Assembly: GCF_030124325.1 (NCBI RefSeq)
Contig: NZ_JASKLR010000003.1
Location: forward strand, 385,105-449,104
DNA: 64,000 bases
DNA from: Sinorhizobium sp. 8-89
GTDB lineage: Bacteria; Pseudomonadota; Alphaproteobacteria; Rhizobiales; Rhizobiaceae
Reading direction: 5' to 3'
Below, one piece after another: positions 1 through 64,000 of the stretch (positions are counted from its first letter, which is position 1; every line of letters starts with the position of its first letter). The notes under the pieces were generated by a model. It saw only the letters and a program-made list of their open reading frames with translations, had not been told where the DNA came from and did not search any database. The position numbers were made by a program, and so were the translations under genes.

Positions 1-623
1 CTCAGTGACAACGCCTCTTCCTGGTCGTGGGTGACGAGGACGAATGTGATGCCGAGTTCGCGTTGCAGGCTCTGGAGCTCGATCTGCATCGCGGTGCGAA
101 GCTTCTTGTCGAGAGCGGCAAGCGGTTCGTCGAGGAGCAGCACCTTCGGCTTGTTGACGATGGCGCGGGCGAGCGCCACGCGCTGCTGTTGGCCGCCGGA
201 CATTTCGTGGATGCGGCGCTTGCCGAAGCCGCCGAGACGGACCATCTCCAGCGCCTCCTTCGCTCGACGGGCAATTTCGGCGGCGGGGATGCGCGGGCGC
301 GTCTGCTTCAAGCCGTAGGCGACGTTCTGTTCGACATCGAGGTGCGGGAACAGCGCATATTGCTGGAACACCATGTTGACCGGCCGCCGATAGGCAGGCA
401 CGCCGTTCATCGGCTGACCGCCGATAAAGACCGTGCCCTCGCTCGGTTGCTCGAAGCCGCCGATCATGCGCAGGCAGGTGGTCTTGCCGCAGCCGGAAGG
501 GCCGAGCAGGGCCACGAAGGCGCCCTTTGGCACTGCGAGGTTGATGTCCGATACGGCCGTGACGCTGCCATAGCGTTTGGCGACCGAACGGAATTCGATG
601 TCGTTCGTCGAAGCGGATGTCAC
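1..623 (-). CDS. ABC transporter ATP-binding protein (PotA/UgpC-like), C-terminus cut by window edge
   Basis: This is the ATPase subunit of an importer, which powers uptake across the inner membrane. The visible 207 residues carry Walker A GPSGCGKTT at about residues 41-49, a Q-loop in NMVFQQYALFPH, the signature MSGGQQQRVALARA, Walker B LLLDEP and the H-loop THDQEEAL. The C-terminal regulatory domain lies outside the window. I chose the GTG at 623 because AGGGAA sits just upstream on the minus strand and translation from it begins a normal family N-terminus. The permease and binding-protein genes would be to the left, so the substrate is unknown; spermidine/putrescine or iron-type importers are the nearest families. 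It diverges from a LuxR-type regulator 185 bp away, a likely controller. Confidence 0.9.
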   Translation of the reverse strand, partial: MTSASTNDIEFRSVAKRYGSVTAVSDINLAVPKGAFVALLGPSGCGKTTCLRMIGGFEQPSEGTVFIGGQPMNGVPAYRRPVNMVFQQYALFPHLDVEQNVAYGLKQTRPRIPAAEIARRAKEALEMVRLGGFGKRRIHEMSGGQQQRVALARAIVNKPKVLLLDEPLAALDKKLRTAMQIELQSLQRELGITFVLVTHDQEEALSL

Positions 624-720
624 GTCTGTTCCCTGCGGTTATCTTTGGAGATCGTTTGCGGTTCTTACGCCGCTTCTCCCGCCGCTATTACCGAGCAGCC
701 TAGTCAAAGGCGGCCGCGCT

Positions 721-779
721 GGTATATACCCCAAGAGAGGTATTTCAACCCGGATTGCCCTGTGGAAGGAGTATACCCC
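721..779. promoter_or_regulatory. Candidate operator repeats between ABC operon and LuxR-type gene
   Basis: The divergent intergenic region holds a perfect 10-bp palindrome GGTATATACC (721-730) and two direct copies of TATACCCC (725-732 and 772-779, 47 bp apart). ATACC at 726-730 also faces GGTAT at 739-743. Repeats of this kind between a regulator and a divergent operon are often regulator binding sites. The link to the neighbouring LuxR-type protein is inference. Confidence 0.35.
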
Positions 780-808
780 GAAGCGGGAAAATCGGCCGGG
801 AGCGCGAT

Positions 809-1612
809 TTGAGTATCGACCTCGATGGACTTTTTCAGGCACTCGTACCCTTGATCGACGGTATGCCGATGGACGATGAGGCTGTCGGCGGCGCATTTCG
901 CCGGCTGATGTCGACGTTGATGAATTTCGACTATGTCGTCGTCTTCGCCTATCGCGGCAAGGAGCGCCCGATCGATCTCTACAGCACCTTCGACGCGAAG
1001 GACCATGTCCTCTTCGTCAGCCTCTATCAGGCCGGGCCCTATCTGCTCGATCCCTTCTATCATGCCGCATGCGCACCGAAGCCCGGCGTCTGGCGGATGA
1101 GGGAGCTTGCGCCCGATCGGTTCTTCTCCAGCGAATACTATCGGACCTACTACGTTCAGACGGGGCTCGCGGAAGAGGTCGGCTTCTTTGTGCCGATCAG
1201 CGACCAGATCACCGTCGTTCTCTCGCTGATGCGGCGCGAGGCGACCGGCACCTTCAGCGCGGCGGAATTCGCGCTTCTCAAGAAGGCCGAGCCGCTGGTG
1301 GCGGCGCTGGTGCGCCACCACTGGGCCGAGCTCGGTCGCCGCTTCGACGCGGCGCTGGCGAAAACGGGACGGAGCCGCCGCAAGGCGGCGCACCCGCCCG
1401 CCGACGGCGTCTGGCAACATCTGAACCTGACGGAAAGGGAGGCGGCGATCGTCGAGTTGGTGCTCCAGGGGCACTCGTCGGAATCGATCGGCCTCAAGCT
1501 CGGCATCTCGACCGGCACGGTCAAGGTTCACCGACGCAACGTCTATCGCAAGCTCGGCATCTCCTCGCAGACCCAGCTTCTTTCGCTCTACATCAAGAAT
1601 CTCGGCCATTGA
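809..1612 (+). CDS. LuxR-family transcriptional regulator
   Basis: The C-terminal 60 residues are a typical LuxR/FixJ helix-turn-helix: LTEREAAIVELVLQGHSSESIG followed by GISTGTVKVHRRNVYRKLGI. The N-terminal 170 residues look like a GAF/PAS-type sensing domain; I do not see the signature residues of acyl-homoserine-lactone binding domains, so a quorum role is not supported. The reading frame is open from 755. A TTG at 809 preceded by GGGAG gives a 267-residue protein, and an ATG at 863 is an alternative. It probably regulates the divergent ABC importer whose ATPase begins at 623. Confidence 0.8.
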   Translation: MSIDLDGLFQALVPLIDGMPMDDEAVGGAFRRLMSTLMNFDYVVVFAYRGKERPIDLYSTFDAKDHVLFVSLYQAGPYLLDPFYHAACAPKPGVWRMRELAPDRFFSSEYYRTYYVQTGLAEEVGFFVPISDQITVVLSLMRREATGTFSAAEFALLKKAEPLVAALVRHHWAELGRRFDAALAKTGRSRRKAAHPPADGVWQHLNLTEREAAIVELVLQGHSSESIGLKLGISTGTVKVHRRNVYRKLGISSQTQLLSLYIKNLGH

Positions 1613-1697
1613 GGCGTCACGCGCGTTTCGACGCCATTTCAAAGGTGCGGCCTTGACTGGCTTCCGATGAATAATTGAGGATTGTCACATTCCCTTC

Positions 1698-1798
1698 TGC
1701 ATGTCTCCTCGAATCGGAGCCGATTTAAGGAGGAAACCTGCAGCAATTCAAAGTGCTACAGCGAACTTTGTGCGTCTGAAAGACGCGCGGCGCCGTAG
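1698..1798 (+). repeat. RIME-like intergenic mosaic element, copy 1
   Basis: This roughly 100-bp unit has two imperfect palindromes. The first pairs TGCATGT with a GCA-containing right arm around GAATCGGAGCCGATTT. The second runs from CTACAGCG through GTGCGTCTGAAAGACGCGC to CGCCGTAG. The same layout recurs at six or more other places in the window. It matches my recollection of the Rhizobium-specific intergenic mosaic elements, about 100 bp with two palindromes. Confidence 0.7.
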
Positions 1799-1815
1799 AA
1801 AAGCCGGAGCGTTCG

Positions 1816-3093
1816 ATGTCCGAGATCCCGCCGTCCAAGCCGCATTCGATTGCCCATCATGTCGCCAGGATGAGCGGGCGGGATCCGCACGAGGGGCATC
1901 GCGCCGCGACGCCGCTGGAGCTGCTCTTCGACCTGACATTCGTCATCGCTTTCAGCCTTGCTGCCGCGCAGCTCGCCCACCTGCTGGCCGAGGGACATTT
2001 CAAAGCCGGTCTGATCGGCTTCGGCTTCGCGAGCTTCGCGATCTGCTGGGCCTGGGTGAATTTCTCCTGGTTCGCTTCCGCCTATGACACCGACGATTGG
2101 GCATTTCGCTGCGTCACCATGGTGCAGATGGCCGGCGTCCTCATTCTCGCCATCGGGCTGCCGCCGATGTTCGAGTCGATCGACAAGGGAGAATATCTCG
2201 ACAATCGCATCATGGTGCTAGGCTATGTCGTGATGCGCGTCGCCATGGTGTTTCAGTGGCTCAGGGCGGCGCGACAGGATCCGCACCGCCGCAAGGCCTG
2301 CACCACCTACGCCACAGCGGTCTCCATCGCCCAGATTGGCTGGATCGTGCTGATCTTCATCGATTTCTCCCTGCTGGTGACGCTTGCCTTCGTGGTCGTG
2401 CTGACCGCGGTAGAAATGGCCGGGCCAGTGATCGCGGAGTCGCGGCAGGGCGGAACGCCCTGGCATGCGCACCATATCGCCGAGCGCTACGGCCTGCTCG
2501 CCATCATCGCGCTCGGCGAAGGGGTGGTCGGAACGGTCGCCTCGGTCACGGCGGTGGTCGAGGGGCGGGGATGGAACCTTGACGTGGCGCTTGTCTGCAT
2601 CGCCGGGACGGGGCTAACCTTCGGGATGTGGTGGATCTATTTCACGCTCCCGAGCGCGGAAATCCTTCACAAGTTCCGGAAGCGCGCCGTTGTATGGGGC
2701 TACGGGCATATGCTGATCTTCGCTGCGATCGTGGCGACGGGCGCCGGGCTGCACGTCGCTGCCTACTATATCGAGCACAAGGCGCATATCTCGTCCGTCG
2801 CGACGGTGTTGACCGTTGCCGTTCCCGTCGCGATCTACATAGGCTTGATCTACGCCATGTACGTCTATCTGGTCAGGGCGATGGAGCGTCGCCACATCTG
2901 GCAGTTCTGCGCCACGGTCCTCGTGCTGGCCGCGTCCGTTGGTGCGGCGATGGCGGGAATCGACATGGCGGTCTGCCTTATCATCCTGATGTTCGCGCCG
3001 GTCATCACCGTCATCGGTTACGAACGCGCCGGCCATCGCCACAAGGCGCGGGCACTCGAACGCGCGCTCGGTGGCGGGCAGAGCGCGCATTGA
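1816..3093 (+). CDS. LtrA family (low temperature requirement A) membrane protein
   Basis: A 425-residue polytopic inner-membrane protein. The N-terminal signature RAATPLELLFDLTFVIAFSL, ending in the acidic pair of the first membrane segment, is diagnostic of the bacterial LtrA family. About ten hydrophobic segments follow, with a second conserved block HHIAERYGLLAIIALGEGVV in the middle and a cytoplasmic tail rich in Arg and His. Length is normal for the family. LtrA was named for growth of Listeria at low temperature, but its transport role is not established, so I assign no substrate. The gene stands alone, preceded by a RIME-like repeat. Confidence 0.85.
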   Translation: MSEIPPSKPHSIAHHVARMSGRDPHEGHRAATPLELLFDLTFVIAFSLAAAQLAHLLAEGHFKAGLIGFGFASFAICWAWVNFSWFASAYDTDDWAFRCVTMVQMAGVLILAIGLPPMFESIDKGEYLDNRIMVLGYVVMRVAMVFQWLRAARQDPHRRKACTTYATAVSIAQIGWIVLIFIDFSLLVTLAFVVVLTAVEMAGPVIAESRQGGTPWHAHHIAERYGLLAIIALGEGVVGTVASVTAVVEGRGWNLDVALVCIAGTGLTFGMWWIYFTLPSAEILHKFRKRAVVWGYGHMLIFAAIVATGAGLHVAAYYIEHKAHISSVATVLTVAVPVAIYIGLIYAMYVYLVRAMERRHIWQFCATVLVLAASVGAAMAGIDMAVCLIILMFAPVITVIGYERAGHRHKARALERALGGGQSAH

Positions 3094-3213
3094 GGCCTTG
3101 CTTGGGCACGAAATTGTTGAGTCGCATCAAGGCTTTGCGTGAGGCGCCTGACGATCCGTTTCAAGCGCTTCACGAGGTGATTCAATTCGCTCCGGCGTTG
3201 TGGGCATAGCCGC

Positions 3214-5439
3214 TCACCACGTCTTGCTGAGCTTCAGCGTGAAGGTCCGGCTTTCGCCGTAGCCGCAGGTCAAGAGTCCCTGGCATCCCTTGACATATTC
3301 CTTGTCGAAGAGGTTGGCGACGTTGAGGGAGGCCGCCCAGTCGTTCCTCTCGTAGCGGATCGCGGCATCGACGAGCGTCGCCGCCGGGACTTTCTTCGTG
3401 TTCTCGACGTCAGCCCAGGACTCGCCCTGGCGGCGCACGCCTGCGCCGAGGCTCACGCCTTCGAACGCGCCACTGGTCACCGTGTAGTCGAGCCACAGGG
3501 CAGCCTGCGTTTCGGGTATGAGATAGGGCGACTTGCCGAGCAGCGACGGGTTGGTGTCTTCCGTGATCTCGAGATCGGTATAGCTGAAAGCGGAAATGAC
3601 CTTCCAGTTCTCATCAAGATTGATCTTGCCTTCAAGCTCGACCCCGCGGGAGCGCACCTCGCCGAGTTGGCTCGAGAGCCCAAGGATGGGCTCCGTCACC
3701 TGGACGTTCTGCTTGGTTATCTCGAAGATTGAGGCGGTGAACAATCCGTCGATAAACGTCGGCTCGTATTTGATTCCCGCTTCATATTGGTAGCCTTCTT
3801 CGGGCTTCAGGGGCACCAAAGTCGTGACCGCAGGATCAGGGTTCGAGTCGCGTGAGCCCACGAGAGGGTTGAAGAAGGTCGCGACGCTTACATAGGGCGT
3901 GAAGCCGTTGTCGAACTCGTAAGCGAGGCCGGCGCGGCCGCTGAGCGCGCCGTCATCATATCCGAAGTTGGAAGCTCCGGCCCAGGCCGTAGCGCCGTTC
4001 TTGAGGTCGGTATCGACATAGTCGTAGCGCCCATTGAGCGTTACGAGCCAACCGTCGCCGAAGCGCACCTGATCCTGGGCATAGATGCCGATCTGCTGCT
4101 GTGTGAAAATCTGGTTGACATAGACCGCCGTCGGCCCTTGGGGCACACCATAGACCGGATCGGTGGGGCTGATCGGCGTAGCGCCTCCCGACGCCCCGAT
4201 GTGGTCGAGGCGGTAGTATTTGTAATCGAGCCCGGCGAGGAAGGTGTGATTCGTGGCGCCGAGATCGAAATCCCTCTCCGCCCGGTTGTCGATCGAGAAG
4301 CTGTCGACCTTCGACGTCGCCTCGAAGCCGATGCGGTTCAGAAGGTAGTCCGGACCGATGGGCTCGACATTGCCAAAGCCAGGGCCGACATAGCCGTAGG
4401 GGTATGGGTACCGCTCGTGCTTGTGCAGATGGGCGAAACGCGCGTTCTGGGTAAAGGTCCAGCCATTGTCGAAATCGTGCTTGAACTCATAGCCGAGCAT
4501 CTGTTGGGCGTAGGTTCCCTCGTCGATATCGGGTTCGCCGAAATAGGCATCACGGTCGATCTTGCCGAAGGGGGCGTCGACCACCGTTGCGACATAGGGC
4601 AGGAAGCCGTTGCCGACATGGATCTGGTCGAGCCCTTGCAGCAGGCCGAATACCGTCAGGCTAGTCGCGTCGTCTGGGGCATAGGTCACTTGCGGCAGGA
4701 TGAAACCCCGCAGGTCTTCGGAGAAATCCGAGTAGTTGTCGCCGCCGGCGATCTTGCCGGTCAGACGGTAGCGAACGGTTCCGTCTTCGGTCAGCCGGTC
4801 GTTGACATCGAAGCCGGTGAAGGCGTTGCCATCACTGTTGATGCCAACTTCCGTGTAGTAGAGCGGCTCGTCAAGCGGCCGCTTGCTGATCAGATTGATG
4901 ATGCCGCCCGGATTGGCGCCGCCATAGAGCACGGAGGCCGGTCCCTTCAGCACCTCGATCCGCTCCAGCATGAAGGGGTCGATCTGGAAGTTGCCGAAGG
5001 CGTAGCTGAAGAGGGAGAGGCCGTCGAGAAAAACGCCGGTCTGCGCCGCGTCGAAGCCGCGGATATAGAACCAGTCCGTATCGGCGTCGACGCCGAAGGG
5101 CGCGGCCATGACGCCGGGCGTATAGCGCAAGGCTTCATCGACCTTGTTGACGACGGCCCGATCGTCCAGCTCCTCGCGACCGACGACGGAGACCGACTGG
5201 GGGATTTCGCTCAGCGGCGTGGCGGTCTTCGACCCCGTTGCGGTTGCCTTGGCCACGTAGCCGTCAACAGGGCCGGTGGCGCTGCCGTTCGCCGGTGTTC
5301 CGCCTTCGACCACCAGTCTTTCAAGCTCGGTGGCGCTGCCGTCCTGAGCCTGCGCCGCTCCGGCGATCAGCACTGCGGCAAATGCCGCCCCGCCTGCCAA
5401 TAGGTCTTTCAAACGCGCCCCGCTGCCATTGCTTTGCAT
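3214..5439 (-). CDS. TonB-dependent siderophore receptor (FhuA/FoxA-like)
   Basis: A 741-residue outer-membrane receptor for a ferric siderophore, with a signal peptide ending near AGAAQAQ, a TonB-box region, a plug domain (IPQSVSVVGREELDDR to VLYGGANPGGIINLISKRP) and a 22-strand barrel ending in the terminal aromatic residue of LKLSKTW. The plug motifs and short spacing fit the hydroxamate-type siderophore receptor family. An AraC-type regulator lies directly upstream on the same strand. From memory, this pairing resembles the ferrioxamine B receptor FoxA and its regulator in Sinorhizobium meliloti; the substrate is therefore probable, not proven. An IRO-like box sits about 80 bp upstream of the start. 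Confidence 0.93.
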   Translation of the reverse strand: MQSNGSGARLKDLLAGGAAFAAVLIAGAAQAQDGSATELERLVVEGGTPANGSATGPVDGYVAKATATGSKTATPLSEIPQSVSVVGREELDDRAVVNKVDEALRYTPGVMAAPFGVDADTDWFYIRGFDAAQTGVFLDGLSLFSYAFGNFQIDPFMLERIEVLKGPASVLYGGANPGGIINLISKRPLDEPLYYTEVGINSDGNAFTGFDVNDRLTEDGTVRYRLTGKIAGGDNYSDFSEDLRGFILPQVTYAPDDATSLTVFGLLQGLDQIHVGNGFLPYVATVVDAPFGKIDRDAYFGEPDIDEGTYAQQMLGYEFKHDFDNGWTFTQNARFAHLHKHERYPYPYGYVGPGFGNVEPIGPDYLLNRIGFEATSKVDSFSIDNRAERDFDLGATNHTFLAGLDYKYYRLDHIGASGGATPISPTDPVYGVPQGPTAVYVNQIFTQQQIGIYAQDQVRFGDGWLVTLNGRYDYVDTDLKNGATAWAGASNFGYDDGALSGRAGLAYEFDNGFTPYVSVATFFNPLVGSRDSNPDPAVTTLVPLKPEEGYQYEAGIKYEPTFIDGLFTASIFEITKQNVQVTEPILGLSSQLGEVRSRGVELEGKINLDENWKVISAFSYTDLEITEDTNPSLLGKSPYLIPETQAALWLDYTVTSGAFEGVSLGAGVRRQGESWADVENTKKVPAATLVDAAIRYERNDWAASLNVANLFDKEYVKGCQGLLTCGYGESRTFTLKLSKTW

Positions 5440-5518
5440 CGCACTTCTGCCCCGAAATCAGCCGTCCGGCGCTCCATCCCCGGAGAACGCGGCACAGCCG
5501 GTCTTCACCTTGATAAGA

Positions 5519-5533
5519 TGAGCGTTTATCTCA
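5519..5533. promoter_or_regulatory. Candidate IRO box (RirA-type, TGA-N9-TCA)
   Basis: The sequence TGAGCGTTTATCTCA matches TGA-N9-TCA, the core reported for iron-responsive operators recognised by RirA in rhizobia. It lies 80 bp upstream of the siderophore receptor start, where such a box is expected. The spacer is only loosely AT-rich, so this is a candidate. Confidence 0.4.
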
Positions 5534-5627
5534 AGTATATCGGGCGGGGCTTGTCCGGACCCGGGAAAATTGAACGATCCTGCGCAAATCTCCGCACCGC
5601 ACACGGACAATACAGGGACAATCTTCG

Positions 5628-6512
5628 TCAGGAGAGACGGCTCTTTTTCCAGAGCGCCGGCGTCGTGCCGACCGTCTTGCGGAACACGCGGGTGAAGTGT
5701 GCCTGATCGGCAAAACCTGTTTCCGCCGCCACTGTGGTCAGCGATGCGTTGTTCTCAAGCAGCATCTCTTTTGCGCGCTTGATCCGGGTATTTGTCTGCC
5801 ATTGGTGCGGCGCCATCCCTGTCGACGCCTTGAAGGCATGGCTGAAATGCGATTGCGACAAGCCGGTGAGATTCGCCAACTCTTCAAGCCGGACGTTGCG
5901 GGCGACGTTTTCGCCGATGTAGTCGATCGCGCGGCGCAGTTGCCAGGCCGCCAACTGGCTGCGTTTGCGACGGGCGCTCCGGTTGATTTTCATCAGGTCG
6001 ATGAACAGCGCCAGCGTCAGCCCGTCGCCGTAGAGGTCGTGCAGCGGTTGCGGATTGAGGCATTCGGCGGCGATCAGCTCGGCAAGCTGCAGAAAACGAG
6101 GGTCCTGAAACATCAGCCGAGGCGTCTCGACCGCGCTGGGGTCGAGATCTTCCATCAGACGGCGGCTGAGCACATCGACATCGAAATGCAGGTCGAGATG
6201 CCGCAGGTACTGGATATCGACGACATCGGTCCAGAGCTCCACGCCGGCCGGTATGTAGGAGAGGGCCTGCCGATGATAGTTCTGGACGGTGCTTCTGCCG
6301 TTAGAGGCTAGCTTGACGCGGCAATTGCCTCCGCCCCTGGCGTCGAGCACGATGAACATACGCGGATCTTCCGCGACGTAATATCCGCCGGCGTGAGGAA
6401 CGCACTCGACATCCCACACGTCGGCGACAACGCCGTTCCAATGACGCCGGTGCAGCCCGCCTATGACAGAGAAACCGCTGATCTTGTTTTGCATGCGCGG
6501 TTGAAATGTCAT
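5628..6512 (-). CDS. AraC-family transcriptional regulator next to siderophore receptor
   Basis: A 294-residue regulator. The last 100 residues hold the two helix-turn-helix motifs of the AraC family (LEELANLTGLSQSHFSHAFK and LTTVAAETGFADQAHFTRVF, followed by the conserved GTTPALW). The N-terminal 190 residues are a variable effector domain. The ATG at 6512 has GGGAA at a good distance. It lies immediately upstream of the receptor gene on the same strand (188 bp apart), like PchR-type regulators that sense the loaded siderophore and activate the receptor. That role is inferred from position. Confidence 0.88.
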   Translation of the reverse strand: MTFQPRMQNKISGFSVIGGLHRRHWNGVVADVWDVECVPHAGGYYVAEDPRMFIVLDARGGGNCRVKLASNGRSTVQNYHRQALSYIPAGVELWTDVVDIQYLRHLDLHFDVDVLSRRLMEDLDPSAVETPRLMFQDPRFLQLAELIAAECLNPQPLHDLYGDGLTLALFIDLMKINRSARRKRSQLAAWQLRRAIDYIGENVARNVRLEELANLTGLSQSHFSHAFKASTGMAPHQWQTNTRIKRAKEMLLENNASLTTVAAETGFADQAHFTRVFRKTVGTTPALWKKSRLS

Positions 6513-6635
6513 CGTCGCATTCCCGTTCGCGGGTAGGTCGGCCCGGCGTAGTGCCTAATCTTTCATTTTGTAGTCAAGTTTCCATACTGTAGGAGGTCGG
6601 GGTTTTCAATCGCGCCGATCGCGTTGCATCGCTCC

Positions 6636-6656
6636 GATTCAACGAAACATGCAGCA
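6636..6656 (-). repeat. Remnant of RIME-like element
   Basis: The stretch GATTCAACGAAACATGCAGCA matches the right arm of the first palindrome in the complete copies, but the remainder is missing. It abuts the hairpin downstream of ribH2. Confidence 0.35.
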
Positions 6657-6684
6657 GGGGCACGACCGACGCCGGTCGTGCCCC
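6657..6684 (-). terminator. Strong hairpin downstream of ribH2
   Basis: Arms of 12 bp (GGGGCACGACCG and its exact complement) surround a 4-base loop, 27 bp after the ribH2 stop. There is no good U-run on either side, so it may act as an end-stabilising hairpin or in factor-assisted termination. Confidence 0.5.
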
Positions 6685-6710
6685 TCGTTAAGACCGCAAA
6701 TGTCGCGCCG

Positions 6711-7479
<769 letters not shown>

Positions 7480-7570
7480 ACGCGCGCAACGACGCGGAAG
7501 TGAAAAAACGCGACAGATTTTTCCAAAGCAGGCGCGTTGCCGGACAATTCTTTCCGGCAATCAGCGGCCC

Positions 7571-8632
7571 CTATTCACGGATGACGAGCAGGTCCTTGGC
7601 GGCGAAGCGCAGGGTGACGTTTTCACCCGAGACCGGCAGCGTGAGGCCGGGATCGTTGAACGTGTCGAAGGAGATGATGTCGCTGCCGACACGCAGTTTT
7701 GTCCGGATGACCGAGCCAAGGAAGCTCGTGGAGACGACTTCGCCGATAAGCGCGGTATCGCCCCTGGCGCCCTCGGCAATCGAGCCCGCTTCCGGGCGCA
7801 GTGCAAGCGAGATGCTGTCGCCGCCCTTCAGGCCAGCGATCGACTCCCTCAGCGAAATCCTCTGGCCGCCAATGGTGACTGCGCCGGCGGAGGGGTCCGC
7901 GACCTTTCCCTCGATGATGTTCAACGTACCGACAAAAGACGCGACGAAACGGGTTGCCGGCGTGTTGTAGATCTCGAAGGGTGTGCCGATCTGGTCGGCG
8001 TGGCCGGCGTTCATGACGACGATGCGGTCCGATATCGACAGCGCCTCCTCCTGGTCGTGCGTCACGAAGACGGTGGTAATGCCGAGCTGCTGCTGGATCT
8101 GCCGGATCTCTTCGCGCAGCGACACGCGGATTTTCGCGTCGAGGGCGGAGAGGGGCTCGTCGAGCAGCAGCACTTGCGGCTTGACCGCAAGCGCGCGGGC
8201 AAGCGCCACGCGTTGCTGCTGGCCGCCGGATAATTGATAGGGGAAGCGGTCCGCCAGGTGCTCGAGCTTGATGAGCCCGAGCATCTGCTTCACCCGTTGA
8301 TCAATTTCCGTTTTGGAAGCGCCCGCGACCTTGAGGCCGAAGGCGACGTTGTCGTGCACGTTCATGTTCGGGAATAGCGCATAGGCCTGAAACACCATGC
8401 CGATATTGCGCTGGTTCGGCTTCAATGAGCCCTGGTTCTTGCCGTCGATGATGACGGAGCCGTCCGACGGGCTCTCGAACCCGGCAATCATCCGCAGGAT
8501 CGTGGTCTTGCCGCAGCCGGAGGGTCCGAGAAAGGAAACGAACTCGCCCTTGTCGATGCCCATGTTGAAGTTGTGCACGACCTGAACCGGGCCGAAGGAC
8601 TTCTGGATGTTGGTCAGTGTCAGGAATGCCAT
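7571..8632 (-). CDS. ABC transporter ATP-binding protein of the island importer
   Basis: A 353-residue MalK/PotA-type ATPase. Walker A GPSGCGKTT is near residue 37, Q-loop VFQAYALFPN near 83, signature LSGGQQQRVALARA near 135, Walker B LLLDEP near 157 and H-loop THDQEEAL near 193. A C-terminal TOBE-type domain follows, ending with a conserved RFAAKDLLVI strand. Its ATG lies 4 bp after the second permease stop, so it is the last gene of a minus-strand operon of binding protein, permease, permease and ATPase. The substrate is unknown; the family handles polyamines, iron, phosphonates and related compounds. Confidence 0.93.
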   Translation of the reverse strand: MAFLTLTNIQKSFGPVQVVHNFNMGIDKGEFVSFLGPSGCGKTTILRMIAGFESPSDGSVIIDGKNQGSLKPNQRNIGMVFQAYALFPNMNVHDNVAFGLKVAGASKTEIDQRVKQMLGLIKLEHLADRFPYQLSGGQQQRVALARALAVKPQVLLLDEPLSALDAKIRVSLREEIRQIQQQLGITTVFVTHDQEEALSISDRIVVMNAGHADQIGTPFEIYNTPATRFVASFVGTLNIIEGKVADPSAGAVTIGGQRISLRESIAGLKGGDSISLALRPEAGSIAEGARGDTALIGEVVSTSFLGSVIRTKLRVGSDIISFDTFNDPGLTLPVSGENVTLRFAAKDLLVIRE

Positions 8633-8636
8633 GTGA

Positions 8637-9425
8637 TCAAGCCTTGGCCGGAGCGGATTTCTGGAAACGGGAGACGAGCTGGATCAGACCCATGCTGAGC
8701 CAGGTGATGGCAAACGCGATAACGGCGAGCGCCGAGGGCTCGTAGGCCTTGTTAGCCCCGACGAGCTGCAGGTAGGGGCCGAAGGCGGGCCGATTGAGCA
8801 GCGCGGCCATGGTGAATTCACCCATCACGATCGCGAAGGTGATGAAGGAGCCGGACAGCACGCCGCTCATCACGTTCGGGAAGATGCAGCGGAAGAGGAT
8901 CGTCGGCCATTTGGCGCCAAGGCTCTCGGCCGCTTCCGTCAGTGTCCTGACGTCGATCGCCCGCATGGCTGTATCGACCGCGCGATACATGTAGGGGAGC
9001 GATAGCGTCATGTAGGAAAACATCAACAGCGCGTTCGTTCCGGAGGTCGAGCCGGTCAGCGGCAGCATCGATGAGGAGTTGTAGAGACGCAGGTAGCCGA
9101 AGACGATGACGATCGCCGGGATGACGAGCGGCAGCAGCGTGATGAATTCGACGACCGGTCGCACCTGCGGCAGGCGCAGCCGCACCCAGTAGGCGGTCGG
9201 CACGACGAGCAACATCCCGAAGATGATGGTCAGGAGCGCCATCATCATCGAATAGCCGAAGGTTTCGCGGAACTGGATGTCGGCGAAGACCGACTGGTAG
9301 GCGTCGAAGGAATATTCGCCGCGGCGCATGCGCAGCGAGAATTCCAGGGTGCCGAGCAGCGGAATAATGAAATAGCTCGCTCCGATAGCGATGGCGATCC
9401 AGGCGCCGAGGCGTTGTGCTTTCAT
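8637..9425 (-). CDS. ABC transporter permease 2 (PotC-like)
   Basis: A 262-residue inner-membrane subunit with six hydrophobic segments and the EAA loop TEAAESLGAKWPTILFRCIFPNV that contacts the ATPase. The same frame stays open upstream to 10472, but that extension translates to Arg/Pro-rich noise over the first permease. The ATG at 9425 overlaps the preceding stop by 4 bp (ATGA), the usual coupling in such operons. The partner permease, binding protein and ATPase are all adjacent. Confidence 0.92.
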   Translation of the reverse strand: MKAQRLGAWIAIAIGASYFIIPLLGTLEFSLRMRRGEYSFDAYQSVFADIQFRETFGYSMMMALLTIIFGMLLVVPTAYWVRLRLPQVRPVVEFITLLPLVIPAIVIVFGYLRLYNSSSMLPLTGSTSGTNALLMFSYMTLSLPYMYRAVDTAMRAIDVRTLTEAAESLGAKWPTILFRCIFPNVMSGVLSGSFITFAIVMGEFTMAALLNRPAFGPYLQLVGANKAYEPSALAVIAFAITWLSMGLIQLVSRFQKSAPAKA

Positions 9426-10303
9426 TTTTGCCACCGTTCGGCGCGCATCCGCAGCCAGATGTAGAGAATGTTGGAGATGCCGGTGATGACGATCATGCCG
9501 AGCGCCAGCGCATAGCCAAGATTGGGGTTGTGCAGCACGTCGCCGCGGATCTGCGCATAGAGCAGGATCGGCACTATGTTGAGCGAACTGCCGGTAAGCG
9601 CGTAGGCCGTGGCGATTGCGCCAAAAGCGTTGGCGAAAAGCAGGAGTGTCGTGCCGAGCAGGCTCGGCCAGAGGATCGGCAGCGCCACCATGCGCCAGTA
9701 TTGCCAGGTCGAGGCGCCGAGGATCTCGGATGCCTCGCGCCATTCCTTCTTCATGCCGTCGAGCGCCGGGGTCAGGATCAGCACCATCAGCGGGATCTGG
9801 AAATACATGTAGGTGATGGTGAGGCCGAAGAAGCTCAGCAGGTTGAAGCCGGTCGAATAGAGATTGAAACCGAACCAGTCGCGCAGGAAAACCGTCACGA
9901 GGCCGGTGCGGCCAAGGGTTGCGAGAAACGCGAAGGCCAGCGGCACGCCGGCGAAATTCGAAGCGACGCCGGAGAAGGTGAGGAGGCCGGAGCGGACCCA
10001 GGTCGGCACGCCGCCGAGCACGATCGCCCAGGCAAGGAAGAAACCGATCAGCGCGCCGCCGAGCGAGGAGGCGACCGAGACCCGGATCGAGATCCAATAG
10101 GCAGAGAGAATCGAAGGCGTGAAGAGATCGGCGATGTTCTTGAAAGTGAGCTCGCCCTCGGGCGTCAGAAAGGCGCCGGTCACGAGATAGAGCGTCGGGA
10201 CGATCAGGAACATCAGCGCGAAAATCATGAACGGCGCGATGCCGAGCCAATCGATAATCGCCCGTTTGCTGATCAGGGGTGCTGCGGCTGTTGTTGTCGT
10301 CAT
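9422..10303 (-). CDS. ABC transporter permease 1 (PotB-like)
   Basis: A 293-residue inner-membrane protein with about six membrane segments and the EAA-type loop REASEILGASTWQYWRMVALPILWP. It forms the translocation path with the permease gene that overlaps its 3' end by 4 bp. The start follows the binding-protein gene stop by 71 bp. Family members import polyamines, 2-aminoethylphosphonate, iron or related small solutes. Confidence 0.92.
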   Translation of the reverse strand: MTTTTAAAPLISKRAIIDWLGIAPFMIFALMFLIVPTLYLVTGAFLTPEGELTFKNIADLFTPSILSAYWISIRVSVASSLGGALIGFFLAWAIVLGGVPTWVRSGLLTFSGVASNFAGVPLAFAFLATLGRTGLVTVFLRDWFGFNLYSTGFNLLSFFGLTITYMYFQIPLMVLILTPALDGMKKEWREASEILGASTWQYWRMVALPILWPSLLGTTLLLFANAFGAIATAYALTGSSLNIVPILLYAQIRGDVLHNPNLGYALALGMIVITGISNILYIWLRMRAERWQK

Positions 10304-10374
10304 CGCGTTTCGGCTGTCCCGGCGTCAAAGGAAGCCTCCCCGCCGCGCGTGCGGAGGGGAGGCCGATCTTGCGG

Positions 10375-11478
10375 TTACTGTACGTTGGCGCCGACGACGC
10401 TATCCCACTTGGTGGTGATTGCCGTCTTTCCGGCTTCCTGCTCTTCAAGCGTCGGGAAGACAGCCTTCTCATAGGCTGCTGCCGGCGGCAGCTTGTCGAG
10501 CATTTCCTGCGGGATCTTGCCGTTCTTGGCGAGATCGTTGAAGCGGATCGGGTGGCAATAGCCCTTCAGCCAGCCGAGCTGGCCCTCGTCCGAATAGAGG
10601 TATTCCATCCAGAGCTTCGCTGCGTTCGGATGCGGAGCGAAGGCCGAGATTGCCTGGACGTAGACGCCGGCGACGACGCCCGAAGCCGGAACCACGACTT
10701 CGACCGGCGGGTTGCCGTTCAGGCTGTCGCGCCAGGAGAGACCGTTATAGTCCCAGGCGATGATGATCGGGGTCGAGCCTTGCGCCAGCGAGGCGGACTT
10801 GCCGATGACCGGAACGAAGTTGCCGGCCTTGTTGACCTCGGCGAAGAAGGCGAGACCAGCTTCGCCGGCCTTGGCAGCATCTTTTTCACCGGCAGCGAGA
10901 CCGGCTGCATAGACGGCCTGCACGGCCTGGTTGGACGCGCGCGGATCGCCGGCGAGCGCGACCGCGTTCGCATAGTCCGACTTCTTGAGGTCGGCCCAGT
11001 CCTTCGGCACGTCCTTGACGATGTCGGTGTTCACCACGAACGACAGAACGCCGTAATAATCGCCATACCAGTAACCGTCGGCGTCCTTGGCGCTGTCCGG
11101 GATCGTGTCCCAGGTCGAGACCTTGTAGGGCTGGATCAGGCCTTCGGCCTTCGCCGACGGACCGAAGGAGAGACCGACGTCGATCACGTCGGGTGCCTGC
11201 GGGCCGGTGTTGCCCTTGTTGGCCTTGATCGCTTCGATTTCGTCACCCGAACCGGCGTCCGGGTTCAGTTCGTTGACTTCGATGCCGTACTTGGCCTTGA
11301 AGCCGGCAATGACGTCGCCGTAACCGCACCAGGTGTGCGGGAGCGCGATCGTGGTCAGCGTGCCTTCCTTCTTGGCGGCGGCGATAAGCTCCTCGCTCGG
11401 CTCGGCGACGGCGATCGCCGACGTTGCGAGCAGCATGGCGGTGGAAAGCGAGAGCAGGCGTTGAGTCTTTGAAATCAC
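10375..11478 (-). CDS. Periplasmic solute-binding protein of the island ABC importer
   Basis: A 367-residue secreted receptor with a signal peptide (LLSLSTAMLLATSAIAVAEP). It belongs to the extracellular solute-binding proteins that serve PotD/AfuA-like importers, with the block APDVIDVGLSFGPSAKAEGL after the first lobe and the hinge GVLSFVVNTDIV. The start codon is GTG at 11478, fixed by AAGGAGAAC seven bases upstream. It is the first structural gene of the importer and lies 178 bp after the RpiR-type regulator on the same strand. The ligand cannot be told from sequence; the catabolic genes across the regulator suggest an amine or amino alcohol. Confidence 0.9.
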   Translation of the reverse strand: MISKTQRLLSLSTAMLLATSAIAVAEPSEELIAAAKKEGTLTTIALPHTWCGYGDVIAGFKAKYGIEVNELNPDAGSGDEIEAIKANKGNTGPQAPDVIDVGLSFGPSAKAEGLIQPYKVSTWDTIPDSAKDADGYWYGDYYGVLSFVVNTDIVKDVPKDWADLKKSDYANAVALAGDPRASNQAVQAVYAAGLAAGEKDAAKAGEAGLAFFAEVNKAGNFVPVIGKSASLAQGSTPIIIAWDYNGLSWRDSLNGNPPVEVVVPASGVVAGVYVQAISAFAPHPNAAKLWMEYLYSDEGQLGWLKGYCHPIRFNDLAKNGKIPQEMLDKLPPAAAYEKAVFPTLEEQEAGKTAITTKWDSVVGANVQ

Positions 11479-11656
11479 TGACGTTCTCCTTATGTGCTTT
11501 CGTTCGTTGTAATTTCGGCGATGCTGTTAATGAGACGCGATGAAACCTGTGTGACACGCTCTGTCCCGTTCGCGCCATGCGTGTCGGTCACTGGACGGCG
11601 GTCGCCTCGATTTGCACCGCAGCCGTTAGCTTGGTCCATAAACAGCCGGTTCCTCC

Positions 11657-12583
11657 CTAGACCGGCCTGCGAAAGATGCGCGTCGAATCGAACAGGCCTT
11701 CAAGCATCTTCATCCGGTCCCGTGTGTCGTCCCAGTTCATGTTCTGCACGGCCTCGATCAGCGCCTCGACGAGAAAGAGCAGCATCACCGAACTATCCCA
11801 GGCCGAGGGTGCTTCGATCTGCACGCGAAAGACCTTGGAAGAGGACTTGGCGACCGGCGAACCCCACTGGTCGGTGAAGAGAACGATTTCGACGCCCCGA
11901 TCACGGGCGAAGCGGGCAAGCGTTTCCATCTCCTGTTCGTACCGGCGGATATCGAACAGGATCAGAACGTCGCCCTGCTTCATGTCCAAGACGTAGTGCG
12001 GCCAGGAGCTCGGGTTGGCGGCGATCTGCGTCACGCCGGTGCGGATGACCTGGAGATGGGTGAAGAAGTAGTCCGCCATCGAGCGGGTGATACGCCCGCC
12101 GGCAAGATAGATATTGCGCTTGCTATCGGCGATCAGGGTGGCGGTTTGGTCGAATTCGCGCGGTTCTATCTGGGACAGCGTCTGGCGCATGTTTCCCATG
12201 ACCGCGTCGGCGAACCGGTTCAGCGTGTGCGTGCCGGGGGCGCTGGCGGCCCAGCGATCATGCTTGGCGATCGGATTGGAAATCGTCGCCTCGAGCTCCT
12301 GGTGCAGCCTTGACTGAAAGTCCGGAAATCCGCGGAAACCCAGCTTCTGGACCATGCGCGCCACGGTTGGCGTCGAAACGCCGGCGTTCTCGGCGACCGT
12401 AGTGATCGAACCGAGCCCGGAGACTGGATAGTTGTCGAGGAGTGTCTCCGCCAATCGCTTCTCGGCGCGCGTCAGCGCCGCGAAATGTGCGTTGATCACA
12501 TCCGACACCGTCATGGATGCCGCTTTGCTGCTCAATGTCGTGCCCCTGAACTGGTCTGTGCCAGCTTGTGACGAATTAAACAT
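11657..12583 (-). CDS. RpiR-family transcriptional regulator (HTH_6 + SIS)
   Basis: A 308-residue repressor or activator of the RpiR family. The N-terminal helix-turn-helix includes ITTVAENAGVSTPTVARMVQKLGFRGFPDF. A SIS domain follows, with LIADSKRNIYLAGGRITRSMADYF. SIS domains in this family usually bind phosphosugars, though several relatives control amine or polyol pathways. The frame is open to 12799, but the ATG at 12583 gives the family's usual length; an internal ATG 23 codons in is an alternative. It lies between the ABC operon, transcribed the same way, and the divergent catabolic operon, so it probably controls both. Confidence 0.88.
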   Translation of the reverse strand: MFNSSQAGTDQFRGTTLSSKAASMTVSDVINAHFAALTRAEKRLAETLLDNYPVSGLGSITTVAENAGVSTPTVARMVQKLGFRGFPDFQSRLHQELEATISNPIAKHDRWAASAPGTHTLNRFADAVMGNMRQTLSQIEPREFDQTATLIADSKRNIYLAGGRITRSMADYFFTHLQVIRTGVTQIAANPSSWPHYVLDMKQGDVLILFDIRRYEQEMETLARFARDRGVEIVLFTDQWGSPVAKSSSKVFRVQIEAPSAWDSSVMLLFLVEALIEAVQNMNWDDTRDRMKMLEGLFDSTRIFRRPV

Positions 12584-12613
12584 CGCTGTCACAATCGGAG
12601 TCAATCTGCTTTT

Positions 12614-12629
12614 TGAAGAGATCGTTTCA
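12614..12629. promoter_or_regulatory. Candidate RpiR operator, site 1
   Basis: TGAAGAGATCGTTTCA is an inverted repeat TGAA-N8-TTCA placed between the divergent regulator and catabolic operon. It shares the pattern TGAAGA-N4-xTTTCA with a second site exactly 42 bp downstream, about four helical turns. Confidence 0.5.
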
Positions 12630-12637
12630 GATTTTCG

Positions 12638-12666
12638 TTGACACTCTCTGATTCGTGAAGAATTCT
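12638..12666 (+). promoter_or_regulatory. Predicted promoter of the catabolic operon
   Basis: A perfect TTGACA (12638-12643) is followed after 17 bases by AATTCT (12661-12666), a weak -10. The second operator-like repeat covers the -10, which fits repression by the adjacent RpiR-type regulator. Confidence 0.45.
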
Positions 12667-12671
12667 TTTCA
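12656..12671. promoter_or_regulatory. Candidate RpiR operator, site 2
   Basis: TGAAGAATTCTTTTCA is the second TGAA-N8-TTCA repeat; its core AAGAATTCTT is a perfect palindrome. It overlaps the -10 of the predicted promoter of the catabolic operon. Confidence 0.5.
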
Positions 12672-12700
12672 TCAAGATCGTCTGACGAGGCAATTTGGGG

Positions 12701-13483
12701 GTGCCGGTTTTGACGGGACTTTTGACGCAGGCAGAGGGCGATCCGGTCGCCATCGACAATGCCGACGGGAAGGGAGAGTTTCTCTTCGTCTGCGAGCACG
12801 CGTCGCGCCGCCTGCCGGAGCGCCTGGGGACGCTCGGCCTTTCAAAAGAAGCACTGGAGAGCCACATCGCCTGGGACCCCGGCGCGCTGACGGTCGCCAG
12901 GCATCTTGCCGAGAGGCTCGATGGCGCGCTCATCCATCAACGCTTTTCTCGCCTTGCCTATGACTGCAACCGGCCGCCCGAGTCCGACGCGGCGATGCCG
13001 GCGGTCAGCGAAATTTACGAGGTGCCGGGCAACAAGGCGATGTCGGCTGCCGAACGTCAGGCAAGGGTGCAGGAAATTTACCTGCCGTTTCGTGATGCCG
13101 TGGGGCGGTTCGTGTCCGAGCGCAAGGCCGCCGGGCGGCGCCTCATCCTTGTCACCATGCACAGTTTCACGCCCGTTTATTTCGGCAACCCGCGCGCCGT
13201 CGAAATCGGCATCCTGCACGATGCCGACAGCCGGCTTGCCGACCGCATGCTTGAGATCGCGACTGATGGGGAGGTCGCCTACGATATCCGCCGGAACGAG
13301 CCCTATGGACCGGCGGATGGTGTCACCCACAGTCTGGTGGAGTACGGCGTGCGAAACGGACTGCCGAACGTGATGATCGAGATCAGAAACGATCTCATTC
13401 GCGACGAGATTAGCCAGAGGGTCATGGCTGATTATCTGGAGGGGCTCCTCGCAAAGAGCGCGGCCGCCCTTCCAGCACGATAA
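12701..13483 (+). CDS. N-formylglutamate amidohydrolase family protein
   Basis: A 260-residue zinc hydrolase of the family that includes HutG2 (N-formylglutamate to formate plus glutamate). The block FLFVCEHASRRLPE with its conserved His, IAWDPGA, and the segment LVTMHSFTPV with a conserved His are all present. GTG at 12701 and TTG at 12695 are both possible starts after ACGAGG. No histidine-utilisation genes are nearby. Instead it leads an operon with a TRAP importer and a glutamine-synthetase-like ligase, so it may hydrolyse a gamma-glutamyl or N-acyl intermediate made by that ligase. This substrate is inference. Confidence 0.87.
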   Translation: MPVLTGLLTQAEGDPVAIDNADGKGEFLFVCEHASRRLPERLGTLGLSKEALESHIAWDPGALTVARHLAERLDGALIHQRFSRLAYDCNRPPESDAAMPAVSEIYEVPGNKAMSAAERQARVQEIYLPFRDAVGRFVSERKAAGRRLILVTMHSFTPVYFGNPRAVEIGILHDADSRLADRMLEIATDGEVAYDIRRNEPYGPADGVTHSLVEYGVRNGLPNVMIEIRNDLIRDEISQRVMADYLEGLLAKSAAALPAR

Positions 13484-13615
13484 GAAGACCCTGGGGAGCG
13501 GCAAAGCCGCGGTGGTGATCATGAACAGGAGCAAGACAGCCAATGCTTGGATCGGCAGCAAGGGGAGGCGCGTTTCCTCGGCCGGATAACCCACACCCTC
13601 GGCAGGGGCGCCACC

Positions 13616-14125
13616 ATGCCTGAATATTTGAAGACATATGTCCGCGTCGTCGATGGGTTCAATCGACACGTCGGCAGAGCGACCATGTATCTTATCTTCG
13701 CGATGATGGGCATCCTGCTCTATTCATCGGTATCGAAAGCATGGCTCCTACCCTCGCTCTGGACGCTCGAAATGGCGCAGTTCGTGATGGCCGCCTACTA
13801 TCTCCTTGGTGGCGCCTATTCGCTGCAACTCAACAGTCATGTGCGCATGGACCTGCTCTATGGACGCTGGACGTTGCGAACGCGTGCGGCCGTCGACGCC
13901 GTAACCATCACCATGCTATTCGTCTACTTGGCCTTCCTGCTTTTTGGCGGCGTTTCCAGCACAGCCTATGCGCTGAAATACGGAGAGACGAGCTACTCGA
14001 GCTGGGCGCCCTACATGGCTCCCATCAAGATCATCATGACGATCGGCGTCGCGCTCACTCTCCTTCAGGCGACATCCATCTTCATCAAGGACTTGGCTCT
14101 GGCGATGGGGAGACCGATCGTATGA
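13616..14125 (+). CDS. TRAP transporter small permease (DctQ type)
   Basis: A 169-residue inner-membrane protein with four hydrophobic segments, of the DctQ family. TRAP importers use an ion gradient and a periplasmic receptor to take up organic acids or related solutes. The ATG at 13616 is preceded by AGGGGC; an open frame from 13547 has no good start signal. Its stop overlaps the start of the large permease by 4 bp. Members of the family commonly show the motif seen here around the second segment, SLWTLEMAQFVMAAYYLLGG. Confidence 0.9.
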   Translation: MPEYLKTYVRVVDGFNRHVGRATMYLIFAMMGILLYSSVSKAWLLPSLWTLEMAQFVMAAYYLLGGAYSLQLNSHVRMDLLYGRWTLRTRAAVDAVTITMLFVYLAFLLFGGVSSTAYALKYGETSYSSWAPYMAPIKIIMTIGVALTLLQATSIFIKDLALAMGRPIV

Positions 14126-15447
14126 GCTATGAACTGATCGCCTTCATGATGTTCTCGTCCATGATGATGACCATGCTTACCGGCCAGCGCGTTTTTGCTG
14201 CCATCGGTGTCGTCGGAGTGGTCTCCGCTGCCTTCCTCTGGGGTAATGGCGGCTTCGAAATGGCCTTCGCCGCCTCGATGAAACTGATGAAGTGGTATCC
14301 GCTCCTGACGCTGCCGCTCTTCATTTTCATGGGGTACATGCTGTCGGAGTCCGGCATCGCCGAGGATCTCTATAAGATGTTCCATGTCTGGATGGGGGGC
14401 TTACGCGGCGGGCTCGCACTCGGCACCATCGGATTGATGGTCATCATTTCGGCTATGAACGGGCTGAGCGTCGCCGGAATGGCGATCGGCGCGACGATCG
14501 CGCTGCCCGAGCTTTTGCGCCGCGGCTACGACAAGATCATGGTTTCCGGCGTCATTCAGGCGGGCAGTTCGCTCGGCATTCTGGTTCCGCCGAGCGTCGT
14601 GCTTGTGCTCTACGGCATGATTGCACGTCAGCCGGTCGGCCAGCTCTGGCTCGCGGGCGTTTTCCCGGGTTTGCTGCTGGCGTTGCTGTTTTCCATCTAC
14701 GTGGTCATCCGCTGCAAGATTCAGCCTCATCTGGGACCGGCGTTGCCAAAGGAGGAACGCAACATCCCGCTGGCCGAGAAGCTTAAGCTGCTGCGGGCCG
14801 GCATCCTGCCCTTCATGATCTTCTTCCTGATGATGGGCCTTTTCGTCATGGGCGTTACGAGCCTGGTCGAAAGCTCGGCGGTGGGGGCGATTTCGGCGCT
14901 TGCCGCTGCGTGGTGGAAGGGTCGCCTGACATGGACCGTGTTCGACAAAACGATCGAGCAGACGCTCGGGATATCCTGCATGTTTATGTGGATCATTCTG
15001 GCGGCGCTTTGCTTCGGAGCAGTTTTCGATGGCCTCGGCGCCGTCAAGGCCATCGAATATCTGTTCCTGGAGAAATGGGGTCTGGGCCCCTGGGAAGTGC
15101 TGATCCTGATGCAAATTTCCTATTTGATCATGGGCACGTTTCTCGACGATACGGCCATGCTCGTGATTGTTGCGCCGCTCTACATCCCGCTTGTCGGCAG
15201 CCTCGGTTTCGACCTCATCTGGTATGGCGTCCTTTATACGATCACTTGCCAGATCGCCTACATGACCCCGCCCTTTGGATACAACCTGTTCCTAATGAGG
15301 GCCATGGCGCCGCCCGAGATATCGCTGATCGACATCTACAAGTCCGTGTTCCCCTTTGTTGCGGTGATGATCGTAGGACTAGCGATCGTGACGGCTTTCC
15401 CGGAGATCGCGCTTTGGCTTCCGCAGAACGTTTATGTGAGAGGGTGA
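14122..15447 (+). CDS. TRAP transporter large permease (DctM type)
   Basis: A 441-residue polytopic protein, the main ion-coupled channel of a TRAP importer. It has about twelve hydrophobic segments and typical DctM blocks such as LPLFIFMGYMLSESGIAEDL, SSLGILVPPSVVLVLYGMIA and GTFLDDTAMLVIVAPLYIP. The ATG at 14122 overlaps the DctQ-type gene stop, which fixes the start; the frame is open further upstream but reads as noise there. The receptor gene follows 96 bp downstream. Confidence 0.94.
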   Translation: MSYELIAFMMFSSMMMTMLTGQRVFAAIGVVGVVSAAFLWGNGGFEMAFAASMKLMKWYPLLTLPLFIFMGYMLSESGIAEDLYKMFHVWMGGLRGGLALGTIGLMVIISAMNGLSVAGMAIGATIALPELLRRGYDKIMVSGVIQAGSSLGILVPPSVVLVLYGMIARQPVGQLWLAGVFPGLLLALLFSIYVVIRCKIQPHLGPALPKEERNIPLAEKLKLLRAGILPFMIFFLMMGLFVMGVTSLVESSAVGAISALAAAWWKGRLTWTVFDKTIEQTLGISCMFMWIILAALCFGAVFDGLGAVKAIEYLFLEKWGLGPWEVLILMQISYLIMGTFLDDTAMLVIVAPLYIPLVGSLGFDLIWYGVLYTITCQIAYMTPPFGYNLFLMRAMAPPEISLIDIYKSVFPFVAVMIVGLAIVTAFPEIALWLPQNVYVRG

Positions 15448-15543
15448 CAGGACAGGCCGGAAGAGACTTCTCCGCACGGCGTTTCGCGGAGACAAAGTAA
15501 AATAAGGAATGCTTCTTCAACAAAGACAGAGGGAAACAAGACG

Positions 15544-16593
15544 ATGACCAACAGACGCGATTTCCTGAGGAAAGCCGGGCTCGCCGCGGCAGCCGGAACA
15601 ACTGCGCTTTCAGCGCCTGCCGTGCGCGCACAGTCCCGTAAGATCACTTGGCGCCTGCAGACCTATGCCGGCCCCGCACTGGCCGAGCACGTAATCAAGC
15701 CGGCGATCGATGCGTTCAACAAGGCGGCCAACGGCGAAATGCAGATCGACCTCTACACCGCCGACCAGCTCGTTCCGACGGGCGAACTCTTCCGCGCGAT
15801 GCAGGCGGGCACTATCGATGCCGTGCAGAGCGACGACGACTCGATGGCCTCGCCAGTCGACATCAAGGTCTTCGGCGGCTACTTCCCCTTCGCCTCGCGC
15901 TACAGCCTCGACGTGCCGACGTTATTCCATCAATACGGCCTCAACGAAATCTGGGCCGAAGCCTACGGCGAGGTCGAAGGCGTCACCTGGCTTTCCGCCG
16001 GATCGTGGGATCCGTGCAACTTTGCCACGGTTAAGCCGATCAAGACATTGGCCGACCTCAAGGGGCTGCGTGTCTTCACGTTCCCGACGGCCGGCAAGTT
16101 CCTCACGCGCTTCGGGGTCGTGCCGGTGACACTGCCTTGGGAAGACGTGCAGGTTGCCATGCAGACGGGCGAACTCGACGGTCTCGCCTGGTCGGGCATT
16201 ACTGAAGACTACACTGTCGGTTGGGCAGACGTGACCAAGTACTTCCTGACGAACAATATTTCGGGTGCCTGGTGCGGTTCGTTCTTCGCGAACTCCGCGC
16301 GCTGGAAGGAAGTACCCGAACATCTGCAGACGCTTTTCCGTCTCTGCATCGATTCCTCGCACTACTACCGCCAGCATTGGTATTGGGGCGGCGAGGCCAA
16401 ATTGCGCGCCGAAGGAACGAAGCTCGAGTTGACAACCATTCCTGACGAGGAATGGAAGACAGTCGAGGAAGAGGCGCTCAAATTCTGGGACGAAATTGCC
16501 GCCACCAGCCCGCGCGCCGCGAAAGTCGTCGACATCCTGAAGAAATACCGCGCGACAATGGAAAAGGCAGGCCCGCCTTATCGCTACGGCTAA
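15544..16593 (+). CDS. TRAP transporter substrate-binding protein (DctP family, Tat signal)
   Basis: A 349-residue periplasmic receptor. The N-terminus NRRDFLRKAGLAAAAG is a twin-arginine-type signal (RRDFL), cleaved after AVRAQ, so it is exported folded. The conserved Arg-containing ligand block near GLRVFTFPTAGKFLTRFG and the segment GELDGLAWSGITED are typical of DctP receptors for carboxylates. The ligand probably carries a carboxylate, bound by the conserved Arg, although some relatives bind neutral compounds. The next gene begins 100 bp downstream. Confidence 0.92.
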   Translation: MTNRRDFLRKAGLAAAAGTTALSAPAVRAQSRKITWRLQTYAGPALAEHVIKPAIDAFNKAANGEMQIDLYTADQLVPTGELFRAMQAGTIDAVQSDDDSMASPVDIKVFGGYFPFASRYSLDVPTLFHQYGLNEIWAEAYGEVEGVTWLSAGSWDPCNFATVKPIKTLADLKGLRVFTFPTAGKFLTRFGVVPVTLPWEDVQVAMQTGELDGLAWSGITEDYTVGWADVTKYFLTNNISGAWCGSFFANSARWKEVPEHLQTLFRLCIDSSHYYRQHWYWGGEAKLRAEGTKLELTTIPDEEWKTVEEEALKFWDEIAATSPRAAKVVDILKKYRATMEKAGPPYRYG

Positions 16594-16693
16594 TTGGCGG
16601 CTCGCCTCCCAATTCGCATCCGGTGCCGGGGGGCCGGCCCGGATGCAGATCGACTAACTCAAACCGGCGCGATGCCGGAACCAGGACTTTTCC

Positions 16694-18064
16694 ATGACCG
16701 CCAAGTACACTTTCGACGACCTGAAGAAAGACGTGGCCGAAGGCCACATCGACACCGTGCTCGCCTGCCAGGTGGACATGCAGGGCCGCCTGATGGGCAA
16801 GCGCTTCCATGCGGAATATTTCGTCGAAAGCGCGTGGAAGGAAACGCATAGCTGTAACTATCTGCTTGCGACCGACATGGAGATGGAAACGGTCTCCGGC
16901 TACAAGGCGACGAGCTGGGAGAAGGGCTACGGCGACTATACGATGAAGCCGGACCTTGCGACGCTCCGGCGCATCCCGTGGCTGGAAGGCACGGCGCTGG
17001 TCATCTGCGACGTGCTCGATCACCACACGCACGAAGAGGTGCCGCATTCGCCCCGCGCCATCCTCAAGAAGCAGATTGCACGCCTCGAGGCCATGGGTCT
17101 GAAGGCTTTAATGGCGAGCGAGCTCGAATTCTTCCTCTTTGACCAATCTTATGACGACGCACGCCAGTCCGGCTATCGCGACCTGCAGCTCGCCAGCGGC
17201 TACAACGAGGATTACCATATCTTCCAGACGACCAAGGAAGAGGATGTGATGCGGGCGATCCGCAACGGCCTTCAGGGCGCCGACATCCCGGTAGAGAATT
17301 CCAAGGGTGAGGCTTCTGCCGGTCAGGAAGAAATCAACGTCCGCTACGCCGATGCGCTCGCCATGGCCGACCGCCATGCGATCATCAAGAACGGCTGCAA
17401 GGAAATCGCCTGGCAGCGCGGCAAGGCCGTCACCTTCCTCGCTAAGTGGAACTATTCGGCTGCCGGCTCGTCCTCGCATATCCATCAGTCGCTCTGGAGT
17501 GCCGATGGCGAGACGCCGCTCTTCTTCGACAAGAGCGCGCGTCACGGCATGTCCGAGCTGATGCGGCATTACGTGGCCGGCCTTCTGACCCATGCGAGCG
17601 AGATCACCTATTTCCTTGCGCCTTACATCAACTCCTACAAGCGTTTCATGGCCGGTACCTTCGCGCCGACCAAGGCGATCTGGAGCAAGGACAACCGCAC
17701 CGCCGGCTATCGCCTTTGCGGCGAAGACACCAAATCGATCCGCATCGAATGCCGCGTCGGAGGTTCCGACCTCAATCCATACCTTGCCTTTGCCGCTTTG
17801 ATCACGGCCGGGATATCCGGTATCGAAGGCAAGATGGAACTCGAAGCGCCCTTCGTCGGCGATGCCTATCACGGCAAGGACATACGCGAGATCCCGCAAA
17901 CGCTGAGGGATGCGACCGAGGCATTGACCGGCTCGAAAATGCTGCGCGCCGCCTTCGGCGACGATGTGATCGACCATTACACCCGCGCGGCGCGGTGGGA
18001 GCAGGAGGAATATGACCGACGCGTAACCGATTGGGAGGTCGCGCGCGGTTTCGAACGGGCATAA
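16694..18064 (+). CDS. Glutamine-synthetase-like ligase (gamma-glutamylpolyamine/amide synthetase, PuuA-type)
   Basis: A 456-residue member of the glutamine synthetase superfamily. The catalytic block LMASELEFFLF, the metal and glutamate site SSSHIHQSLW, and the RVGGSDLNPYLAFAA C-terminal block are intact. It lacks the adenylylation-loop context of GlnA and is nearer the PuuA/IpuC/GlnT group, which makes gamma-glutamyl amides of amines. In this operon it would attach glutamate to an imported amine so that its other end can be oxidised safely. The actual amine cannot be read from sequence. An unusual 180-bp gap follows before the aldehyde dehydrogenase. Confidence 0.88.
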   Translation: MTAKYTFDDLKKDVAEGHIDTVLACQVDMQGRLMGKRFHAEYFVESAWKETHSCNYLLATDMEMETVSGYKATSWEKGYGDYTMKPDLATLRRIPWLEGTALVICDVLDHHTHEEVPHSPRAILKKQIARLEAMGLKALMASELEFFLFDQSYDDARQSGYRDLQLASGYNEDYHIFQTTKEEDVMRAIRNGLQGADIPVENSKGEASAGQEEINVRYADALAMADRHAIIKNGCKEIAWQRGKAVTFLAKWNYSAAGSSSHIHQSLWSADGETPLFFDKSARHGMSELMRHYVAGLLTHASEITYFLAPYINSYKRFMAGTFAPTKAIWSKDNRTAGYRLCGEDTKSIRIECRVGGSDLNPYLAFAALITAGISGIEGKMELEAPFVGDAYHGKDIREIPQTLRDATEALTGSKMLRAAFGDDVIDHYTRAARWEQEEYDRRVTDWEVARGFERA

Positions 18065-18084
18065 GAAATTCTCCTTCCCATCCC

Positions 18085-18215
18085 TTCGCCACAAGGGGGA
18101 GAGGCTTCCCCCGGACAGCCTTCTCACTCAATCTGGGCTGTTGCCAGCTGCGGGGGCCGAATCGGGGCCGGACGGTAACGCCAGCGAGCCCGTCCCTCTT
18201 GTGGGGAGGGGACAG
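18085..18215. repeat. Inverted-repeat-rich spacer inside the catabolic operon
   Basis: The left end has CCACAAGGGGGAGAGG and the right end CCTCTTGTGGGGAGG, complementary over about 12 bases with mismatches. Sequences of the CCCTTCGCCACAAGGGGGAG kind are common intergenic palindromes in rhizobial genomes, as I recall. It is bounded by the stop of the ligase and the start of the dehydrogenase and may be a mobile or mRNA-stabilising unit. Confidence 0.35.
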
Positions 18216-18244
18216 TCAATTGAAATGAAAACAGGATGACGATC

Positions 18245-19630
18245 ATGACGATGATCAAATGCATTTCCCCGGTAAACGGCGAGCTCTACGCCGAGCGCCC
18301 CGCAATGCCGCTGGAACTCGCCAGGCAGGCCGTGGCCCATGCGCGTCTGGCGCAGAAAAACTGGGCAAAGCGGCCGGTCGAAGAGCGGGTCAAGCTGGTG
18401 CTCGCCGGCGTCGCGCGACTCAACGAGATGGTCGACGAAGTGGTGCCAGAGCTTGCCTGGCAGATGGGCCGGCCGGTGCGGTACGGCGGCGAGTTCAAGG
18501 GCTTCAACGAGCGTTCGAACTATGTCGCCTCCATCGCCGCCGATGCGCTGAAACCGATTGTCGTCGAAGAGAGCGATCGCTTCGAGCGGCGCATCGAGCG
18601 CGAGCCGCATGGTGTCGTCTTCGTCATCGCGCCGTGGAACTACCCTTACATGACGGCGATCAACACGGTCGCCCCGGCGTTGATGGCCGGCAACACGGTC
18701 ATCATCAAGCATGCGAGCCAGACGATCCTTGTCGGCGAGCGTATGGTGCGGGCCTTCATCGAGGCGGGCGTGCCGGCGGACGTGTTTCAGAACCTCTTCC
18801 TCGATCACGAGACGACGGCGGCGCTGATTGCGGCGAAGAGCTTCGACTTCATCAACTTCACCGGCTCGGTTGAAGGCGGGCGCTCGATCGAGCGGGCGGC
18901 GGCTGGCACCTTTACTGGACTCGGCCTCGAACTCGGCGGCAAGGATCCCGGCTATGTGATGGAAGATGCGGACCTCGACGCCGCCGTCGATACACTGATG
19001 GACGGCGCGACCTACAATTCCGGCCAGTGCTGCTGCGGCATCGAGCGCATCTATGTGCATGAAACGCTCTACGACGCCTTCGTCGAAAAATCCGTCGCCT
19101 GGGTCTCCAACTACAAGCTCGGCAACCCGCTCGATACGGAAACGACGCTCGGACCCATGGCCAACAAGCGCTTCGCCGCCACGGTTCGCCAGCAGGTCGC
19201 CGATGCGGTGTCGAAGGGTGCCAAGGCGCTGATCGACCCCAAGCTCTTCCCGCAGGATGACGGTGGCGCCTATCTCGCGCCGCAGGTTCTCGTCGACGTC
19301 GATCATTCGATGGAGTTCATGCGCGAGGAAACGTTTGGGCCGGCGGTCGGCATCATGAAGGTGAAAAGCGACGCAGAAGCGATCGAACTGATGAACGATT
19401 GCCAGTATGGCTTGACCGTTTCGCTCTGGACAAAGGACGCCGAGCGCGCCTCCCGCATCGGCCGTGATCTTGAGACCGGCACCGTCTTCATGAACCGCGC
19501 CGATTATCTCGACCCGGCGCTCTGCTGGACGGGTGTCAAGGAAACGGGCCGTGGCGGCTCGCTTTCGATTCTCGGCTTCCACAATCTCACTCGCCCGAAA
19601 TCCTATCATCTGAAGAAAGTAACCGCATGA
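18245..19630 (+). CDS. NAD(P)-dependent aldehyde dehydrogenase
   Basis: This enzyme oxidises an aldehyde to the carboxylate with NAD(P)+. The 461-residue product has the cofactor region VIAPWNYPYMTAINTVAPAL, the catalytic Glu block LELGGKDPGYV and the nucleophile block YNSGQCCCGIERIYVHE, with Cys at the middle of three consecutive cysteines. The ATG at 18245 has AGGA eight bases upstream; ATGs at 18236 and 18251 are alternatives. Its stop overlaps the next ATG by 4 bp, so it is translationally coupled to the alcohol dehydrogenase. In the pathway proposed here it would take the aldehyde made by that enzyme to the acid. Confidence 0.93.
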   Translation: MTMIKCISPVNGELYAERPAMPLELARQAVAHARLAQKNWAKRPVEERVKLVLAGVARLNEMVDEVVPELAWQMGRPVRYGGEFKGFNERSNYVASIAADALKPIVVEESDRFERRIEREPHGVVFVIAPWNYPYMTAINTVAPALMAGNTVIIKHASQTILVGERMVRAFIEAGVPADVFQNLFLDHETTAALIAAKSFDFINFTGSVEGGRSIERAAAGTFTGLGLELGGKDPGYVMEDADLDAAVDTLMDGATYNSGQCCCGIERIYVHETLYDAFVEKSVAWVSNYKLGNPLDTETTLGPMANKRFAATVRQQVADAVSKGAKALIDPKLFPQDDGGAYLAPQVLVDVDHSMEFMREETFGPAVGIMKVKSDAEAIELMNDCQYGLTVSLWTKDAERASRIGRDLETGTVFMNRADYLDPALCWTGVKETGRGGSLSILGFHNLTRPKSYHLKKVTA

Positions 19631-20772
19631 CGATTACCGCCAACTGGAGCTATCCGACCGCCGTCACGTTCGGTGCGGGCCGGATCAAGGAGCTTGCCGA
19701 CCATTGCAGGGCCCTCGGCATGAGGAAGCCGCTGCTCGTGACCGATCGTGGCCTTGCGCCGATGGCGATCACGCAGAATGCGCTCGATATCCTGGAAGCA
19801 GGCGGCCTTGGCCGCGCCATCTTCGCCGATGTCGATCCGAACCCGAACGACAAGAATCTGGAAGCAGGCGTGAAGGCGTTTAAGGACGGCGGCCATGATG
19901 GCGTCGTTGCCTTCGGCGGTGGCTCCGGCCTCGATCTCGGCAAGTGCGTCGCCTTCATGGTCGGCCAGATGCGGCCGGTCTGGGATTTCGAGGATATCGG
20001 CGACTGGTGGACACGCGCGAGCGTCGAAGGCATCGCACCGATCGTTGCGGTGCCGACGACCGCCGGCACCGGTTCTGAGGTCGGTCGCGCCAGCGTCATC
20101 ACCAATTCGGCAAGCCATGTGAAGAAGGTGATCTTCCACCCGAAGTTCCTGCCGGGCGTGACGATCTGCGATCCGGAACTGACCGTCGGCATGCCGAAGG
20201 TCATCACCGCCGGCACCGGCATGGACGCCTTCGCTCATTGCCTGGAGGCCTATTCCTCGCCCTTCTATCATCCGATGTCGGCGGGCATCGCGCTCGAAGG
20301 CATGCGGCTCGTCAAGGAATATCTGCCGCGCGCCTACAAGGACGGCACTGATATCGAGGCGCGCGCCCACATGATGAGTGCTGCCGCGATGGGCGCCGTC
20401 GCCTTCCAGAAGGGGCTCGGCGCGATCCATTCCCTCTCCCATCCGGTCGGCGCGATCTACAACACCCACCACGGCATGACCAATGCCGTCGTGATGCCGC
20501 CAGTGCTGCGCTTCAACCGCCCGGCGATCGAGGACAAGATCGCGCGTGCAGCCGCCTATCTCGGCATTGCCGGAGGCTTCGACGGATTTTATGACTACGT
20601 CTTGAAGTTGCGCGAAGAGCTCGGCGTGCCGGACAAACTTTCCACACTCGGCGTCGGCACCGATCGCATCGATGAAATGTCGGAAATGGCGATCGTCGAC
20701 CCGACCGCCGGCGGCAACCCGGTGGAGCTGACCCTCGACGCAGCGAAAAAACTGTTCAGAGAAAGCATTTGA
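19627..20772 (+). CDS. Iron-containing alcohol dehydrogenase
   Basis: A 381-residue group III alcohol dehydrogenase (NAD(P)+, Fe2+). The nucleotide site GGGSGLDLGK, the DPELTVGMPKVITAGTGMDAFAH block and the metal block GAIHSLSHPVGAIYNTHHG with its histidines are intact. It is the last gene of the island, overlapping the aldehyde dehydrogenase stop by 4 bp and followed by a clear terminator. Its presence points to a hydroxyl group on the substrate, for instance a gamma-glutamyl amino alcohol. Confidence 0.94.
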   Translation: MTITANWSYPTAVTFGAGRIKELADHCRALGMRKPLLVTDRGLAPMAITQNALDILEAGGLGRAIFADVDPNPNDKNLEAGVKAFKDGGHDGVVAFGGGSGLDLGKCVAFMVGQMRPVWDFEDIGDWWTRASVEGIAPIVAVPTTAGTGSEVGRASVITNSASHVKKVIFHPKFLPGVTICDPELTVGMPKVITAGTGMDAFAHCLEAYSSPFYHPMSAGIALEGMRLVKEYLPRAYKDGTDIEARAHMMSAAAMGAVAFQKGLGAIHSLSHPVGAIYNTHHGMTNAVVMPPVLRFNRPAIEDKIARAAAYLGIAGGFDGFYDYVLKLREELGVPDKLSTLGVGTDRIDEMSEMAIVDPTAGGNPVELTLDAAKKLFRESI

Positions 20773-20796
20773 GCTTGATCGCGTTAATTTTCTGGA

Positions 20797-20830
20797 GCCC
20801 GGAAGGCCTTGGTTTTCCGGGCGTTTTTAT
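20797..20830 (+). terminator. Rho-independent terminator of the catabolic operon
   Basis: GCCCGGAA (20797-20804) pairs with TTCCGGGC (20815-20822) over a 10-base loop, followed directly by GTTTTTATT. It lies 25 bp after the alcohol dehydrogenase stop. Confidence 0.88.
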
Positions 20831-20966
20831 TGATGTGCGGCGCTGCGGTTAATCTTTGCACCCCAAAGTTTCCATTTCGTTAACCATCTTCTGAAAGGCT
20901 TTGTTAAGGGCCCGCCTGCTGACGCATCGGTCGGAGCCTCGAAACAATGACGGAATGAGGTGGAAG

Positions 20967-21686
20967 ATGGCGGTCATCACATTTGCCAACGCAAAAGGCG
21001 GTGCCGGCAAGACGACGGCGGCACTGATCCTGTCGACGGAACTGGCGAGACAGGGCAACAGGGTGGTGGTGCTCGACGCGGACCCGCAGCGCTGGATCAC
21101 GCGCTGGTCGGAAGTCTCCGGCCATGTCTCCAATCTCGAAGTGATCTCGCATATCACGCCCGCGTCGCTGCCCTGCCACATCCGTGAACTGAAAGACGCG
21201 GCTGATTTCATCATTATCGACCTCGCCGGCGCCAAGGATGCGATCGTCGCGCTGGCGCTGGGCCTGTCCGATCAGGTGCTGATCCCGGTCCAGGGCTGCG
21301 CAATGGACGCGCAAGGGGCTGTTCAGATCCTGGAATTGATCCGCCATATCGAACAAAAGACAACGGCTCGCATCAAGCATTCGGTCGTGCTCACGCGGGT
21401 TAACTCGCTGGTGACCACACGTGCGCTCCAGGCGATCAAGACGCTGCTTGCTTCACGCAACGTTTCGATGCTCGACACCCCGATCGTCGAACGCGCCGCC
21501 TATCGCGAGATTTTCGAATGCGGCGGAACGCTGCAGACGATGGATGCGGGCCGCGTCAGCAATCTCGACAAGGCGCGCGAGAATGCCCTTGCGCTCGCTC
21601 AGGAGGTTCTGGCGCTCCTGCCCGTTTGCTATCAGCGGTCCTGGGCTGCGCGGGTGCCGTCCTGGGCGCGGTTGCGCGCCGCCTAG
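20967..21686 (+). CDS. ParA/VirC1-like P-loop ATPase, orphan
   Basis: A 239-residue ParA-superfamily ATPase with deviant Walker A KGGAGKTT at about residues 10-17 (NAKGGAGKTTAALILSTELA), Walker A' LDADPQRW and Walker B DFIIIDLAG. The closest shape I know is VirC1 and the short ParA proteins of conjugative regions rather than chromosomal ParA or MinD. There is no ParB partner or centromere-like repeat beside it. The ATG at 20967 has GAGGTGGAAG upstream; the frame opens at 20901 with other possible starts. It may be a leftover of an integrated plasmid or a locus-specific positioning protein. Confidence 0.85.
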   Translation: MAVITFANAKGGAGKTTAALILSTELARQGNRVVVLDADPQRWITRWSEVSGHVSNLEVISHITPASLPCHIRELKDAADFIIIDLAGAKDAIVALALGLSDQVLIPVQGCAMDAQGAVQILELIRHIEQKTTARIKHSVVLTRVNSLVTTRALQAIKTLLASRNVSMLDTPIVERAAYREIFECGGTLQTMDAGRVSNLDKARENALALAQEVLALLPVCYQRSWAARVPSWARLRAA

Positions 21687-21779
21687 CCACTTTGCCGGTC
21701 GGCGCATTTCATCCGGCCTCGGCTCATCGTCATTCAACCGGAATTCAATTCGGTCAACAAGGTCGCCCGGTCGCCAGCA

Positions 21780-21956
21780 GATCGTGCCCAGGTGGTGGAG
21801 GTGAGTTCGATTTTCGGCGCAATCCGCGCCAGCACAGCCGAGCAGGCGACCGGCCTGCGGGAGGTAGACCAGATTACCCAGCAGAATGCGGCAATGGTGG
21901 AGCAGGCGAATGCCTCGTGCCAGGCGCTAACGGCCGAAGCCGAGCAGATTGCGTGA
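21780..21956 (+). pseudogene. Remnant of a methyl-accepting chemotaxis protein C-terminus
   Basis: One frame reads IRASTAEQATGLREVDQIT, then QQNAAMVEQANASCQALTA, ending EAEQIA and TGA. This is the conserved tail of the MCP signalling helix (EQATGL...VNQMDQVTQQNAAMVEE in intact receptors). The usual INTAVNQMDQ segment is shortened and no upstream receptor domains are present, so it is a decayed fragment. It lies in the gap between the ParA-like gene and the FAD oxidoreductase and explains part of that 390-bp gap. Confidence 0.7.
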
Positions 21957-22079
21957 CGTCTCCGCGCGTTCCAGACCTCGGGCAATGCGAAGGCAAGTAT
22001 AGGGCCCGGCTACCAGACGGCGGCTTAGGACCCAGGCGGAAGCGGCGCTCGCCCCGGAGAGGCGCCGATGGCGGTGACT

Positions 22080-23369
22080 TCAAAAGCGCCGATCGACGAA
22101 GTGTTTTGCCTGTGCGCCGGCATGATAGAAGGCGGATTTCACGGTCCGCCACGGATCCGGCGTGATCGGTGTTTCAGCAAGCGGAATTGCCGAGGCATCG
22201 CCCATGACGTGGTGGGCGAGCGCTCGTCCGAAGACGGTTCCGGGCGCAATGCCGCGACCGTTGTAGCCGCTCACCGACACGACATTCGGCGCGAGCACGT
22301 GCATGGCGGGCAGGTTGTTGGTCGTCATGCCGATGCGGCCATCCCACCAGTATTCGAAGCGGAAATCGCCGATATCGGGAAAGAGTTTGCGCAGCGAGCG
22401 GGCCGCGAAGGCGCGATGCGTGCCCTCGGCGATGGCATCGAGCCGGCCGATCGAACCGAAGATCATCCGGTTCTGCTGATCCATGCGGAAGGAAGTCATG
22501 ACGAGCCCGGTATCCCAGGCGCCCTGACGCTCCGGCAGGATACGCGTTGCGACCTTTTCGGGAAGCGGATTGGTGGCGAACTGGAAATAGGGGAGAATCG
22601 TCAGTTCCCGGGTATGCGCCTTCCACGGCACGTCGGGAACGAGCGCTCCATAGGCGTTGGTCGCTAGAATGATATGCCGGGCCGTAAGACTGCCGTGGCC
22701 CGCCTTAAGCCTCCACTGATCGCCCTGGCGCTCGGCGGCAAGGAGAGGGGTGTCCGTGAAGATCTTGGCGCCGGCGGCGAGTGCGGCGCGCGCCAGCCCT
22801 CTTGCGTAGGCAAGCGGCTGGATCGTTCCGGCGCGGCGGTCGAGCAGCGCGCCGGCAAAGCCCTCGGCGCCGGAGAGCATGTGAGCCCTGTCGGCCGAAA
22901 GCACTTCGACCGGCGCGCCGCGTTTCTTCCACTGCGCCTCGCGATCCCGGATGTCCTTCAGGCCCTCGGCACCGACGGCCATGTGGAGCGTACCGTTGCG
23001 TACGGCCTCGCATTGCATGCCGTGTTTCGCGACGAGATCGTAGACGAGAGACGGACCGTCGCCGAGCTCGTTCAACAACCGGTTTCCGGCCCCAGTGCCG
23101 AGGGTTGCGACGAGATCGTCCGGCTTCACCCACATGCCGGCGTTGACGAGGCCGACATTGCGGCCGGAACCGCCGAAGCCGATCATCCGCGCTTCGACCA
23201 CGGTTGCTTTCAGGCCCTTTTCCGCAAGATGCAGCGCGGCGGAGAGACCGGTGAAACCGCCGCCGACAATTGCCACGTCTGTGCTCAGCTCGCCGGTAAG
23301 GGGACCGGTTTCAGGCGCGGCGGGTGCCGTCGCATGCCAGAGGTTGGGGAGAGCACGCTCCGTAGCCAT
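22080..23369 (-). CDS. FAD-dependent oxidoreductase (DAO family, PuuB-like)
   Basis: A 429-residue flavoprotein of the D-amino-acid-oxidase fold. The FAD site is VAIVGGGFTGLSAALHLAEKG, with a second block ARMIGFGGSGRNVGLVNAGMW and the C-terminal VVSVSGYNGRGIAPGTVFGRAL that closes on the cofactor. This arrangement is like PuuB, gamma-glutamylputrescine oxidase. AAGGA sits nine bases before the ATG at 23369, preferred over the ATG at 23378. It lies 1.3 kb downstream of the gamma-glutamyl-amide island but on the other strand, so a functional link is only suggestive. Confidence 0.88.
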   Translation of the reverse strand: MATERALPNLWHATAPAAPETGPLTGELSTDVAIVGGGFTGLSAALHLAEKGLKATVVEARMIGFGGSGRNVGLVNAGMWVKPDDLVATLGTGAGNRLLNELGDGPSLVYDLVAKHGMQCEAVRNGTLHMAVGAEGLKDIRDREAQWKKRGAPVEVLSADRAHMLSGAEGFAGALLDRRAGTIQPLAYARGLARAALAAGAKIFTDTPLLAAERQGDQWRLKAGHGSLTARHIILATNAYGALVPDVPWKAHTRELTILPYFQFATNPLPEKVATRILPERQGAWDTGLVMTSFRMDQQNRMIFGSIGRLDAIAEGTHRAFAARSLRKLFPDIGDFRFEYWWDGRIGMTTNNLPAMHVLAPNVVSVSGYNGRGIAPGTVFGRALAHHVMGDASAIPLAETPITPDPWRTVKSAFYHAGAQAKHFVDRRF

Positions 23370-23621
23370 TGCGGACATTCCTTATCTTCGGAGCGGATGT
23401 GGAAGGCGTAGCGTGTCCGCCCATCCTGCGCCGACCGATCGTGATGGAAAATACTTCGTCAGTGATAGAACCATTGCCGCAAAGTTTTTCATGACAATGT
23501 TTCATGAGGTCATGAAGGCGCGCAATACCGAATGGCCGCCGCAGAAGCGTTCAGGATCGATTGCGGCGCCGTGAAAAACGGGAGCGCCCGCTTGGCCGGA
23601 GGCGCAAGCGCCGGGTCCGGA

Positions 23622-25004
23622 TCAGTCGACGAATTCCACCGTCACGCCCTTGCTCACCATCTTGCCGAGTTCGGTCGCGTCCCAGTTGGTCAGGCGAATG
23701 CAGCCGTGACTCTGGGTCTTGCCGATCTTCGATGGATCGGGGGTGCCGTGAATGCCGTAGGTCGGCTTCGACAGTGCGATCCACATCGTGCCGACGGGAC
23801 CGTTCGGTCCTGGCTGCAGGGTCAGAATCTTGTCGTTCGCGCCCTGCTGGAAGTTGATCTTCGGATTGTAGGTGTAGCCCGGATCGAAGGCGATCCGCTC
23901 GACCGATACGATGCCGGACGGGGAGGGTGTGTCCGACGAGCCGATCGTAGAAGGATAAGCGGCAATGAGCTTGCCGGCCTCATCATAGGCGAGCACCTGC
24001 TTGCGACCCTTGTCGGCCACGATCCGCGCGACCTTGCCCGCCTTGTTAGGGCCTGGATTGATGACCTTGATGATCGTACCCGGAATGGAAAAATCGACAC
24101 CGGGATTGAGTTCGCGCAGGTAGTTCTCGTCCATGTGGAATTTTTCGCCGAGCATCTCGACGGTGGACGTGAAGGACAGATGCGGAAGCATCGACTTGTG
24201 GGCATAGTCTTCGGGGATCGACGCAACATAGGGGCCAGCCGCGTCGGCAGCGGTGATCGTGTAGGTCGTGATCGGCAGGCCGCCGTTGAAGCGCAGCCGT
24301 TCGAGGATGTCCTCGGTGTTGTTCGGGTCGAGCGTTTCGCCGGTTGCCTGCTGCCAGGCTTCGATCGCCTTGGTGACGTTGGAGCCCATCTTGCCGTCGA
24401 TGACGCCCGGCGAGAAACCCTCGCGGTCGAGAAACACCTGCAGAGCGGCGATTTCCGCGCGCGACTTGCCCTTCACCGAGAGCGCCGGAGGCATCGGCTG
24501 CCTGAGCGGCTCATCATATTGCGGATCGTAGGCGGCCTGCTCGCTGCCATCGATCAGGCCCGGCAGGTTGTCCCGCAACTCCTCGCGCTCGACCGGGGCC
24601 GGTTCGCGGTAGTCCGGGACCGTGCCCGTAAACTCGCCGGGCTCGGAATAGCCGTAGCGGCGGTCGTAATCAGCGTAGCCGTCGTTCGAATAGACGTCGA
24701 CGTCGCTTTGCCGGCGGCGGGCTCTGCCGTAACCGTCCGACGGCATCACTGTCGCGACGACATTGCCCCAAGGATCAACGAGAACAGTGCGGCCACGGTG
24801 GTCACGCATCGCGCGGACCTCGTCCTGCCCGGGCATATAGTCGAGAATTTCGCCATTCGGCGTAACCAGGATCACGTCGCCGCCGCCGCGATAATAACCT
24901 TCCTGCGCGGAAGCAGGGCTAAGCTCCACGGCTAAAAGGCCGGCTGCGGCGAGAAGCGAGAGGCCGGTGCGGGTCGCAGTCGTCACGATAGAACCTGTTT
25001 TCAT
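23622..25004 (-). CDS. L,D-transpeptidase (YkuD) with peptidoglycan-binding region
   Basis: This periplasmic enzyme makes 3-3 or lipoprotein crosslinks on peptidoglycan. The C-terminal YkuD domain has GIHGTPDPSKIGKTQSHGCIR with the catalytic HGC. A peptidoglycan-binding repeat, AALQVFLDREGFSPGVIDGKMG, precedes it. The N-terminus TRTGLSLLAAAGLLAVELSPASA is a signal peptide. At 460 residues it is long for the family; residues 30-150 are a low-complexity tyrosine- and proline-rich stretch of unknown role. The ATG at 25004 gives a good signal peptide; an ATG at 25028 is possible. Confidence 0.92.
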   Translation of the reverse strand: MKTGSIVTTATRTGLSLLAAAGLLAVELSPASAQEGYYRGGGDVILVTPNGEILDYMPGQDEVRAMRDHRGRTVLVDPWGNVVATVMPSDGYGRARRRQSDVDVYSNDGYADYDRRYGYSEPGEFTGTVPDYREPAPVEREELRDNLPGLIDGSEQAAYDPQYDEPLRQPMPPALSVKGKSRAEIAALQVFLDREGFSPGVIDGKMGSNVTKAIEAWQQATGETLDPNNTEDILERLRFNGGLPITTYTITAADAAGPYVASIPEDYAHKSMLPHLSFTSTVEMLGEKFHMDENYLRELNPGVDFSIPGTIIKVINPGPNKAGKVARIVADKGRKQVLAYDEAGKLIAAYPSTIGSSDTPSPSGIVSVERIAFDPGYTYNPKINFQQGANDKILTLQPGPNGPVGTMWIALSKPTYGIHGTPDPSKIGKTQSHGCIRLTNWDATELGKMVSKGVTVEFVD

Positions 25005-25394
25005 GGTAGATGATCCGCGGCGGTACATGCCGATTTCGACGTTAATGTGAAAAAAGTGAATCCATCGTGAACGGTTGGTTAAAATTCATCCTGACCGATC
25101 GGTTAACCGTAGTAGATCGATCCGGCGTCTGTTTCAACCGGGAGAAAGGGCGGGCCGAGGCCCTGGAGCAATCCTCGCACCGTATTCCCGACCGTCTATG
25201 TCGATAACGCGCGCGAAAGCCGGATTGTTCAATCGGGATTTATCGTTTTACTTTGCTTTTCATGCATTTGCGGCCATCGCGGTTTCCCGGATGTTTCTTG
25301 CAAGGGAATCGATTTAAGGATGAGCCAAGCGGCAGTTCAATGAATTGCAGCCACCGTCTGCACTGAAGAGACGCGGGCCGACTGCGGGGGAAAC
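25005..25394. other. Intergenic region without recognised gene
   Basis: It separates divergent genes for the L,D-transpeptidase and the DUF4432 protein. A 10-bp palindrome CGGTTAACCG occurs near 25099 in an AT-richer stretch, likely promoter territory. A 39-codon frame at 25198-25317 has no convincing ribosome site. I see no RNA gene. Confidence 0.5.
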
Positions 25395-26234
25395 ATGGAA
25401 ACGACCTTGACCTGCACGCACGACGGCGTTCCCGGTCATCTCCTGTTCGACCGCTCGTCTGCGCTCGACATTGCCGCCTTCGTGGTCGATGGCACGGATC
25501 TTTCTCCCGGCTCCGCTATTCCCTCGGATGGCGACCCGCGGATCGACCGGGCGCTTGCCGGCTTTTTCTTCACCTGCGGTCCCGATCACATTCGCCATCC
25601 CGAGCCGGTCGAAGGTCAAGACGGGAGGCGCTATCCGCTGCATGGTTCGCTTGCAGGCACGGCCGTCGTCCGGACGGAGATGTCCGCCGACGCCACCCGT
25701 TGTGAGGCTCTGACTGAGGTAGATCTTGCCTGTGGTGGCAAGGCGGCGGTCGAGCGTCGGTGGCATGTGAGCGAAGGCGGCCAATGCGTGATGCTTGAGG
25801 ACCGCGTGACCAATATCGGCGCCTCGGCCTTCGCACCGATGATGATGTATCACATGAACATTGGCGGCCGGCTGCTCTGCCAGGAAACGCGGGTCGTCAG
25901 CCCTTCGCTGGAAAGCGGATCACTGGAGTGGCGCTTCGGCGAAGGCGAGAGCGCCCACTTGTGCACTCCCGCGCGCGCAGAGGGCGGATGGTCGGAGGTC
26001 GCGCTCGGGCCGTTGCCAGGGCTTGGCGGGCGGCGGCTTATCGTCCGGTTTCGCGTGGATACGCTACCGTTCTTGCAGATGTGGCGGTGCCAGCGCGGCG
26101 GCGCCAACGTCATCAGCATCGAACCCGCCTCACACCGCCTGGCGAAGCGGGGAGAACTCGCGGCATCAGGCGAACTCGGCCTCATCGAGCCGGGGCAATC
26201 GCGCGGCTACGCGCTCGGCTTTGCCGTTTCCTGA
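25395..26234 (+). CDS. DUF4432 / aldose 1-epimerase-like fold protein
   Basis: A 279-residue soluble protein with the galactose-mutarotase-like sandwich of DUF4432. Supporting blocks are GFFFTCGPDHIRHP, YPLHGSL, a central MYHMNIG with the conserved His, and ISIEPASHRL near the end. Epimerase relatives interconvert sugar anomers, but the members of this family are not characterised, so I assign no substrate. The gene stands alone after a long AT-richer gap. Confidence 0.75.
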   Translation: METTLTCTHDGVPGHLLFDRSSALDIAAFVVDGTDLSPGSAIPSDGDPRIDRALAGFFFTCGPDHIRHPEPVEGQDGRRYPLHGSLAGTAVVRTEMSADATRCEALTEVDLACGGKAAVERRWHVSEGGQCVMLEDRVTNIGASAFAPMMMYHMNIGGRLLCQETRVVSPSLESGSLEWRFGEGESAHLCTPARAEGGWSEVALGPLPGLGGRRLIVRFRVDTLPFLQMWRCQRGGANVISIEPASHRLAKRGELAASGELGLIEPGQSRGYALGFAVS

Positions 26235-26307
26235 AGCTTGCTTCGCGATTGACGCCGCCTCATGCCCGGCCTACATCAAGCCAACGCAGTTCAGAGGAAG
26301 CATCATC

Positions 26308-26646
26308 ATGGACATTCGCCCGATCAACGATGAATACTCGGTCTCCGGCCAGATCACGGTCGAGGACCTCGATGAGATCAAGGCGCTCGGTTTCAAGTCC
26401 ATCGTCTGCCATCGTCCGGATTTCGAGGCGCCCGATCAACCGACTTTCGATGCGATCGCCGCACGCGCTGCTGAGCTGGGCCTGGAGATTACCCATATTC
26501 CCGTGGGCCCGATGGGCGTGACCGCCGATGCCGTCACCCGCATGGTGGATGCGCTCGACGAATTCCAGCGCCCGATGCTCGGCTATTGCCGTTCCGGCGC
26601 CCGCTCCACCGCAGTCTATCAGCAGACCCAGCATATCCGCGGCTGA
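26308..26646 (+). CDS. DUF442 / TIGR01244 family phosphatase-like protein
   Basis: A 112-residue protein of the family fused to sulfur-transferase or beta-lactamase-like domains elsewhere (Blh-type, linked with sulfide detoxification). The N-terminal SVSGQITVEDLDEIKALGFKSIVCHRPD is typical, and GYCRSGARST is a Cys-x5-Arg loop like that of tyrosine phosphatases. The ATG has AGAGGAAG upstream. It lies 74 bp after the DUF4432 gene and 62 bp before a cupin gene, all co-directional, so a loose operon is possible. Confidence 0.82.
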   Translation: MDIRPINDEYSVSGQITVEDLDEIKALGFKSIVCHRPDFEAPDQPTFDAIAARAAELGLEITHIPVGPMGVTADAVTRMVDALDEFQRPMLGYCRSGARSTAVYQQTQHIRG

Positions 26647-26707
26647 CAGGATCGGTTTGCCGCCTGCCGAGCGAACATGCTGTGCGCGCGAGATAGGGAG
26701 GTAAAGC

Positions 26708-27058
26708 ATGGCCGGACCGCATCTGATCAACCGGGACCAGTGGGCCGAAAGGCCTGACGTCTGGCAGGGCGAGTTCGAGGGCGCTGCTTATGGCGCCGGC
26801 GTTTCGGTCATGTTCTACACGACCGACCGCATCGGCGGCGGTCCGAAATTGCACCGGCATCCCTATCCGGAAACCTTCATCGTTCGCACCGGCCGCGCCC
26901 TGTTCACGGTCGGCGACCAGACGATCGAAGCGGAGGCGGGGCAGATCGTCGTCGCACCTGCGAACGTTCCGCACAAGTTCGCCAACCTTGGTCCGGGTCG
27001 GCTGGAGACCACGGACCTGCATGCGAGCGATGCCTTTTCGACCGAGTGGCTGGAATAG
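26708..27058 (+). CDS. Cupin-domain protein
   Basis: A 116-residue single-domain cupin with the metal block KLHRHPYPETFIVRTGRALFTVG (His, His, Glu) and the second block GQIVVAPANVPHKFANLGPG. These small barrels bind a metal and may be enzymes or ligand sensors. No specific function can be assigned from sequence. GGGAGG lies seven bases before the ATG. Confidence 0.88.
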   Translation: MAGPHLINRDQWAERPDVWQGEFEGAAYGAGVSVMFYTTDRIGGGPKLHRHPYPETFIVRTGRALFTVGDQTIEAEAGQIVVAPANVPHKFANLGPGRLETTDLHASDAFSTEWLE

Positions 27059-27156
27059 GCGCGGGCAGCCGAACAACCGTATTTCGCTATTCGCCGTCTC
27101 TTCAAACACGCGTAGACTGTCTCCACCGGCAGATTTACCTGGAGAGGAGATCGGCC

Positions 27157-27363
27157 ATGAATCCATTCAATAACTTTCGAGATTATCCCATCCTTCCTGG
27201 CGACGTGTTGATCCTCGAAGGCGTGCTGAACAAGGCGCTGAAGGAACGCAACTTGTCTATCGCCAGTGAGGAGGCTGACCAACTCGCCAGAAGGATCATC
27301 AAGCTTTACCAGACCGGCGTCAGGGAGCCGGACCAGATTTGGGAGATGATCCGGACAATCTGA
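27157..27363 (+). CDS. Small conserved-looking protein, unknown function
   Basis: A 68-residue protein with a strong ribosome site GGAGAGGAGA before the ATG at 27157. It is charged and predicted largely helical (LEGVLNKALKERN, QLARRIIKLYQTG). There is no signal peptide, membrane segment or motif known to me. The stop abuts a truncated RIME-like repeat. Its good start signal and codon use make it a likely real gene, but I cannot name it. Confidence 0.65.
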   Translation: MNPFNNFRDYPILPGDVLILEGVLNKALKERNLSIASEEADQLARRIIKLYQTGVREPDQIWEMIRTI

Positions 27364-27364
27364 G

Positions 27365-27418
27365 GCAGCAACTCAGAGTGCTACAGCGTGTGCGACTGAA
27401 AAGGCGCACGGTGCTGCC
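27365..27418 (+). repeat. Partial RIME-like element
   Basis: GCAGCAACTCAGAGTGCTAC followed by a short inverted repeat GTGCGACTGAAAAGGCGCAC matches the second half of the complete copies. The first palindrome is missing. Confidence 0.55.
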
Positions 27419-27447
27419 GGGAGCAGAAGCCTTCTCCTTTGCGTCCC

Positions 27448-29097
27448 TCAGCCGTTGCGGATTTCAGTGAGCGTTCGCGTTGGCGTGATTGCTTCCGGGT
27501 CGAGCTTGATCTCGATGATCGCAGGCTTGCCAGTGGCGCGTGCTCGGAGGAAAGCATCGGCGAATTCTTCCGTTCGCTCGACTGTTTCGCCATGGCCGCC
27601 ATAGGCACGCGCGAGCGCTGCAAAATCCGGATTGGTGAGGTCCGTTGCGCTGACACGACCTGGATACTCGCGCTCCTGGTGCATGCGGATCGTGCCGTAG
27701 ATGCCATTGTTGATGACGAGCACGATGATCGGCAGCTGATAGCGGATCGCGGTCGCGAACTCCTGCCCGTGCATGAGGAAGCAGCCGTCGCCGGCAAAAC
27801 AGAGGACTTCTCGTTCCGGGTGGAGTTGCTTGGCCGCGACAGCCGCCGGCAGGCCGTAGCCCATCGAGCCTGAAGCGGGGGCTGCCTGGGTTCCATAGCG
27901 GCGGAAGCGATGGAAGCGGTGCAGCCAGGTGGCGTAGTTGCCGGCGCCGTTCGTGAAGATCGTGTCCGGCGCGGTATTCGCCTCGATCCAGTTCATGATC
28001 GGCCCCATCTGCACGTCGCCGGGTCCCTTCTCGGGCGGCGTCGACCATTTGAGATAGGCTTCGTGCATCGCGGCGGTGCGAGCGGAGCACGCGGGTTCGC
28101 CGCCCGCGGGCCCGATGTCGTCGAGTGCCGCCACGAAATCGCGTGGGCTCGCGGCGATCGCCAGATCCGGGCGGTAGACGCGGCCGAGTTCCGCAGGGTC
28201 GGGATGGACATGAACCAGCGTCTGCCTGGGGTAGGGGACGTCAATCAACGTGTAGCTGGAGGAGGGCATTTCCGAAAAACGGCCGCCGACGAGAAGGACG
28301 AGGTCGGCCTCCTTGATTTCCTTCGCCAGCGCGGGGTTGATGCCGATGCCGACATCGCCGGCGTAGACCGGATTCAGGTGATCGAAGAGCATCTGGCGGC
28401 GGAAGGAGCAGCCGACCGGCAGCCTCCAGCGCTCGGCAAAGCGCTGGAACTCCGCCACGCTTTCGGCCGACCAACGCGTACCGCCGAGAATGGCGATCGG
28501 CTGTTTCGCGGCGGCGAGCAGTTCCTTCAACCGGGCGATCTGGCCACGCGCTGGATGGCTTTCGACCGGCTGGTAGGCGCGCGCCGGAGGCGCCTCGGTG
28601 CTCTCGGTCAACATGTCTTCAGGCAGCGTCAGCACCACCGGCCCCGGACGACCGGACGTCGCGACGGCAAAGGCGCGGGTGACGAATTCGGGGATGCGCG
28701 CCGGATCGTCGATTTCGCCCACCCATTTGGCGACCTCGGTGAAGGCGCGGCGATACTCGATCTCCTGGAAGGCCTCGCGCTCGCGCGCATCGCGCTGCAC
28801 CTGGCCGATGAAGAGGATCATCGGGATCGAATCCTGTCTCGCGACATGAAGGCCGGCGGAGGCATTGGTGGCGCCGGGGCCGCGGGTCACCATGCAGATG
28901 CCGGGCTCGCCCGTGAGCCGTCCCCAGCAATCCGCCATCATTGCCGCGCCGCCTTCCTGGCGGCAGACGACGACGTCGATGTCGGTGTCGTGGAGCGCGT
29001 CCAGTACGGCAAGATAGCTTTCTCCCGGCACGCACGAGATGCGCTTGACGCCGTTTGCGACCAGCGCCTCGACAATCAGTTGACCACCCGTTTTCAT
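27448..29097 (-). CDS. Thiamine-diphosphate-dependent enzyme, acetolactate synthase-like
   Basis: A 549-residue ThDP enzyme with the catalytic Glu in CRQEGGAAMMA near residue 50, a central FAD/nucleotide-type domain, and the ThDP-Mg block in GDGCFLMHGQEFATAIRY, with N in VINNGIYGTIRMHQ, near residue 430. It lacks the valine-isoleucine pathway partners, so it is probably not the biosynthetic IlvB; benzoylformate-decarboxylase-like or other catabolic 2-oxoacid enzymes are alternatives. GGAGGTG sits seven bases before the ATG at 29097, fixing the start. A DMT exporter follows upstream on the same strand and overlaps nothing. Confidence 0.87.
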   Translation of the reverse strand: MKTGGQLIVEALVANGVKRISCVPGESYLAVLDALHDTDIDVVVCRQEGGAAMMADCWGRLTGEPGICMVTRGPGATNASAGLHVARQDSIPMILFIGQVQRDAREREAFQEIEYRRAFTEVAKWVGEIDDPARIPEFVTRAFAVATSGRPGPVVLTLPEDMLTESTEAPPARAYQPVESHPARGQIARLKELLAAAKQPIAILGGTRWSAESVAEFQRFAERWRLPVGCSFRRQMLFDHLNPVYAGDVGIGINPALAKEIKEADLVLLVGGRFSEMPSSSYTLIDVPYPRQTLVHVHPDPAELGRVYRPDLAIAASPRDFVAALDDIGPAGGEPACSARTAAMHEAYLKWSTPPEKGPGDVQMGPIMNWIEANTAPDTIFTNGAGNYATWLHRFHRFRRYGTQAAPASGSMGYGLPAAVAAKQLHPEREVLCFAGDGCFLMHGQEFATAIRYQLPIIVLVINNGIYGTIRMHQEREYPGRVSATDLTNPDFAALARAYGGHGETVERTEEFADAFLRARATGKPAIIEIKLDPEAITPTRTLTEIRNG

Positions 29098-29160
29098 CCA
29101 CACACCTCCCAATGCTCTTTCATTCTATCCGCTTGCGGATTTGTTCATTTTACGGACGCC

Positions 29161-30114
29161 TCAGATCGCCGGCGATACCGGCGCGATGCTCGCCGTCTTC
29201 TCGACCCTGCGCTCACGCCAGATGATATAGAGGCCCGAGCCGATGATGATCGCGATGCCCAGCCACTTCAGCGCATCCGGCAGGTCGCCGAAGACGAGCC
29301 AGCCGAAGATCGTCGCCGAGACGATTTCGAGATATTGCAGCGGCGCGAGCACCGAGGCCGGGGCGGCGCGATAGGCATAGACACCAAGCACGCCCGAGAT
29401 CGTCGCAGAGACACCGACGCCGAGCAGGTAGATCCAGGCGTCGCCTTCCGGCCAGACCGGATCGAACACGCTCGATCCGCTGCCTTCGCCGAACGACAGC
29501 AGGACGAGGCAGAAGAGGCCGCCCCAGATGCCGGCATGGAACTGCATCGACCAGGGATCCTCATTCTGCGCGACCATGCGGGTGACCAGCAGGAAGACAG
29601 CGAGACCGAAGGCGGCGACGATCGGCAGAAGCGCAATCAGGCCGACTTCCTGCATGCTCGGCTGGATGACGAGCAGTGCGCCGAAGAAGCCGACCGCACA
29701 GGCGGTATAACGGCGCCAGCCGATCGTCTCCTTCAGGAAGATACTGCCGAGAATGGTGAGGATGATCGGTTCGACGAAAAAGATCGCGATCGCGTCGGCC
29801 ACCTCCATCACCTTCAACGTGGTGATGAAGGAGAGCATGGTCAGCACCAGCAGGCCGCCGCGCAGCGCATGCAGCGCAGTCTTGCGCCAGGTAAGGTCAA
29901 AGAGCGTACGTCGGACAAGGACAACCGGCAGGATGAAGACAACCTGCAGCAGGAAACGAGCGGCGGTAATTTCCGCCGACGGAACCGTGGCAATCGCCAG
30001 CTTGGCAAAGATGTCGATCAGCGGCGATATCAGAACGGCGATGACCATCAGCGTCAGGCCGTAGGAGACGCGGCTATGATCGGTGGCGATTTTGGGCAGC
30101 GAGAGGTCGGTCAT
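29161..30114 (-). CDS. DMT-family transporter (EamA)
   Basis: A 317-residue inner-membrane protein with ten hydrophobic segments in two EamA repeats (for example FVEPIILTILGSIFLKETIGWRR at the end of the first). These transporters usually export amino acids or metabolites, but the substrate is not predictable. The ATG at 30114 follows GGAAGATC and lies 11 bp from the stop of the adjacent hydrolase gene, so the two are co-transcribed. Confidence 0.9.
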   Translation of the reverse strand: MTDLSLPKIATDHSRVSYGLTLMVIAVLISPLIDIFAKLAIATVPSAEITAARFLLQVVFILPVVLVRRTLFDLTWRKTALHALRGGLLVLTMLSFITTLKVMEVADAIAIFFVEPIILTILGSIFLKETIGWRRYTACAVGFFGALLVIQPSMQEVGLIALLPIVAAFGLAVFLLVTRMVAQNEDPWSMQFHAGIWGGLFCLVLLSFGEGSGSSVFDPVWPEGDAWIYLLGVGVSATISGVLGVYAYRAAPASVLAPLQYLEIVSATIFGWLVFGDLPDALKWLGIAIIIGSGLYIIWRERRVEKTASIAPVSPAI

Positions 30115-30125
30115 GATCTTCCGTT

Positions 30126-31061
30126 TCAGCGCTTCCTGTCGACGGCCTTGAGGCACCAGGCGGCGAAGTCTTCCATCGCCTTCTCCCGGCCGATCTCGTT
30201 GAGCGTCTCGTGGCGCATGCCGTCATGGATCGTAACCGTGACATCGGTCATGCCGCGCGCCTTCATCCGTCCGGCCAACCAGCGAATGGCGGCACCGTTG
30301 AAGGTCGAAGGATCGGCGCTGCCGCCGACGAGATGGACCGGCAGATTGGAGGGTAGCCGCGCCAGCCGGTCCGCGCGGGCACCGGCGAAGGCGAATTTGA
30401 ACACGTCGATCCACAGCGACACCGTCGCATCGAAACCGCAGAGCGGATCGGCGGCATATTTGGCGACTTCACTTTCGTCGCGCGACAGCCAGTCGAAATC
30501 GGTCTTCCGATCGGCAATCGCCTTGCTCCAGGCGCCGAAGGTGAGCTTCGTGAGCAGCGGGCTCGGCACGTCCGAGCCTTTCAGCATCCTCTCGATCGCC
30601 AGCACCGCCTGGCCCGCCCGACCGGCGAGGCCCGGGCGGAAGTTGGAATTCCAGACGGCAAGAGCGTCGTAGAGTTCCGGATCGCTTTCGGCGGCGTTGA
30701 GCGCGATGAGGCCGCCCATCGAATGGCCGAAGAGAACGATCGGCAGGCCAGGGTGGCTGGCGGCGGCCATGTCGCGCATTGCCCGCAGGTCCGCTATGAC
30801 CTTCTCCGTTCCTTCGCGATGCGCGAAGGTCGCAAGCGGCGCGTCCGGCGCCCGGCTCTCCCCGTGGCCGCGATGGTCATGCGCATAGACATGGAAGCCA
30901 TGTTTCGCCATCGCTTCGGCGAAGCGCGCATAGCGGCCGGAATGTTCGGCAAGTCCGTGGCTGACAATGAGAATGCCCTTCGGATCGACAGAGGTGGCGA
31001 AATGGCGCCACCCGAGCGCGGCACCCGTCGGGCTCTGATGCGTCCTCACCTGCCCGAACAT
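30126..31061 (-). CDS. Alpha/beta hydrolase, monoacylglycerol lipase / lysophospholipase-like
   Basis: A 311-residue alpha/beta hydrolase. The oxyanion and HG block is LIVSHGLAEHSGRYARFAEA, the nucleophile elbow is GHSMGG near residue 115, and DGMRHE at the C-terminus supplies the His. That layout is of the Hydrolase_4 (lysophospholipase/PldB) group. No signal peptide is present, so it acts in the cytosol. The frame opens at 31124, but the ATG at 31061 yields the usual length. It precedes the EamA exporter by 11 bp. Confidence 0.88.
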   Translation of the reverse strand: MFGQVRTHQSPTGAALGWRHFATSVDPKGILIVSHGLAEHSGRYARFAEAMAKHGFHVYAHDHRGHGESRAPDAPLATFAHREGTEKVIADLRAMRDMAAASHPGLPIVLFGHSMGGLIALNAAESDPELYDALAVWNSNFRPGLAGRAGQAVLAIERMLKGSDVPSPLLTKLTFGAWSKAIADRKTDFDWLSRDESEVAKYAADPLCGFDATVSLWIDVFKFAFAGARADRLARLPSNLPVHLVGGSADPSTFNGAAIRWLAGRMKARGMTDVTVTIHDGMRHETLNEIGREKAMEDFAAWCLKAVDRKR

Positions 31062-31318
31062 GCATGCCCCCGGAACATTCGCCAGACTCTCGTGTGCGCC
31101 CAAAAGAGGACGCCCGTTATGCAAAAACCGGAAACACTTCCCAAAGGAAAAATGCTCCGCCGGATATCAAATCGATTTGGGCGGCAAAGGCAATCGCTGC
31201 TTGTTGCTTGTTGCGCATGAGGTCACAACGAATCCGGAAACGAGGATTAGGGGTTGCAATTTTCGCGTTCCTGTCGATATTTGTTCTCGTTTTGTTTTCT
31301 TGTTGGAGGCTATCTGAA

Positions 31319-32092
31319 ATGCGGGCGAAGGCGGTAACGAATCTTACGAGGGTTGCGACGCTCATTCTGGGCCTGGGACTGTCGTCCCTTGCCGCAGCCG
31401 AGGACGTGTCGACGGACGAAACTGCGGGGGCGACGAGCTCCGACAAGACGCAATATGTGCTGGCGGTCAGTTGGCAGCCGGGATTTTGCGAGACGCGACC
31501 CACCCGCAAGGAATGCGTGGACCAGACGGCCGACCGTTTCGATGCGACGCATTTCTCGCTGCACGGGCTTTGGCCGCTGAAGAAAAGCTATTGCGGCGTC
31601 GAGGCGGAGCTTAAGGCGCGCGACCGCAAGGGCGATTGGCTGGACCTGCCGAAGCTTGCGATGGCCGACGAGACTGCAGCCCGTCTGCTTGTCGCCATGC
31701 CGGGCGTCAAATCCGGCCTCGATCGCCACCAGTGGCTGCAGAGCGGCACGTGCCAGGCGGCAAAGGCCGAGGACTACTTCAAGCTGCAACTGCGTCTTCT
31801 CGACGAACTGAACTCGTCCGCCGTGCAGGCCCTCTTTGCTGAAAAGGTCGGTTCCGAGATTGGCGAAAGTGAGATCAAGCAGGCTTTTGACCGGAGCTTC
31901 GGCGCCGGTGCCGGTGACCGGGTGCGCATGCGTTGCCAGACGGTGGAGGGCCGCAGCGTCATCACCGGTCTCACCATCGGGCTTTCCGGAGATCTCGCGG
32001 GTGAGGACGACCTTAAAAGCCTGATCCAGGCGGCGGGACCGACAGAGTTCAAATGCGCCAAGGGGGTCGCCGACGCTGCCGGTCGCGGCTGA
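31319..32092 (+). CDS. RNase T2 family protein, with altered second active-site motif
   Basis: A 257-residue secreted protein, with signal peptide cleaved after SSLAAAE. The first catalytic block is FSLHGLWP with the essential His. The second block normally reads HEWxKHGTC; here it reads HQWLQSGTC, so the catalytic Glu is Gln and the second His is Ser. Family members degrade RNA in the periplasm; this one may be weak or inactive. GGAGG lies eight bases before the ATG at 31319. Cysteines spaced as in the family (CETRPTRKEC, GTCQ) suggest the fold is kept. Confidence 0.87.
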   Translation: MRAKAVTNLTRVATLILGLGLSSLAAAEDVSTDETAGATSSDKTQYVLAVSWQPGFCETRPTRKECVDQTADRFDATHFSLHGLWPLKKSYCGVEAELKARDRKGDWLDLPKLAMADETAARLLVAMPGVKSGLDRHQWLQSGTCQAAKAEDYFKLQLRLLDELNSSAVQALFAEKVGSEIGESEIKQAFDRSFGAGAGDRVRMRCQTVEGRSVITGLTIGLSGDLAGEDDLKSLIQAAGPTEFKCAKGVADAAGRG

Positions 32093-32212
32093 TCCGTGAC
32101 GGGTAGCCCGTCGGGAGGGAATGGCGGGGCGGGGGCCTTTGGCGGATTGCCCCGCCACCATAATTCGCCTACATAGCGGGCAAATTTCCCTTCCGATGCG
32201 GAGCATTCCTTT

Positions 32213-33862
32213 ATGGCACGTCAGTTCATCTATCACATGGCCGGGCTCAACAAGGCCTATGGCAACAAAAAGGTCCTGGAGAACATTCACCTGTCGTTCT
32301 ATCCGGACGCGAAGATCGGTATTCTCGGCCCCAACGGCGCGGGTAAGTCGACGGTGCTCAGGATCATGGCCGGCCTCGATCATGAATATACCGGCGAAGC
32401 CTGGGTCGCCGAGGGCGCGACCGTCGGCTATCTGCCGCAGGAACCGCAGCTCGATCCACAGAAGACGGTGCTCGAGAACGTCATGGAAGGCGTTGCCGCC
32501 AAGAAGGCGATCCTCGACCGCTACAACGAGCTGATGATGAACTATTCCGACGAGACGGCGGACGAAGGCGCCAAGCTCCAGGACATCATCGACAGCCAGA
32601 ATCTCTGGGATCTGGACAGCCAGGTGGAAATGGCGATGGACGCGTTGCGCTGCCCGCCCGGCGATGCGGAGGTCACCAATCTTTCGGGCGGTGAGAAGCG
32701 CCGCGTCGCGCTCTGCAAGCTGCTGCTGTCGCAGCCGGATCTCCTTCTGCTCGACGAACCGACAAACCACCTCGACGCCGAGACGATCGCCTGGCTTGAA
32801 AAGCACCTGCGCGAATATCCGGGCGCCGTGCTGATGATCACCCACGACCGCTACTTCCTCGACAATGTCACCGGCTGGATCCTCGAGCTCGACCGCGGCC
32901 GCGGCATTCCCTACGAGGGCAATTATTCCGCCTATCTGCAGGCGAAATCCAAGCGCATGGCGCAGGAGGGGCGCGAAGAGGCCACTCGCCAGAAGGCGAT
33001 CAGTCGCGAGCAGGAGTGGATCGCTTCGAGCCCGAAGGCGCGCCAGGCGAAGTCCAAGGCGCGTATCCGTGCCTATGACGAGCTGGTCAAGGCGGCGGCC
33101 GACCGGCGGCCGGGCGACGCGCAGATCATCATTCCCGTCGGCGAGCGTCTCGGCCAGGTGGTGATCGAAGCGGAAAACATCTCCAAGGGTTATGACGACC
33201 AGTTGCTGATCGAAGGCCTGAGCTTCAAACTGCCGCCCGGCGGCATCGTCGGCGTCATCGGTCCGAACGGCGCCGGCAAGACGACGCTCTTCCGCATGAT
33301 CACCGGCCAGGAACAGCCCGACGAAGGCGCGTTCCGCATCGGCGACAGCGTCCAACTCGGCTATGTCGACCAGAGCCGCGACGCGCTCGACGGAAGCAAG
33401 ACCGTCTGGGAGGAAATCTCCGGCGGCAACGACGTCATCAAGCTCGGCAAGCACGAGGTCAACTCGCGCGCCTACTGCTCGTCCTTCAACTTCAAGGGCG
33501 GCGACCAGCAGCAGAAGGTCGGTACGCTTTCCGGCGGCCAGCGCAACCGCGTACACCTCGCCAAGATGCTGAAGGCCGGCGGCAACGTCATCCTGCTCGA
33601 CGAACCGACCAACGACCTCGATACCGAAACGTTGGCGGCGCTCGAGGACGCGCTCGAAAACTTCGCCGGCTGCGCGGTGATCATCAGCCACGACCGCATG
33701 TTCCTCGACCGTCTGGCAACCCATATCCTCGCCTTCGAGGGCGACAGTCACGTCGAATGGTTCGAAGGCAACTTCGAGGATTACGAAAAGGACAAGATCC
33801 GCCGCCTCGGCCCGGATTCGGTCAATCCGAAGCGGGTGACCTATAAGCGCCTGACGCGCTGA
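32213..33862 (+). CDS. ettA: Energy-dependent translational throttle protein EttA (ABC-F)
   Basis: A 549-residue soluble ABC-F protein that binds the ribosomal E site and tunes the first peptide bond in response to the ADP/ATP ratio. Two ATPase domains are intact: Walker [11 protein letters not shown] and [11 protein letters not shown], signatures [15 protein letters not shown] and [15 protein letters not shown], each with Walker [12 protein letters not shown] or LLDEPTND. The insert region between them carries the linker rich in Arg and Lys that marks the EttA subgroup ([14 protein letters not shown]). Length and order fit EttA rather than Uup. Confidence 0.96.
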
Positions 33863-34218
33863 GGCCTGAACGATCGAGGGGACGCACCCGGGGCAGGTTT
33901 CCCGCGCAACGGATCGTTGCGCTTCGCCTGCTCATTGTGCTCGCCAGGAATACGGCACGGCCAGGTTCTGGGCCCAGAAATCGCCTTCATGTTCCGTACC
34001 GCTTTCCCTCAGTCCGCATCAGGTCAATCACGGCGCCTGACGCGCCGTGATTCCTGTGACGAGCGCAGGGATAAGGGTGGAGGGCGTTACCTTGGCCCCG
34101 ACAGGGATGCTGCCTGGCAGCATCCTGCGGCGGCGGAGGTTTTCCGTCCGTCCGGCTATCTCCCGCGCGCCACTCTATTGTCTTTCCGCGCAAATTCGCT
34201 TGCACGCGTCTCGCAATT
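33863..34218. other. Intergenic region with two strong hairpins
   Basis: AATCACGGCGC (34026-34036) and its exact complement (34042-34052) form an 11-bp stem 165 bp after ettA. GGATGCTGCC and GGCAGCATCC (34105-34125) form another near-perfect repeat. Neither has a U-run. Terminators or leader structures of sahR are possible. No gene is visible. Confidence 0.45.
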
Positions 34219-34240
34219 CACATAAAGATATCTTTATGTG
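34219..34240. promoter_or_regulatory. 22-bp perfect palindrome, SahR-type operator
   Basis: CACATAAAGAT followed by its exact complement makes a 22-bp perfect palindrome 18 bp before the sahR start. ATAAAGATATCTTTAT is the core I recall for SahR, which senses S-adenosylhomocysteine and controls methionine-cycle genes in proteobacteria. Its location overlapping the promoter indicates autoregulation and control of sahR-metF. Confidence 0.85.
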
Positions 34241-34257
34241 TTGATGAGGAGACGACG

Positions 34258-35277
34258 GTGAGCCGAGGAACCCTTGGGTTGGATGCGTTGGTCGACGTTT
34301 TGAAGGCGGCGGGTGAGCCGACGCGAATGCGCCTTCTCGCGCTGCTTTCCGCCAGCGACCTCACCGTTACCGATCTTACCGAAATTCTCGGCCAATCGCA
34401 GCCGCGTATTTCTCGGCATCTGAAGCTGCTCGCCGAAGTGGCGCTCATTGATCGCTATCAGGAAGGGGCATGGGCCTATTTCCGCCTGCGGCAAGAGGGG
34501 GGGCGCGTCGCTCTGGTGCGTGATCTGCTGTCAGCAGCCGCGGCTGAAGACGCCATCCTCGCCAAGGATGCGGCGCGGCTGGCCGTCCTGAAGCGGCAGC
34601 GTGCCGAGAAGGCGCAAGCCTATTTCAGCCGTAACGCCGCCGGATGGGATGAGCTGAGACGGCTGCATGTCAGCGAAGGCGATGTCGAAGCCACGCTGAA
34701 GGCGATGGTCGGCGACGAGCCGGTCGAGAGTCTGCTCGATCTCGGCACCGGCACGGGGCGCATCCTGCAGCTTTTCGAGGGCATCTACCGGCGCGGCATC
34801 GGCGTCGACGCCAGCCGCGACATGCTCGCCGTGGCGCGGTCCAATCTCGACAAAGCCGGGATCACGAAGGCTTCCATCCGTCACGGCGACATTTTCAATC
34901 TGCCGCTTGATGGCCAGGCTTTCGATCTCGTGACGATCCATCAGGTGCTGCATTTCCTGGAGGAGCCCGAAGCGGCGATCGCCGAGGCCGCGCGTATGCT
35001 CGCGCCTGGCGGCCGGCTCGTTATCATCGATTTCGCGCCGCACGGGCTCGAGTATCTGCGCGACGAGCACGCCCATGCACGCCTCGGCTTCTCCCATCAG
35101 GCGATGGCCGACTGGCTGCAGAAGGCGGGCCTTGCGCTGGAGAAAACAACCGACCTCGCGCCGGAAGGTGCGGACGAGGGCAAACTGACAGTGACGATCT
35201 GGCTTGCGCGCGATCAGCGCGTCGCCGATCACATCGCCGATATGCCGCGTCAGCGCGTTCAGGCAGGGGGAGTTTGA
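34258..35277 (+). CDS. sahR: SahR-like regulator: ArsR HTH fused to SAM methyltransferase domain
   Basis: A 339-residue fusion. Residues 1-95 form an ArsR winged helix (LTDLTEILGQSQPRISRHLKLL) and the remainder a Rossmann methyltransferase domain with SAM motif LLDLGTGTGRILQLF and LPLDGQAFDLVTIHQVLHFL. From memory, Rhizobiales SahR proteins have exactly this fused form and bind S-adenosylhomocysteine, released from DNA when it accumulates. The GTG start has GAGGAGACGACG upstream. The stop is 2 bp from the metF ATG, so it is co-transcribed with a target gene. Whether the methyltransferase domain catalyses or only senses is open. Confidence 0.85.
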   Translation: MSRGTLGLDALVDVLKAAGEPTRMRLLALLSASDLTVTDLTEILGQSQPRISRHLKLLAEVALIDRYQEGAWAYFRLRQEGGRVALVRDLLSAAAAEDAILAKDAARLAVLKRQRAEKAQAYFSRNAAGWDELRRLHVSEGDVEATLKAMVGDEPVESLLDLGTGTGRILQLFEGIYRRGIGVDASRDMLAVARSNLDKAGITKASIRHGDIFNLPLDGQAFDLVTIHQVLHFLEEPEAAIAEAARMLAPGGRLVIIDFAPHGLEYLRDEHAHARLGFSHQAMADWLQKAGLALEKTTDLAPEGADEGKLTVTIWLARDQRVADHIADMPRQRVQAGGV

Positions 35278-35279
35278 GA

Positions 35280-36215
35280 ATGGCGACACGCACGCTTTAT
35301 CCGGCCGAGCGCGGCAATCTCAGGCTGTCATTAGAGTATTTTCCTCCGAAGACGGACGAGATGGAGGTACAGCTCTTCCAGACCGTGGCCGACCTCTCCG
35401 TTTTCAATCCCGCCTTCGTCACCGTGACCTACGGTGCCGGCGGCTCGACGAAAGCCCGCTCGCTGACGACCGTCAGGCGCATGATCGGGGAGATGGGCGC
35501 GACGAACACTGCGGCGCATCTGACCTGCGTCGGCGCCCCAAAGCCCGAGGTCGATGCGGTGATAGAGGAGTTCCTGGCCTTTGGCGTCCGGCATTTCGTG
35601 GCTCTCCGGGGCGACCCGCAGGGCGGCATCGGCAGCACCTATCAGCCGTTTCCGGGCGGTTATGAAAACGCCGCCGCCCTCGTGAAGGCCTTGCGTGCCC
35701 GTGGCGACTTCGAAATCTCGGTCTCGGCCTATCCGGAGAAACACCCGGAGAGCCCGGATGTCGCCGCCGACATCGACATGCTGAAGCGCAAGGTCGACAA
35801 CGGCGCGACGCGGGCGATCACCCAGTTCTTTTTCGACAACGATGATTTCGAGCGCTATCTGGAGCGGGTGCGGCGGGCTGGCGTCCAGGTCCCGATCGTC
35901 CCGGGAATCCTGCCGATCAACAATCTCACGCAAGTGCAGAGATTTGCTGGCCTGTGCGGAGCGCGGATTCCGCAGGCGATAATTTCGCGGCTCGCCCATC
36001 TTGAAGAACAGCCGGCGGAGCGGTTCAAGGAAGCGACCCACATAGCTGCCGAGCAGATTGTCGATCTTGCGCGGCGCGGCGTGCGCGACTTCCATCTCTA
36101 CACGATGAACCGCTCGCCGCTTGTCACGGCGGTTTGCGACCTGGTCGGCTATGCGCGTGCACCGGCACAGGAGACCGCTGTCGAGCTCCCGGTCAAGGCG
36201 GTCGCAAGGGCATAG
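35280..36215 (+). CDS. metF: 5,10-methylenetetrahydrofolate reductase
   Basis: This flavoenzyme reduces methylene-THF to methyl-THF, the methyl donor for methionine synthesis. The 311-residue TIM-barrel has the family N-terminus SLEYFPPKTDEMEVQL (catalytic Glu in the EYFPPK block), FVTVTYGAGGSTKARS, the FALRGD-type block HFVALRGDPQ, and ITQFFFDNDDFERYLERV near the middle. ATG at 35280 is preceded by GGGGGAG; a TTG at 35274 is in frame. It is coupled to sahR and presumably released when S-adenosylhomocysteine is high. Confidence 0.96.
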   Translation: MATRTLYPAERGNLRLSLEYFPPKTDEMEVQLFQTVADLSVFNPAFVTVTYGAGGSTKARSLTTVRRMIGEMGATNTAAHLTCVGAPKPEVDAVIEEFLAFGVRHFVALRGDPQGGIGSTYQPFPGGYENAAALVKALRARGDFEISVSAYPEKHPESPDVAADIDMLKRKVDNGATRAITQFFFDNDDFERYLERVRRAGVQVPIVPGILPINNLTQVQRFAGLCGARIPQAIISRLAHLEEQPAERFKEATHIAAEQIVDLARRGVRDFHLYTMNRSPLVTAVCDLVGYARAPAQETAVELPVKAVARA

Positions 36216-36238
36216 ATATCGATATAGATATAGATAGT
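36212..36238. repeat. ATAGAT-type simple repeat after metF
   Basis: Three imperfect copies of the hexamer ATAGAT/GATATA run together immediately behind the metF stop. No function is apparent. Confidence 0.5.
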
Positions 36239-36268
36239 GCCGGCAGCGCGCAGTGCCGGAACAGAGAG

Positions 36269-36302
36269 AAAGCCCATGAACGAATCAACGTTCATGGGCT
36301 TT
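36269..36302. terminator. 14-bp perfect hairpin downstream of metF
   Basis: AAAGCCCATGAACG and its exact complement enclose AATCAA. It lies 53 bp after metF. No U-run follows, so the assignment as a terminator is tentative. The stem also contains an ATG that opens a 26-codon frame. Confidence 0.5.
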
Positions 36303-36423
36303 GGTCATTATCGCAGCCTGTTGACCGGGTACTCTATGAGAGGCCTGCCTGACTAATCTCGCTGCAAATGGATTTTCCGGAATTAAAGTCCCTGTCTCGG
36401 TTTGGACTTGTCAGTGGCCTTGC

Positions 36424-36501
36424 TCAGACAAAAAGCATTACGGCCACGAATGCAAACGCTGCACTGATCATGAGGACATTCAACGAATGTGTAAGTCCCA
36501 T
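36424..36501 (-). CDS. 25-residue single-pass membrane peptide
   Basis: The minus strand reads ATG-GGA-CTT..., giving MGLTHSLNVLMISAAFAFVAVMLFV and a stop. The ribosome site GGGAGGATCAGC, seven bases before the ATG, is far stronger than chance. Residues 8-25 are one hydrophobic helix, with a positively polar N-terminus. Small single-helix proteins of this kind often sit in a membrane complex; no partner is visible. It is too short for standard gene calling and could be easily missed. Confidence 0.65.
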   Translation of the reverse strand: MGLTHSLNVLMISAAFAFVAVMLFV

Positions 36502-36750
36502 AAGCTGATCCTCCCTGCGTTGACGGGTAAAACATAGGGCGAAAAAGCGGCGCGTGAAAGCGAAACTTGTGCTGCGCTGCGAAACGCGTCTGGTGGAGAA
36601 ACCATATTCACAGGGCTAACCGCCGGGAATCGCTCACCAATTTCCGTTGCCACATTTTTTTCACAATTGCTTCGCAGCGGTTAATATGAACGTTTGTAAT
36701 GCTGCGTGAGCGGGGCGTCGCGTGGCGGCGAGAGCCGTTTTGATTCTGTT

Positions 36751-37680
36751 TCAAGCTGAATATCGGAGTTTCAGGATGCGTCCGTCGAGGACCGTGAGAC
36801 CGGTCGCGATGAGGGCCATGCCGGCGACGTCCAACGCCTGCAGCGTTTCGCCGAGGAAGAGATAGCCAAGCAGGATGGCGCTCGGCGGCACCAGGAGAGT
36901 GACAAGGGAAGCATTCGTCGCGCCGGCTTCCGCCATGACCCGGAAATAAAGAATGTAGCCGTAGGCGGTGGAGACAAGGGCAAGTCCGAGGATCGCGAGC
37001 ACAGCGGTCATCGGCGGCATGGGCAATATCCAGGGCGTATCGGCAAGGGCAGCGATCGGCAACATCATGAGTGTCGACGCCGTCAGTTGTCCCGCTGCCG
37101 TCACGGGCGGCGCCAGATTGCGGAAGCGCTTGCCGTAGGTTGCTGCGAGACCGTAGCTCACGGCAGCGAGCACGGGCAGGACGAGCGCCCAAAGCGGGAT
37201 CGTGGTGGAACGGCCGACAAGGCCCGCGAGCGCGCTCGGCCCGACAAGCACGATGGTGCCCGCCAGTCCCAGCAGGCAGCCGCTGATCTTGGAGGCGCTC
37301 AGTTTCTCGTCGTCCGTCGCCATGTTGGCGATCAGCACGGTCCAGACCGGAGTCGTCGCATTCAGGATCGCGGCGAGCCCCGCACCGATATGGGTCTGGC
37401 CGAGGAAGATGAAGGCGTGTGGAATGGCATTGTTGATCAGCCCCATCAACAGGAATTCGGGCCAGCGTCTCTTGAGCGCCGGATAGATGTCGTAGCGGCC
37501 GCGAATATAGATGTGGAGAGCAAGTGCCGCGAGACCGAGGCGCAGGAGAACCAGCGTGAAGGGCGGCACATGGGCGACAGCCACACGCGCGAAGAAAAAC
37601 GAACCACCCCAGATGAGACCGAGCAGGGCCAGGAGCGCCCAGTTGCGCATCGTCATCTGTGTGTTGATCGGTGAATTCAT
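36751..37680 (-). CDS. DMT-family transporter (EamA)
   Basis: A 309-residue inner-membrane protein with two EamA repeats and about ten hydrophobic segments (LALLGLIWGGSFFFARVAVA begins the first; LLVPPSAILLGYLFLGETLQ ends the second). It is a member of the same family as the protein at 29161-30114 but clearly a different paralogue. Substrate is not predictable. The ATG at 37680 has AGGCACGATC upstream; an in-frame TTG at 37704 is less likely. A 24-bp palindrome lies 50 bp upstream of the start. Confidence 0.9.
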   Translation of the reverse strand: MNSPINTQMTMRNWALLALLGLIWGGSFFFARVAVAHVPPFTLVLLRLGLAALALHIYIRGRYDIYPALKRRWPEFLLMGLINNAIPHAFIFLGQTHIGAGLAAILNATTPVWTVLIANMATDDEKLSASKISGCLLGLAGTIVLVGPSALAGLVGRSTTIPLWALVLPVLAAVSYGLAATYGKRFRNLAPPVTAAGQLTASTLMMLPIAALADTPWILPMPPMTAVLAILGLALVSTAYGYILYFRVMAEAGATNASLVTLLVPPSAILLGYLFLGETLQALDVAGMALIATGLTVLDGRILKLRYSA

Positions 37681-37729
37681 GATCGTGCCTGCGCCGTTCT
37701 GCAAATTGACGCGTAAGCCCTAATACGGC

Positions 37730-37753
37730 GAAGCGGGTGGTACCACCCGCTTC
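37730..37753. promoter_or_regulatory. 24-bp perfect palindrome upstream of EamA gene
   Basis: GAAGCGGGTGGT followed by its exact complement makes a continuous 24-bp palindrome, 50 bp before the EamA start on the minus strand. It could bind a dimeric regulator or form a hairpin in the leader RNA. It has no U-run on the minus strand. Confidence 0.5.
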
Positions 37754-37811
37754 TTGCTCGCGTTCGACTGTTTTCGAGCCCGTCTCGGCTTGTCCGATGA
37801 CGAGCGTAGTT

Positions 37812-37906
37812 CTACAGCGGCGTGCGTCTTTTCAGACGCACAAAGGCCGTTGTAGCACTTTGAGTTGCTGCCTTAACTCGGCTTCGACCTAAGGGAACAT
37901 GCAGCA
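37812..37906 (-). repeat. RIME-like element, copy in reverse orientation
   Basis: On the plus strand CTACAGCGGCGTGCGTCTTTTCAGACGCAC... ends in TTGTAGCACTTTGAGTTGCTG and AAGGGAACATGCAGCA. These are the second and first palindromes in reverse order compared with the copy at 1698. It separates the EamA and MltB-like genes. Confidence 0.7.
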
Positions 37907-37908
37907 GA

Positions 37909-39123
37909 TCAGAGCGCGCCCAGGAGCTCCGGCGTTGCCCAGCCGTCGGCGGGCAATCCCAGCTTCAGCTGCTCCTTCTGCAGCGCGGTGCGCGTTCCGG
38001 AACCGAGAATGCCGTCGATCTTGCCGACGTCGTGGCCGAGGGCCTGGAGCCGCGTTTGCAGCGCCTTCATCTCGACATCGCCGAGGCCCGGTTCCGGATT
38101 GCCGCCCTGGTAGGGCGGGGCGCCGGCAAGGCGGGTGGCAAAATAGGCTGCGGAAGTCGTGTAGATGAACGACTGATTCCACTCGAGATAGATGTTGAAG
38201 TTCGGATAGGTCAGGAAGGCGACGCCCTTGCGACCTTGCGGCACGACGAGGGATGCTTCAAGGCCGCTGTTGGCGGTGTTGCCGTCGCGCGGCGTGACGC
38301 CGAGCGCGAACCAGTCTCCCGCCGTCATGCCGGATTGCAGCCCGGTCTTCTCCCATGGCAGGTTCTCCGGGACCCTGACTTCCTGAATCCAGGGCTGGCC
38401 GGCCTTGAAGCCGAGGCTCTGGATGAATTTTGCCGCCGTGAGGATGGCATCCGGTGAGCTCTTCTTCAGATTAACGTGGCCGTCGCCGTCGCCATCGACG
38501 CCATAGGCGATGATGTCTTCCGGCAGCATCTGCACCTGGCCGATCTCGCCGGCCCAGGCGCCGGTGGTTGTCGCCGGGTCGAGGTCGCCGTGCTGCACCA
38601 TTTCGATCGCAGCCAGCAGCTGCGGGCGGAACATTTCCGGGCGGCGGCAATCATGTGCCAGCGTCACCAGCGCATTGCGCGTGTTGAAATCGCCCTGGAC
38701 CGCGCCGAAATCAGTCTCCATCGCCCAGAAGGCGGTGATGACCGGAGCCGGCACGCCGAATTCGCTTTCCGCCCGAGCGAAAACGTCGGCATATTCCCTC
38801 ATCTTCTGCGCGCCGATATCGAGCCGAGCCTTGCTGACGGTGCGCTTGGAAAACTCGGTGAACGTCTGCTTGAACACGCCCTGGGCGCGGTCGCGGCTCA
38901 GAACCTTCTGGTCGATCGCGGCGCCGGCGAGAGCGCGGTCGGCGGCATCGGCCGGCATACCCTTGGCAACGGCCTCGGCCTTGACGCCCTCGAGAAACGT
39001 GGCGAGATCGCCGCCGCAGGCCATGGCCGGCGTCTGCGGTTGGGGCTGCGCCAGCGCCGAGGTGGCGGTCAGCGCGAGCAGTCCGAGAGTGAGAAGGGCT
39101 TTTTGGGCTGCGCCAGTCATCAT
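37909..39123 (-). CDS. Lytic murein transglycosylase, MltB type (GH103), with PG-binding domain
   Basis: A 404-residue cell-wall hydrolase that cleaves the MurNAc-GlcNAc bond to form 1,6-anhydro ends. The signal peptide ends near LAQPQPQ. The catalytic block FWAMETDFGAVQGDFNTRNAL holds the catalytic Glu, and EIGQVQMLPEDIIAYGVDGDGDG is typical of the MltB/Slt35 family. A peptidoglycan-binding repeat (LQTRLQALGHDVGKIDGILG) is at the C-terminus. The ATG at 39123 has AAAGGAATT upstream; an extension to 39285 reads through the RIME-like repeat and is unlikely to be used. Confidence 0.93.
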   Translation of the reverse strand: MMTGAAQKALLTLGLLALTATSALAQPQPQTPAMACGGDLATFLEGVKAEAVAKGMPADAADRALAGAAIDQKVLSRDRAQGVFKQTFTEFSKRTVSKARLDIGAQKMREYADVFARAESEFGVPAPVITAFWAMETDFGAVQGDFNTRNALVTLAHDCRRPEMFRPQLLAAIEMVQHGDLDPATTTGAWAGEIGQVQMLPEDIIAYGVDGDGDGHVNLKKSSPDAILTAAKFIQSLGFKAGQPWIQEVRVPENLPWEKTGLQSGMTAGDWFALGVTPRDGNTANSGLEASLVVPQGRKGVAFLTYPNFNIYLEWNQSFIYTTSAAYFATRLAGAPPYQGGNPEPGLGDVEMKALQTRLQALGHDVGKIDGILGSGTRTALQKEQLKLGLPADGWATPELLGAL

Positions 39124-39180
39124 AATTCCTTTCTGTCGCCGGTCGGTCTCAGTCGGCCGGCGAGCCTGCAATCTGTCTAC

Positions 39181-39278
39181 TGCATGTTTCCTTGTACCGC
39201 CGGCGATCCAGGGAAACATGCAGCCATTCCGAGTGCTGCAACGACCGTTGCGCGTCTGAACACCGCATGGCGCCGTAG
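39181..39278 (+). repeat. RIME-like element, copy 4
   Basis: TGCATGTTTCCT pairs with AGGGAAACATGCA around a GTACCGCCGGCGATCC loop; the second half has TGCTGCAACGACCGTTGCGCGTCTGAA and ends near GGCGCCGTAG. It has the same orientation as the copy at 1698 and lies upstream of the MltB-like gene. Confidence 0.75.
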
Positions 39279-39368
39279 GGATCAAATCTGCCCAAGCTCT
39301 CTCAGAGCATTATGACCGAATGAAGAAATGCGGGGTGTCCACGACCAAATCCGAACAGCAATTCCCGT

Positions 39369-40154
39369 CTATCTCGCCCGGGAAACCGCCGCGACCCACT
39401 TCTGCCAGTTTTTCGCGGACCCGGCGAAGGCGTTGATGTCCGTGCTTCCCTGGATACCGGGGATGACGCCGGTGCTGGTGTATTGCCAGAAGGCCCAGCG
39501 GCGCTCCACGTAGACCTCGCCCGGATGCTTGGCAACCGAGCGGACCCAGAAGTGATAGTCCTTGAACTGGTCAACGAGATTGTCGCGATGGAAGTCAACG
39601 GACGTATAGATGATCGGCCGCTTGCCGTAATGCGCTTCCAGCCGGTCCATGAAACGCTTCATTTCGGCGCGCACGGTCTCGGGCGAGGGGCGATAGCGGC
39701 AGGTCTTCGATTCGCCGTTCCATTCGACATCGAGTACCGGCGGCAGATAGACCGCGCTCTTTGGCACGTTGGCGATGAACCAGTCGGCCTGGGCGTCCGC
39801 GGTCGAGCAGAAGTAATAGAAGTGGTAGGGCGCGTAGGGAATTCCGGCGGCGCGCGCCTGCTGCCAATATTCGTTGAAGCGCGTATCGACCCTGTCCTTG
39901 CCTTCGGTCGCCTTGATGAAGGCGAAGGAGACGCCCGAATTTTTCACGCTCGCCCAGTCGATGTCGCCGTTCCACTTGGACACGTCGATACCGTGGACGT
40001 GGTGACCATGCGGCGTGCGACCGCCGAAATCCTGCGGGTCCGTGTCCCGGAACCGCGGCGATATCGAGGCGGTCTGGACCAGGTCGTAGTCGGTTGAGGT
40101 GCAGGCGGAAAGAATGGTTGCAATAGGCAATAAAGCCAGAAGAAGCCGGCGCAT
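39369..40154 (-). CDS. GH25 muramidase-like lipoprotein
   Basis: A 261-residue lysozyme-like enzyme of glycoside hydrolase family 25, which hydrolyses the beta-1,4 link in peptidoglycan. HVHGIDVSKWNGDIDWASVKN carries the first Asp, DVEWNG the Asp/Glu pair. The N-terminus RLLLALLPIATILSAC is a lipoprotein signal with lipobox LSAC, so the protein is anchored to a membrane. GGGAACCCC precedes the ATG at 40154. It lies with MltB-like and other wall hydrolases over 12 kb, which may reflect chance or shared control. Confidence 0.92.
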   Translation of the reverse strand: MRRLLLALLPIATILSACTSTDYDLVQTASISPRFRDTDPQDFGGRTPHGHHVHGIDVSKWNGDIDWASVKNSGVSFAFIKATEGKDRVDTRFNEYWQQARAAGIPYAPYHFYYFCSTADAQADWFIANVPKSAVYLPPVLDVEWNGESKTCRYRPSPETVRAEMKRFMDRLEAHYGKRPIIYTSVDFHRDNLVDQFKDYHFWVRSVAKHPGEVYVERRWAFWQYTSTGVIPGIQGSTDINAFAGSAKNWQKWVAAVSRAR

Positions 40155-40349
40155 GGGGTTCCCGTTTCGAGACGATCGACGATCCTGCCTCACGCGATGG
40201 CTTCCATGATGATGATTTTCCCCTCGGAGGCGTGCCCCATTTTCACCATATCATCGTAAAAATTGAGTTAGCTCAAGTGGGGATTGCGACGGGACGAACA
40301 GTTCGGTGTCGCTGGTGCGGGCGCTTGCCCCGCCGGTGATGCGTCAGGG

Positions 40350-41027
40350 TTATCTAGGCCCGTTCGCGCCGGGGCGGCGGTAGACGGCCAGCCAGGCATA
40401 TCCCCGACCGATCGACTTCAGTTCGAGCACCGCTCCGTTTCTGTCGGCCTTGTCATGCAGGACGTCGAAAAGCGCTTCACGAGGCGTCACGTGAAAGCGC
40501 CGGAGCCACGCCTGGAGCAGGCGGCGGAAGCCGCCGGGCCAACCCTCCTGCTGGCCGAAGTCGGCGATGTGAAGCGAGCCTCCCGGGTTGAGCGCGGCGA
40601 TCGCGGCATCGAGCGACCGGTCCCATTCGGGGATCATCGAGAGCGCATAGGAAATGACGATCCGGTCGAAACTCGGCAGGTCGAAAGCGGCGGGTGTGAA
40701 ATTCGTCGCATCGGCGACGCGCAAGGTCACGTCCGACCGCCCCTGTCGCCGAAGCTTTGTTCTCGCGGTGGCGAGCATTTCTGCAGAAATATCGAGACCG
40801 AACAGCCGGGCGTCCGGATAGAGATCGCCGATCATGGCGAGGTTGCGGCCCGTGCCGCAGCCGACCTCGAGCACGGAGGCACCCGGCGGCGGGTTGAGCT
40901 CCCGGATCAGCGTGTCGCGCCCGAAAAGATAATATTTCCGCGTAAAATCATAGATGTACCGCTGGTAGCGGTACATCCGGTCCATGAGGCGGGCGTGGTT
41001 GTTTTCCAAGGGCTGGGCGGCGCTCAT
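40350..41027 (-). CDS. btaB: BtaB, SAM-dependent N-methyltransferase of betaine lipid synthesis
   Basis: This 225-residue methyltransferase adds three methyl groups to diacylglycerylhomoserine, yielding DGTS, a phosphorus-free membrane lipid used when phosphate is scarce. The SAM site is SVLEVGCGTGRNLAMIG, with ADFGQQEGWPGGF near the active site. Its ATG overlaps the btaA stop by 4 bp (ATGA). The start was chosen at 41027 for this overlap; the frame is open further upstream but overlaps btaA. Recognition rests on the pairing with btaA. Confidence 0.9.
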   Translation of the reverse strand: MSAAQPLENNHARLMDRMYRYQRYIYDFTRKYYLFGRDTLIRELNPPPGASVLEVGCGTGRNLAMIGDLYPDARLFGLDISAEMLATARTKLRRQGRSDVTLRVADATNFTPAAFDLPSFDRIVISYALSMIPEWDRSLDAAIAALNPGGSLHIADFGQQEGWPGGFRRLLQAWLRRFHVTPREALFDVLHDKADRNGAVLELKSIGRGYAWLAVYRRPGANGPR

Positions 41028-42274
41028 GCTTTCTTCCGGTAGACGTGGAAGCCGCCGTAGATGGCCGAACGGTCCTCGGCGCCGAGCTTGATGGACGCCT
41101 CGGCATCGTAGTGCCACTGGTCAAGCAGTGCGGCGGAGACGCGGCCCGGCAGGATGCTTGCTTCCGCGGCCGTGCGGAAGATCACCATGGCCCCGGCATC
41201 GGCGGTGCGCGTGATCTCCGTCCAGAGATCGTTCAATTGGCGATCGGTCATCCAGTCCTGCGCGTCGAGCAGGACGTAACGATCGACGGACGAAGCGGCC
41301 TTGCCGGCAAGCAGCTCGGTGAAGCTTGCGTGGTGGACTTCGACGCGTTCGGCATGGTTGCGGATCGCCTCGTGGTTCTGGGCTTGCAGATAGGCCGGCA
41401 GCTCACCTTCGTGCGGCTGCGGATAGCGTCGGGCGAATGCCTGCCAGGCGAAATAGTTCTCGCGAAGCGGGAAATGGCAGGTGAGCTTCTCAAGACGGTG
41501 GCGAAGCACTGCGGCCAGCGATTTCTCCTCGCTCAGGCTCGCGAGCTCGTCGAACTGCTGCGGCGGGATGCCGAGGCCAAAAAGCGAGCTCTTGCGGCTG
41601 GTGATCCAGCGGATAACGGGACGGTCGAACAGCGGCGCGAGCTTGTCGTCGAAGAACTGGCGCTGTTCGCGCATGGAGCGCGCCTTGACGAAGTCTTCCG
41701 GATTGATGCCGTGAAGACAGGCGAGCAGATGGCTGGCGGCAATGAAGCGGCCGAGCAGGCCGGTGCGATAGATGTTGCGGCCGAACACGCCGATGCGGCG
41801 GCGTCCGTCGCGTGCGCGGCCGTTCCAGTAGGCGCGGGTCGCCGCATCGAGGTTAGGGGCCAGGAAGAGATCGAAGGCCTGTACGTTCGACCGCGTGCCG
41901 GTTTCGCCGAGAAACCGCACGACATCTTTGTGGCTCGGCAGGTGGCGGAAGGCCGCGAGTTTCAGCCGGTTCAGTGCGATGTGGTGTGGATTGAGATCGA
42001 CGACATCGATACGGGCGGGGCCGGCGGAGAGATAGGTCAGCATGTTGCAGCCGCCGGAGCCGATCGTCACGATGCGGTGTCCGGGGCGGATCTGCATTGC
42101 CGCCATGTCGACGATCGGGTCTTCCCAGATCTGCGGATAGACGAGCCCGGAGAAGAGCAGCCCGAACAGGCGTTCCGACAGGCCGGCGAGGGAGAGGGGC
42201 TTGTGCTGGAGCAGCGCGCTTTTCAGCTTCGGGTTCTTCCTGCCAAAGCCGGCATCGGGAGCGAGTTCGGTCAT
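41024..42274 (-). CDS. btaA: BtaA, SAM:diacylglycerol 3-amino-3-carboxypropyltransferase
   Basis: The first enzyme of DGTS synthesis transfers the 3-amino-3-carboxypropyl group of SAM to diacylglycerol. The 416-residue product has the SAM-binding block IVTIGSGGCNMLTYLSAGPARIDVVDLNPHHIALNRLKL and C-terminal VLLDAQDWMTDRQLNDLWTE typical of BtaA. Together with btaB it forms a two-gene operon, as in Sinorhizobium meliloti and Rhodobacter. In S. meliloti the pair is induced by phosphate limitation through PhoB; I did not find a convincing Pho box within the short region before its start. Confidence 0.93.
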   Translation of the reverse strand: MTELAPDAGFGRKNPKLKSALLQHKPLSLAGLSERLFGLLFSGLVYPQIWEDPIVDMAAMQIRPGHRIVTIGSGGCNMLTYLSAGPARIDVVDLNPHHIALNRLKLAAFRHLPSHKDVVRFLGETGTRSNVQAFDLFLAPNLDAATRAYWNGRARDGRRRIGVFGRNIYRTGLLGRFIAASHLLACLHGINPEDFVKARSMREQRQFFDDKLAPLFDRPVIRWITSRKSSLFGLGIPPQQFDELASLSEEKSLAAVLRHRLEKLTCHFPLRENYFAWQAFARRYPQPHEGELPAYLQAQNHEAIRNHAERVEVHHASFTELLAGKAASSVDRYVLLDAQDWMTDRQLNDLWTEITRTADAGAMVIFRTAAEASILPGRVSAALLDQWHYDAEASIKLGAEDRSAIYGGFHVYRKKA

Positions 42275-42455
42275 CTTTGCCTGTCATCCAGTTGAAACTT
42301 AGCCGCTTCTAAAGTGACTCCGCTACACTTTGATGACGGGGTTTCGCACAGGCGCGCGCTTTCCAAAGGGCTTTTCCTTTCGCCGGAATCCTGTTTCTCT
42401 GAAGCCTGTTGCGTGCCCTATGCGCGTGCATGCAATAGAGCCCGGGAGGATGCGA

Positions 42456-43823
42456 ATGAGACGTTTGCTGAAGACGATCGCCGGGGCCGTGGTCGTCGGT
42501 CTTGCGGGTATCGGCGGCTGGCTGGCGCTGTTTCCGCCGGACCTTCTGAAGGTCGGTGACGGCTATGCCGCCAAGATCGTCTGCTCCAACGTCTTCATTG
42601 CCAAGCGCGATCCGCAGGCCGTCCTTGCGGAAGACGTGCAGGCACCGGGGCATCCGCTCCTGAAGTTCGTGCGTGTCTCTGTTGACCGGGACCGGGAGAC
42701 CGTGACGGCGCGCATATTCGGCTTTGCCGCGCCTGGCCGAGCGGTCCACAGGCCGGGATTTGGCTGCACTAACGTCGACGACGGCGGCGCGCAGGCGCTT
42801 GCAGGCTCTCCAAGCGAGACAAGGGGTGCGGCCGGGGTATCCGCCGTTCACGATGCGGCGCTCGGCTGGCCCGACGGCAGCAAGGCCGATATCGATCCGG
42901 CAATTCAGAGCGTCATCGAGGATGCCGGCCTGGCGGGGCCCGGCATACGGGCGATCGCCGTCGTGCGCGACGGCCGGCTGGTGGCCGAAACCTATGGCCC
43001 CGGCTTTGACCGGGAGACGCCTCTGCTCGGCTGGTCGATGACGAAATCCGTGACCGCGGCGCTGATCGGTCTGCGGATCGGCGAGGGGGAGATGGACGTT
43101 GCGCGCAGCGACCTGCTGCCCGCCTGGAGCGGCGACGATCGATCGCGGATCAAGCTTGCCGACCTGCTGGCGATGCAAAGCGGCCTCGCATTCAACGAGG
43201 ACTATGGCGACGTCACCGACGTCACGCGCATGCTCTATCTCGAATCCGATATGGCCGGCTTCGTTGCATCCAAGCTGCCGGAGGTGCCGCCGGGCACGAA
43301 ATTCCGCTATTCGAGCGGTACCAGCAACCTTCTATCCCGGCTCTGGATGCAGACGTTCGACGATCCGGCTGAAGCACTTGCCTATCCCGGCAAGGCGCTT
43401 TTTGCGCCACTCGGCATGAGAAGCGCGGTGATGGAGACCGATGAGAGCGGTACTTTCGTCGGCTCTTCCTACATGTATGCGACGGCGCAGGACTGGGCGC
43501 GCTTCGCACAGTTTCTGCTCGAGGACGGAAGCTGGAAGGGCAGGCGGCTTTTGCCCAAGGGCTATGTCTCCTTTATGCGAACGCCATCGGCGGCTTCCGG
43601 CGGCGATTATGGTTCCGCCCAGGTCTGGTTGCAGGAAAACGGCATTCGCGCCGGGACGGGCAGCTTCCCGCCGGACACGTTCTGGATGCTCGGGCACGAC
43701 GGACAGGCGATCATGATCGTCCCCTCGCTGAGGCTGGCGGTCGTCCGTCTCGGCCTTACGCCATCGCGAACCGGTTACGATGTGCAGAAGCTGAACGCCA
43801 AAATAATAGAGGCGCTCGATTGA
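42456..43823 (+). CDS. Serine hydrolase, beta-lactamase class C / 6-aminohexanoate-dimer-hydrolase-like
   Basis: A 455-residue membrane-anchored serine hydrolase. One N-terminal hydrophobic segment (TIAGAVVVGLAGIGGWLALF) is followed by a domain with SMTK as the S-x-x-K nucleophile motif, YSSGTSN as the Tyr motif and LGHDGQ near the C-terminus. Family members act as esterases, D-amino peptidases or oligomer hydrolases; beta-lactam hydrolysis is not implied. GGGAGG is six bases from the ATG at 42456. The gene ends in a hairpin. Confidence 0.88.
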   Translation: MRRLLKTIAGAVVVGLAGIGGWLALFPPDLLKVGDGYAAKIVCSNVFIAKRDPQAVLAEDVQAPGHPLLKFVRVSVDRDRETVTARIFGFAAPGRAVHRPGFGCTNVDDGGAQALAGSPSETRGAAGVSAVHDAALGWPDGSKADIDPAIQSVIEDAGLAGPGIRAIAVVRDGRLVAETYGPGFDRETPLLGWSMTKSVTAALIGLRIGEGEMDVARSDLLPAWSGDDRSRIKLADLLAMQSGLAFNEDYGDVTDVTRMLYLESDMAGFVASKLPEVPPGTKFRYSSGTSNLLSRLWMQTFDDPAEALAYPGKALFAPLGMRSAVMETDESGTFVGSSYMYATAQDWARFAQFLLEDGSWKGRRLLPKGYVSFMRTPSAASGGDYGSAQVWLQENGIRAGTGSFPPDTFWMLGHDGQAIMIVPSLRLAVVRLGLTPSRTGYDVQKLNAKIIEALD

Positions 43824-43830
43824 GCGCCTC
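43809..43830. terminator. Hairpin overlapping the hydrolase stop codon
   Basis: GAGGCGCTC and GAGCGCCTC form a 9-bp stem with loop GATT that spans the TGA stop. No U-run follows. It separates convergent genes. Confidence 0.5.
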
Positions 43831-43861
43831 GGATGTCAAAGCCGTGTTGCTTGCGGAAGAC

Positions 43862-43925
43862 GCAGTAGCACTTTGAATTGCTGCATGCTCCTTCAACCGC
43901 TTACGATTCAAGGAAACATGCAGTA
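43862..43925 (-). repeat. Partial RIME-like element between convergent genes
   Basis: The plus strand reads GCAGTAGCACTTTGAATTGC followed by TGCATGCTCC...AAGGAAACATGCAGTA, which is the first palindrome and adjacent core. The far half is reduced. Confidence 0.65.
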
Positions 43926-43929
43926 GCGC

Positions 43930-44937
43930 TTACCGCATGTCGAGCTCGTCGAGCATGCCCTTCCGCTTGGCGTGATAGTAATAGCCGCTGGCGTAGAGCT
44001 TCACCGCGCCATCATGCTTGTTGTCGGCCACCATCCAGGCGCCGCGCAGATACCTGGTCGCGTATTTGAGATTGGTTTCCGCGTCGAAGAGGCCCTCGGC
44101 CGGTCCTTCAAAGCCAAGGCCCTTGGCGGTGTTGTAGCGGATCTGCATCAGGCCGTAGTTGCCCTTGCTGTAGGCGCGGGGATTGTAGTTGCTCTCGCGC
44201 TTGACGACCCGATGCACCAGCTCCAGCGGGATACCGTTCAGCTCGGCATAGTATTTGATCAGCCGGTCGAGCTCGGGCCGCGAGCTGGTCGGCGTTTTCG
44301 AGAATTTCATCGAATCGGGGATGACGCTTGCGACTGCGCCGACGGCCGAGCCGATAACGCCCGTGTTCGGCCGCGCGGTCGGAACGATCATCCTCTTGGC
44401 GACCAGCGTTTCGAGGCCGACCGGCTCGCCCGTGTCGAAATCGGATTCCATGGCGGCAGCGACACCCAGGAAGGGCACGGCCGCGGGCTCGGCGACGGCA
44501 GGCTTCTCGGCAAGCTCTGCCGATGCAAGGGACTGTCCGGCGGGCGCTGCAATCGCTACCTCGAATGCCTGGCCCGGTTTGGCCACGGGAACGGCGACGC
44601 GCTGCGGTGCCGCAAAGGCCAATGTCGTGTCCGTTGCCGGAGTGACGCCTGTCGCGGCTTCCGTCGCGGCCGGCAGCATTGCCGTCGTCGTGGCGGCGAC
44701 TGGGGTCGCCTGTGCTGCGAGCGCGCTCGAAGCGGTGGTCGCCACCCCGTCCGGCGTCGGCAGGGCATAGGCCGTCATTTCCGTTCCGGGCTTCGCTATG
44801 GGCGTGACGGTCTGCACGGCGGTCAGTTCTTCAAGCGACGTATGCTCTACCGTGGAGCACCCCGAGGCAATGGCCACCGATGCCAGGGCAGCGGCAGTAA
44901 ATGCCCGTTTTGAAAGGGAGATACGGAATATCGCCAT
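43930..44937 (-). CDS. SLT-domain lytic transglycosylase lipoprotein
   Basis: A 335-residue lipoprotein (lipobox ASGC near residue 27). Residues 30-200 are Ala/Pro/Thr-rich spacer. The C-terminal SLT domain has ELVHRVVKRESNYNPRAYSKGNYGLMQIR, with the catalytic Glu in KRESNYN, and ends SGYYYHAKRKG. It cuts glycan strands of peptidoglycan. A very long low-complexity linker before the catalytic domain may cross the periplasm. Confidence 0.92.
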   Translation of the reverse strand: MAIFRISLSKRAFTAAALASVAIASGCSTVEHTSLEELTAVQTVTPIAKPGTEMTAYALPTPDGVATTASSALAAQATPVAATTTAMLPAATEAATGVTPATDTTLAFAAPQRVAVPVAKPGQAFEVAIAAPAGQSLASAELAEKPAVAEPAAVPFLGVAAAMESDFDTGEPVGLETLVAKRMIVPTARPNTGVIGSAVGAVASVIPDSMKFSKTPTSSRPELDRLIKYYAELNGIPLELVHRVVKRESNYNPRAYSKGNYGLMQIRYNTAKGLGFEGPAEGLFDAETNLKYATRYLRGAWMVADNKHDGAVKLYASGYYYHAKRKGMLDELDMR

Positions 44938-45053
44938 AGTGTCACTTTCGTGCTTCTGGGCCCCGTAGCCCCTGCAAATCAGTGGATGCCAACCACCGCG
45001 CTTGAATCTCCATTAACCGATGCCGTTGGTTGCGGCAAGCGTGGGGGCGATTT

Positions 45054-45689
45054 TCACGACGCAGTCCGCTTCAGGCCGGCCGTCAGCAGCCCGGCGCCGA
45101 TGAGCAGCGAACCGCCGGTGCGGTTGACCACGCGGCGAACATTCGGCTTGCGGATCGAGTTCCGCGCAGCCGAAGCGAGAAAGGCATAAAGCGCCGCATT
45201 GAGCGTTGCGAGCACGAGGAACGTGGCCTCGAAAATCGCCATCTGGGCAAAGAGCGGCCGCGACAGATCAAGGAACTGCGGCAGGAAGGCGACGAAAAAG
45301 ATGATACTTTTCGGGTTGAGCGCGGTGACGGCATAGGTGTGCAGGAAGATGCGCAACGGCCGTTCCGTCGGGGCTGTGCCGTCGGCATCCTGATCGTCAC
45401 TGCCGACCGGTGCCTTCCAGAGCTTGATGCCGAGCCAAACGAGATATGCGGCGCCGACCCATTTCAAGAGGGTGAAGATGGCGGCCGACGTGGCGAGCAG
45501 GGCGCCAAGGCCGAGCATCGAGGCGGTCATGGCGGTGAAATCGCCGAGGGCGACGCCGGCGACCGTCGCTCCGGCGGTCTTCCGGCCATGACCGAGGGAG
45601 TAGGAGATCACAAGAAGAATGGTGGGGCCGGGGATGGCGAGCAGCACCGCCGAGGCGGCCGCAAAGGCAAACCAGTGTTCGAAGGACAT
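45054..45689 (-). CDS. LysE/RhtB-family amino-acid exporter
   Basis: A 211-residue inner-membrane protein with six hydrophobic segments and the family N-terminus FAFAAASAVLLAIPGPTILLVISYSLGHGRK. Members export amino acids such as lysine, threonine or homoserine lactone. GGAGCC sits six bases before the ATG at 45689. Confidence 0.92.
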   Translation of the reverse strand: MSFEHWFAFAAASAVLLAIPGPTILLVISYSLGHGRKTAGATVAGVALGDFTAMTASMLGLGALLATSAAIFTLLKWVGAAYLVWLGIKLWKAPVGSDDQDADGTAPTERPLRIFLHTYAVTALNPKSIIFFVAFLPQFLDLSRPLFAQMAIFEATFLVLATLNAALYAFLASAARNSIRKPNVRRVVNRTGGSLLIGAGLLTAGLKRTAS

Positions 45690-45891
45690 GAAAAGGCTCC
45701 GCGCTTGAATGGCTCTCTTTCCTGGGTAGAACCCGGAGGGAGCCACGCAAGCGCGCAGCCGTCAACTGGTAGTGCGGGGGCGCTGCTTGGCGCGGGATGA
45801 GGAAAAGCGTGTGCGCGGTTTTCCGTCCGCATCCCGCGCGAACTTCTTAGAAGCGATCACGTTTATGATTCCGACCTGAAATCATCGTGAT

Positions 45892-47106
45892 CTAGTCCGC
45901 CGCTTGCCACTTCTGGCCGATGACATCCATGACATCGCCGAACCACTTGGCCGACGTGTCGAAATGCTTGCCACCCTTGATGCGCGGGAACTCGATCGTG
46001 CGCAGCTTGCCGCCCTGGTCCTCGTCATGGCCGGTGACGCCGGAGACCTTGTTGAGAGCGCTTTCGACCGCGAGGTCGACCATGCTCTGGATCAGGCGCA
46101 GGTCGTCGCCATTGGCGGGCGCGGAGCGGGCGTAATAGCCGGACTTCTGCACCATCGAGCGTTCGGCGCCGAGCAGGGCGGCGAACTGCTTGGAAAACCA
46201 ATTGCCGACGTTGATCGTATCGATCTTCACATGGCCGAAAGCATCACGCTTGACCGTCTCGCCGGCCGCCTCGCGCTCGGCGACGATCGCGTCGAGGCAA
46301 GCGCCTTCACTGACGAACAGGGTGACGAAGCCGGCGCGGTCCATGACTTCGCGCAGACGCTCGGCCTCGGCCTCCAAGTCGAACTTCATCTCCGGCAGGT
46401 ATAGCCCGTCGATGTTCTTCAATTGCGCGTTCATCATGAAGCCGTCGACATAGTCCTTGTCTCCGGCCATCTGGATATAGGAGCGTGCGGTTGCCGCCGT
46501 CAGCCAGCCGCAGTGGCGGCCCATCACTTCGTGGACGACGAGGGTGCGCGGCGCTGCGCTCTGCTCGTTGCTGACATGGTCGAAGAAACGCGCACCGTAT
46601 TCGGCCGCGGTCCAGGCGCCGAGCGTCTGGCGGATAGGCACCACGTCGTTGTCGACCGTCTTCGGCAGGCCGACCACCGTCAGGTCGTAGCCGTTGGCAC
46701 CGAGATAGGCGGCAAGATCGGCCGCCGTCGTATTGGTGTCGTCGCCGCCGATCGTGTGCAGGATCGTCACACCGTCGGAAGCCAGCCTTTCGGCGGCAAC
46801 ACGAAGCGGGTTCTGACCTTCCTTGACCAGGCCGCGCTTCACGCAGTCGGCGGCATTCGTGAGCTTCACGCGGCTGTTGCCGATCGGCGATCCGCCATGG
46901 CGATGAAGCACATGCGCCTTCTCGCGCATTTCCGGGGTAATTTCGATACGATCGGCGAGAAGCAGGCCCTGGTAGCCGGAGCGGTAGGCGACGAGTTCGT
47001 AGTCGGGCGCGATGTCCGTGTACCGTTCGATCAGGCCGCCGACAGCGGATGAAAGGCAGGGGGCAAGCCCGCCCGCCGTCAGCATTGCGACTTTCTTCTT
47101 GGCCAT
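45892..47106 (-). CDS. pfp: Pyrophosphate-dependent 6-phosphofructokinase
   Basis: It phosphorylates fructose 6-phosphate, probably with PPi. The 404-residue product has TIGGDDTNTTAADLAAYL, where Asp replaces the Gly of ATP-PFKs in GGDG, and GLPKTVDNDVV; both are signatures of PPi use. The C-terminal end is longer than in plant-like short forms. GAGGAGGAACC precedes the ATG at 47106. The reaction is reversible and may work in gluconeogenesis; rhizobia are commonly reported to lack ATP-PFK. Confidence 0.94.
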   Translation of the reverse strand: MAKKKVAMLTAGGLAPCLSSAVGGLIERYTDIAPDYELVAYRSGYQGLLLADRIEITPEMREKAHVLHRHGGSPIGNSRVKLTNAADCVKRGLVKEGQNPLRVAAERLASDGVTILHTIGGDDTNTTAADLAAYLGANGYDLTVVGLPKTVDNDVVPIRQTLGAWTAAEYGARFFDHVSNEQSAAPRTLVVHEVMGRHCGWLTAATARSYIQMAGDKDYVDGFMMNAQLKNIDGLYLPEMKFDLEAEAERLREVMDRAGFVTLFVSEGACLDAIVAEREAAGETVKRDAFGHVKIDTINVGNWFSKQFAALLGAERSMVQKSGYYARSAPANGDDLRLIQSMVDLAVESALNKVSGVTGHDEDQGGKLRTIEFPRIKGGKHFDTSAKWFGDVMDVIGQKWQAAD

Positions 47107-47507
47107 GGTTCCTCCTCGGCGATTCGGCACTGGCTGGCGGCTCATCAGAGCCAATCACATTCATGATCCTTGCCTATTCAAGGACACCGTGGTCTAGCGC
47201 AAATCCGATGGAAGTTAAATGACAGGGCTGTGGATGCGCGAAAAGTTCGAACAGGGCGGTGGCGTAAACCGCGTCGCGCCGCCTTGGCGATGCGGGCTTT
47301 CAGTCGCGCCAAATTTTTTTGCCCGATCGCAACTTCACCGGAATCGATCGCGTTTATGCCGCACCGAAATCGGTTGAAATTTACGGCGATATGATTTATT
47401 GAGGGGCCATCACAAATCCGTCATCCAGGACGTTTCCGGCTGCCGGCCGCTTGCAATTTGCCACCACATCGGGTCATGCTGCTGGTGGACAGGGAAAAAT
47501 CGCACAT
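47107..47507. other. Intergenic region between divergent pfp and TerB-DnaJ genes
   Basis: It should hold both promoters. AT-richer sequence occurs around 47200 and 47310-47400. I recognise no repeat, RNA gene or operator. Confidence 0.5.
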
Positions 47508-48212
47508 ATGTCATTCTGGGACAGCCTGCTGAAAATCGTCACGGCCACCGGCAACGCGCTTGCAGGCGTGGTGGAGGCTGTTCGCACCCTCTTTGAAGGA
47601 GATCCGGAAACCCGGCGCAAGGTCGCGTTCTCGGTCGCGATGATCGCCCTTTCGGCGAAGATGGCGAAGGCCGACGGGATCGTCAGCGAGAACGAGGTTG
47701 CCGCTTTCCGCGATATCTTCAAATTTCCCGCCGATCAGGCGCGGAACGTTGCGCGTCTCTACAACCTCGCGCGTCAGGACGTTGCGGGCTACGAAGCCTA
47801 TGCCGAAAAGATGGCGTCGCTGTGCTCCTCCTGCGAGAAGAACTGCCCGATCCTCGAGGACATTATCGACGGACTCTTCCACATCGCGAAGTCCGATGGC
47901 GCTGTCCACGAGAAGGAACTGACCTTCCTCATGCGCGTCGCCGAGATCTTCAAGATGGACGAGGAGCATTTCCAGAGCATCATGGCGCGTCATGTTCATC
48001 TCTCAGGCGACCCCTATGAGGTGCTGGGCGTATCGCCGAAGGACGACTTCGCCAAGATCCGCAGGCGCTATCGCGTGCTCGTGTCCGAGAACCATCCGGA
48101 CATGCTGGTGGCGCGTGGCGTTCCGGAAGAATTTCACGCGATCGCCAACGATCGCATGGCCGCGCTCAATGCGGCCTACGAGGCGATCGAGAAAGAACGC
48201 CGCGCCGCATGA
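47508..48212 (+). CDS. TerB-DnaJ domain protein (DjlA-like)
   Basis: A 234-residue protein. Residues 45-160 form the TerB-like helical bundle (VAFSVAMIALSAKMAKADGIVSENEV; GLFHIAKSDGAVHEKELTFLMRVAEIF). Residues 170-225 form a J domain with NHPDML containing HPD, so it can stimulate a Hsp70 partner. A CSSCEKNC cysteine group lies between the TerB repeats. DjlA of enterics has a membrane helix; none is seen here. The stop overlaps the following amidase gene by 4 bp. Confidence 0.9.
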   Translation: MSFWDSLLKIVTATGNALAGVVEAVRTLFEGDPETRRKVAFSVAMIALSAKMAKADGIVSENEVAAFRDIFKFPADQARNVARLYNLARQDVAGYEAYAEKMASLCSSCEKNCPILEDIIDGLFHIAKSDGAVHEKELTFLMRVAEIFKMDEEHFQSIMARHVHLSGDPYEVLGVSPKDDFAKIRRRYRVLVSENHPDMLVARGVPEEFHAIANDRMAALNAAYEAIEKERRAA

Positions 48213-48973
48213 CAGCGAAGACATGCGATTTTCCCGGCGCGCGTCTCGTGCCGTCGCCGAACCACGGCGAGCGGGCGGGCGGTCGCGAGCCGGATATGAT
48301 CCTGCTGCACTACACCGGTATGGAGACGGCGGTATCGGCGCTCGACTGGCTTTGCCGCGAGGAAAGTCAGGTTTCCAGCCACTACTTCATCCACGAGGAC
48401 GGGCGCGTCGACCAACTTGTCGCGGAGGAGCGGCGGGCCTGGCATGCGGGAAAAAGCTTCTGGAAAGGCGAGACGGACATCAACTCGTGCTCGATCGGCA
48501 TCGAGATCGCCAATCCCGGCCATCCGGGTGGCCTGCCGGAGTTCCCTGAAGCGCAGATTGAAGCGGTCGTCGAATTGTGTCGGGACTGTGGCCAACGCTG
48601 GTCCATCGCCCCTGAAAGGGTGCTTGCGCATAGCGATGTCGCGCCGATTCGCAAGGTCGATCCGGGAGAAAAATTTCCCTGGCATGTGCTGCATGCCAGA
48701 GGGGTCGGCCACTGGGTGGAACCGACGCCGGTCGGCGGTGGCCGGTTTTTCCAGCGCGGCGACCGTGGGCAGCCCGTCGCGGCAATCCAGTCGCTCTTGT
48801 CACTTTACGGCTATGGTATTGAAGTAACAGGCGATTTCTGTGAAAAGACCGAGGGCGCGGTGGCGGCGTTCCAGCGACATTTCCGCCAGGCGAGGGTGGA
48901 CGGAATCGCCGATGTTTCGACCATCGACACGCTCCACCGCCTGCTTTCCGCACTTCCGAATCTCAGCGTTTAG
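48209..48973 (+). CDS. N-acetylmuramoyl-L-alanine amidase, AmpD type, with PG-binding domain
   Basis: A 254-residue zinc amidase. ILLHYTGME carries the first zinc His, WHAGKSFW and GIEIANPGH the substrate groove, and VLAHSDVAPIRKVDPG the second His and the acidic residue. A C-terminal peptidoglycan-binding domain (AIQSLLSLYGYGIEVTGDF, TEGAVAAFQRHFR) is attached. There is no signal peptide, which fits a cytosolic recycling enzyme cleaving anhydro-muropeptides. The ATG at 48209 overlaps the preceding stop (ATGA). Confidence 0.93.
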   Translation: MTAKTCDFPGARLVPSPNHGERAGGREPDMILLHYTGMETAVSALDWLCREESQVSSHYFIHEDGRVDQLVAEERRAWHAGKSFWKGETDINSCSIGIEIANPGHPGGLPEFPEAQIEAVVELCRDCGQRWSIAPERVLAHSDVAPIRKVDPGEKFPWHVLHARGVGHWVEPTPVGGGRFFQRGDRGQPVAAIQSLLSLYGYGIEVTGDFCEKTEGAVAAFQRHFRQARVDGIADVSTIDTLHRLLSALPNLSV

Positions 48974-49199
48974 GCGGCGATTTTCGGGTGCGCTAATTTA
49001 GCGTGCTCTTCACTTTCCTGCGCGATTTTTTTGTGTTGCCACATGTTTACCATGATGGCCCCTTCATTTGCGCTCCATCAACTGCAGGGGATGCAGCGCG
49101 TCCGCGCCGCTCTTTTGTCAATGAAAGCGATCGGGAAATTCGGTCGGGTGGCGGGGTGCGCCGCCCGGGCAGTTCCCCAGACCGGAGACTTCAAACTAA

Positions 49200-49733
49200 A
49201 TGAGAATATCGTCTGTTGCTGCGGTGGCGGCATGCCTTGGCATGTTCATCACCGGGATGGGTACGTCGTACGCGGGGGGCGTCGACAAGACCATCAAGAC
49301 CTCTGCCCTTCCGTCGGCCACCAGAACGACAGGCTATCCGAAACCAGACCTGACACTATCGCCCGCCTCCCAATACACGATTCTCATCCATTCCTACGCA
49401 AAACAATTTGGCGTCCCCGCGGGCCTCGCCCATGCCGTCGTGCAGGTCGAAAGCAACTTCGACGCGAAGGCGCGCGGCAGCTCCGGTGAAATCGGCCTCA
49501 TGCAGATCAAGCCCGCCACCGCCCGCATGATGGGCTATTCCGGTTCCGCCAAGGGCCTCTACGACCCGGAAACCAACATCAAGTTCGGCATGATGTATCT
49601 TGCGAAGGCGCGCGAGCTTTCGGACGGCACCACCTGCGGAACCATCCTGAAGTACAACGCCGGTCACGCCGCCAAGCGCATGAACCCGGTGTCGAAGCGC
49701 TATTGCGGCAAGGTCCAGTCCATCCTCGACTAA
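49200..49733 (+). CDS. Lytic transglycosylase, small SLT-domain protein
   Basis: A 177-residue secreted enzyme. The signal peptide ends near GTSYAGG. The SLT core LAHAVVQVESNFDAKARGSSGEIGLMQIKPATARMMGY holds the catalytic Glu in QVESNF, and CGTILKYNAGH closes the fold. It cleaves peptidoglycan glycan strands. It is the second SLT protein in the window and lacks the long linker of the lipoprotein form. Confidence 0.93.
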   Translation: MRISSVAAVAACLGMFITGMGTSYAGGVDKTIKTSALPSATRTTGYPKPDLTLSPASQYTILIHSYAKQFGVPAGLAHAVVQVESNFDAKARGSSGEIGLMQIKPATARMMGYSGSAKGLYDPETNIKFGMMYLAKARELSDGTTCGTILKYNAGHAAKRMNPVSKRYCGKVQSILD

Positions 49734-49917
49734 ACGTTGAAATCGCCGGTGGGCCGGCGGCGTCGCCCTTCGTGGCTGAGCATGACTTGCCTTGGAGCGG
49801 TTCCGATCCAAGGCTTGGCCGGATAGGTCTCGCGTTCCGGCATACCGTTAATTCAATTCGGTGCCATTTGTTATTGCGGCATGTTATTCCCGGCGAACTG
49901 AACAGTCGGGGAGTGGC

Positions 49918-51105
49918 ATGTCGGAGAACTTTGATTTCGTCGTTGTCGGCAAGGGCATGATGGGTGCTGCGGCCGCGCGGCATCTGAGCGGTGCCGGTGC
50001 AAGCGTTGCGCTCATCGGCCCCGACGAGCCGGAAGATTGGGCCAATCACGGCGGCGTCTTCGCCAGCCACTATGACAATGCCCGCATTACCCGCACGATC
50101 GACGACGATCCGGTCTGGGCCCGTCTCGCCCGCCGTTCGATCGATCGCTACGCGGAGATCGCCGGCGAGAGCGGCGTCGACTTCTACGCGGAGGTCGGCT
50201 GCCTGATCGCCGCGCCAGCGCCAGGCGGCGAATTCGATTATCTGGAGAACGTCGGACACGCCCGTGACAGGCTCGGCGTCGAGGCGCCGCTGATTTTGGG
50301 CGATGATCTCGCTCAGCGCTTTCCCTGGTTTCGTTTCCCCAAGCGCTACGGCGGTATTCATGAGGCGCGGGGCGCGGGCCACATCAATCCTCGGGCGCTG
50401 GTGCTGGCGCAGACGATCCTTGCCGAAAGGTCGGGCGCACGCGTCATCCGTTCCGAGGTGATTGCCGTCGACGAAAATTCGGATCACGCCGCCGTTACGA
50501 CCGCCGACGGCCAAACGGTTCGGGCCGAGCGTGTCCTTGTCGCTGCCGGCGGCTTTTCGCTGTCGAAGGCGCTGCTGCCGCGGCCGATCGATCTTTCCGT
50601 GAAGGCGCGTACCGTGCTTTTTGCCGAGGTCGCTGCCGGGGATCTCTCGAGTTTCGAGGGCATGCCATCGCTGATCGGTGCGGCTCCGGAGCAGGAGCGA
50701 AGCTATTATCTGCTGCCCCCGGTTGCCTATGCCGACGGCAAACACTACATCAAGATCGGCGGCGACCCGACCGACCGGCTGCTCGCGAGCGAACCGGCGG
50801 TGAGGGAATGGTTCCGCAGCGGCGGCAATGCGCCCGCGGCCGATCATTTGCGTGGCTTGCTTGCCGGAGTGATGCCGGGCTTCCAGCCTGTTTCGACGCA
50901 TTTTGCGCCTTGCATCACGTCGTTTACGCGCCACGGCTATCCCTATATCGGCTTTGCCAGCGATCGCGTCGGCGTCGTCACCGGCGGCAACGGTCAGGCC
51001 GCCAAGAGTTCCGACGAGATCGGCCGACTCGGTGCCGTGCTCGTCCTGAACGGGCATCTCGATGCCCCCGAATACGAGACCGATTTTGCGGTTGCGTACC
51101 GCTGA
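49918..51105 (+). CDS. FAD-dependent oxidase, SolA/sarcosine-oxidase-like
   Basis: A 395-residue flavoprotein of the DAO family. FAD site FDFVVVGKGMMGAAAARHLSGAGA, ARGAGHINPRALVLAQTILAE in the middle and GVVTGGNGQAAKSSDEIGRL at the C-terminus. The closest family groups are N-methyl-tryptophan oxidase and monomeric sarcosine oxidase; amine substrate is likely, but not fixed. GGGGAGTGGC precedes the ATG at 49918. A RIME-like repeat starts 5 bp after the stop. Confidence 0.87.
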   Translation: MSENFDFVVVGKGMMGAAAARHLSGAGASVALIGPDEPEDWANHGGVFASHYDNARITRTIDDDPVWARLARRSIDRYAEIAGESGVDFYAEVGCLIAAPAPGGEFDYLENVGHARDRLGVEAPLILGDDLAQRFPWFRFPKRYGGIHEARGAGHINPRALVLAQTILAERSGARVIRSEVIAVDENSDHAAVTTADGQTVRAERVLVAAGGFSLSKALLPRPIDLSVKARTVLFAEVAAGDLSSFEGMPSLIGAAPEQERSYYLLPPVAYADGKHYIKIGGDPTDRLLASEPAVREWFRSGGNAPAADHLRGLLAGVMPGFQPVSTHFAPCITSFTRHGYPYIGFASDRVGVVTGGNGQAAKSSDEIGRLGAVLVLNGHLDAPEYETDFAVAYR

Positions 51106-51110
51106 CCGAT

Positions 51111-51215
51111 CTACAGCGCCGCGCGTCCGATCGGACGCGCTAATGTGGCTGTAGCATTTGAAGTGCTGCATGATTTTGTCCTCAAATCGATTCCGATTTA
51201 AGGAATCGTGCAGTA
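51111..51215 (-). repeat. RIME-like element, copy before rnpB
   Basis: CTACAGCGCCGCGCGTCCGA is followed by its inverted form to GGCTGTAG, then TGCATGATTTTG...AAGGAATCGTGCAGTA. Both palindromes are near perfect, in reverse order relative to the copy at 1698. Confidence 0.75.
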
Positions 51216-51287
51216 GGCAAGCGGATCCGGGCGAGCGAAAGTGAAATCACCGATTTCTCTGGCGCTTGTCGCTTTGGTCAGTTAATG

Positions 51288-51697
51288 ACCGCTCTGCCAG
51301 TTGGCCGGGCAGCCGCGCCCCGCAAGCGCCGAAAGGCCGCGGGGGGAGGAAAGTCCGGGCTCCACGGAAACACGGTGCCGGATAACGTCCGGCGGGGGCG
51401 ACCCCAGGGAAAGTGCCACAGAAAGCAAACCGCTTCGCTTCGCGGAGTAAGGGTGAAAGGGTGGGGTAAGAGCCCACCGCGGACATGGCAACATGGACGG
51501 CACGGCAAACCCCACCGGGAGCAAGACCGAATAGGGATGACACGGGCGCGCGAGCGCCCAGCCGGTTTCCAGGCGCGTCATCCGGGTGGGTTGCAAGAGG
51601 CTGCGCGCAAGCGCAGTCCCAGATGAATGGCTGCCACGTTCCGTTCCTTCGGGAGCGGGGCCATACAGAACCCGGCTTACAGGCCAACTGGCAATTT
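51288..51697 (+). ncRNA. rnpB: RNase P RNA, class A
   Basis: This is the catalytic RNA that removes tRNA 5' leaders. The 5' arm TGCCAGTTGGCC (51295-51306) pairs exactly with GGCCAACTGGCA (51682-51693). Conserved core parts are GGGGGAGGAAAGTCCGGGCTCC, then GAAAGTGCCACAGAAAGCAAACCGC, and ACAGAACCCGGCTTACAGGCC at the 3' end. A T-run at 51694-51698 ends the gene. Length is about 410 nt, normal for alphaproteobacteria. Confidence 0.96.
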
Positions 51698-51907
51698 TTC
51701 TTCCACACCTTTTCGCGCGTCGACGTCGAGCGGCGCGTCGCCCCTTTCCTTCTCCTTAAACGAATCAGCTGGCAAAGGCCGTCTGGCCGGCCCGTCCCGG
51801 GCGGTTTCGCGCGGGATTCCAATGGATTAGGGTTCCGATCGTAACCCTTTGTTAAACTTAACAACCTATCAATATTTGATCATCCGCGAGGCTTATTACG
51901 AGCTTCT
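51698..51907. other. Region between rnpB and the mraZ operator
   Basis: About 210 bp without a gene. A 16-bp palindrome-like stretch TTGTTAAACTTAACAA (51849-51864) precedes the MraZ site by 43 bp and could be part of the dcw promoter. Confidence 0.4.
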
Positions 51908-51942
51908 CCCATTGACGCCCATATGGTCCCATGTTATCCCAT
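51908..51942. promoter_or_regulatory. MraZ operator: four CCCAT repeats with 10-bp period
   Basis: CCCAT occurs at 51908, 51918, 51928 and 51938, separated by exactly five bases. On the opposite strand these are TGGG repeats with 10-bp phasing, which is the site described for MraZ in enterics. They lie 176 bp upstream of the mraZ start, so MraZ should repress its own cluster here. Confidence 0.88.
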
Positions 51943-52117
51943 AATGGTACTGCGCAAGGGCCGCGTCGTGGCCCATCGTCGCAAAATTCCAAGGTTCCTT
52001 CCTCGGAAGGATTAGGCGGGCATGCTTGTGTCCGGCGGGGGTTTTTTGCGCGCGCAGGCAGGTGTTCGCGCGGGCCGATGATTGTGGCCCGTCAGTCGGA
52101 GGCGGCCGTTTCGCGTC

Positions 52118-52558
52118 ATGAACCGCTTCTTGTCACATGCAACGAACCGGATCGATGCAAAGGGACGGGTCTCTGTGCCTTCGGCGTTCCGTGCCGTGCT
52201 TTCGGATGGAGGCGTCCGGGAGTTATACTGCTTTCAGGACTTCGTCTTTCCGGCGATCAGCGTCGGCGGGCCGGAGCTTCTGGACCGGTTCGAGAAGCAG
52301 ATGGCGGCCGAGGATCCGTTTTCGGATGCCGCCAACCAGATGTCGCTCCTCGTTCATGGGGGCGGCGTCTTTGTGAAGCTCGACCCGGAGGGCCGGTTGA
52401 TGGTGACGGATTTCATTCGCGACTTCACCGGCATCTCGACCGACGTGACTTTTGTCGGCCGGGGAGATCATTTTCAGCTCTGGGAACCGCAGGCGTTTGC
52501 GAGAGCGCAGGCGGAGGCCCGGGAAGGGCGCAAATCACGGGGGTTGCGTCCGGAATAG
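52118..52558 (+). CDS. mraZ: Transcriptional regulator MraZ
   Basis: A 146-residue protein with two MraZ/AbrB-like repeats. [25 protein letters not shown] starts repeat 1, and [20 protein letters not shown] repeat 2, each with the DxKGR/GR-type motif. MraZ binds TGGG repeats and represses the division cluster. The frame opens at 52082, but the ATG at 52118 gives the standard N-terminus MNRFLS. It is the first gene of the dcw operon. Confidence 0.95.
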
Positions 52559-52572
52559 AATGGAGAGGCGGA

Positions 52573-53598
52573 ATGGTGACGGATCAAGGCGGCGGAGTTT
52601 CTGAAGCCGACGGCGGACCGGTTCGTCACATTCCCGTCCTGTTGAGCGAAGTGCTCGCCGCCCTCGATCCCGCGCCCGGCAAGATCATTCTCGACGGCAC
52701 CTTCGGTGCCGGCGGCTACACGTCCGCCATCCTGAAGGCGGGCGCCGACGTGATCGCGCTCGATCGCGATCCGACGGCGATTGCCGCCGGCCAACCGCTC
52801 GCCGCTGCCTCCGAAGGGCGGCTCACGCTCGTTCATTCCCGTTTTTCCGACCTCGCCGAGCACGCGCTGGCACAAGGGCTTGATGGTGTCGTGCTCGATA
52901 TCGGCGTCTCGTCCATGCAGATCGACGAGGCCGAGCGCGGCTTCTCGTTCCAGAAAAAGGGCCCGCTCGATATGCGCATGTCGGCCGCCGGCGTCTCCGC
53001 CGCCGATGTCGTCAACCGCGCCAAGGTCTCCGATCTCATTCGCATTTTCGGGTTCCTTGGCGAAGAGAAGCAGGCAGGCCGCATCGCCCGCGCCATCGAG
53101 AAGCGCCGCGCCGAGGCGCCGTTCGAAACGACGCGCGACCTCGCCAACCTCATCGAGACGGTGACCCCGCGCAAGGCCAAGGACAAGATTCATCCCGCGA
53201 CCCGCGTCTTCCAGGCGCTTCGCATCTTCGTCAACGACGAGCTCGGCGAACTTGCCAACGCGCTTTTCGCGGCTGAGCGGGTGTTGAAGCCCGGCGGGCG
53301 CCTCGTCGTGGTCACCTTTCATTCTCTCGAAGACAGGATCGTCAAGACATTCTTCCAGGACCGATCCGGCAAGGCGGCAGGATCCCGTCACCTGCCGATG
53401 GTTGCTGCCCGCGCCGCAACCTTCACGCCAGTTGGCAAGCCTATGATTGCGGCCAGCGAGGAAGAAGCGTCCCGCAATCCGCGCGCCCGGTCCGCGAAGC
53501 TCAGAGCCGGCATCCGCACGGAGGCCCCGTCGCCGGGAGACGATCTGTCCATTTTCAATCTGCCGGAACTGGCGAGCCTTGCGAAACTGGGGGGCTGA
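52573..53598 (+). CDS. rsmH: 16S rRNA (cytosine-1402-N4)-methyltransferase
   Basis: RsmH (MraW) methylates C1402 of 16S rRNA and is the second gene of the cluster. The 341-residue product has the family N-terminus [16 protein letters not shown] block [16 protein letters not shown], and [14 protein letters not shown] and [14 protein letters not shown] near the active site. ATG at 52573 follows GGAGAGGCGGA. A frame opening at 51931 is an artefact of low stop density. Confidence 0.96.
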
Positions 53599-53603
53599 GA
53601 AAG

Positions 53604-53987
53604 ATGCTGCGAACGCTCGACATTGTCCTGATCGTCGTCATGACGGCAGCCGCCACGGTGACCTATACGATCAAGCATCAGGCCGAGAACAAGCGCGAGG
53701 AGGTCCGCCGGCTCGATGCGGCCATCAAGCTTGAGGAAGACACGATCGATCTGCTCAGGGCGGACTGGGCGCTGCTGACCCAGCCGAACCGGCTGGAGCG
53801 CCTCGTCGCCGCCTTCGCCGTCGACCTGCAACTCGCGCCGACGCCTTCGACCCAGCTCGCTCGGCCCGAGGAGCTTCCGATGCTGAAAGCGGACCTGCCG
53901 CAGCCGGAAGTCGACAAGGCGGCTGAAGACGGCGTCGCTGCCGTCATCAAGACAGATGGTATCGCAACAGGTTCGGTGGCGCGCTGA
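53604..53987 (+). CDS. ftsL: Cell division protein FtsL
   Basis: A 127-residue bitopic divisome protein: one membrane helix at residues 5-22 (LDIVLIVVMTAAATVTY) and a periplasmic coiled-coil (EEVRRLDAAIKLEEDTIDLLRADWALL). It links FtsB/FtsQ with FtsWI. It lies in its usual place and its stop overlaps the ftsI ATG (TGATG). Confidence 0.9.
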   Translation: MLRTLDIVLIVVMTAAATVTYTIKHQAENKREEVRRLDAAIKLEEDTIDLLRADWALLTQPNRLERLVAAFAVDLQLAPTPSTQLARPEELPMLKADLPQPEVDKAAEDGVAAVIKTDGIATGSVAR

Positions 53988-55732
53988 TGTCGTTTCTCTC
54001 CCGTATCATGGTGCTGAAGAGCAAGGCGCATTTTTCGGCGGGCGGCAATAACCGCCCGTCCGACGGGGTTAACGTCACGATCCAGGGGACGCGCAAGAAG
54101 AGCGCCAGCCAGGCGAAGAACCGGGTGGCGATCGTCATTGCCAGCTTCGGCATCGTTTATGCGGTGATCGGCGGGCGGCTGGTGCAATACGGCATGGCGC
54201 AGCCGGAGACCGTCTCCTCGATCGGGCGCGCCGACAACCTTATGGCTTCGCGTCCCGACATTCTCGACCGCAACGGCGAGATCCTCGCAACCGACATCCG
54301 CACCGTGTCGCTCTATGCCGAGCCGCACAAGATCGTCGATGCCGACGAAGCGGTCGAGCGCCTGGCGACGGTTCTGCCCGATCTCAACGCCCGCGAGATC
54401 TACAACAAGCTCAAGTCGAAATCGCGCTTCCAATGGCTGCGCCGGCAACTGACGCCGAAGCAGCAGAGCGAAATCCTTGCGCTCGGGATTCCGGGCGTCG
54501 GCTTCCGCCCGGAAAAGCGGCGCTTCTATCCCGGAGGTCCGACCGCCGCCCACATTCTCGGCCATGTCAATATCGACAACCGGGGCGTCGCGGGCATGGA
54601 GCGCTACATCGACAGCCAGGGCCTCGCCGACCTGGCGGCCATCGGCATGACAAGCGACGCGAAACTCGAGCCGGTCAAGCTTTCGATCGATGTGCGCGTC
54701 CAGAACATCGTGCGTGACGTCATTGACGCCGGCATGAAGAATTTCCAGGCGATTGCCGCCGGCGCGGTCGTGCTCGACGTCAATACCGGCGAAGTGCTGG
54801 CGATGGCCTCGGTTCCGGACTACGACCCGAACAAGCCGGTGGAAGGCGCCGAGGAAGGCTGGATGAACCGCATGTCGAACGGCACGTTCGAGATGGGCTC
54901 GACCTTCAAGACCTTCACGATCGCGATGGGGCTCGACTCCGGCAAGGTGACGCTCAACGACAGCTTCGATGCGACCGCGCCCATCCGCATCGGCGGCTTC
55001 ACAATCAAAGATTTTCACGGCAAGCGTCGCGTGCTGACCGTCCCGGAGATCTTCCAGTATTCCTCGAACATCGGCACGGCCAAGATCGCCGATCTGGTCG
55101 GCATTCCCGGGCACAAAGAGTTCCTGACGCGCATCGGGCTCTTGTCGAAGCTGCCGACGGAGCTTCCGGAGGTCAAGACACCGAGCCAGCCGCGCGAATG
55201 GAAGAAGATCAATTCGATCACCATCTCCTTCGGCCACGGCGTTTCGACGACGCCATTGCAGACGGCAGTTGCCGGGGCGGCGCTGGTCAATGGCGGCAAG
55301 CTCATCCCGCCGACCTTCCTTCCGCGCACGGAGGAGCAGGCAAGCGAGCTTGCGACCGCGGTCGTCAAGAAGAGCACCAGCGAAGATATGCGCTTCCTGC
55401 TCCGCTGGAACGGCATCGCCGGTTCCGGAAAGCGGGCTCTCGTCCCCGGCTTCAACGTCGGCGGCAAGACCGGCACGGCTGACAAGGTGGTCAACGGCCG
55501 TTACGCCAGCGACCTGAACTTCAACGCCTTCCTCGCCGCGTTCCCGATCGACAATCCCAAATACATCGTACTGACCTTCATCGATGCGCCGAAGACCGGC
55601 GAAGGCGGCGGGCGGACCGCAGGTTCCAACGCAGCGCCAATGGTGCGCGACATCATCAGCCGCTCCGCGCCGCTTCTCGGTGTCGAGCCGAAATTTGGAG
55701 AAGACGGCTCTGCCTTGCTTGTGTCTTATTGA
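53987..55732 (+). CDS. ftsI: Peptidoglycan D,D-transpeptidase FtsI (PBP3)
   Basis: The septal crosslinking enzyme. The 581-residue product has one N-terminal membrane segment, the class B pedestal domain (SRPDILDRNGEILATD), and a transpeptidase domain: nucleophile S in GSTFKTF near residue 303, SSN in YSSNIG, and KTGT in GGKTGTADK. All three motifs are intact. It works with FtsW on the same operon. Confidence 0.96.
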   Translation: MSFLSRIMVLKSKAHFSAGGNNRPSDGVNVTIQGTRKKSASQAKNRVAIVIASFGIVYAVIGGRLVQYGMAQPETVSSIGRADNLMASRPDILDRNGEILATDIRTVSLYAEPHKIVDADEAVERLATVLPDLNAREIYNKLKSKSRFQWLRRQLTPKQQSEILALGIPGVGFRPEKRRFYPGGPTAAHILGHVNIDNRGVAGMERYIDSQGLADLAAIGMTSDAKLEPVKLSIDVRVQNIVRDVIDAGMKNFQAIAAGAVVLDVNTGEVLAMASVPDYDPNKPVEGAEEGWMNRMSNGTFEMGSTFKTFTIAMGLDSGKVTLNDSFDATAPIRIGGFTIKDFHGKRRVLTVPEIFQYSSNIGTAKIADLVGIPGHKEFLTRIGLLSKLPTELPEVKTPSQPREWKKINSITISFGHGVSTTPLQTAVAGAALVNGGKLIPPTFLPRTEEQASELATAVVKKSTSEDMRFLLRWNGIAGSGKRALVPGFNVGGKTGTADKVVNGRYASDLNFNAFLAAFPIDNPKYIVLTFIDAPKTGEGGGRTAGSNAAPMVRDIISRSAPLLGVEPKFGEDGSALLVSY

Positions 55733-55780
55733 CCGTGAAATGAGAATGCGGACGATTCGTCATCCGGCGGATCGATATCG

Positions 55781-57259
55781 ATGCGAGACATGCAGTTCAT
55801 GAAGATCAAGGACCTGGCGGGAGCAGCTTTCCCGGAACTTTCGGCGCAACTGAAGGGCGCTTCCTCGGATATCGATATCGCCGGCATTACGGCCGATAGC
55901 CGGCAGGTCAAGCCAGGCGACCTTTTCGTCGCCGTTGCCGGGACAAAGGCGAATGGCGCTGCCTATATTGCCGATGCTCTTTCGCGCGGCGCCGCGGCCG
56001 TGATCACCACGGCCGGCGCCGAGGCGGAGGCCGGCGCGCCGGTGTTCGGGCTTTCGGAGCCGCGCCGCTTCCTAGCGAAAGCGGCAGCCGCCTTCTACGG
56101 GCGCCAACCGGAGACCATGGTGGCCGTCACGGGAACGGCGGGCAAGACCTCCGTCGCCTCCTTCACGCGCCAGATCTGGGCGCATTCGGGCCTTGCGGCT
56201 GCGATGATCGGAACGACCGGCGTCGTGGCGCCGGGCCGCAACGACTATGGATCGCTGACCACCCCGGACCCGGTTTCGTTGCACAAGCTGCTTAAAGAAC
56301 TCGCCGACGCCGGCGTAACCCACGCGGCGATGGAAGCCTCCAGCCACGGCCTCGATCAGAGCCGTCTCGACGGCGTTCGGCTTGCCGCTGCGGCCTTCAC
56401 CAATCTCGGCCGCGACCACATGGACTATCATCCGACGGTCGAACATTACATGGCCTCGAAGATGCGTCTCTTCTCCGACCTCCTGCCCCAGGGAGCGCCG
56501 GCGGTGATCTTCGCCGACGACCAATGGTCGGACCAGGCGATCGCCGCCGCCCGCAAAGCCGGCCAGGATGTGCGCACCGTCGGACGCAAGGGCGAATTCA
56601 TCACGCTGAAGCGCGTCGAGCATTTCCGCCACAAGCAGTCGGCGGAGGTCCATGTCGGCGACGATATCTTTGAAATCCATGTGCCGCTTGCCGGCGACTT
56701 CCAGATCGCCAACGCGCTGGTTGCCGCCGGCCTTGCCATGTCCACCGGCATCGGCGCCAAGGCGGCCTTCTCGGCGCTCGAGAAATTGCAGGGCGCGTCA
56801 GGGCGCCTGGAACTCGTCGGGCACACCAAAGACGGCGCGCTCGCCTATGTGGACTATGCCCACAAGCCCGACGCGCTGGAAAACGTCTTGACCTCGGTGC
56901 GTCCGTTCACGACCGGCCGCATCATCATCGTTTTCGGGTGCGGCGGCGACCGCGACAAGGGCAAGCGGCCGATCATGGGCGAGATCGCCACGCGGCTTGC
57001 CGATGTCGTCATCGTCACCGACGATAACCCACGCTCTGAGGTGCCGGAAGTCATCCGCGCGGAGATCATGGCGGCGGCCAGGGGCGCGACCGAAATCGGC
57101 GACCGCGCGGAGGCGATCCGTACCGCCGTCGGCATGCTCAAGAGCGGCGACACGCTGATCGTCGCCGGCAAAGGACACGAGGAAGGGCAGACGATCGGTT
57201 CCGTGACGCTGCCGTTCTCGGACCACGAGGAAGTGCGCAAGGCATTGGGAGGGCTATGA
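55781..57259 (+). CDS. murE: UDP-N-acetylmuramoyl-tripeptide synthetase MurE (diaminopimelate adding)
   Basis: It adds meso-diaminopimelate to UDP-MurNAc-L-Ala-D-Glu. In the 492-residue product, [20 protein letters not shown] is the P-loop, and [11 protein letters not shown] fits the motif DNPR that marks meso-DAP recognition, and HMDYH is in the central domain. ATG at 55781 and one six codons later are both possible starts. It is the first of the mur genes. Confidence 0.96.
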
Positions 57260-57260
57260 T

Positions 57261-58694
57261 TTGAACTGGCTCTGGACAAGCAGCGATCTTCTGGCTGCGA
57301 TGAACGGCCGCCCGGTCGGAAACCTGCCAGAGGGAATTGCCGGCATCTCGATCGACAGCCGAACGATCAACAAGGGCGAGGCATTTTTCGCGATCAAGGG
57401 CGATCGCGTCGACGGCCATGACTATGCCGGGATCGCACTTGCCAATGGAGCCGCCCTTCTTGTCGTCAGCGAAGGCAAGATTCCTGCACTCGGCCGGCTG
57501 ATCGCACCGATGATCGTCGTCGACGACGTGCTGGAGGCATTGATCCGCCTCGGCTGCGCCGCGCGCGACCGGAGCGCCGCGAAGGTCATTGCCGTCACCG
57601 GTTCGGTTGGGAAGACCACGACGAAGGAAATGCTGAGGCACGTGCTTTCGCCGCTCGGCCGCGTGCACGCCTCCGTTGCCTCCTTCAACAATCACTGGGG
57701 CGTGCCGCTCACCCTTGCGCGCATGCCGGAAGCGACGGACTTCGGCATCTTCGAGATCGGCATGAATCATCCGGGCGAGATCCGGCCGCTGACGAAGATG
57801 GTTCGCCCGCATGTGGCCGTCGTCACCAGCATCGCTCCCGCCCATCTCGGCAATTTCGAGAGCCTCGACGAGATCGCAGCGGCAAAGGCCGAGATCTTCG
57901 AAGGCGTCGTCAACGGCGGTCATGCCGTCCTCAATCTCGACAGCCCGCAATACAGCCTGCTGGAGCGGGCCGCCGGTGCGGCAGGGGTGAGCTACATCCA
58001 TTCCTTCGGCGCCAATCCGAAAGCGGAGTTCCGGCTGGTCGAATTCGCCGGCGGATCGGAAGGCTCGGTGCTTTGGGCGGGGATCGGCGGCAGGACTCTG
58101 GAAGTCGCGATCGGCGCTCCTGGGCGTCACATCGCCGAAAACGCGCTGGCCGTGATCGCCGCGGCGAAGCTTGCCGGCGCCGATCTCGATCAGGTCCTGG
58201 CGTCGCTTGCGACCATGCGGCCGGAAAAGGGCAGGGGATTGCAGCACCGCCTGAAGGTCGGCGCGGGCCACCTGACGCTGATCGACGAGAGCTACAATGC
58301 CAACCCGGCCTCAATGCGGGCTGCGATCTCGCTGCTCGGCGATGCCGAACCACCGGTCGGCGGACGCCGGATCGCGATCCTCGGCGACATGCTGGAGATG
58401 GGCGAGCACGCGGCCGATGTCCATGCCGCCCTTGCGGAACCGATCGTGGAGGCGGGAATTGTGGACGTCTGGTTAGCCGGGCCCGAGATGGCGCATCTGC
58501 GCGACGCGCTGCCGCCAGAGGTTTCGGTCGTCTATCGGGAGGCCGTCGACGATCTCACGAATTACGCGCTCGCGGCGGTTGCCGCCGGCGACGTCGTGAT
58601 GGTCAAATCGTCCAAAGGAACCGGCTGCGCGAAGATCGTTGAGGCTCTTCTCGATGCCTATCCGGAGGAGGCGGTGAGGCGCGGGGAAGTGTAA
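57261..58694 (+). CDS. murF: UDP-N-acetylmuramoyl-tripeptide-D-alanyl-D-alanine ligase
   Basis: MurF adds D-Ala-D-Ala to complete the pentapeptide. The 477-residue product has the P-loop IAVTGSVGKTTTKEML, the central FNNHWGVPLTLARMP and LIDESYNANPASMRA. The start is TTG at 57261, in place next to the murE stop, with GGGAGGG about eight bases upstream. Confidence 0.95.
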   Translation: MNWLWTSSDLLAAMNGRPVGNLPEGIAGISIDSRTINKGEAFFAIKGDRVDGHDYAGIALANGAALLVVSEGKIPALGRLIAPMIVVDDVLEALIRLGCAARDRSAAKVIAVTGSVGKTTTKEMLRHVLSPLGRVHASVASFNNHWGVPLTLARMPEATDFGIFEIGMNHPGEIRPLTKMVRPHVAVVTSIAPAHLGNFESLDEIAAAKAEIFEGVVNGGHAVLNLDSPQYSLLERAAGAAGVSYIHSFGANPKAEFRLVEFAGGSEGSVLWAGIGGRTLEVAIGAPGRHIAENALAVIAAAKLAGADLDQVLASLATMRPEKGRGLQHRLKVGAGHLTLIDESYNANPASMRAAISLLGDAEPPVGGRRIAILGDMLEMGEHAADVHAALAEPIVEAGIVDVWLAGPEMAHLRDALPPEVSVVYREAVDDLTNYALAAVAAGDVVMVKSSKGTGCAKIVEALLDAYPEEAVRRGEV

Positions 58695-58710
58695 CGGGCG
58701 TTGCCACTAC

Positions 58711-58809
58711 TGCATGTTTCCTGATCGGAACCGATTTAAGGAAAGAACATGCAGCAATTGAAAGTGCGACAGCGAGCTTTGTGCGTCTGAAAGGATGCAC
58801 GGCGCTGTG
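58711..58809 (+). repeat. RIME-like element inside the dcw cluster
   Basis: TGCATGTTTCCT pairs with AAGGAAAGAACATGCA. The second palindrome begins GCGACAGCGAGCTTTGTGCG and ends GGCGCTGTG. It is nearly identical to the copy at 1698. It lies 17 bp after murF and widens the murF-mraY gap to 242 bp. Confidence 0.8.
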
Positions 58810-58936
58810 GTGCTGGTGGATACCGCCCTTCGGCCAGGGGATATGGCCTAACATAGTCGACCACAAGCGGGTAACGTCTATCAGATGATTCTGTTGGACG
58901 ATGTCCGATTCTAAAACCTTTGGGGAAAGGTCCCTT

Positions 58937-60037
58937 ATGCTGATCTGGCTCGTGGAACTGGCGGACCACTTTCAATTCTTCAATCTCTTTCGCTACATCA
59001 CTTTCCGCACGGGTGCAGCTCTCTTCACTTCCGCTTTGATCGTCTTTCTGTTCGGCCCGGCGATGATCGCATCGCTTCGCATCCGCCAGGGCAAGGGCCA
59101 GCCGATCCGCGCCGATGGCCCGCAGACTCACTTCAAGAAGGCCGGAACGCCGACCATGGGCGGCCTGATGATTCTTGCCGGCATTGTCGTCTCGTCGCTG
59201 CTATGGGCGGACCTTTCCAGCGTCTATGTCGTCTCGACCCTTCTCGTGACGCTCGGCTTCGGCGCGATCGGCTTCTACGACGATTACCTCAAGGTGACGA
59301 AGCAGTCGGACAAGGGCTTTTCAGGCAAGGCGCGTCTCGGCATCGAATTCGTGATCGCGGCGATCGCCGTCTTCTTCATGATGCGGGCCGCGCTTTCGGC
59401 GGGGACCGCGGGCTCCACCTTCGGTTCCTCGGTTACTTTCCCCTTCTTCAAGGACCTGATGCTCAATCTCGGCTATTTCTTCGTGCTTTTCGGCGGTTTC
59501 GTCATCGTCGGTGCGGGCAATGCCGTGAACCTGACCGACGGTCTCGACGGGCTTGCCATCGTGCCCGTGATGATCGCGTCCGCCGCCTTCGGGCTCATCG
59601 CCTATCTCGCCGGTAACGCCGTTTTCGCCAACTATCTGCAGATCCATTTCGTACCGGGCACCGGTGAACTCGCCGTGATCCTCGGCGCCGTCATCGGCGC
59701 AGGCCTCGGCTTCCTCTGGTTCAACGCGCCACCCGCCGCGATCTTCATGGGCGATACCGGCTCGCTGGCGCTGGGCGGCCTCATCGGCACGGTTGCCGTC
59801 GCCACGAAGCATGAAGTCGTGATGATCATCGTCGGCGGCCTCTTCGTCATCGAGACGTTGTCGGTGATTATCCAGGTCTTCTGGTTCAAGCGCACCGGCC
59901 GCCGCGTCTTCCTGATGGCGCCGATCCACCATCACTTCGAAAAGAAGGGCTGGACGGAAAGCCAGGTGGTGATCCGCTTCTGGATCATCGCCGTCATCCT
60001 CGCGATGATCGGCCTTTCGACGCTCAAGCTGCGGTGA
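58937..60037 (+). CDS. mraY: Phospho-N-acetylmuramoyl-pentapeptide-transferase
   Basis: MraY makes lipid I from UDP-MurNAc-pentapeptide and undecaprenyl phosphate in the inner membrane. The 366-residue product has about ten membrane segments, FYDDYLKV with the Asp pair, [10 protein letters not shown] and the [12 protein letters not shown] loop with His. GGAAAGG precedes the ATG at 58937. The 242-bp upstream gap suggests it may have its own promoter. Confidence 0.96.
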
Positions 60038-60044
60038 GTGCGCG

Positions 60045-61436
60045 ATGATCCCGGTCTCCACATTCAAGGACAAGAAGGTCGCACTCTTCGGGCTCGGCGG
60101 TTCCGGCCTTGCGACGGCGCAGGCGTTGGTCGCGGGCGGGGCGGACATCGTCGGCTGGGACGACAATCCCGATAGCGTCGCCAAGGCCGCCGCAGCGGGG
60201 CTTTCGACGGCCGATCTGCGCGGCGTCGACTGGTCCGGTTTTGCCGCCTTCGTACTCTCTCCCGGCGTGCCGCTGACGCATCCGAAGCCGCATTGGACGG
60301 TCGATCTTGCCCATCAAGCGGGTGTCGAGATCATCGGCGACGTGGAACTTTTCGTCCGCGAACGCCGGGCGCACGCGCCTGCCTGCCCTTTCATTGCCAT
60401 CACCGGCACCAACGGCAAGTCGACGACGACGGCGCTTATCGCCCATATCCTCAGAGAAAGCGGGCGAGACACTCAGCTTGGCGGCAATATCGGCACCGCG
60501 GTACTGACGCTCGATCCGCCGAAGGCCGGGCGTTTCTTCGTGGTGGAATGCTCCTCCTACCAAATCGATCTTGCGCCGACGCTCGACGCGACGGCCGGCA
60601 TCCTGCTCAACCTGACTCCGGATCATTTGGATCGGCACGGCACCATGCAGAACTATGCCAACATCAAGGAGCGCCTGGTGGCGGGAAGCGGCACCGCGAT
60701 CGTCGGCGTCGACGACAGCTTCTCGGCACTGATCGCCGATCGGGTGGAGCGTGCCGGCACCAAGGTCGTTCGCATTTCGCGCCGGCACGTGCTTGCCGAC
60801 GGGTTTTATGCCGAAGGCTCGCGGTTGATGCGCGCCCATGGCGGCACGTCTTCGCTCTTCACCGATCTTGGCGGTATCCAGACGTTGCGGGGCGGGCATA
60901 ACGCCCAGAACGCGGCTGCGGCGATTGCTGCCTGCCTCGCGGTCGGCGTCGAGGAGAAAGACATCGTCGACGGTCTCCGCAGCTTCCCGGGGCTGAAGCA
61001 CCGCATGCAGCCGGTCGGGAAAAAGGGCGACGTCGTCTTCGTCAACGACAGCAAGGCGACCAATGCGGATGCCGCGGCGCCGGCGCTGTCGAGCTACGAT
61101 CGGATCTATTGGATCGCCGGCGGTCTGCCGAAGGAAGGTGGCATCACGTCGCTGACGCCGTTCTTCCCGAAGATCGTCAAGGCCTATCTGATCGGCGAGG
61201 CGGCTCCCGCCTTTGCAGCGACGCTCGGCGAGGCCGTGCCCTACGAGATTTCGGGAACGCTGGAGAATGCCGTGGCGCATGCGGCGGCGGATGCCGCACG
61301 GGACGAGGGCGGACCGTCGGCCGTGATGCTCTCACCGGCTTGCGCAAGTTTCGACCAGTACAAGAATTTCGAGGTGCGCGGAGATGCCTTCGTCGGGCAT
61401 GTGGCGGCGCTCGAAGGCGTGACCATGCTCATCTGA
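60045..61436 (+). CDS. murD: UDP-N-acetylmuramoylalanine-D-glutamate ligase
   Basis: MurD adds D-Glu to UDP-MurNAc-L-Ala. The 463-residue product has [18 protein letters not shown] (P-loop), GGNIG, and [19 protein letters not shown] in the C-terminal domain. ATG at 60045 is 7 bp past the mraY stop. Confidence 0.96.
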
Positions 61437-61499
61437 CGGGCGGAGTTGGGCCGAACTATTGACGTGGCGCACATGTGCGCCGGAAAAGGGGACAGACAG

Positions 61500-62654
61500 A
61501 TGGTAAGCCGAGCCGAACGTGGCCCTGTGGCCGACTGGTTCTGGACGATCGACAGGTTTTTTCTGGCAATCTTCGTCCTCCTGATGGGCGTCGGCTTCAT
61601 GCTCTCCTTCGCGGCGAGCCCGCCGGTCGCCGAACGGCTCGGCCTCGACAGCTTCCACTTCGTCAAGCGTCACGCGCTCTTCCTCCTGCCGTCGCTTGCG
61701 GTCATGGTCGGCATCTCCTTTCTTTCGCCGCGCCAGGTCAGGCGCGCAGCGATCATCCTGCTCGCAATTTCTCTCGGGATGATGGTGCTGGTTCTCTTCG
61801 TCGGTCAGGAGGTCAAGGGCTCGCTGCGTTGGATTTCGGTCGCCGGCATTTCCATTCAGCCTTCGGAATTCATGAAGCCGGCCTTCGTGGTCGTCTGCGC
61901 CTGGCTCTTCTCCGAGCACGCAAGGCAGCCGGAAATACCGGGCAATCTTTTCGCCATCCTGCTTTTCGGTATCGTCGGCGCGCTTCTCGTCGCCCAGCCC
62001 GATCTTGGCCAGACCATCCTGACTACGGCCGTCTGGGGTGGCATGTTCTTCATGGCGGGCATGCCGTGGCTCTGGATCATCGTGCTCGCCGGCGCTGCGG
62101 TTGGCGGTTTCTTCGTCGCCTATACCATGCTGCCGCACGTCGCCGGCCGTATCGACCGCTTCCTGACCGGCGAGGGTGACACCTTCCAGGTGGACACCGC
62201 GCGCGAAGCGATCATCCGCGGCGACTGGTTCGGCCGCGGTCCGGGCGAGGGCGTGGTCAAGCGCATCATTCCCGACAGCCACACCGACTTCGTCTTCTCG
62301 GTGGCCGCCGAAGAGTTCGGCATTGTCTTCTGCATGGCCATCGTGCTGGTCTTTTCCTTCCTCGTCATGCGCGGCCTCAGCCATGCCTTCCGGGAGCGCA
62401 ACGATTTCAATCGCTTCGCCGTCGCCGGGCTTGTCCTGCAGATCGGCATTCAGTCGCTGATCAATATCGGCGTGAACCTCGAACTTCTTCCGGCCAAGGG
62501 CATGACGCTGCCGCTGATCTCCTACGGCGGCTCGTCGATGGTGGCGATCTGCGTGACGGCCGGCTTCATTCTGGCATTGACCCGTCACCGACCGGAGAAG
62601 CGCGCCGTGGAGCGCAGTCTCTTTCGATCCGGCGTAGGTGTGCCGGCGGAGTAA
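61500..62654 (+). CDS. ftsW: Septal peptidoglycan polymerase FtsW (SEDS)
   Basis: FtsW polymerises glycan strands for the septum. The 384-residue product has ten hydrophobic segments, SISIQPSEFMKP-like block GISIQPSEFMKPAFVV, and LLPAKGMTLPLISYGGSSM. ATG at 61500 was chosen because GGGGACAGAC precedes it; an ATG at 61446 would add 18 residues that match nothing in the family. Confidence 0.95.
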   Translation: MVSRAERGPVADWFWTIDRFFLAIFVLLMGVGFMLSFAASPPVAERLGLDSFHFVKRHALFLLPSLAVMVGISFLSPRQVRRAAIILLAISLGMMVLVLFVGQEVKGSLRWISVAGISIQPSEFMKPAFVVVCAWLFSEHARQPEIPGNLFAILLFGIVGALLVAQPDLGQTILTTAVWGGMFFMAGMPWLWIIVLAGAAVGGFFVAYTMLPHVAGRIDRFLTGEGDTFQVDTAREAIIRGDWFGRGPGEGVVKRIIPDSHTDFVFSVAAEEFGIVFCMAIVLVFSFLVMRGLSHAFRERNDFNRFAVAGLVLQIGIQSLINIGVNLELLPAKGMTLPLISYGGSSMVAICVTAGFILALTRHRPEKRAVERSLFRSGVGVPAE

Positions 62655-62657
62655 GTC

Positions 62658-63782
62658 ATGAGCAAAGGCATCATTCTTCTCGCCGCCGGCGGCACCGGCG
62701 GTCACCTCTTTCCCGCGGAGGCGCTGGCACATGAGCTGAAGGCGTCCGGCTATTCCGTGCATCTGGTGACGGACAGCCGCGCGGAGCGCTTTGCCGGCAG
62801 GTTTCCGGCGGACGACATCCATGTCGTGCCGTCGGCGACGATCGGCTCGAAGAACCCGATCAAACTGGCGCAATCGGTCTGGAAGCTCTGGACAGGCCTG
62901 CGCGCGGCGCGGCGGCTGATCGCGCGCCTGAAGCCGAAGGCGGTGATCGGTTTCGGGGGTTACCCGACCGTGCCGCCGCTGCTGGCGGCGACCGGCATGG
63001 GCGTCCCCTCGATGATCCACGAGCAGAACGCCGTGATGGGACGAGCCAACAAGATGCTGGCTTCGCGCGTTCAGGCAATCGCGGGGGGCTTTCTGCCCGA
63101 GGGCACCGGCGGCTTCGCAACGAAAACGGTGGCCACCGGCAATCCGGTTCGCCCCGCCGTCCTCCAGGCGGCGGGCATGCCCTATGCGACCTCGGCGAGC
63201 GATGCGCTCTTTCACCTGGTCGTCTTCGGCGGCAGCCAGGGCGCACAATATTTCTCGCAGGCGGTCCCACAGGCGGTCTGCCGTCTCGACGACACCGCGC
63301 GCCAGCGGGTGCGGGTCACGCAGCAGGCGCGCCCCGAGGATCGGGAAGGTGTCATCGCGGCATACCAGAAACTTGGCGTTCCGGCCGAGGTTGCCCCGTT
63401 CTTCAACGACATGGCGGCGCGGATCGCGGCGGCCCAGCTCGTCATCTGCCGTTCGGGCGCATCGACCGTTTCCGAGCTTGCCGTGATCGGCCGGCCAGCA
63501 ATCCTTGTGCCCTATCCGTATGCGCTCGATCACGATCAGGCGGCGAATGCGGCCGCGCTTGCAGGCAAGGGCGGCGCCCGCGTGATCGCGCAGGCCGAGC
63601 TCAGCGCCGAACGGCTTTCGGGCATCCTCGCCGATGCCATGAACAATCCACAGTCCCTGGCACAGATGGCTGCGAGTGCCCGCGAAACCGGCAAGCCGGA
63701 CGCCGCGCGCTTGCTTGCGACCCTCGTAGAGGCTATTGCCAGCGGTTTGACAGTCGAGAAATTCAAGGAAACACGCTCATGA
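62658..63782 (+). CDS. murG: UDP-GlcNAc transferase MurG
   Basis: MurG converts lipid I to lipid II on the inner face of the membrane. The 374-residue product has the [14 protein letters not shown] block near the N-terminus, the [17 protein letters not shown] block, [12 protein letters not shown], and [26 protein letters not shown] for UDP-GlcNAc binding. It overlaps the murC ATG by 4 bp. Confidence 0.96.
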
Positions 63783-64000
63783 AAATGCCGAAGACGATCG
63801 GGCTCGTACATTTCATCGGTATCGGCGGCATCGGCATGAGCGGCATTGCAGAGGTGCTGCATAATCTCGGTCACCGGGTGCAGGGTTCGGATCAGTCGGA
63901 CAGCGCCAACGTGCAGCGCCTGCGCGACAAGGGCATCAGGATCTCCGTCGGCCACAAGGCTGAAAACCTCGGCGATGCCGAGGTTGTCGTCGTCTCGACC
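63779..64000 (+). CDS. murC: UDP-N-acetylmuramate-L-alanine ligase MurC, 5' part
   Basis: Only the first 74 codons are in the window. They show the Rossmann block [18 protein letters not shown] with [13 protein letters not shown] typical of MurC, which adds L-Ala to UDP-MurNAc. The ATG at 63779 overlaps the murG stop. The C-terminal P-loop and catalytic domains lie beyond the window. Confidence 0.94.

Follow-up and report, generated by a model that had tools for sequence, protein, structure and literature searches.

The plus-strand operon in the stretch of Sinorhizobium sp. 8-89 DNA analysed here (64,000 nucleotides, hereafter the window) is very likely, judging from its sequence, an ethanolamine catabolic operon of the gamma-glutamyl route. 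The pathway is already known and not new. The earlier note had named no described pathway with this set of genes; one has been described in Phaeobacter (PMC10132767), and a parallel proposal has been made for Streptomyces (PMC6529630). The present analysis draws on gene content, orthology, synteny, a conserved ligand glutamate and a conserved operator-like site, and from these we infer the enzyme steps in Sinorhizobium sp. 8-89, the role of the regulator and the substrate of a neighboring ABC importer. Work on relatives has demonstrated that the TRAP receptor binds ethanolamine and that the operon is induced (PMC10132767). Synteny indicates that the ABC importer probably belongs to the ethanolamine pathway as well. 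With the pathway recognized as a known one, named substrates and tests become available for a ligase found in 110 of the 151 genomes of our family survey.

Organization of the Locus and Proposed Pathway

The genes for an RpiR-type regulator, an N-formylglutamate-amidohydrolase (FGase)-family enzyme, a TRAP importer, a glutamine synthetase (GS)-like ligase, an aldehyde dehydrogenase (ALDH) and an iron alcohol dehydrogenase (Fe-ADH) occupy positions 11657-20772 of the window, and a complete ABC importer lies at 7571-11478. The RpiR gene (11657..12583, minus strand; HTH_6 PF01418, 2.2e-16; SIS PF01380, 2.9e-20) is divergent from the plus-strand operon, and the ABC genes lie beyond it. The gene content given in the earlier note was borne out, since every gene that it named is an open frame at its position with family matches far above chance.

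In the proposed route, ethanolamine would enter through the TRAP system (EtoVWX type), which comprises a small permease (DctQ, EtoV type; 13616..14125, plus strand; PF04290, 1.2e-15), a large permease (DctM, EtoW type; 14122..15447, plus strand; PF06808, 3.1e-66) and a receptor; 13616 and 14122 are probably the start codons of the two permease genes. The GS-like ligase, of the ethanolamine gamma-glutamylase type (16694..18064, plus strand), would then use ATP to join ethanolamine to the gamma-carboxyl group of glutamate. The Fe-ADH (19627..20772, plus strand), probably a gamma-glutamylethanolamide dehydrogenase, would oxidize gamma-glutamylethanolamide to the aldehyde, which the ALDH (18236..19630, plus strand; Aldedh PF00171, 1.3e-119) would probably convert from gamma-glutamyl-aminoacetaldehyde to gamma-glutamylglycine. 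The FGase-family amidohydrolase (12761..13483, plus strand, with an uncertain start between 12695 and 12761; PF05013, 2.4e-43) matches Atu2144/2odf at 1.3e-85; it is probably a gamma-glutamylglycine hydrolase that would release glutamate and glycine.

The Puu pathway for putrescine ligates, oxidizes and hydrolyzes, as proposed for the window operon. The operon differs from it in having neither PuuB nor PuuD, and the ligase falls short of the PuuA model (gamma-glutamylputrescine synthetase, GGputSyn, NF045547; 200.6 bits against a cut-off of 650). The description of the ligase as PuuA-like is thus a loose one. The EutBC ethanolamine ammonia-lyase acts on the same substrate with unrelated enzymes; the ligase and EutB, at more than 600 bits, occur together in only 4 of the 151 family genomes.

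The closest known counterpart is the ethanolamine operon of Phaeobacter sp. MED193, RpiR-GGAH-EtoVWX-ETAGA-GAADDH-GETADH (MED193_10021-10056; PMC10132767). The window shares its gene set and gene order (RpiR, amidohydrolase, TRAP Q-M-P, ligase, ALDH, Fe-ADH; the EtoVWX/ETAGA type), with RpiR beside the amidohydrolase gene and a TRAP receptor of the same family. Glutamylation, oxidation from alcohol through aldehyde to acid, and hydrolysis have been assigned to the Phaeobacter operon, which are the steps that the earlier note had deduced, and five of its proteins were increased on phosphorylethanolamine (PMC10132767). Its authors relate the operon to work on Chromohalobacter and Agrobacterium by Vetting et al. 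(PMC10132767). The window differs in its ABC importer beyond RpiR, for which the legend to the Phaeobacter operon has no entry (PMC10132767). For the GlnA4 ethanolamine pathway of Streptomyces coelicolor, the same chemistry has been proposed with a last step by a member of the formylglutamate-amidohydrolase family (PMC6529630). The dehydrogenase of that cluster is annotated as short-chain, whereas that of the window is an Fe-ADH, and the two systems are likened here by description (PMC6529630).

The TRAP Receptor and the Substrate of the Operon

The TRAP receptor (DctP, ethanolamine-binding EtoX type; 15544..16593, plus strand; DctP, 8.6e-22) is an ortholog of the ethanolamine-binding protein Csal_0678 of Chromohalobacter salexigens, a member of another bacterial class (phmmer, 4uab/4xf5, E 2.4e-161). 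We take 4xf5 to be the Csal_0678 receptor with 2-amino-1-propanol bound. The AlphaFold model of the window receptor (mean pLDDT 69) superimposes on 4xf5 with Z 31.1 and on 4uab with Z 31.0 (rmsd 2.9 over 301 and 300 residues, 66% identity over the structural alignment). The next entry reaches Z 26.6 among the matches listed; all fold comparisons were drawn from the top 1000 of Foldseek, and families absent from that list may still match. Glu220 of Csal_0678 is a ligand residue in 4UAB (PMC12410723). It aligns to E221 of the window receptor, and this residue is invariant in 23 aligned orthologs. Csal_0678 is described as being without the arginine (Arg-147) of carboxylate-binding-type TRAP receptors (PMC4646407); the stretch RVFTFPTAG is identical in Csal_0678 and the window receptor.

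The earlier note had suggested an amino alcohol such as alaninol or ethanolamine. That the substrate is instead L-alaninol, 3-aminopropanol, isopropylamine or some other amino alcohol or amine is improbable. Such a reading could appeal to the 2-amino-1-propanol of 4xf5 and to the dehydrogenases, as the nearest NCBIfam models are 4-hydroxybutyrate dehydrogenase for the Fe-ADH (6.4e-105 and 351 bits against a cut-off of 500, in a scan of NCBIfam only) and succinic semialdehyde dehydrogenase for the ALDH, and the ligase, ALDH and Fe-ADH all score below the cut-offs of named models. Against it stand the binding of ethanolamine by a receptor of this family (Kd 7.9 uM in Phaeobacter), the rise of the Phaeobacter operon on phosphorylethanolamine (PMC10132767), and the replacement of TRAP by an ethanolamine-permease-like protein in some loci. 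Receptor orthology, together with binding and induction in Phaeobacter (PMC10132767), points to an amino alcohol, ethanolamine, as the likely substrate.

Identity of the Ligase

The ligase carries a Gln-synt_C domain (4.3e-101), as would an ordinary ammonia-assimilating glutamine synthetase. That it is such an enzyme is scarcely credible. Its score lies below the cut-offs of both the type I GS model (GlnA, TIGR00653; 259.7 against 429.15) and the type III model (TIGR03105; 239.7 against 469.6). Its matches to 5dm3 and 11zs reach 3.1e-203, with the next PDB sequence at 3.2e-50; 5dm3 is presumably Csal_0679, the neighbor of Csal_0678. Furthermore, the ligase has MAGTFAP where the best Gln-synt_C match of the genome has VPGYEAP. 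F323, which lies within this motif in what we take to be the column of the ammonium-site glutamate of glutamine synthetase, is invariant in 23 orthologs.

Distribution of the Operon and Exchange of Importers

The ligase orthogroup is sharply bounded (51-78% identity, with the next match at 44%) and was found in 42 of 385 alphaproteobacterial genomes, the source genome included. Around the ligase in the 41 other loci of this class survey lie Fe-ADH (31), ALDH (22), DctP (12), DctM (11), the amidohydrolase (10), RpiR (10) and the ABC receptor (0), counts that are lower bounds given crude picking of open frames and the loss of some loci at contig ends. The stable core is therefore the ligase with the dehydrogenases, and the remainder varies outside the family.

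Near the ligase, permeases of the APC type stand in for TRAP. Of the 80 named loci, 15 were set aside because a flank was shorter than 9 kb; among the 65 long loci that remain, 17 have TRAP, 39 a permease, 9 neither and none both. One kind of permease is nearest to the ethanolamine permease model TIGR00908, with 359.4 and 374.1 bits in two loci outside the window (L115 and L154), close to but below the cut-off of 381.75. The ligase carriers of the family comprise 33 genomes with both ABC and TRAP, 34 with ABC only, 40 with TRAP only and 3 with neither. These counts hint at an exchange between ABC and TRAP as well, but they carry little weight, given the kinship of the genomes and the occurrence of permeases in ABC-only loci.

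The RpiR-Type Regulator

The divergent RpiR probably acts at a palindrome-like site in the gap before the amidohydrolase gene, TGAAGAATTCTTTTCA (12656..12671, plus strand), with a weaker second copy that has three mismatches (12614..12629, plus strand). With up to two mismatches, the site was found in 41 of 63 RpiR-FGase gaps and in 0 of 1260 shuffled gaps; since it was chosen for its frequency in RpiR-FGase gaps, its count there is descriptive. Before the ABC genes, it was found in none of 41 receptor-RpiR gaps. Transcription of the ABC genes by read-through from the RpiR promoter is possible.

The ABC Importer

The ABC genes, all on the minus strand, encode an ATPase (7571..8632; ABC_tran PF00005, 2.8e-37; TOBE_2, 3e-09), two permeases and a periplasmic receptor (10375..11478; SBP_bac_6 PF13343, 1.4e-25). 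Permease 2 (8637..9425) matches the BPD permease family (PF00528, 5.7e-09); permease 1 (9422..10303) matches PF00528 at 2e-05, where its 24.8 bits lie just below the Pfam cut-off of 26.4, and a CysT-type model at 1.4e-16. The receptor model (pLDDT 84) has 5t1p as its best fold among the matches listed in the Foldseek top 1000 (Z 37.0).

We lean slightly toward the ABC system being an additional importer, for ethanolamine or a closely related compound. The wider reading stands at about even chances: that it represents a family of ABC ethanolamine importers which has so far escaped description, is common in Rhizobiaceae and was recruited to the glutamylation operon repeatedly, in differing layouts, so that with TRAP and two APC-type permease kinds four importers would serve one operon. 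In the cited papers, ethanolamine uptake has been assigned to TRAP and permease importers. A search of the literature, with most subscription papers outside its reach, returned no description of a rhizobial ABC ethanolamine importer. SMc01963-SMc01966 of S. meliloti were considered as the same ABC system and dropped, as their gene order differs (PMC2912261). Should ethanolamine prove to be its cargo, rhizobia would have an ATP-driven route for a product of membrane lipids, and an unassigned transporter could be annotated in the 85 of 151 family genomes that have it, a count that leaves out G410 and G510 (34-35% identical matches) together with four more matches that were weak or came second.

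Linkage to the ligase speaks for a cargo of this kind. Both are present in 67 of the 151 genomes and lie within 12 kb of each other in 62 of these; a control gene was that close to the ligase in 8 of 40. The 62 linked pairs include 27 with the ABC genes divergent upstream, as in the window, 32 with them downstream on the same strand, and 3 others. On a receptor tree of 57 of the 95 known receptors, the upstream label changes three times and the downstream label three times, with third-layout carriers near the ligase (G447 and G526) labeled as other; a single gain plus two losses could also account for three changes. Against such a cargo, no ABC receptor lies beside the ligase in the 41 loci of the class survey, and the ten ABC carriers sampled outside the family all lack the ligase, eight of them EutB too; neighbors of the ABC genes in those carriers differ and include a class V aminotransferase.

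Inherited gene order alone could also place an ABC system unrelated to the pathway beside the operon. This is unlikely, given the proximity in 62 of 67 genomes and the several rearrangements that the two main layouts require on the tree, although the operator-like site is absent before the ABC genes and genomes with the system but no ligase make up 18 of its 85 carriers in the family and 10 of 10 sampled outside it.

About equally doubtful is the import of a different, linked compound (phosphoethanolamine, glycerophosphoethanolamine or 2-aminoethylphosphonate). The ABC receptor is nearest, weakly, to 2-aminoethylphosphonate receptor models and the ATPase to PhnT2, but the cut-offs for this importer (PhnSTUV, PhnT2) lie well above the receptor (65.9 against 310 bits) and above the ATPase (411.9 against 457.7). 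Each of the 40 long loci that carry the ABC system also has a second importer, which would fit another cargo. In three genomes outside the family (L209-L211), the ABC system sits near a PehA-like phosphoric/sulfuric ester hydrolase; against this, genes for phosphonate or phosphodiester use are absent from the window operon.

Ethanolamine, or a compound close to it, remains slightly preferred as the cargo. The co-occurrence of the ABC system with EutB was rejected as evidence for it: EutB is present in 16 of 18 ligase-free ABC carriers (Fisher 5.8e-06 among 41 ligase-free genomes), but so it is in 13 of 13 ligase-free carriers of an unrelated control gene (22080-23378), and the link is therefore not specific. 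The genomes free of both ligase and EutB include small ones that are missing much else. The ABC genes were not found to be generally adjacent to EutB; in one genome (G426), the two lie about 9 kb apart.

Gene content and relation to known pathways

Every member of the gene set named in the earlier note was confirmed in the window by open frames and family profile matches. Genes for an amidohydrolase, the TRAP proteins DctQ, DctM and DctP (EtoVWX type), a glutamine-synthetase-like ligase, an aldehyde dehydrogenase (ALDH) and an iron alcohol dehydrogenase (Fe-ADH) follow one another in this order on the plus strand (12761-20772). The minus strand carries the RpiR regulator gene (11657-12583) and, beyond it, genes for an ABC receptor (10375-11478), two permeases and an ATPase (7571-11478 in all). 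The genome is 7.06 Mb.

The same gene set and order, from RpiR to Fe-ADH, is found in the ethanolamine operon of Phaeobacter MED193: RpiR, gamma-glutamylglycine amidohydrolase, EtoV, EtoW, EtoX, ethanolamine gamma-glutamylase, aldehyde dehydrogenase and gamma-glutamylethanolamide dehydrogenase (excerpts of PMC10132767). According to these excerpts, phosphorylethanolamine raises five proteins of the operon, EtoX binds ethanolamine with a Kd of 7.9 uM, and the authors link the operon to work in Chromohalobacter and Agrobacterium (Vetting et al.). A similar pathway has been proposed for Streptomyces (excerpts of PMC6529630). The core pathway is therefore already known, and these two reports contradict the earlier note, which knew of no described pathway with this set. 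The window holds this known ethanolamine operon in a rhizobium.

The TRAP receptor of the window is an ortholog of Csal_0678 (sequence match 2.4e-161; fold Z 31). In the structure of Csal_0678 (4UAB), ethanolamine is bound and Glu220 coordinates its amine and hydroxyl (excerpt of PMC12410723). This residue aligns with E221 of the window receptor and is invariant in 23 aligned orthologs. The cargo of TRAP systems is described as mostly acids, ethanolamine being unusual (excerpts of PMC4646407 and PMC5812351).

The PDB sequences closest to the ligase are 5dm3 and 11zs (3.1e-203), the next one standing at 3.2e-50. The genome's own best Gln-synt_C match contains FDGSS and VPGYEAP, where the window ligase has unlike residues and MAGTFAP. 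We take these columns to be ammonium-site positions, and the residue changes fit an amine substrate.

Distribution and regulation

A search for the same neighbourhood in other alphaproteobacteria, named as a check in the earlier note, found the ligase orthogroup (at least 51% identity) in 42 of 385 genomes, the window's own included. Beside the ligase in the other 41 loci lie Fe-ADH in at least 31, ALDH in at least 22, DctP in at least 12, and the amidohydrolase and RpiR in at least 10 each. A scan of named genomes gave the best 80 of at least 590 ligase loci, a set weighted to Rhizobiaceae by that selection. Neighbours were counted in the 65 loci with 9 kb or more of sequence on each side (amidohydrolase 60, RpiR 58, ALDH 61, Fe-ADH 60, ABC 40). 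The operon, whole or in part, also occurs in a bin labelled Thiothrix and in one Neptunomonas, where the order differs and TRAP precedes the amidohydrolase.

A palindrome-like, operator-like site lies between the RpiR and amidohydrolase genes at 12656-12671 (0 mismatches), with a second copy 42 bases away at 12614-12629 (3 mismatches). The window thus holds 2 matches vs 0.26 expected, and 3 of 100 shuffles reach 2. The site recurs with at most 2 mismatches in 41 of 63 RpiR-amidohydrolase gaps, and in none of 41 receptor-RpiR gaps with up to 3 mismatches allowed.

Exchange of the importer within the operon

The importer of the long loci usually sits between amidohydrolase and ligase. Of the 65, 17 have TRAP no more than 4.5 kb from the start of the ligase, 30 have in that range an APC-type permease like that of the Sinorhizobium psoraleae locus L085, 9 an ethanolamine-permease-like protein and 9 neither. 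TRAP and permease occur together within this distance in 0 of 65, and two separate permease matches in none of the best 80 loci. The exchange extends even within the genus, since S. psoraleae has the permease in the place of the window's TRAP. The two ligases share 97% identity, which makes the window's genome probably that of a Sinorhizobium/Ensifer-type rhizobium.

The adjacent ABC importer

Judged from gene placement, the adjacent ABC importer would most likely serve the same ethanolamine pathway. In none of the 41 loci of the class survey, a set with few near relatives of the window, does its receptor gene neighbour the ligase. Among 151 genomes of the window's family, 110 have the ligase, 85 the ABC receptor and 74 EtoX, and ligase and receptor lie within 12 kb in 62 of the 67 holding both. 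The receptor is divergent and upstream in 27, as in the window, downstream on the same strand in 32 (1.3 to 5.6 kb from the ligase, often 2.8-3.1) and otherwise placed in 3. In one downstream locus (L227), ligase, ALDH and Fe-ADH are directly followed by the ABC receptor. A functional tie predicts that the two come together repeatedly and in more than one layout. In a tree built from 57 receptors, upstream and downstream placement require three changes each, and well-supported branches force these; each set of three may be one gain plus two losses. For a neighbouring control gene (22080-23378, minus strand), the distance to the ligase is at most 12 kb in 8 of the 40 genomes with both genes, these 8 being its carriers of highest identity.

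Evidence against the tie comes from ABC carriers without the ligase, 18 in the family and 10 of 10 of those sampled outside it, and from the missing operator-like site in the 41 receptor-RpiR gaps. EutB, of the ethanolamine ammonia-lyase EutBC, is present in 16 of these 18 and only 2 of these 10. Its co-occurrence was dropped as support for the ABC importer because the control gene shows an equal link (13 of 13). The window's own genome has, outside the window, a EutB match of 472 bits within an 804-codon open frame (contig C3:166799-168094), weaker than other EutB matches (641-728 bits); three more matches of this long kind occur in the family.

Among the fold matches listed, the closest to the ABC receptor is 5t1p (Z 37.0), a putative receptor for which no ligand is named, followed by metal-citrate, sugar phosphate, polyamine and iron receptors; these give no pointer to the substrate. 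Three loci of one family (L209-L211) have two tandem ABC receptor genes near a PehA-like phosphoric/sulfuric ester hydrolase.

Surroundings of the operon

Immediately behind the ethanolamine operon lies a ParA/VirC1-like ATPase gene (20952-21686, plus strand). The control gene encodes an FAD oxidoreductase nearest to the L-pipecolate oxidase AmaA (443 bits; cut-off 600). Beyond the ABC genes, 3214-7184 holds a TonB receptor, an AraC regulator and a lumazine-synthase-like gene.
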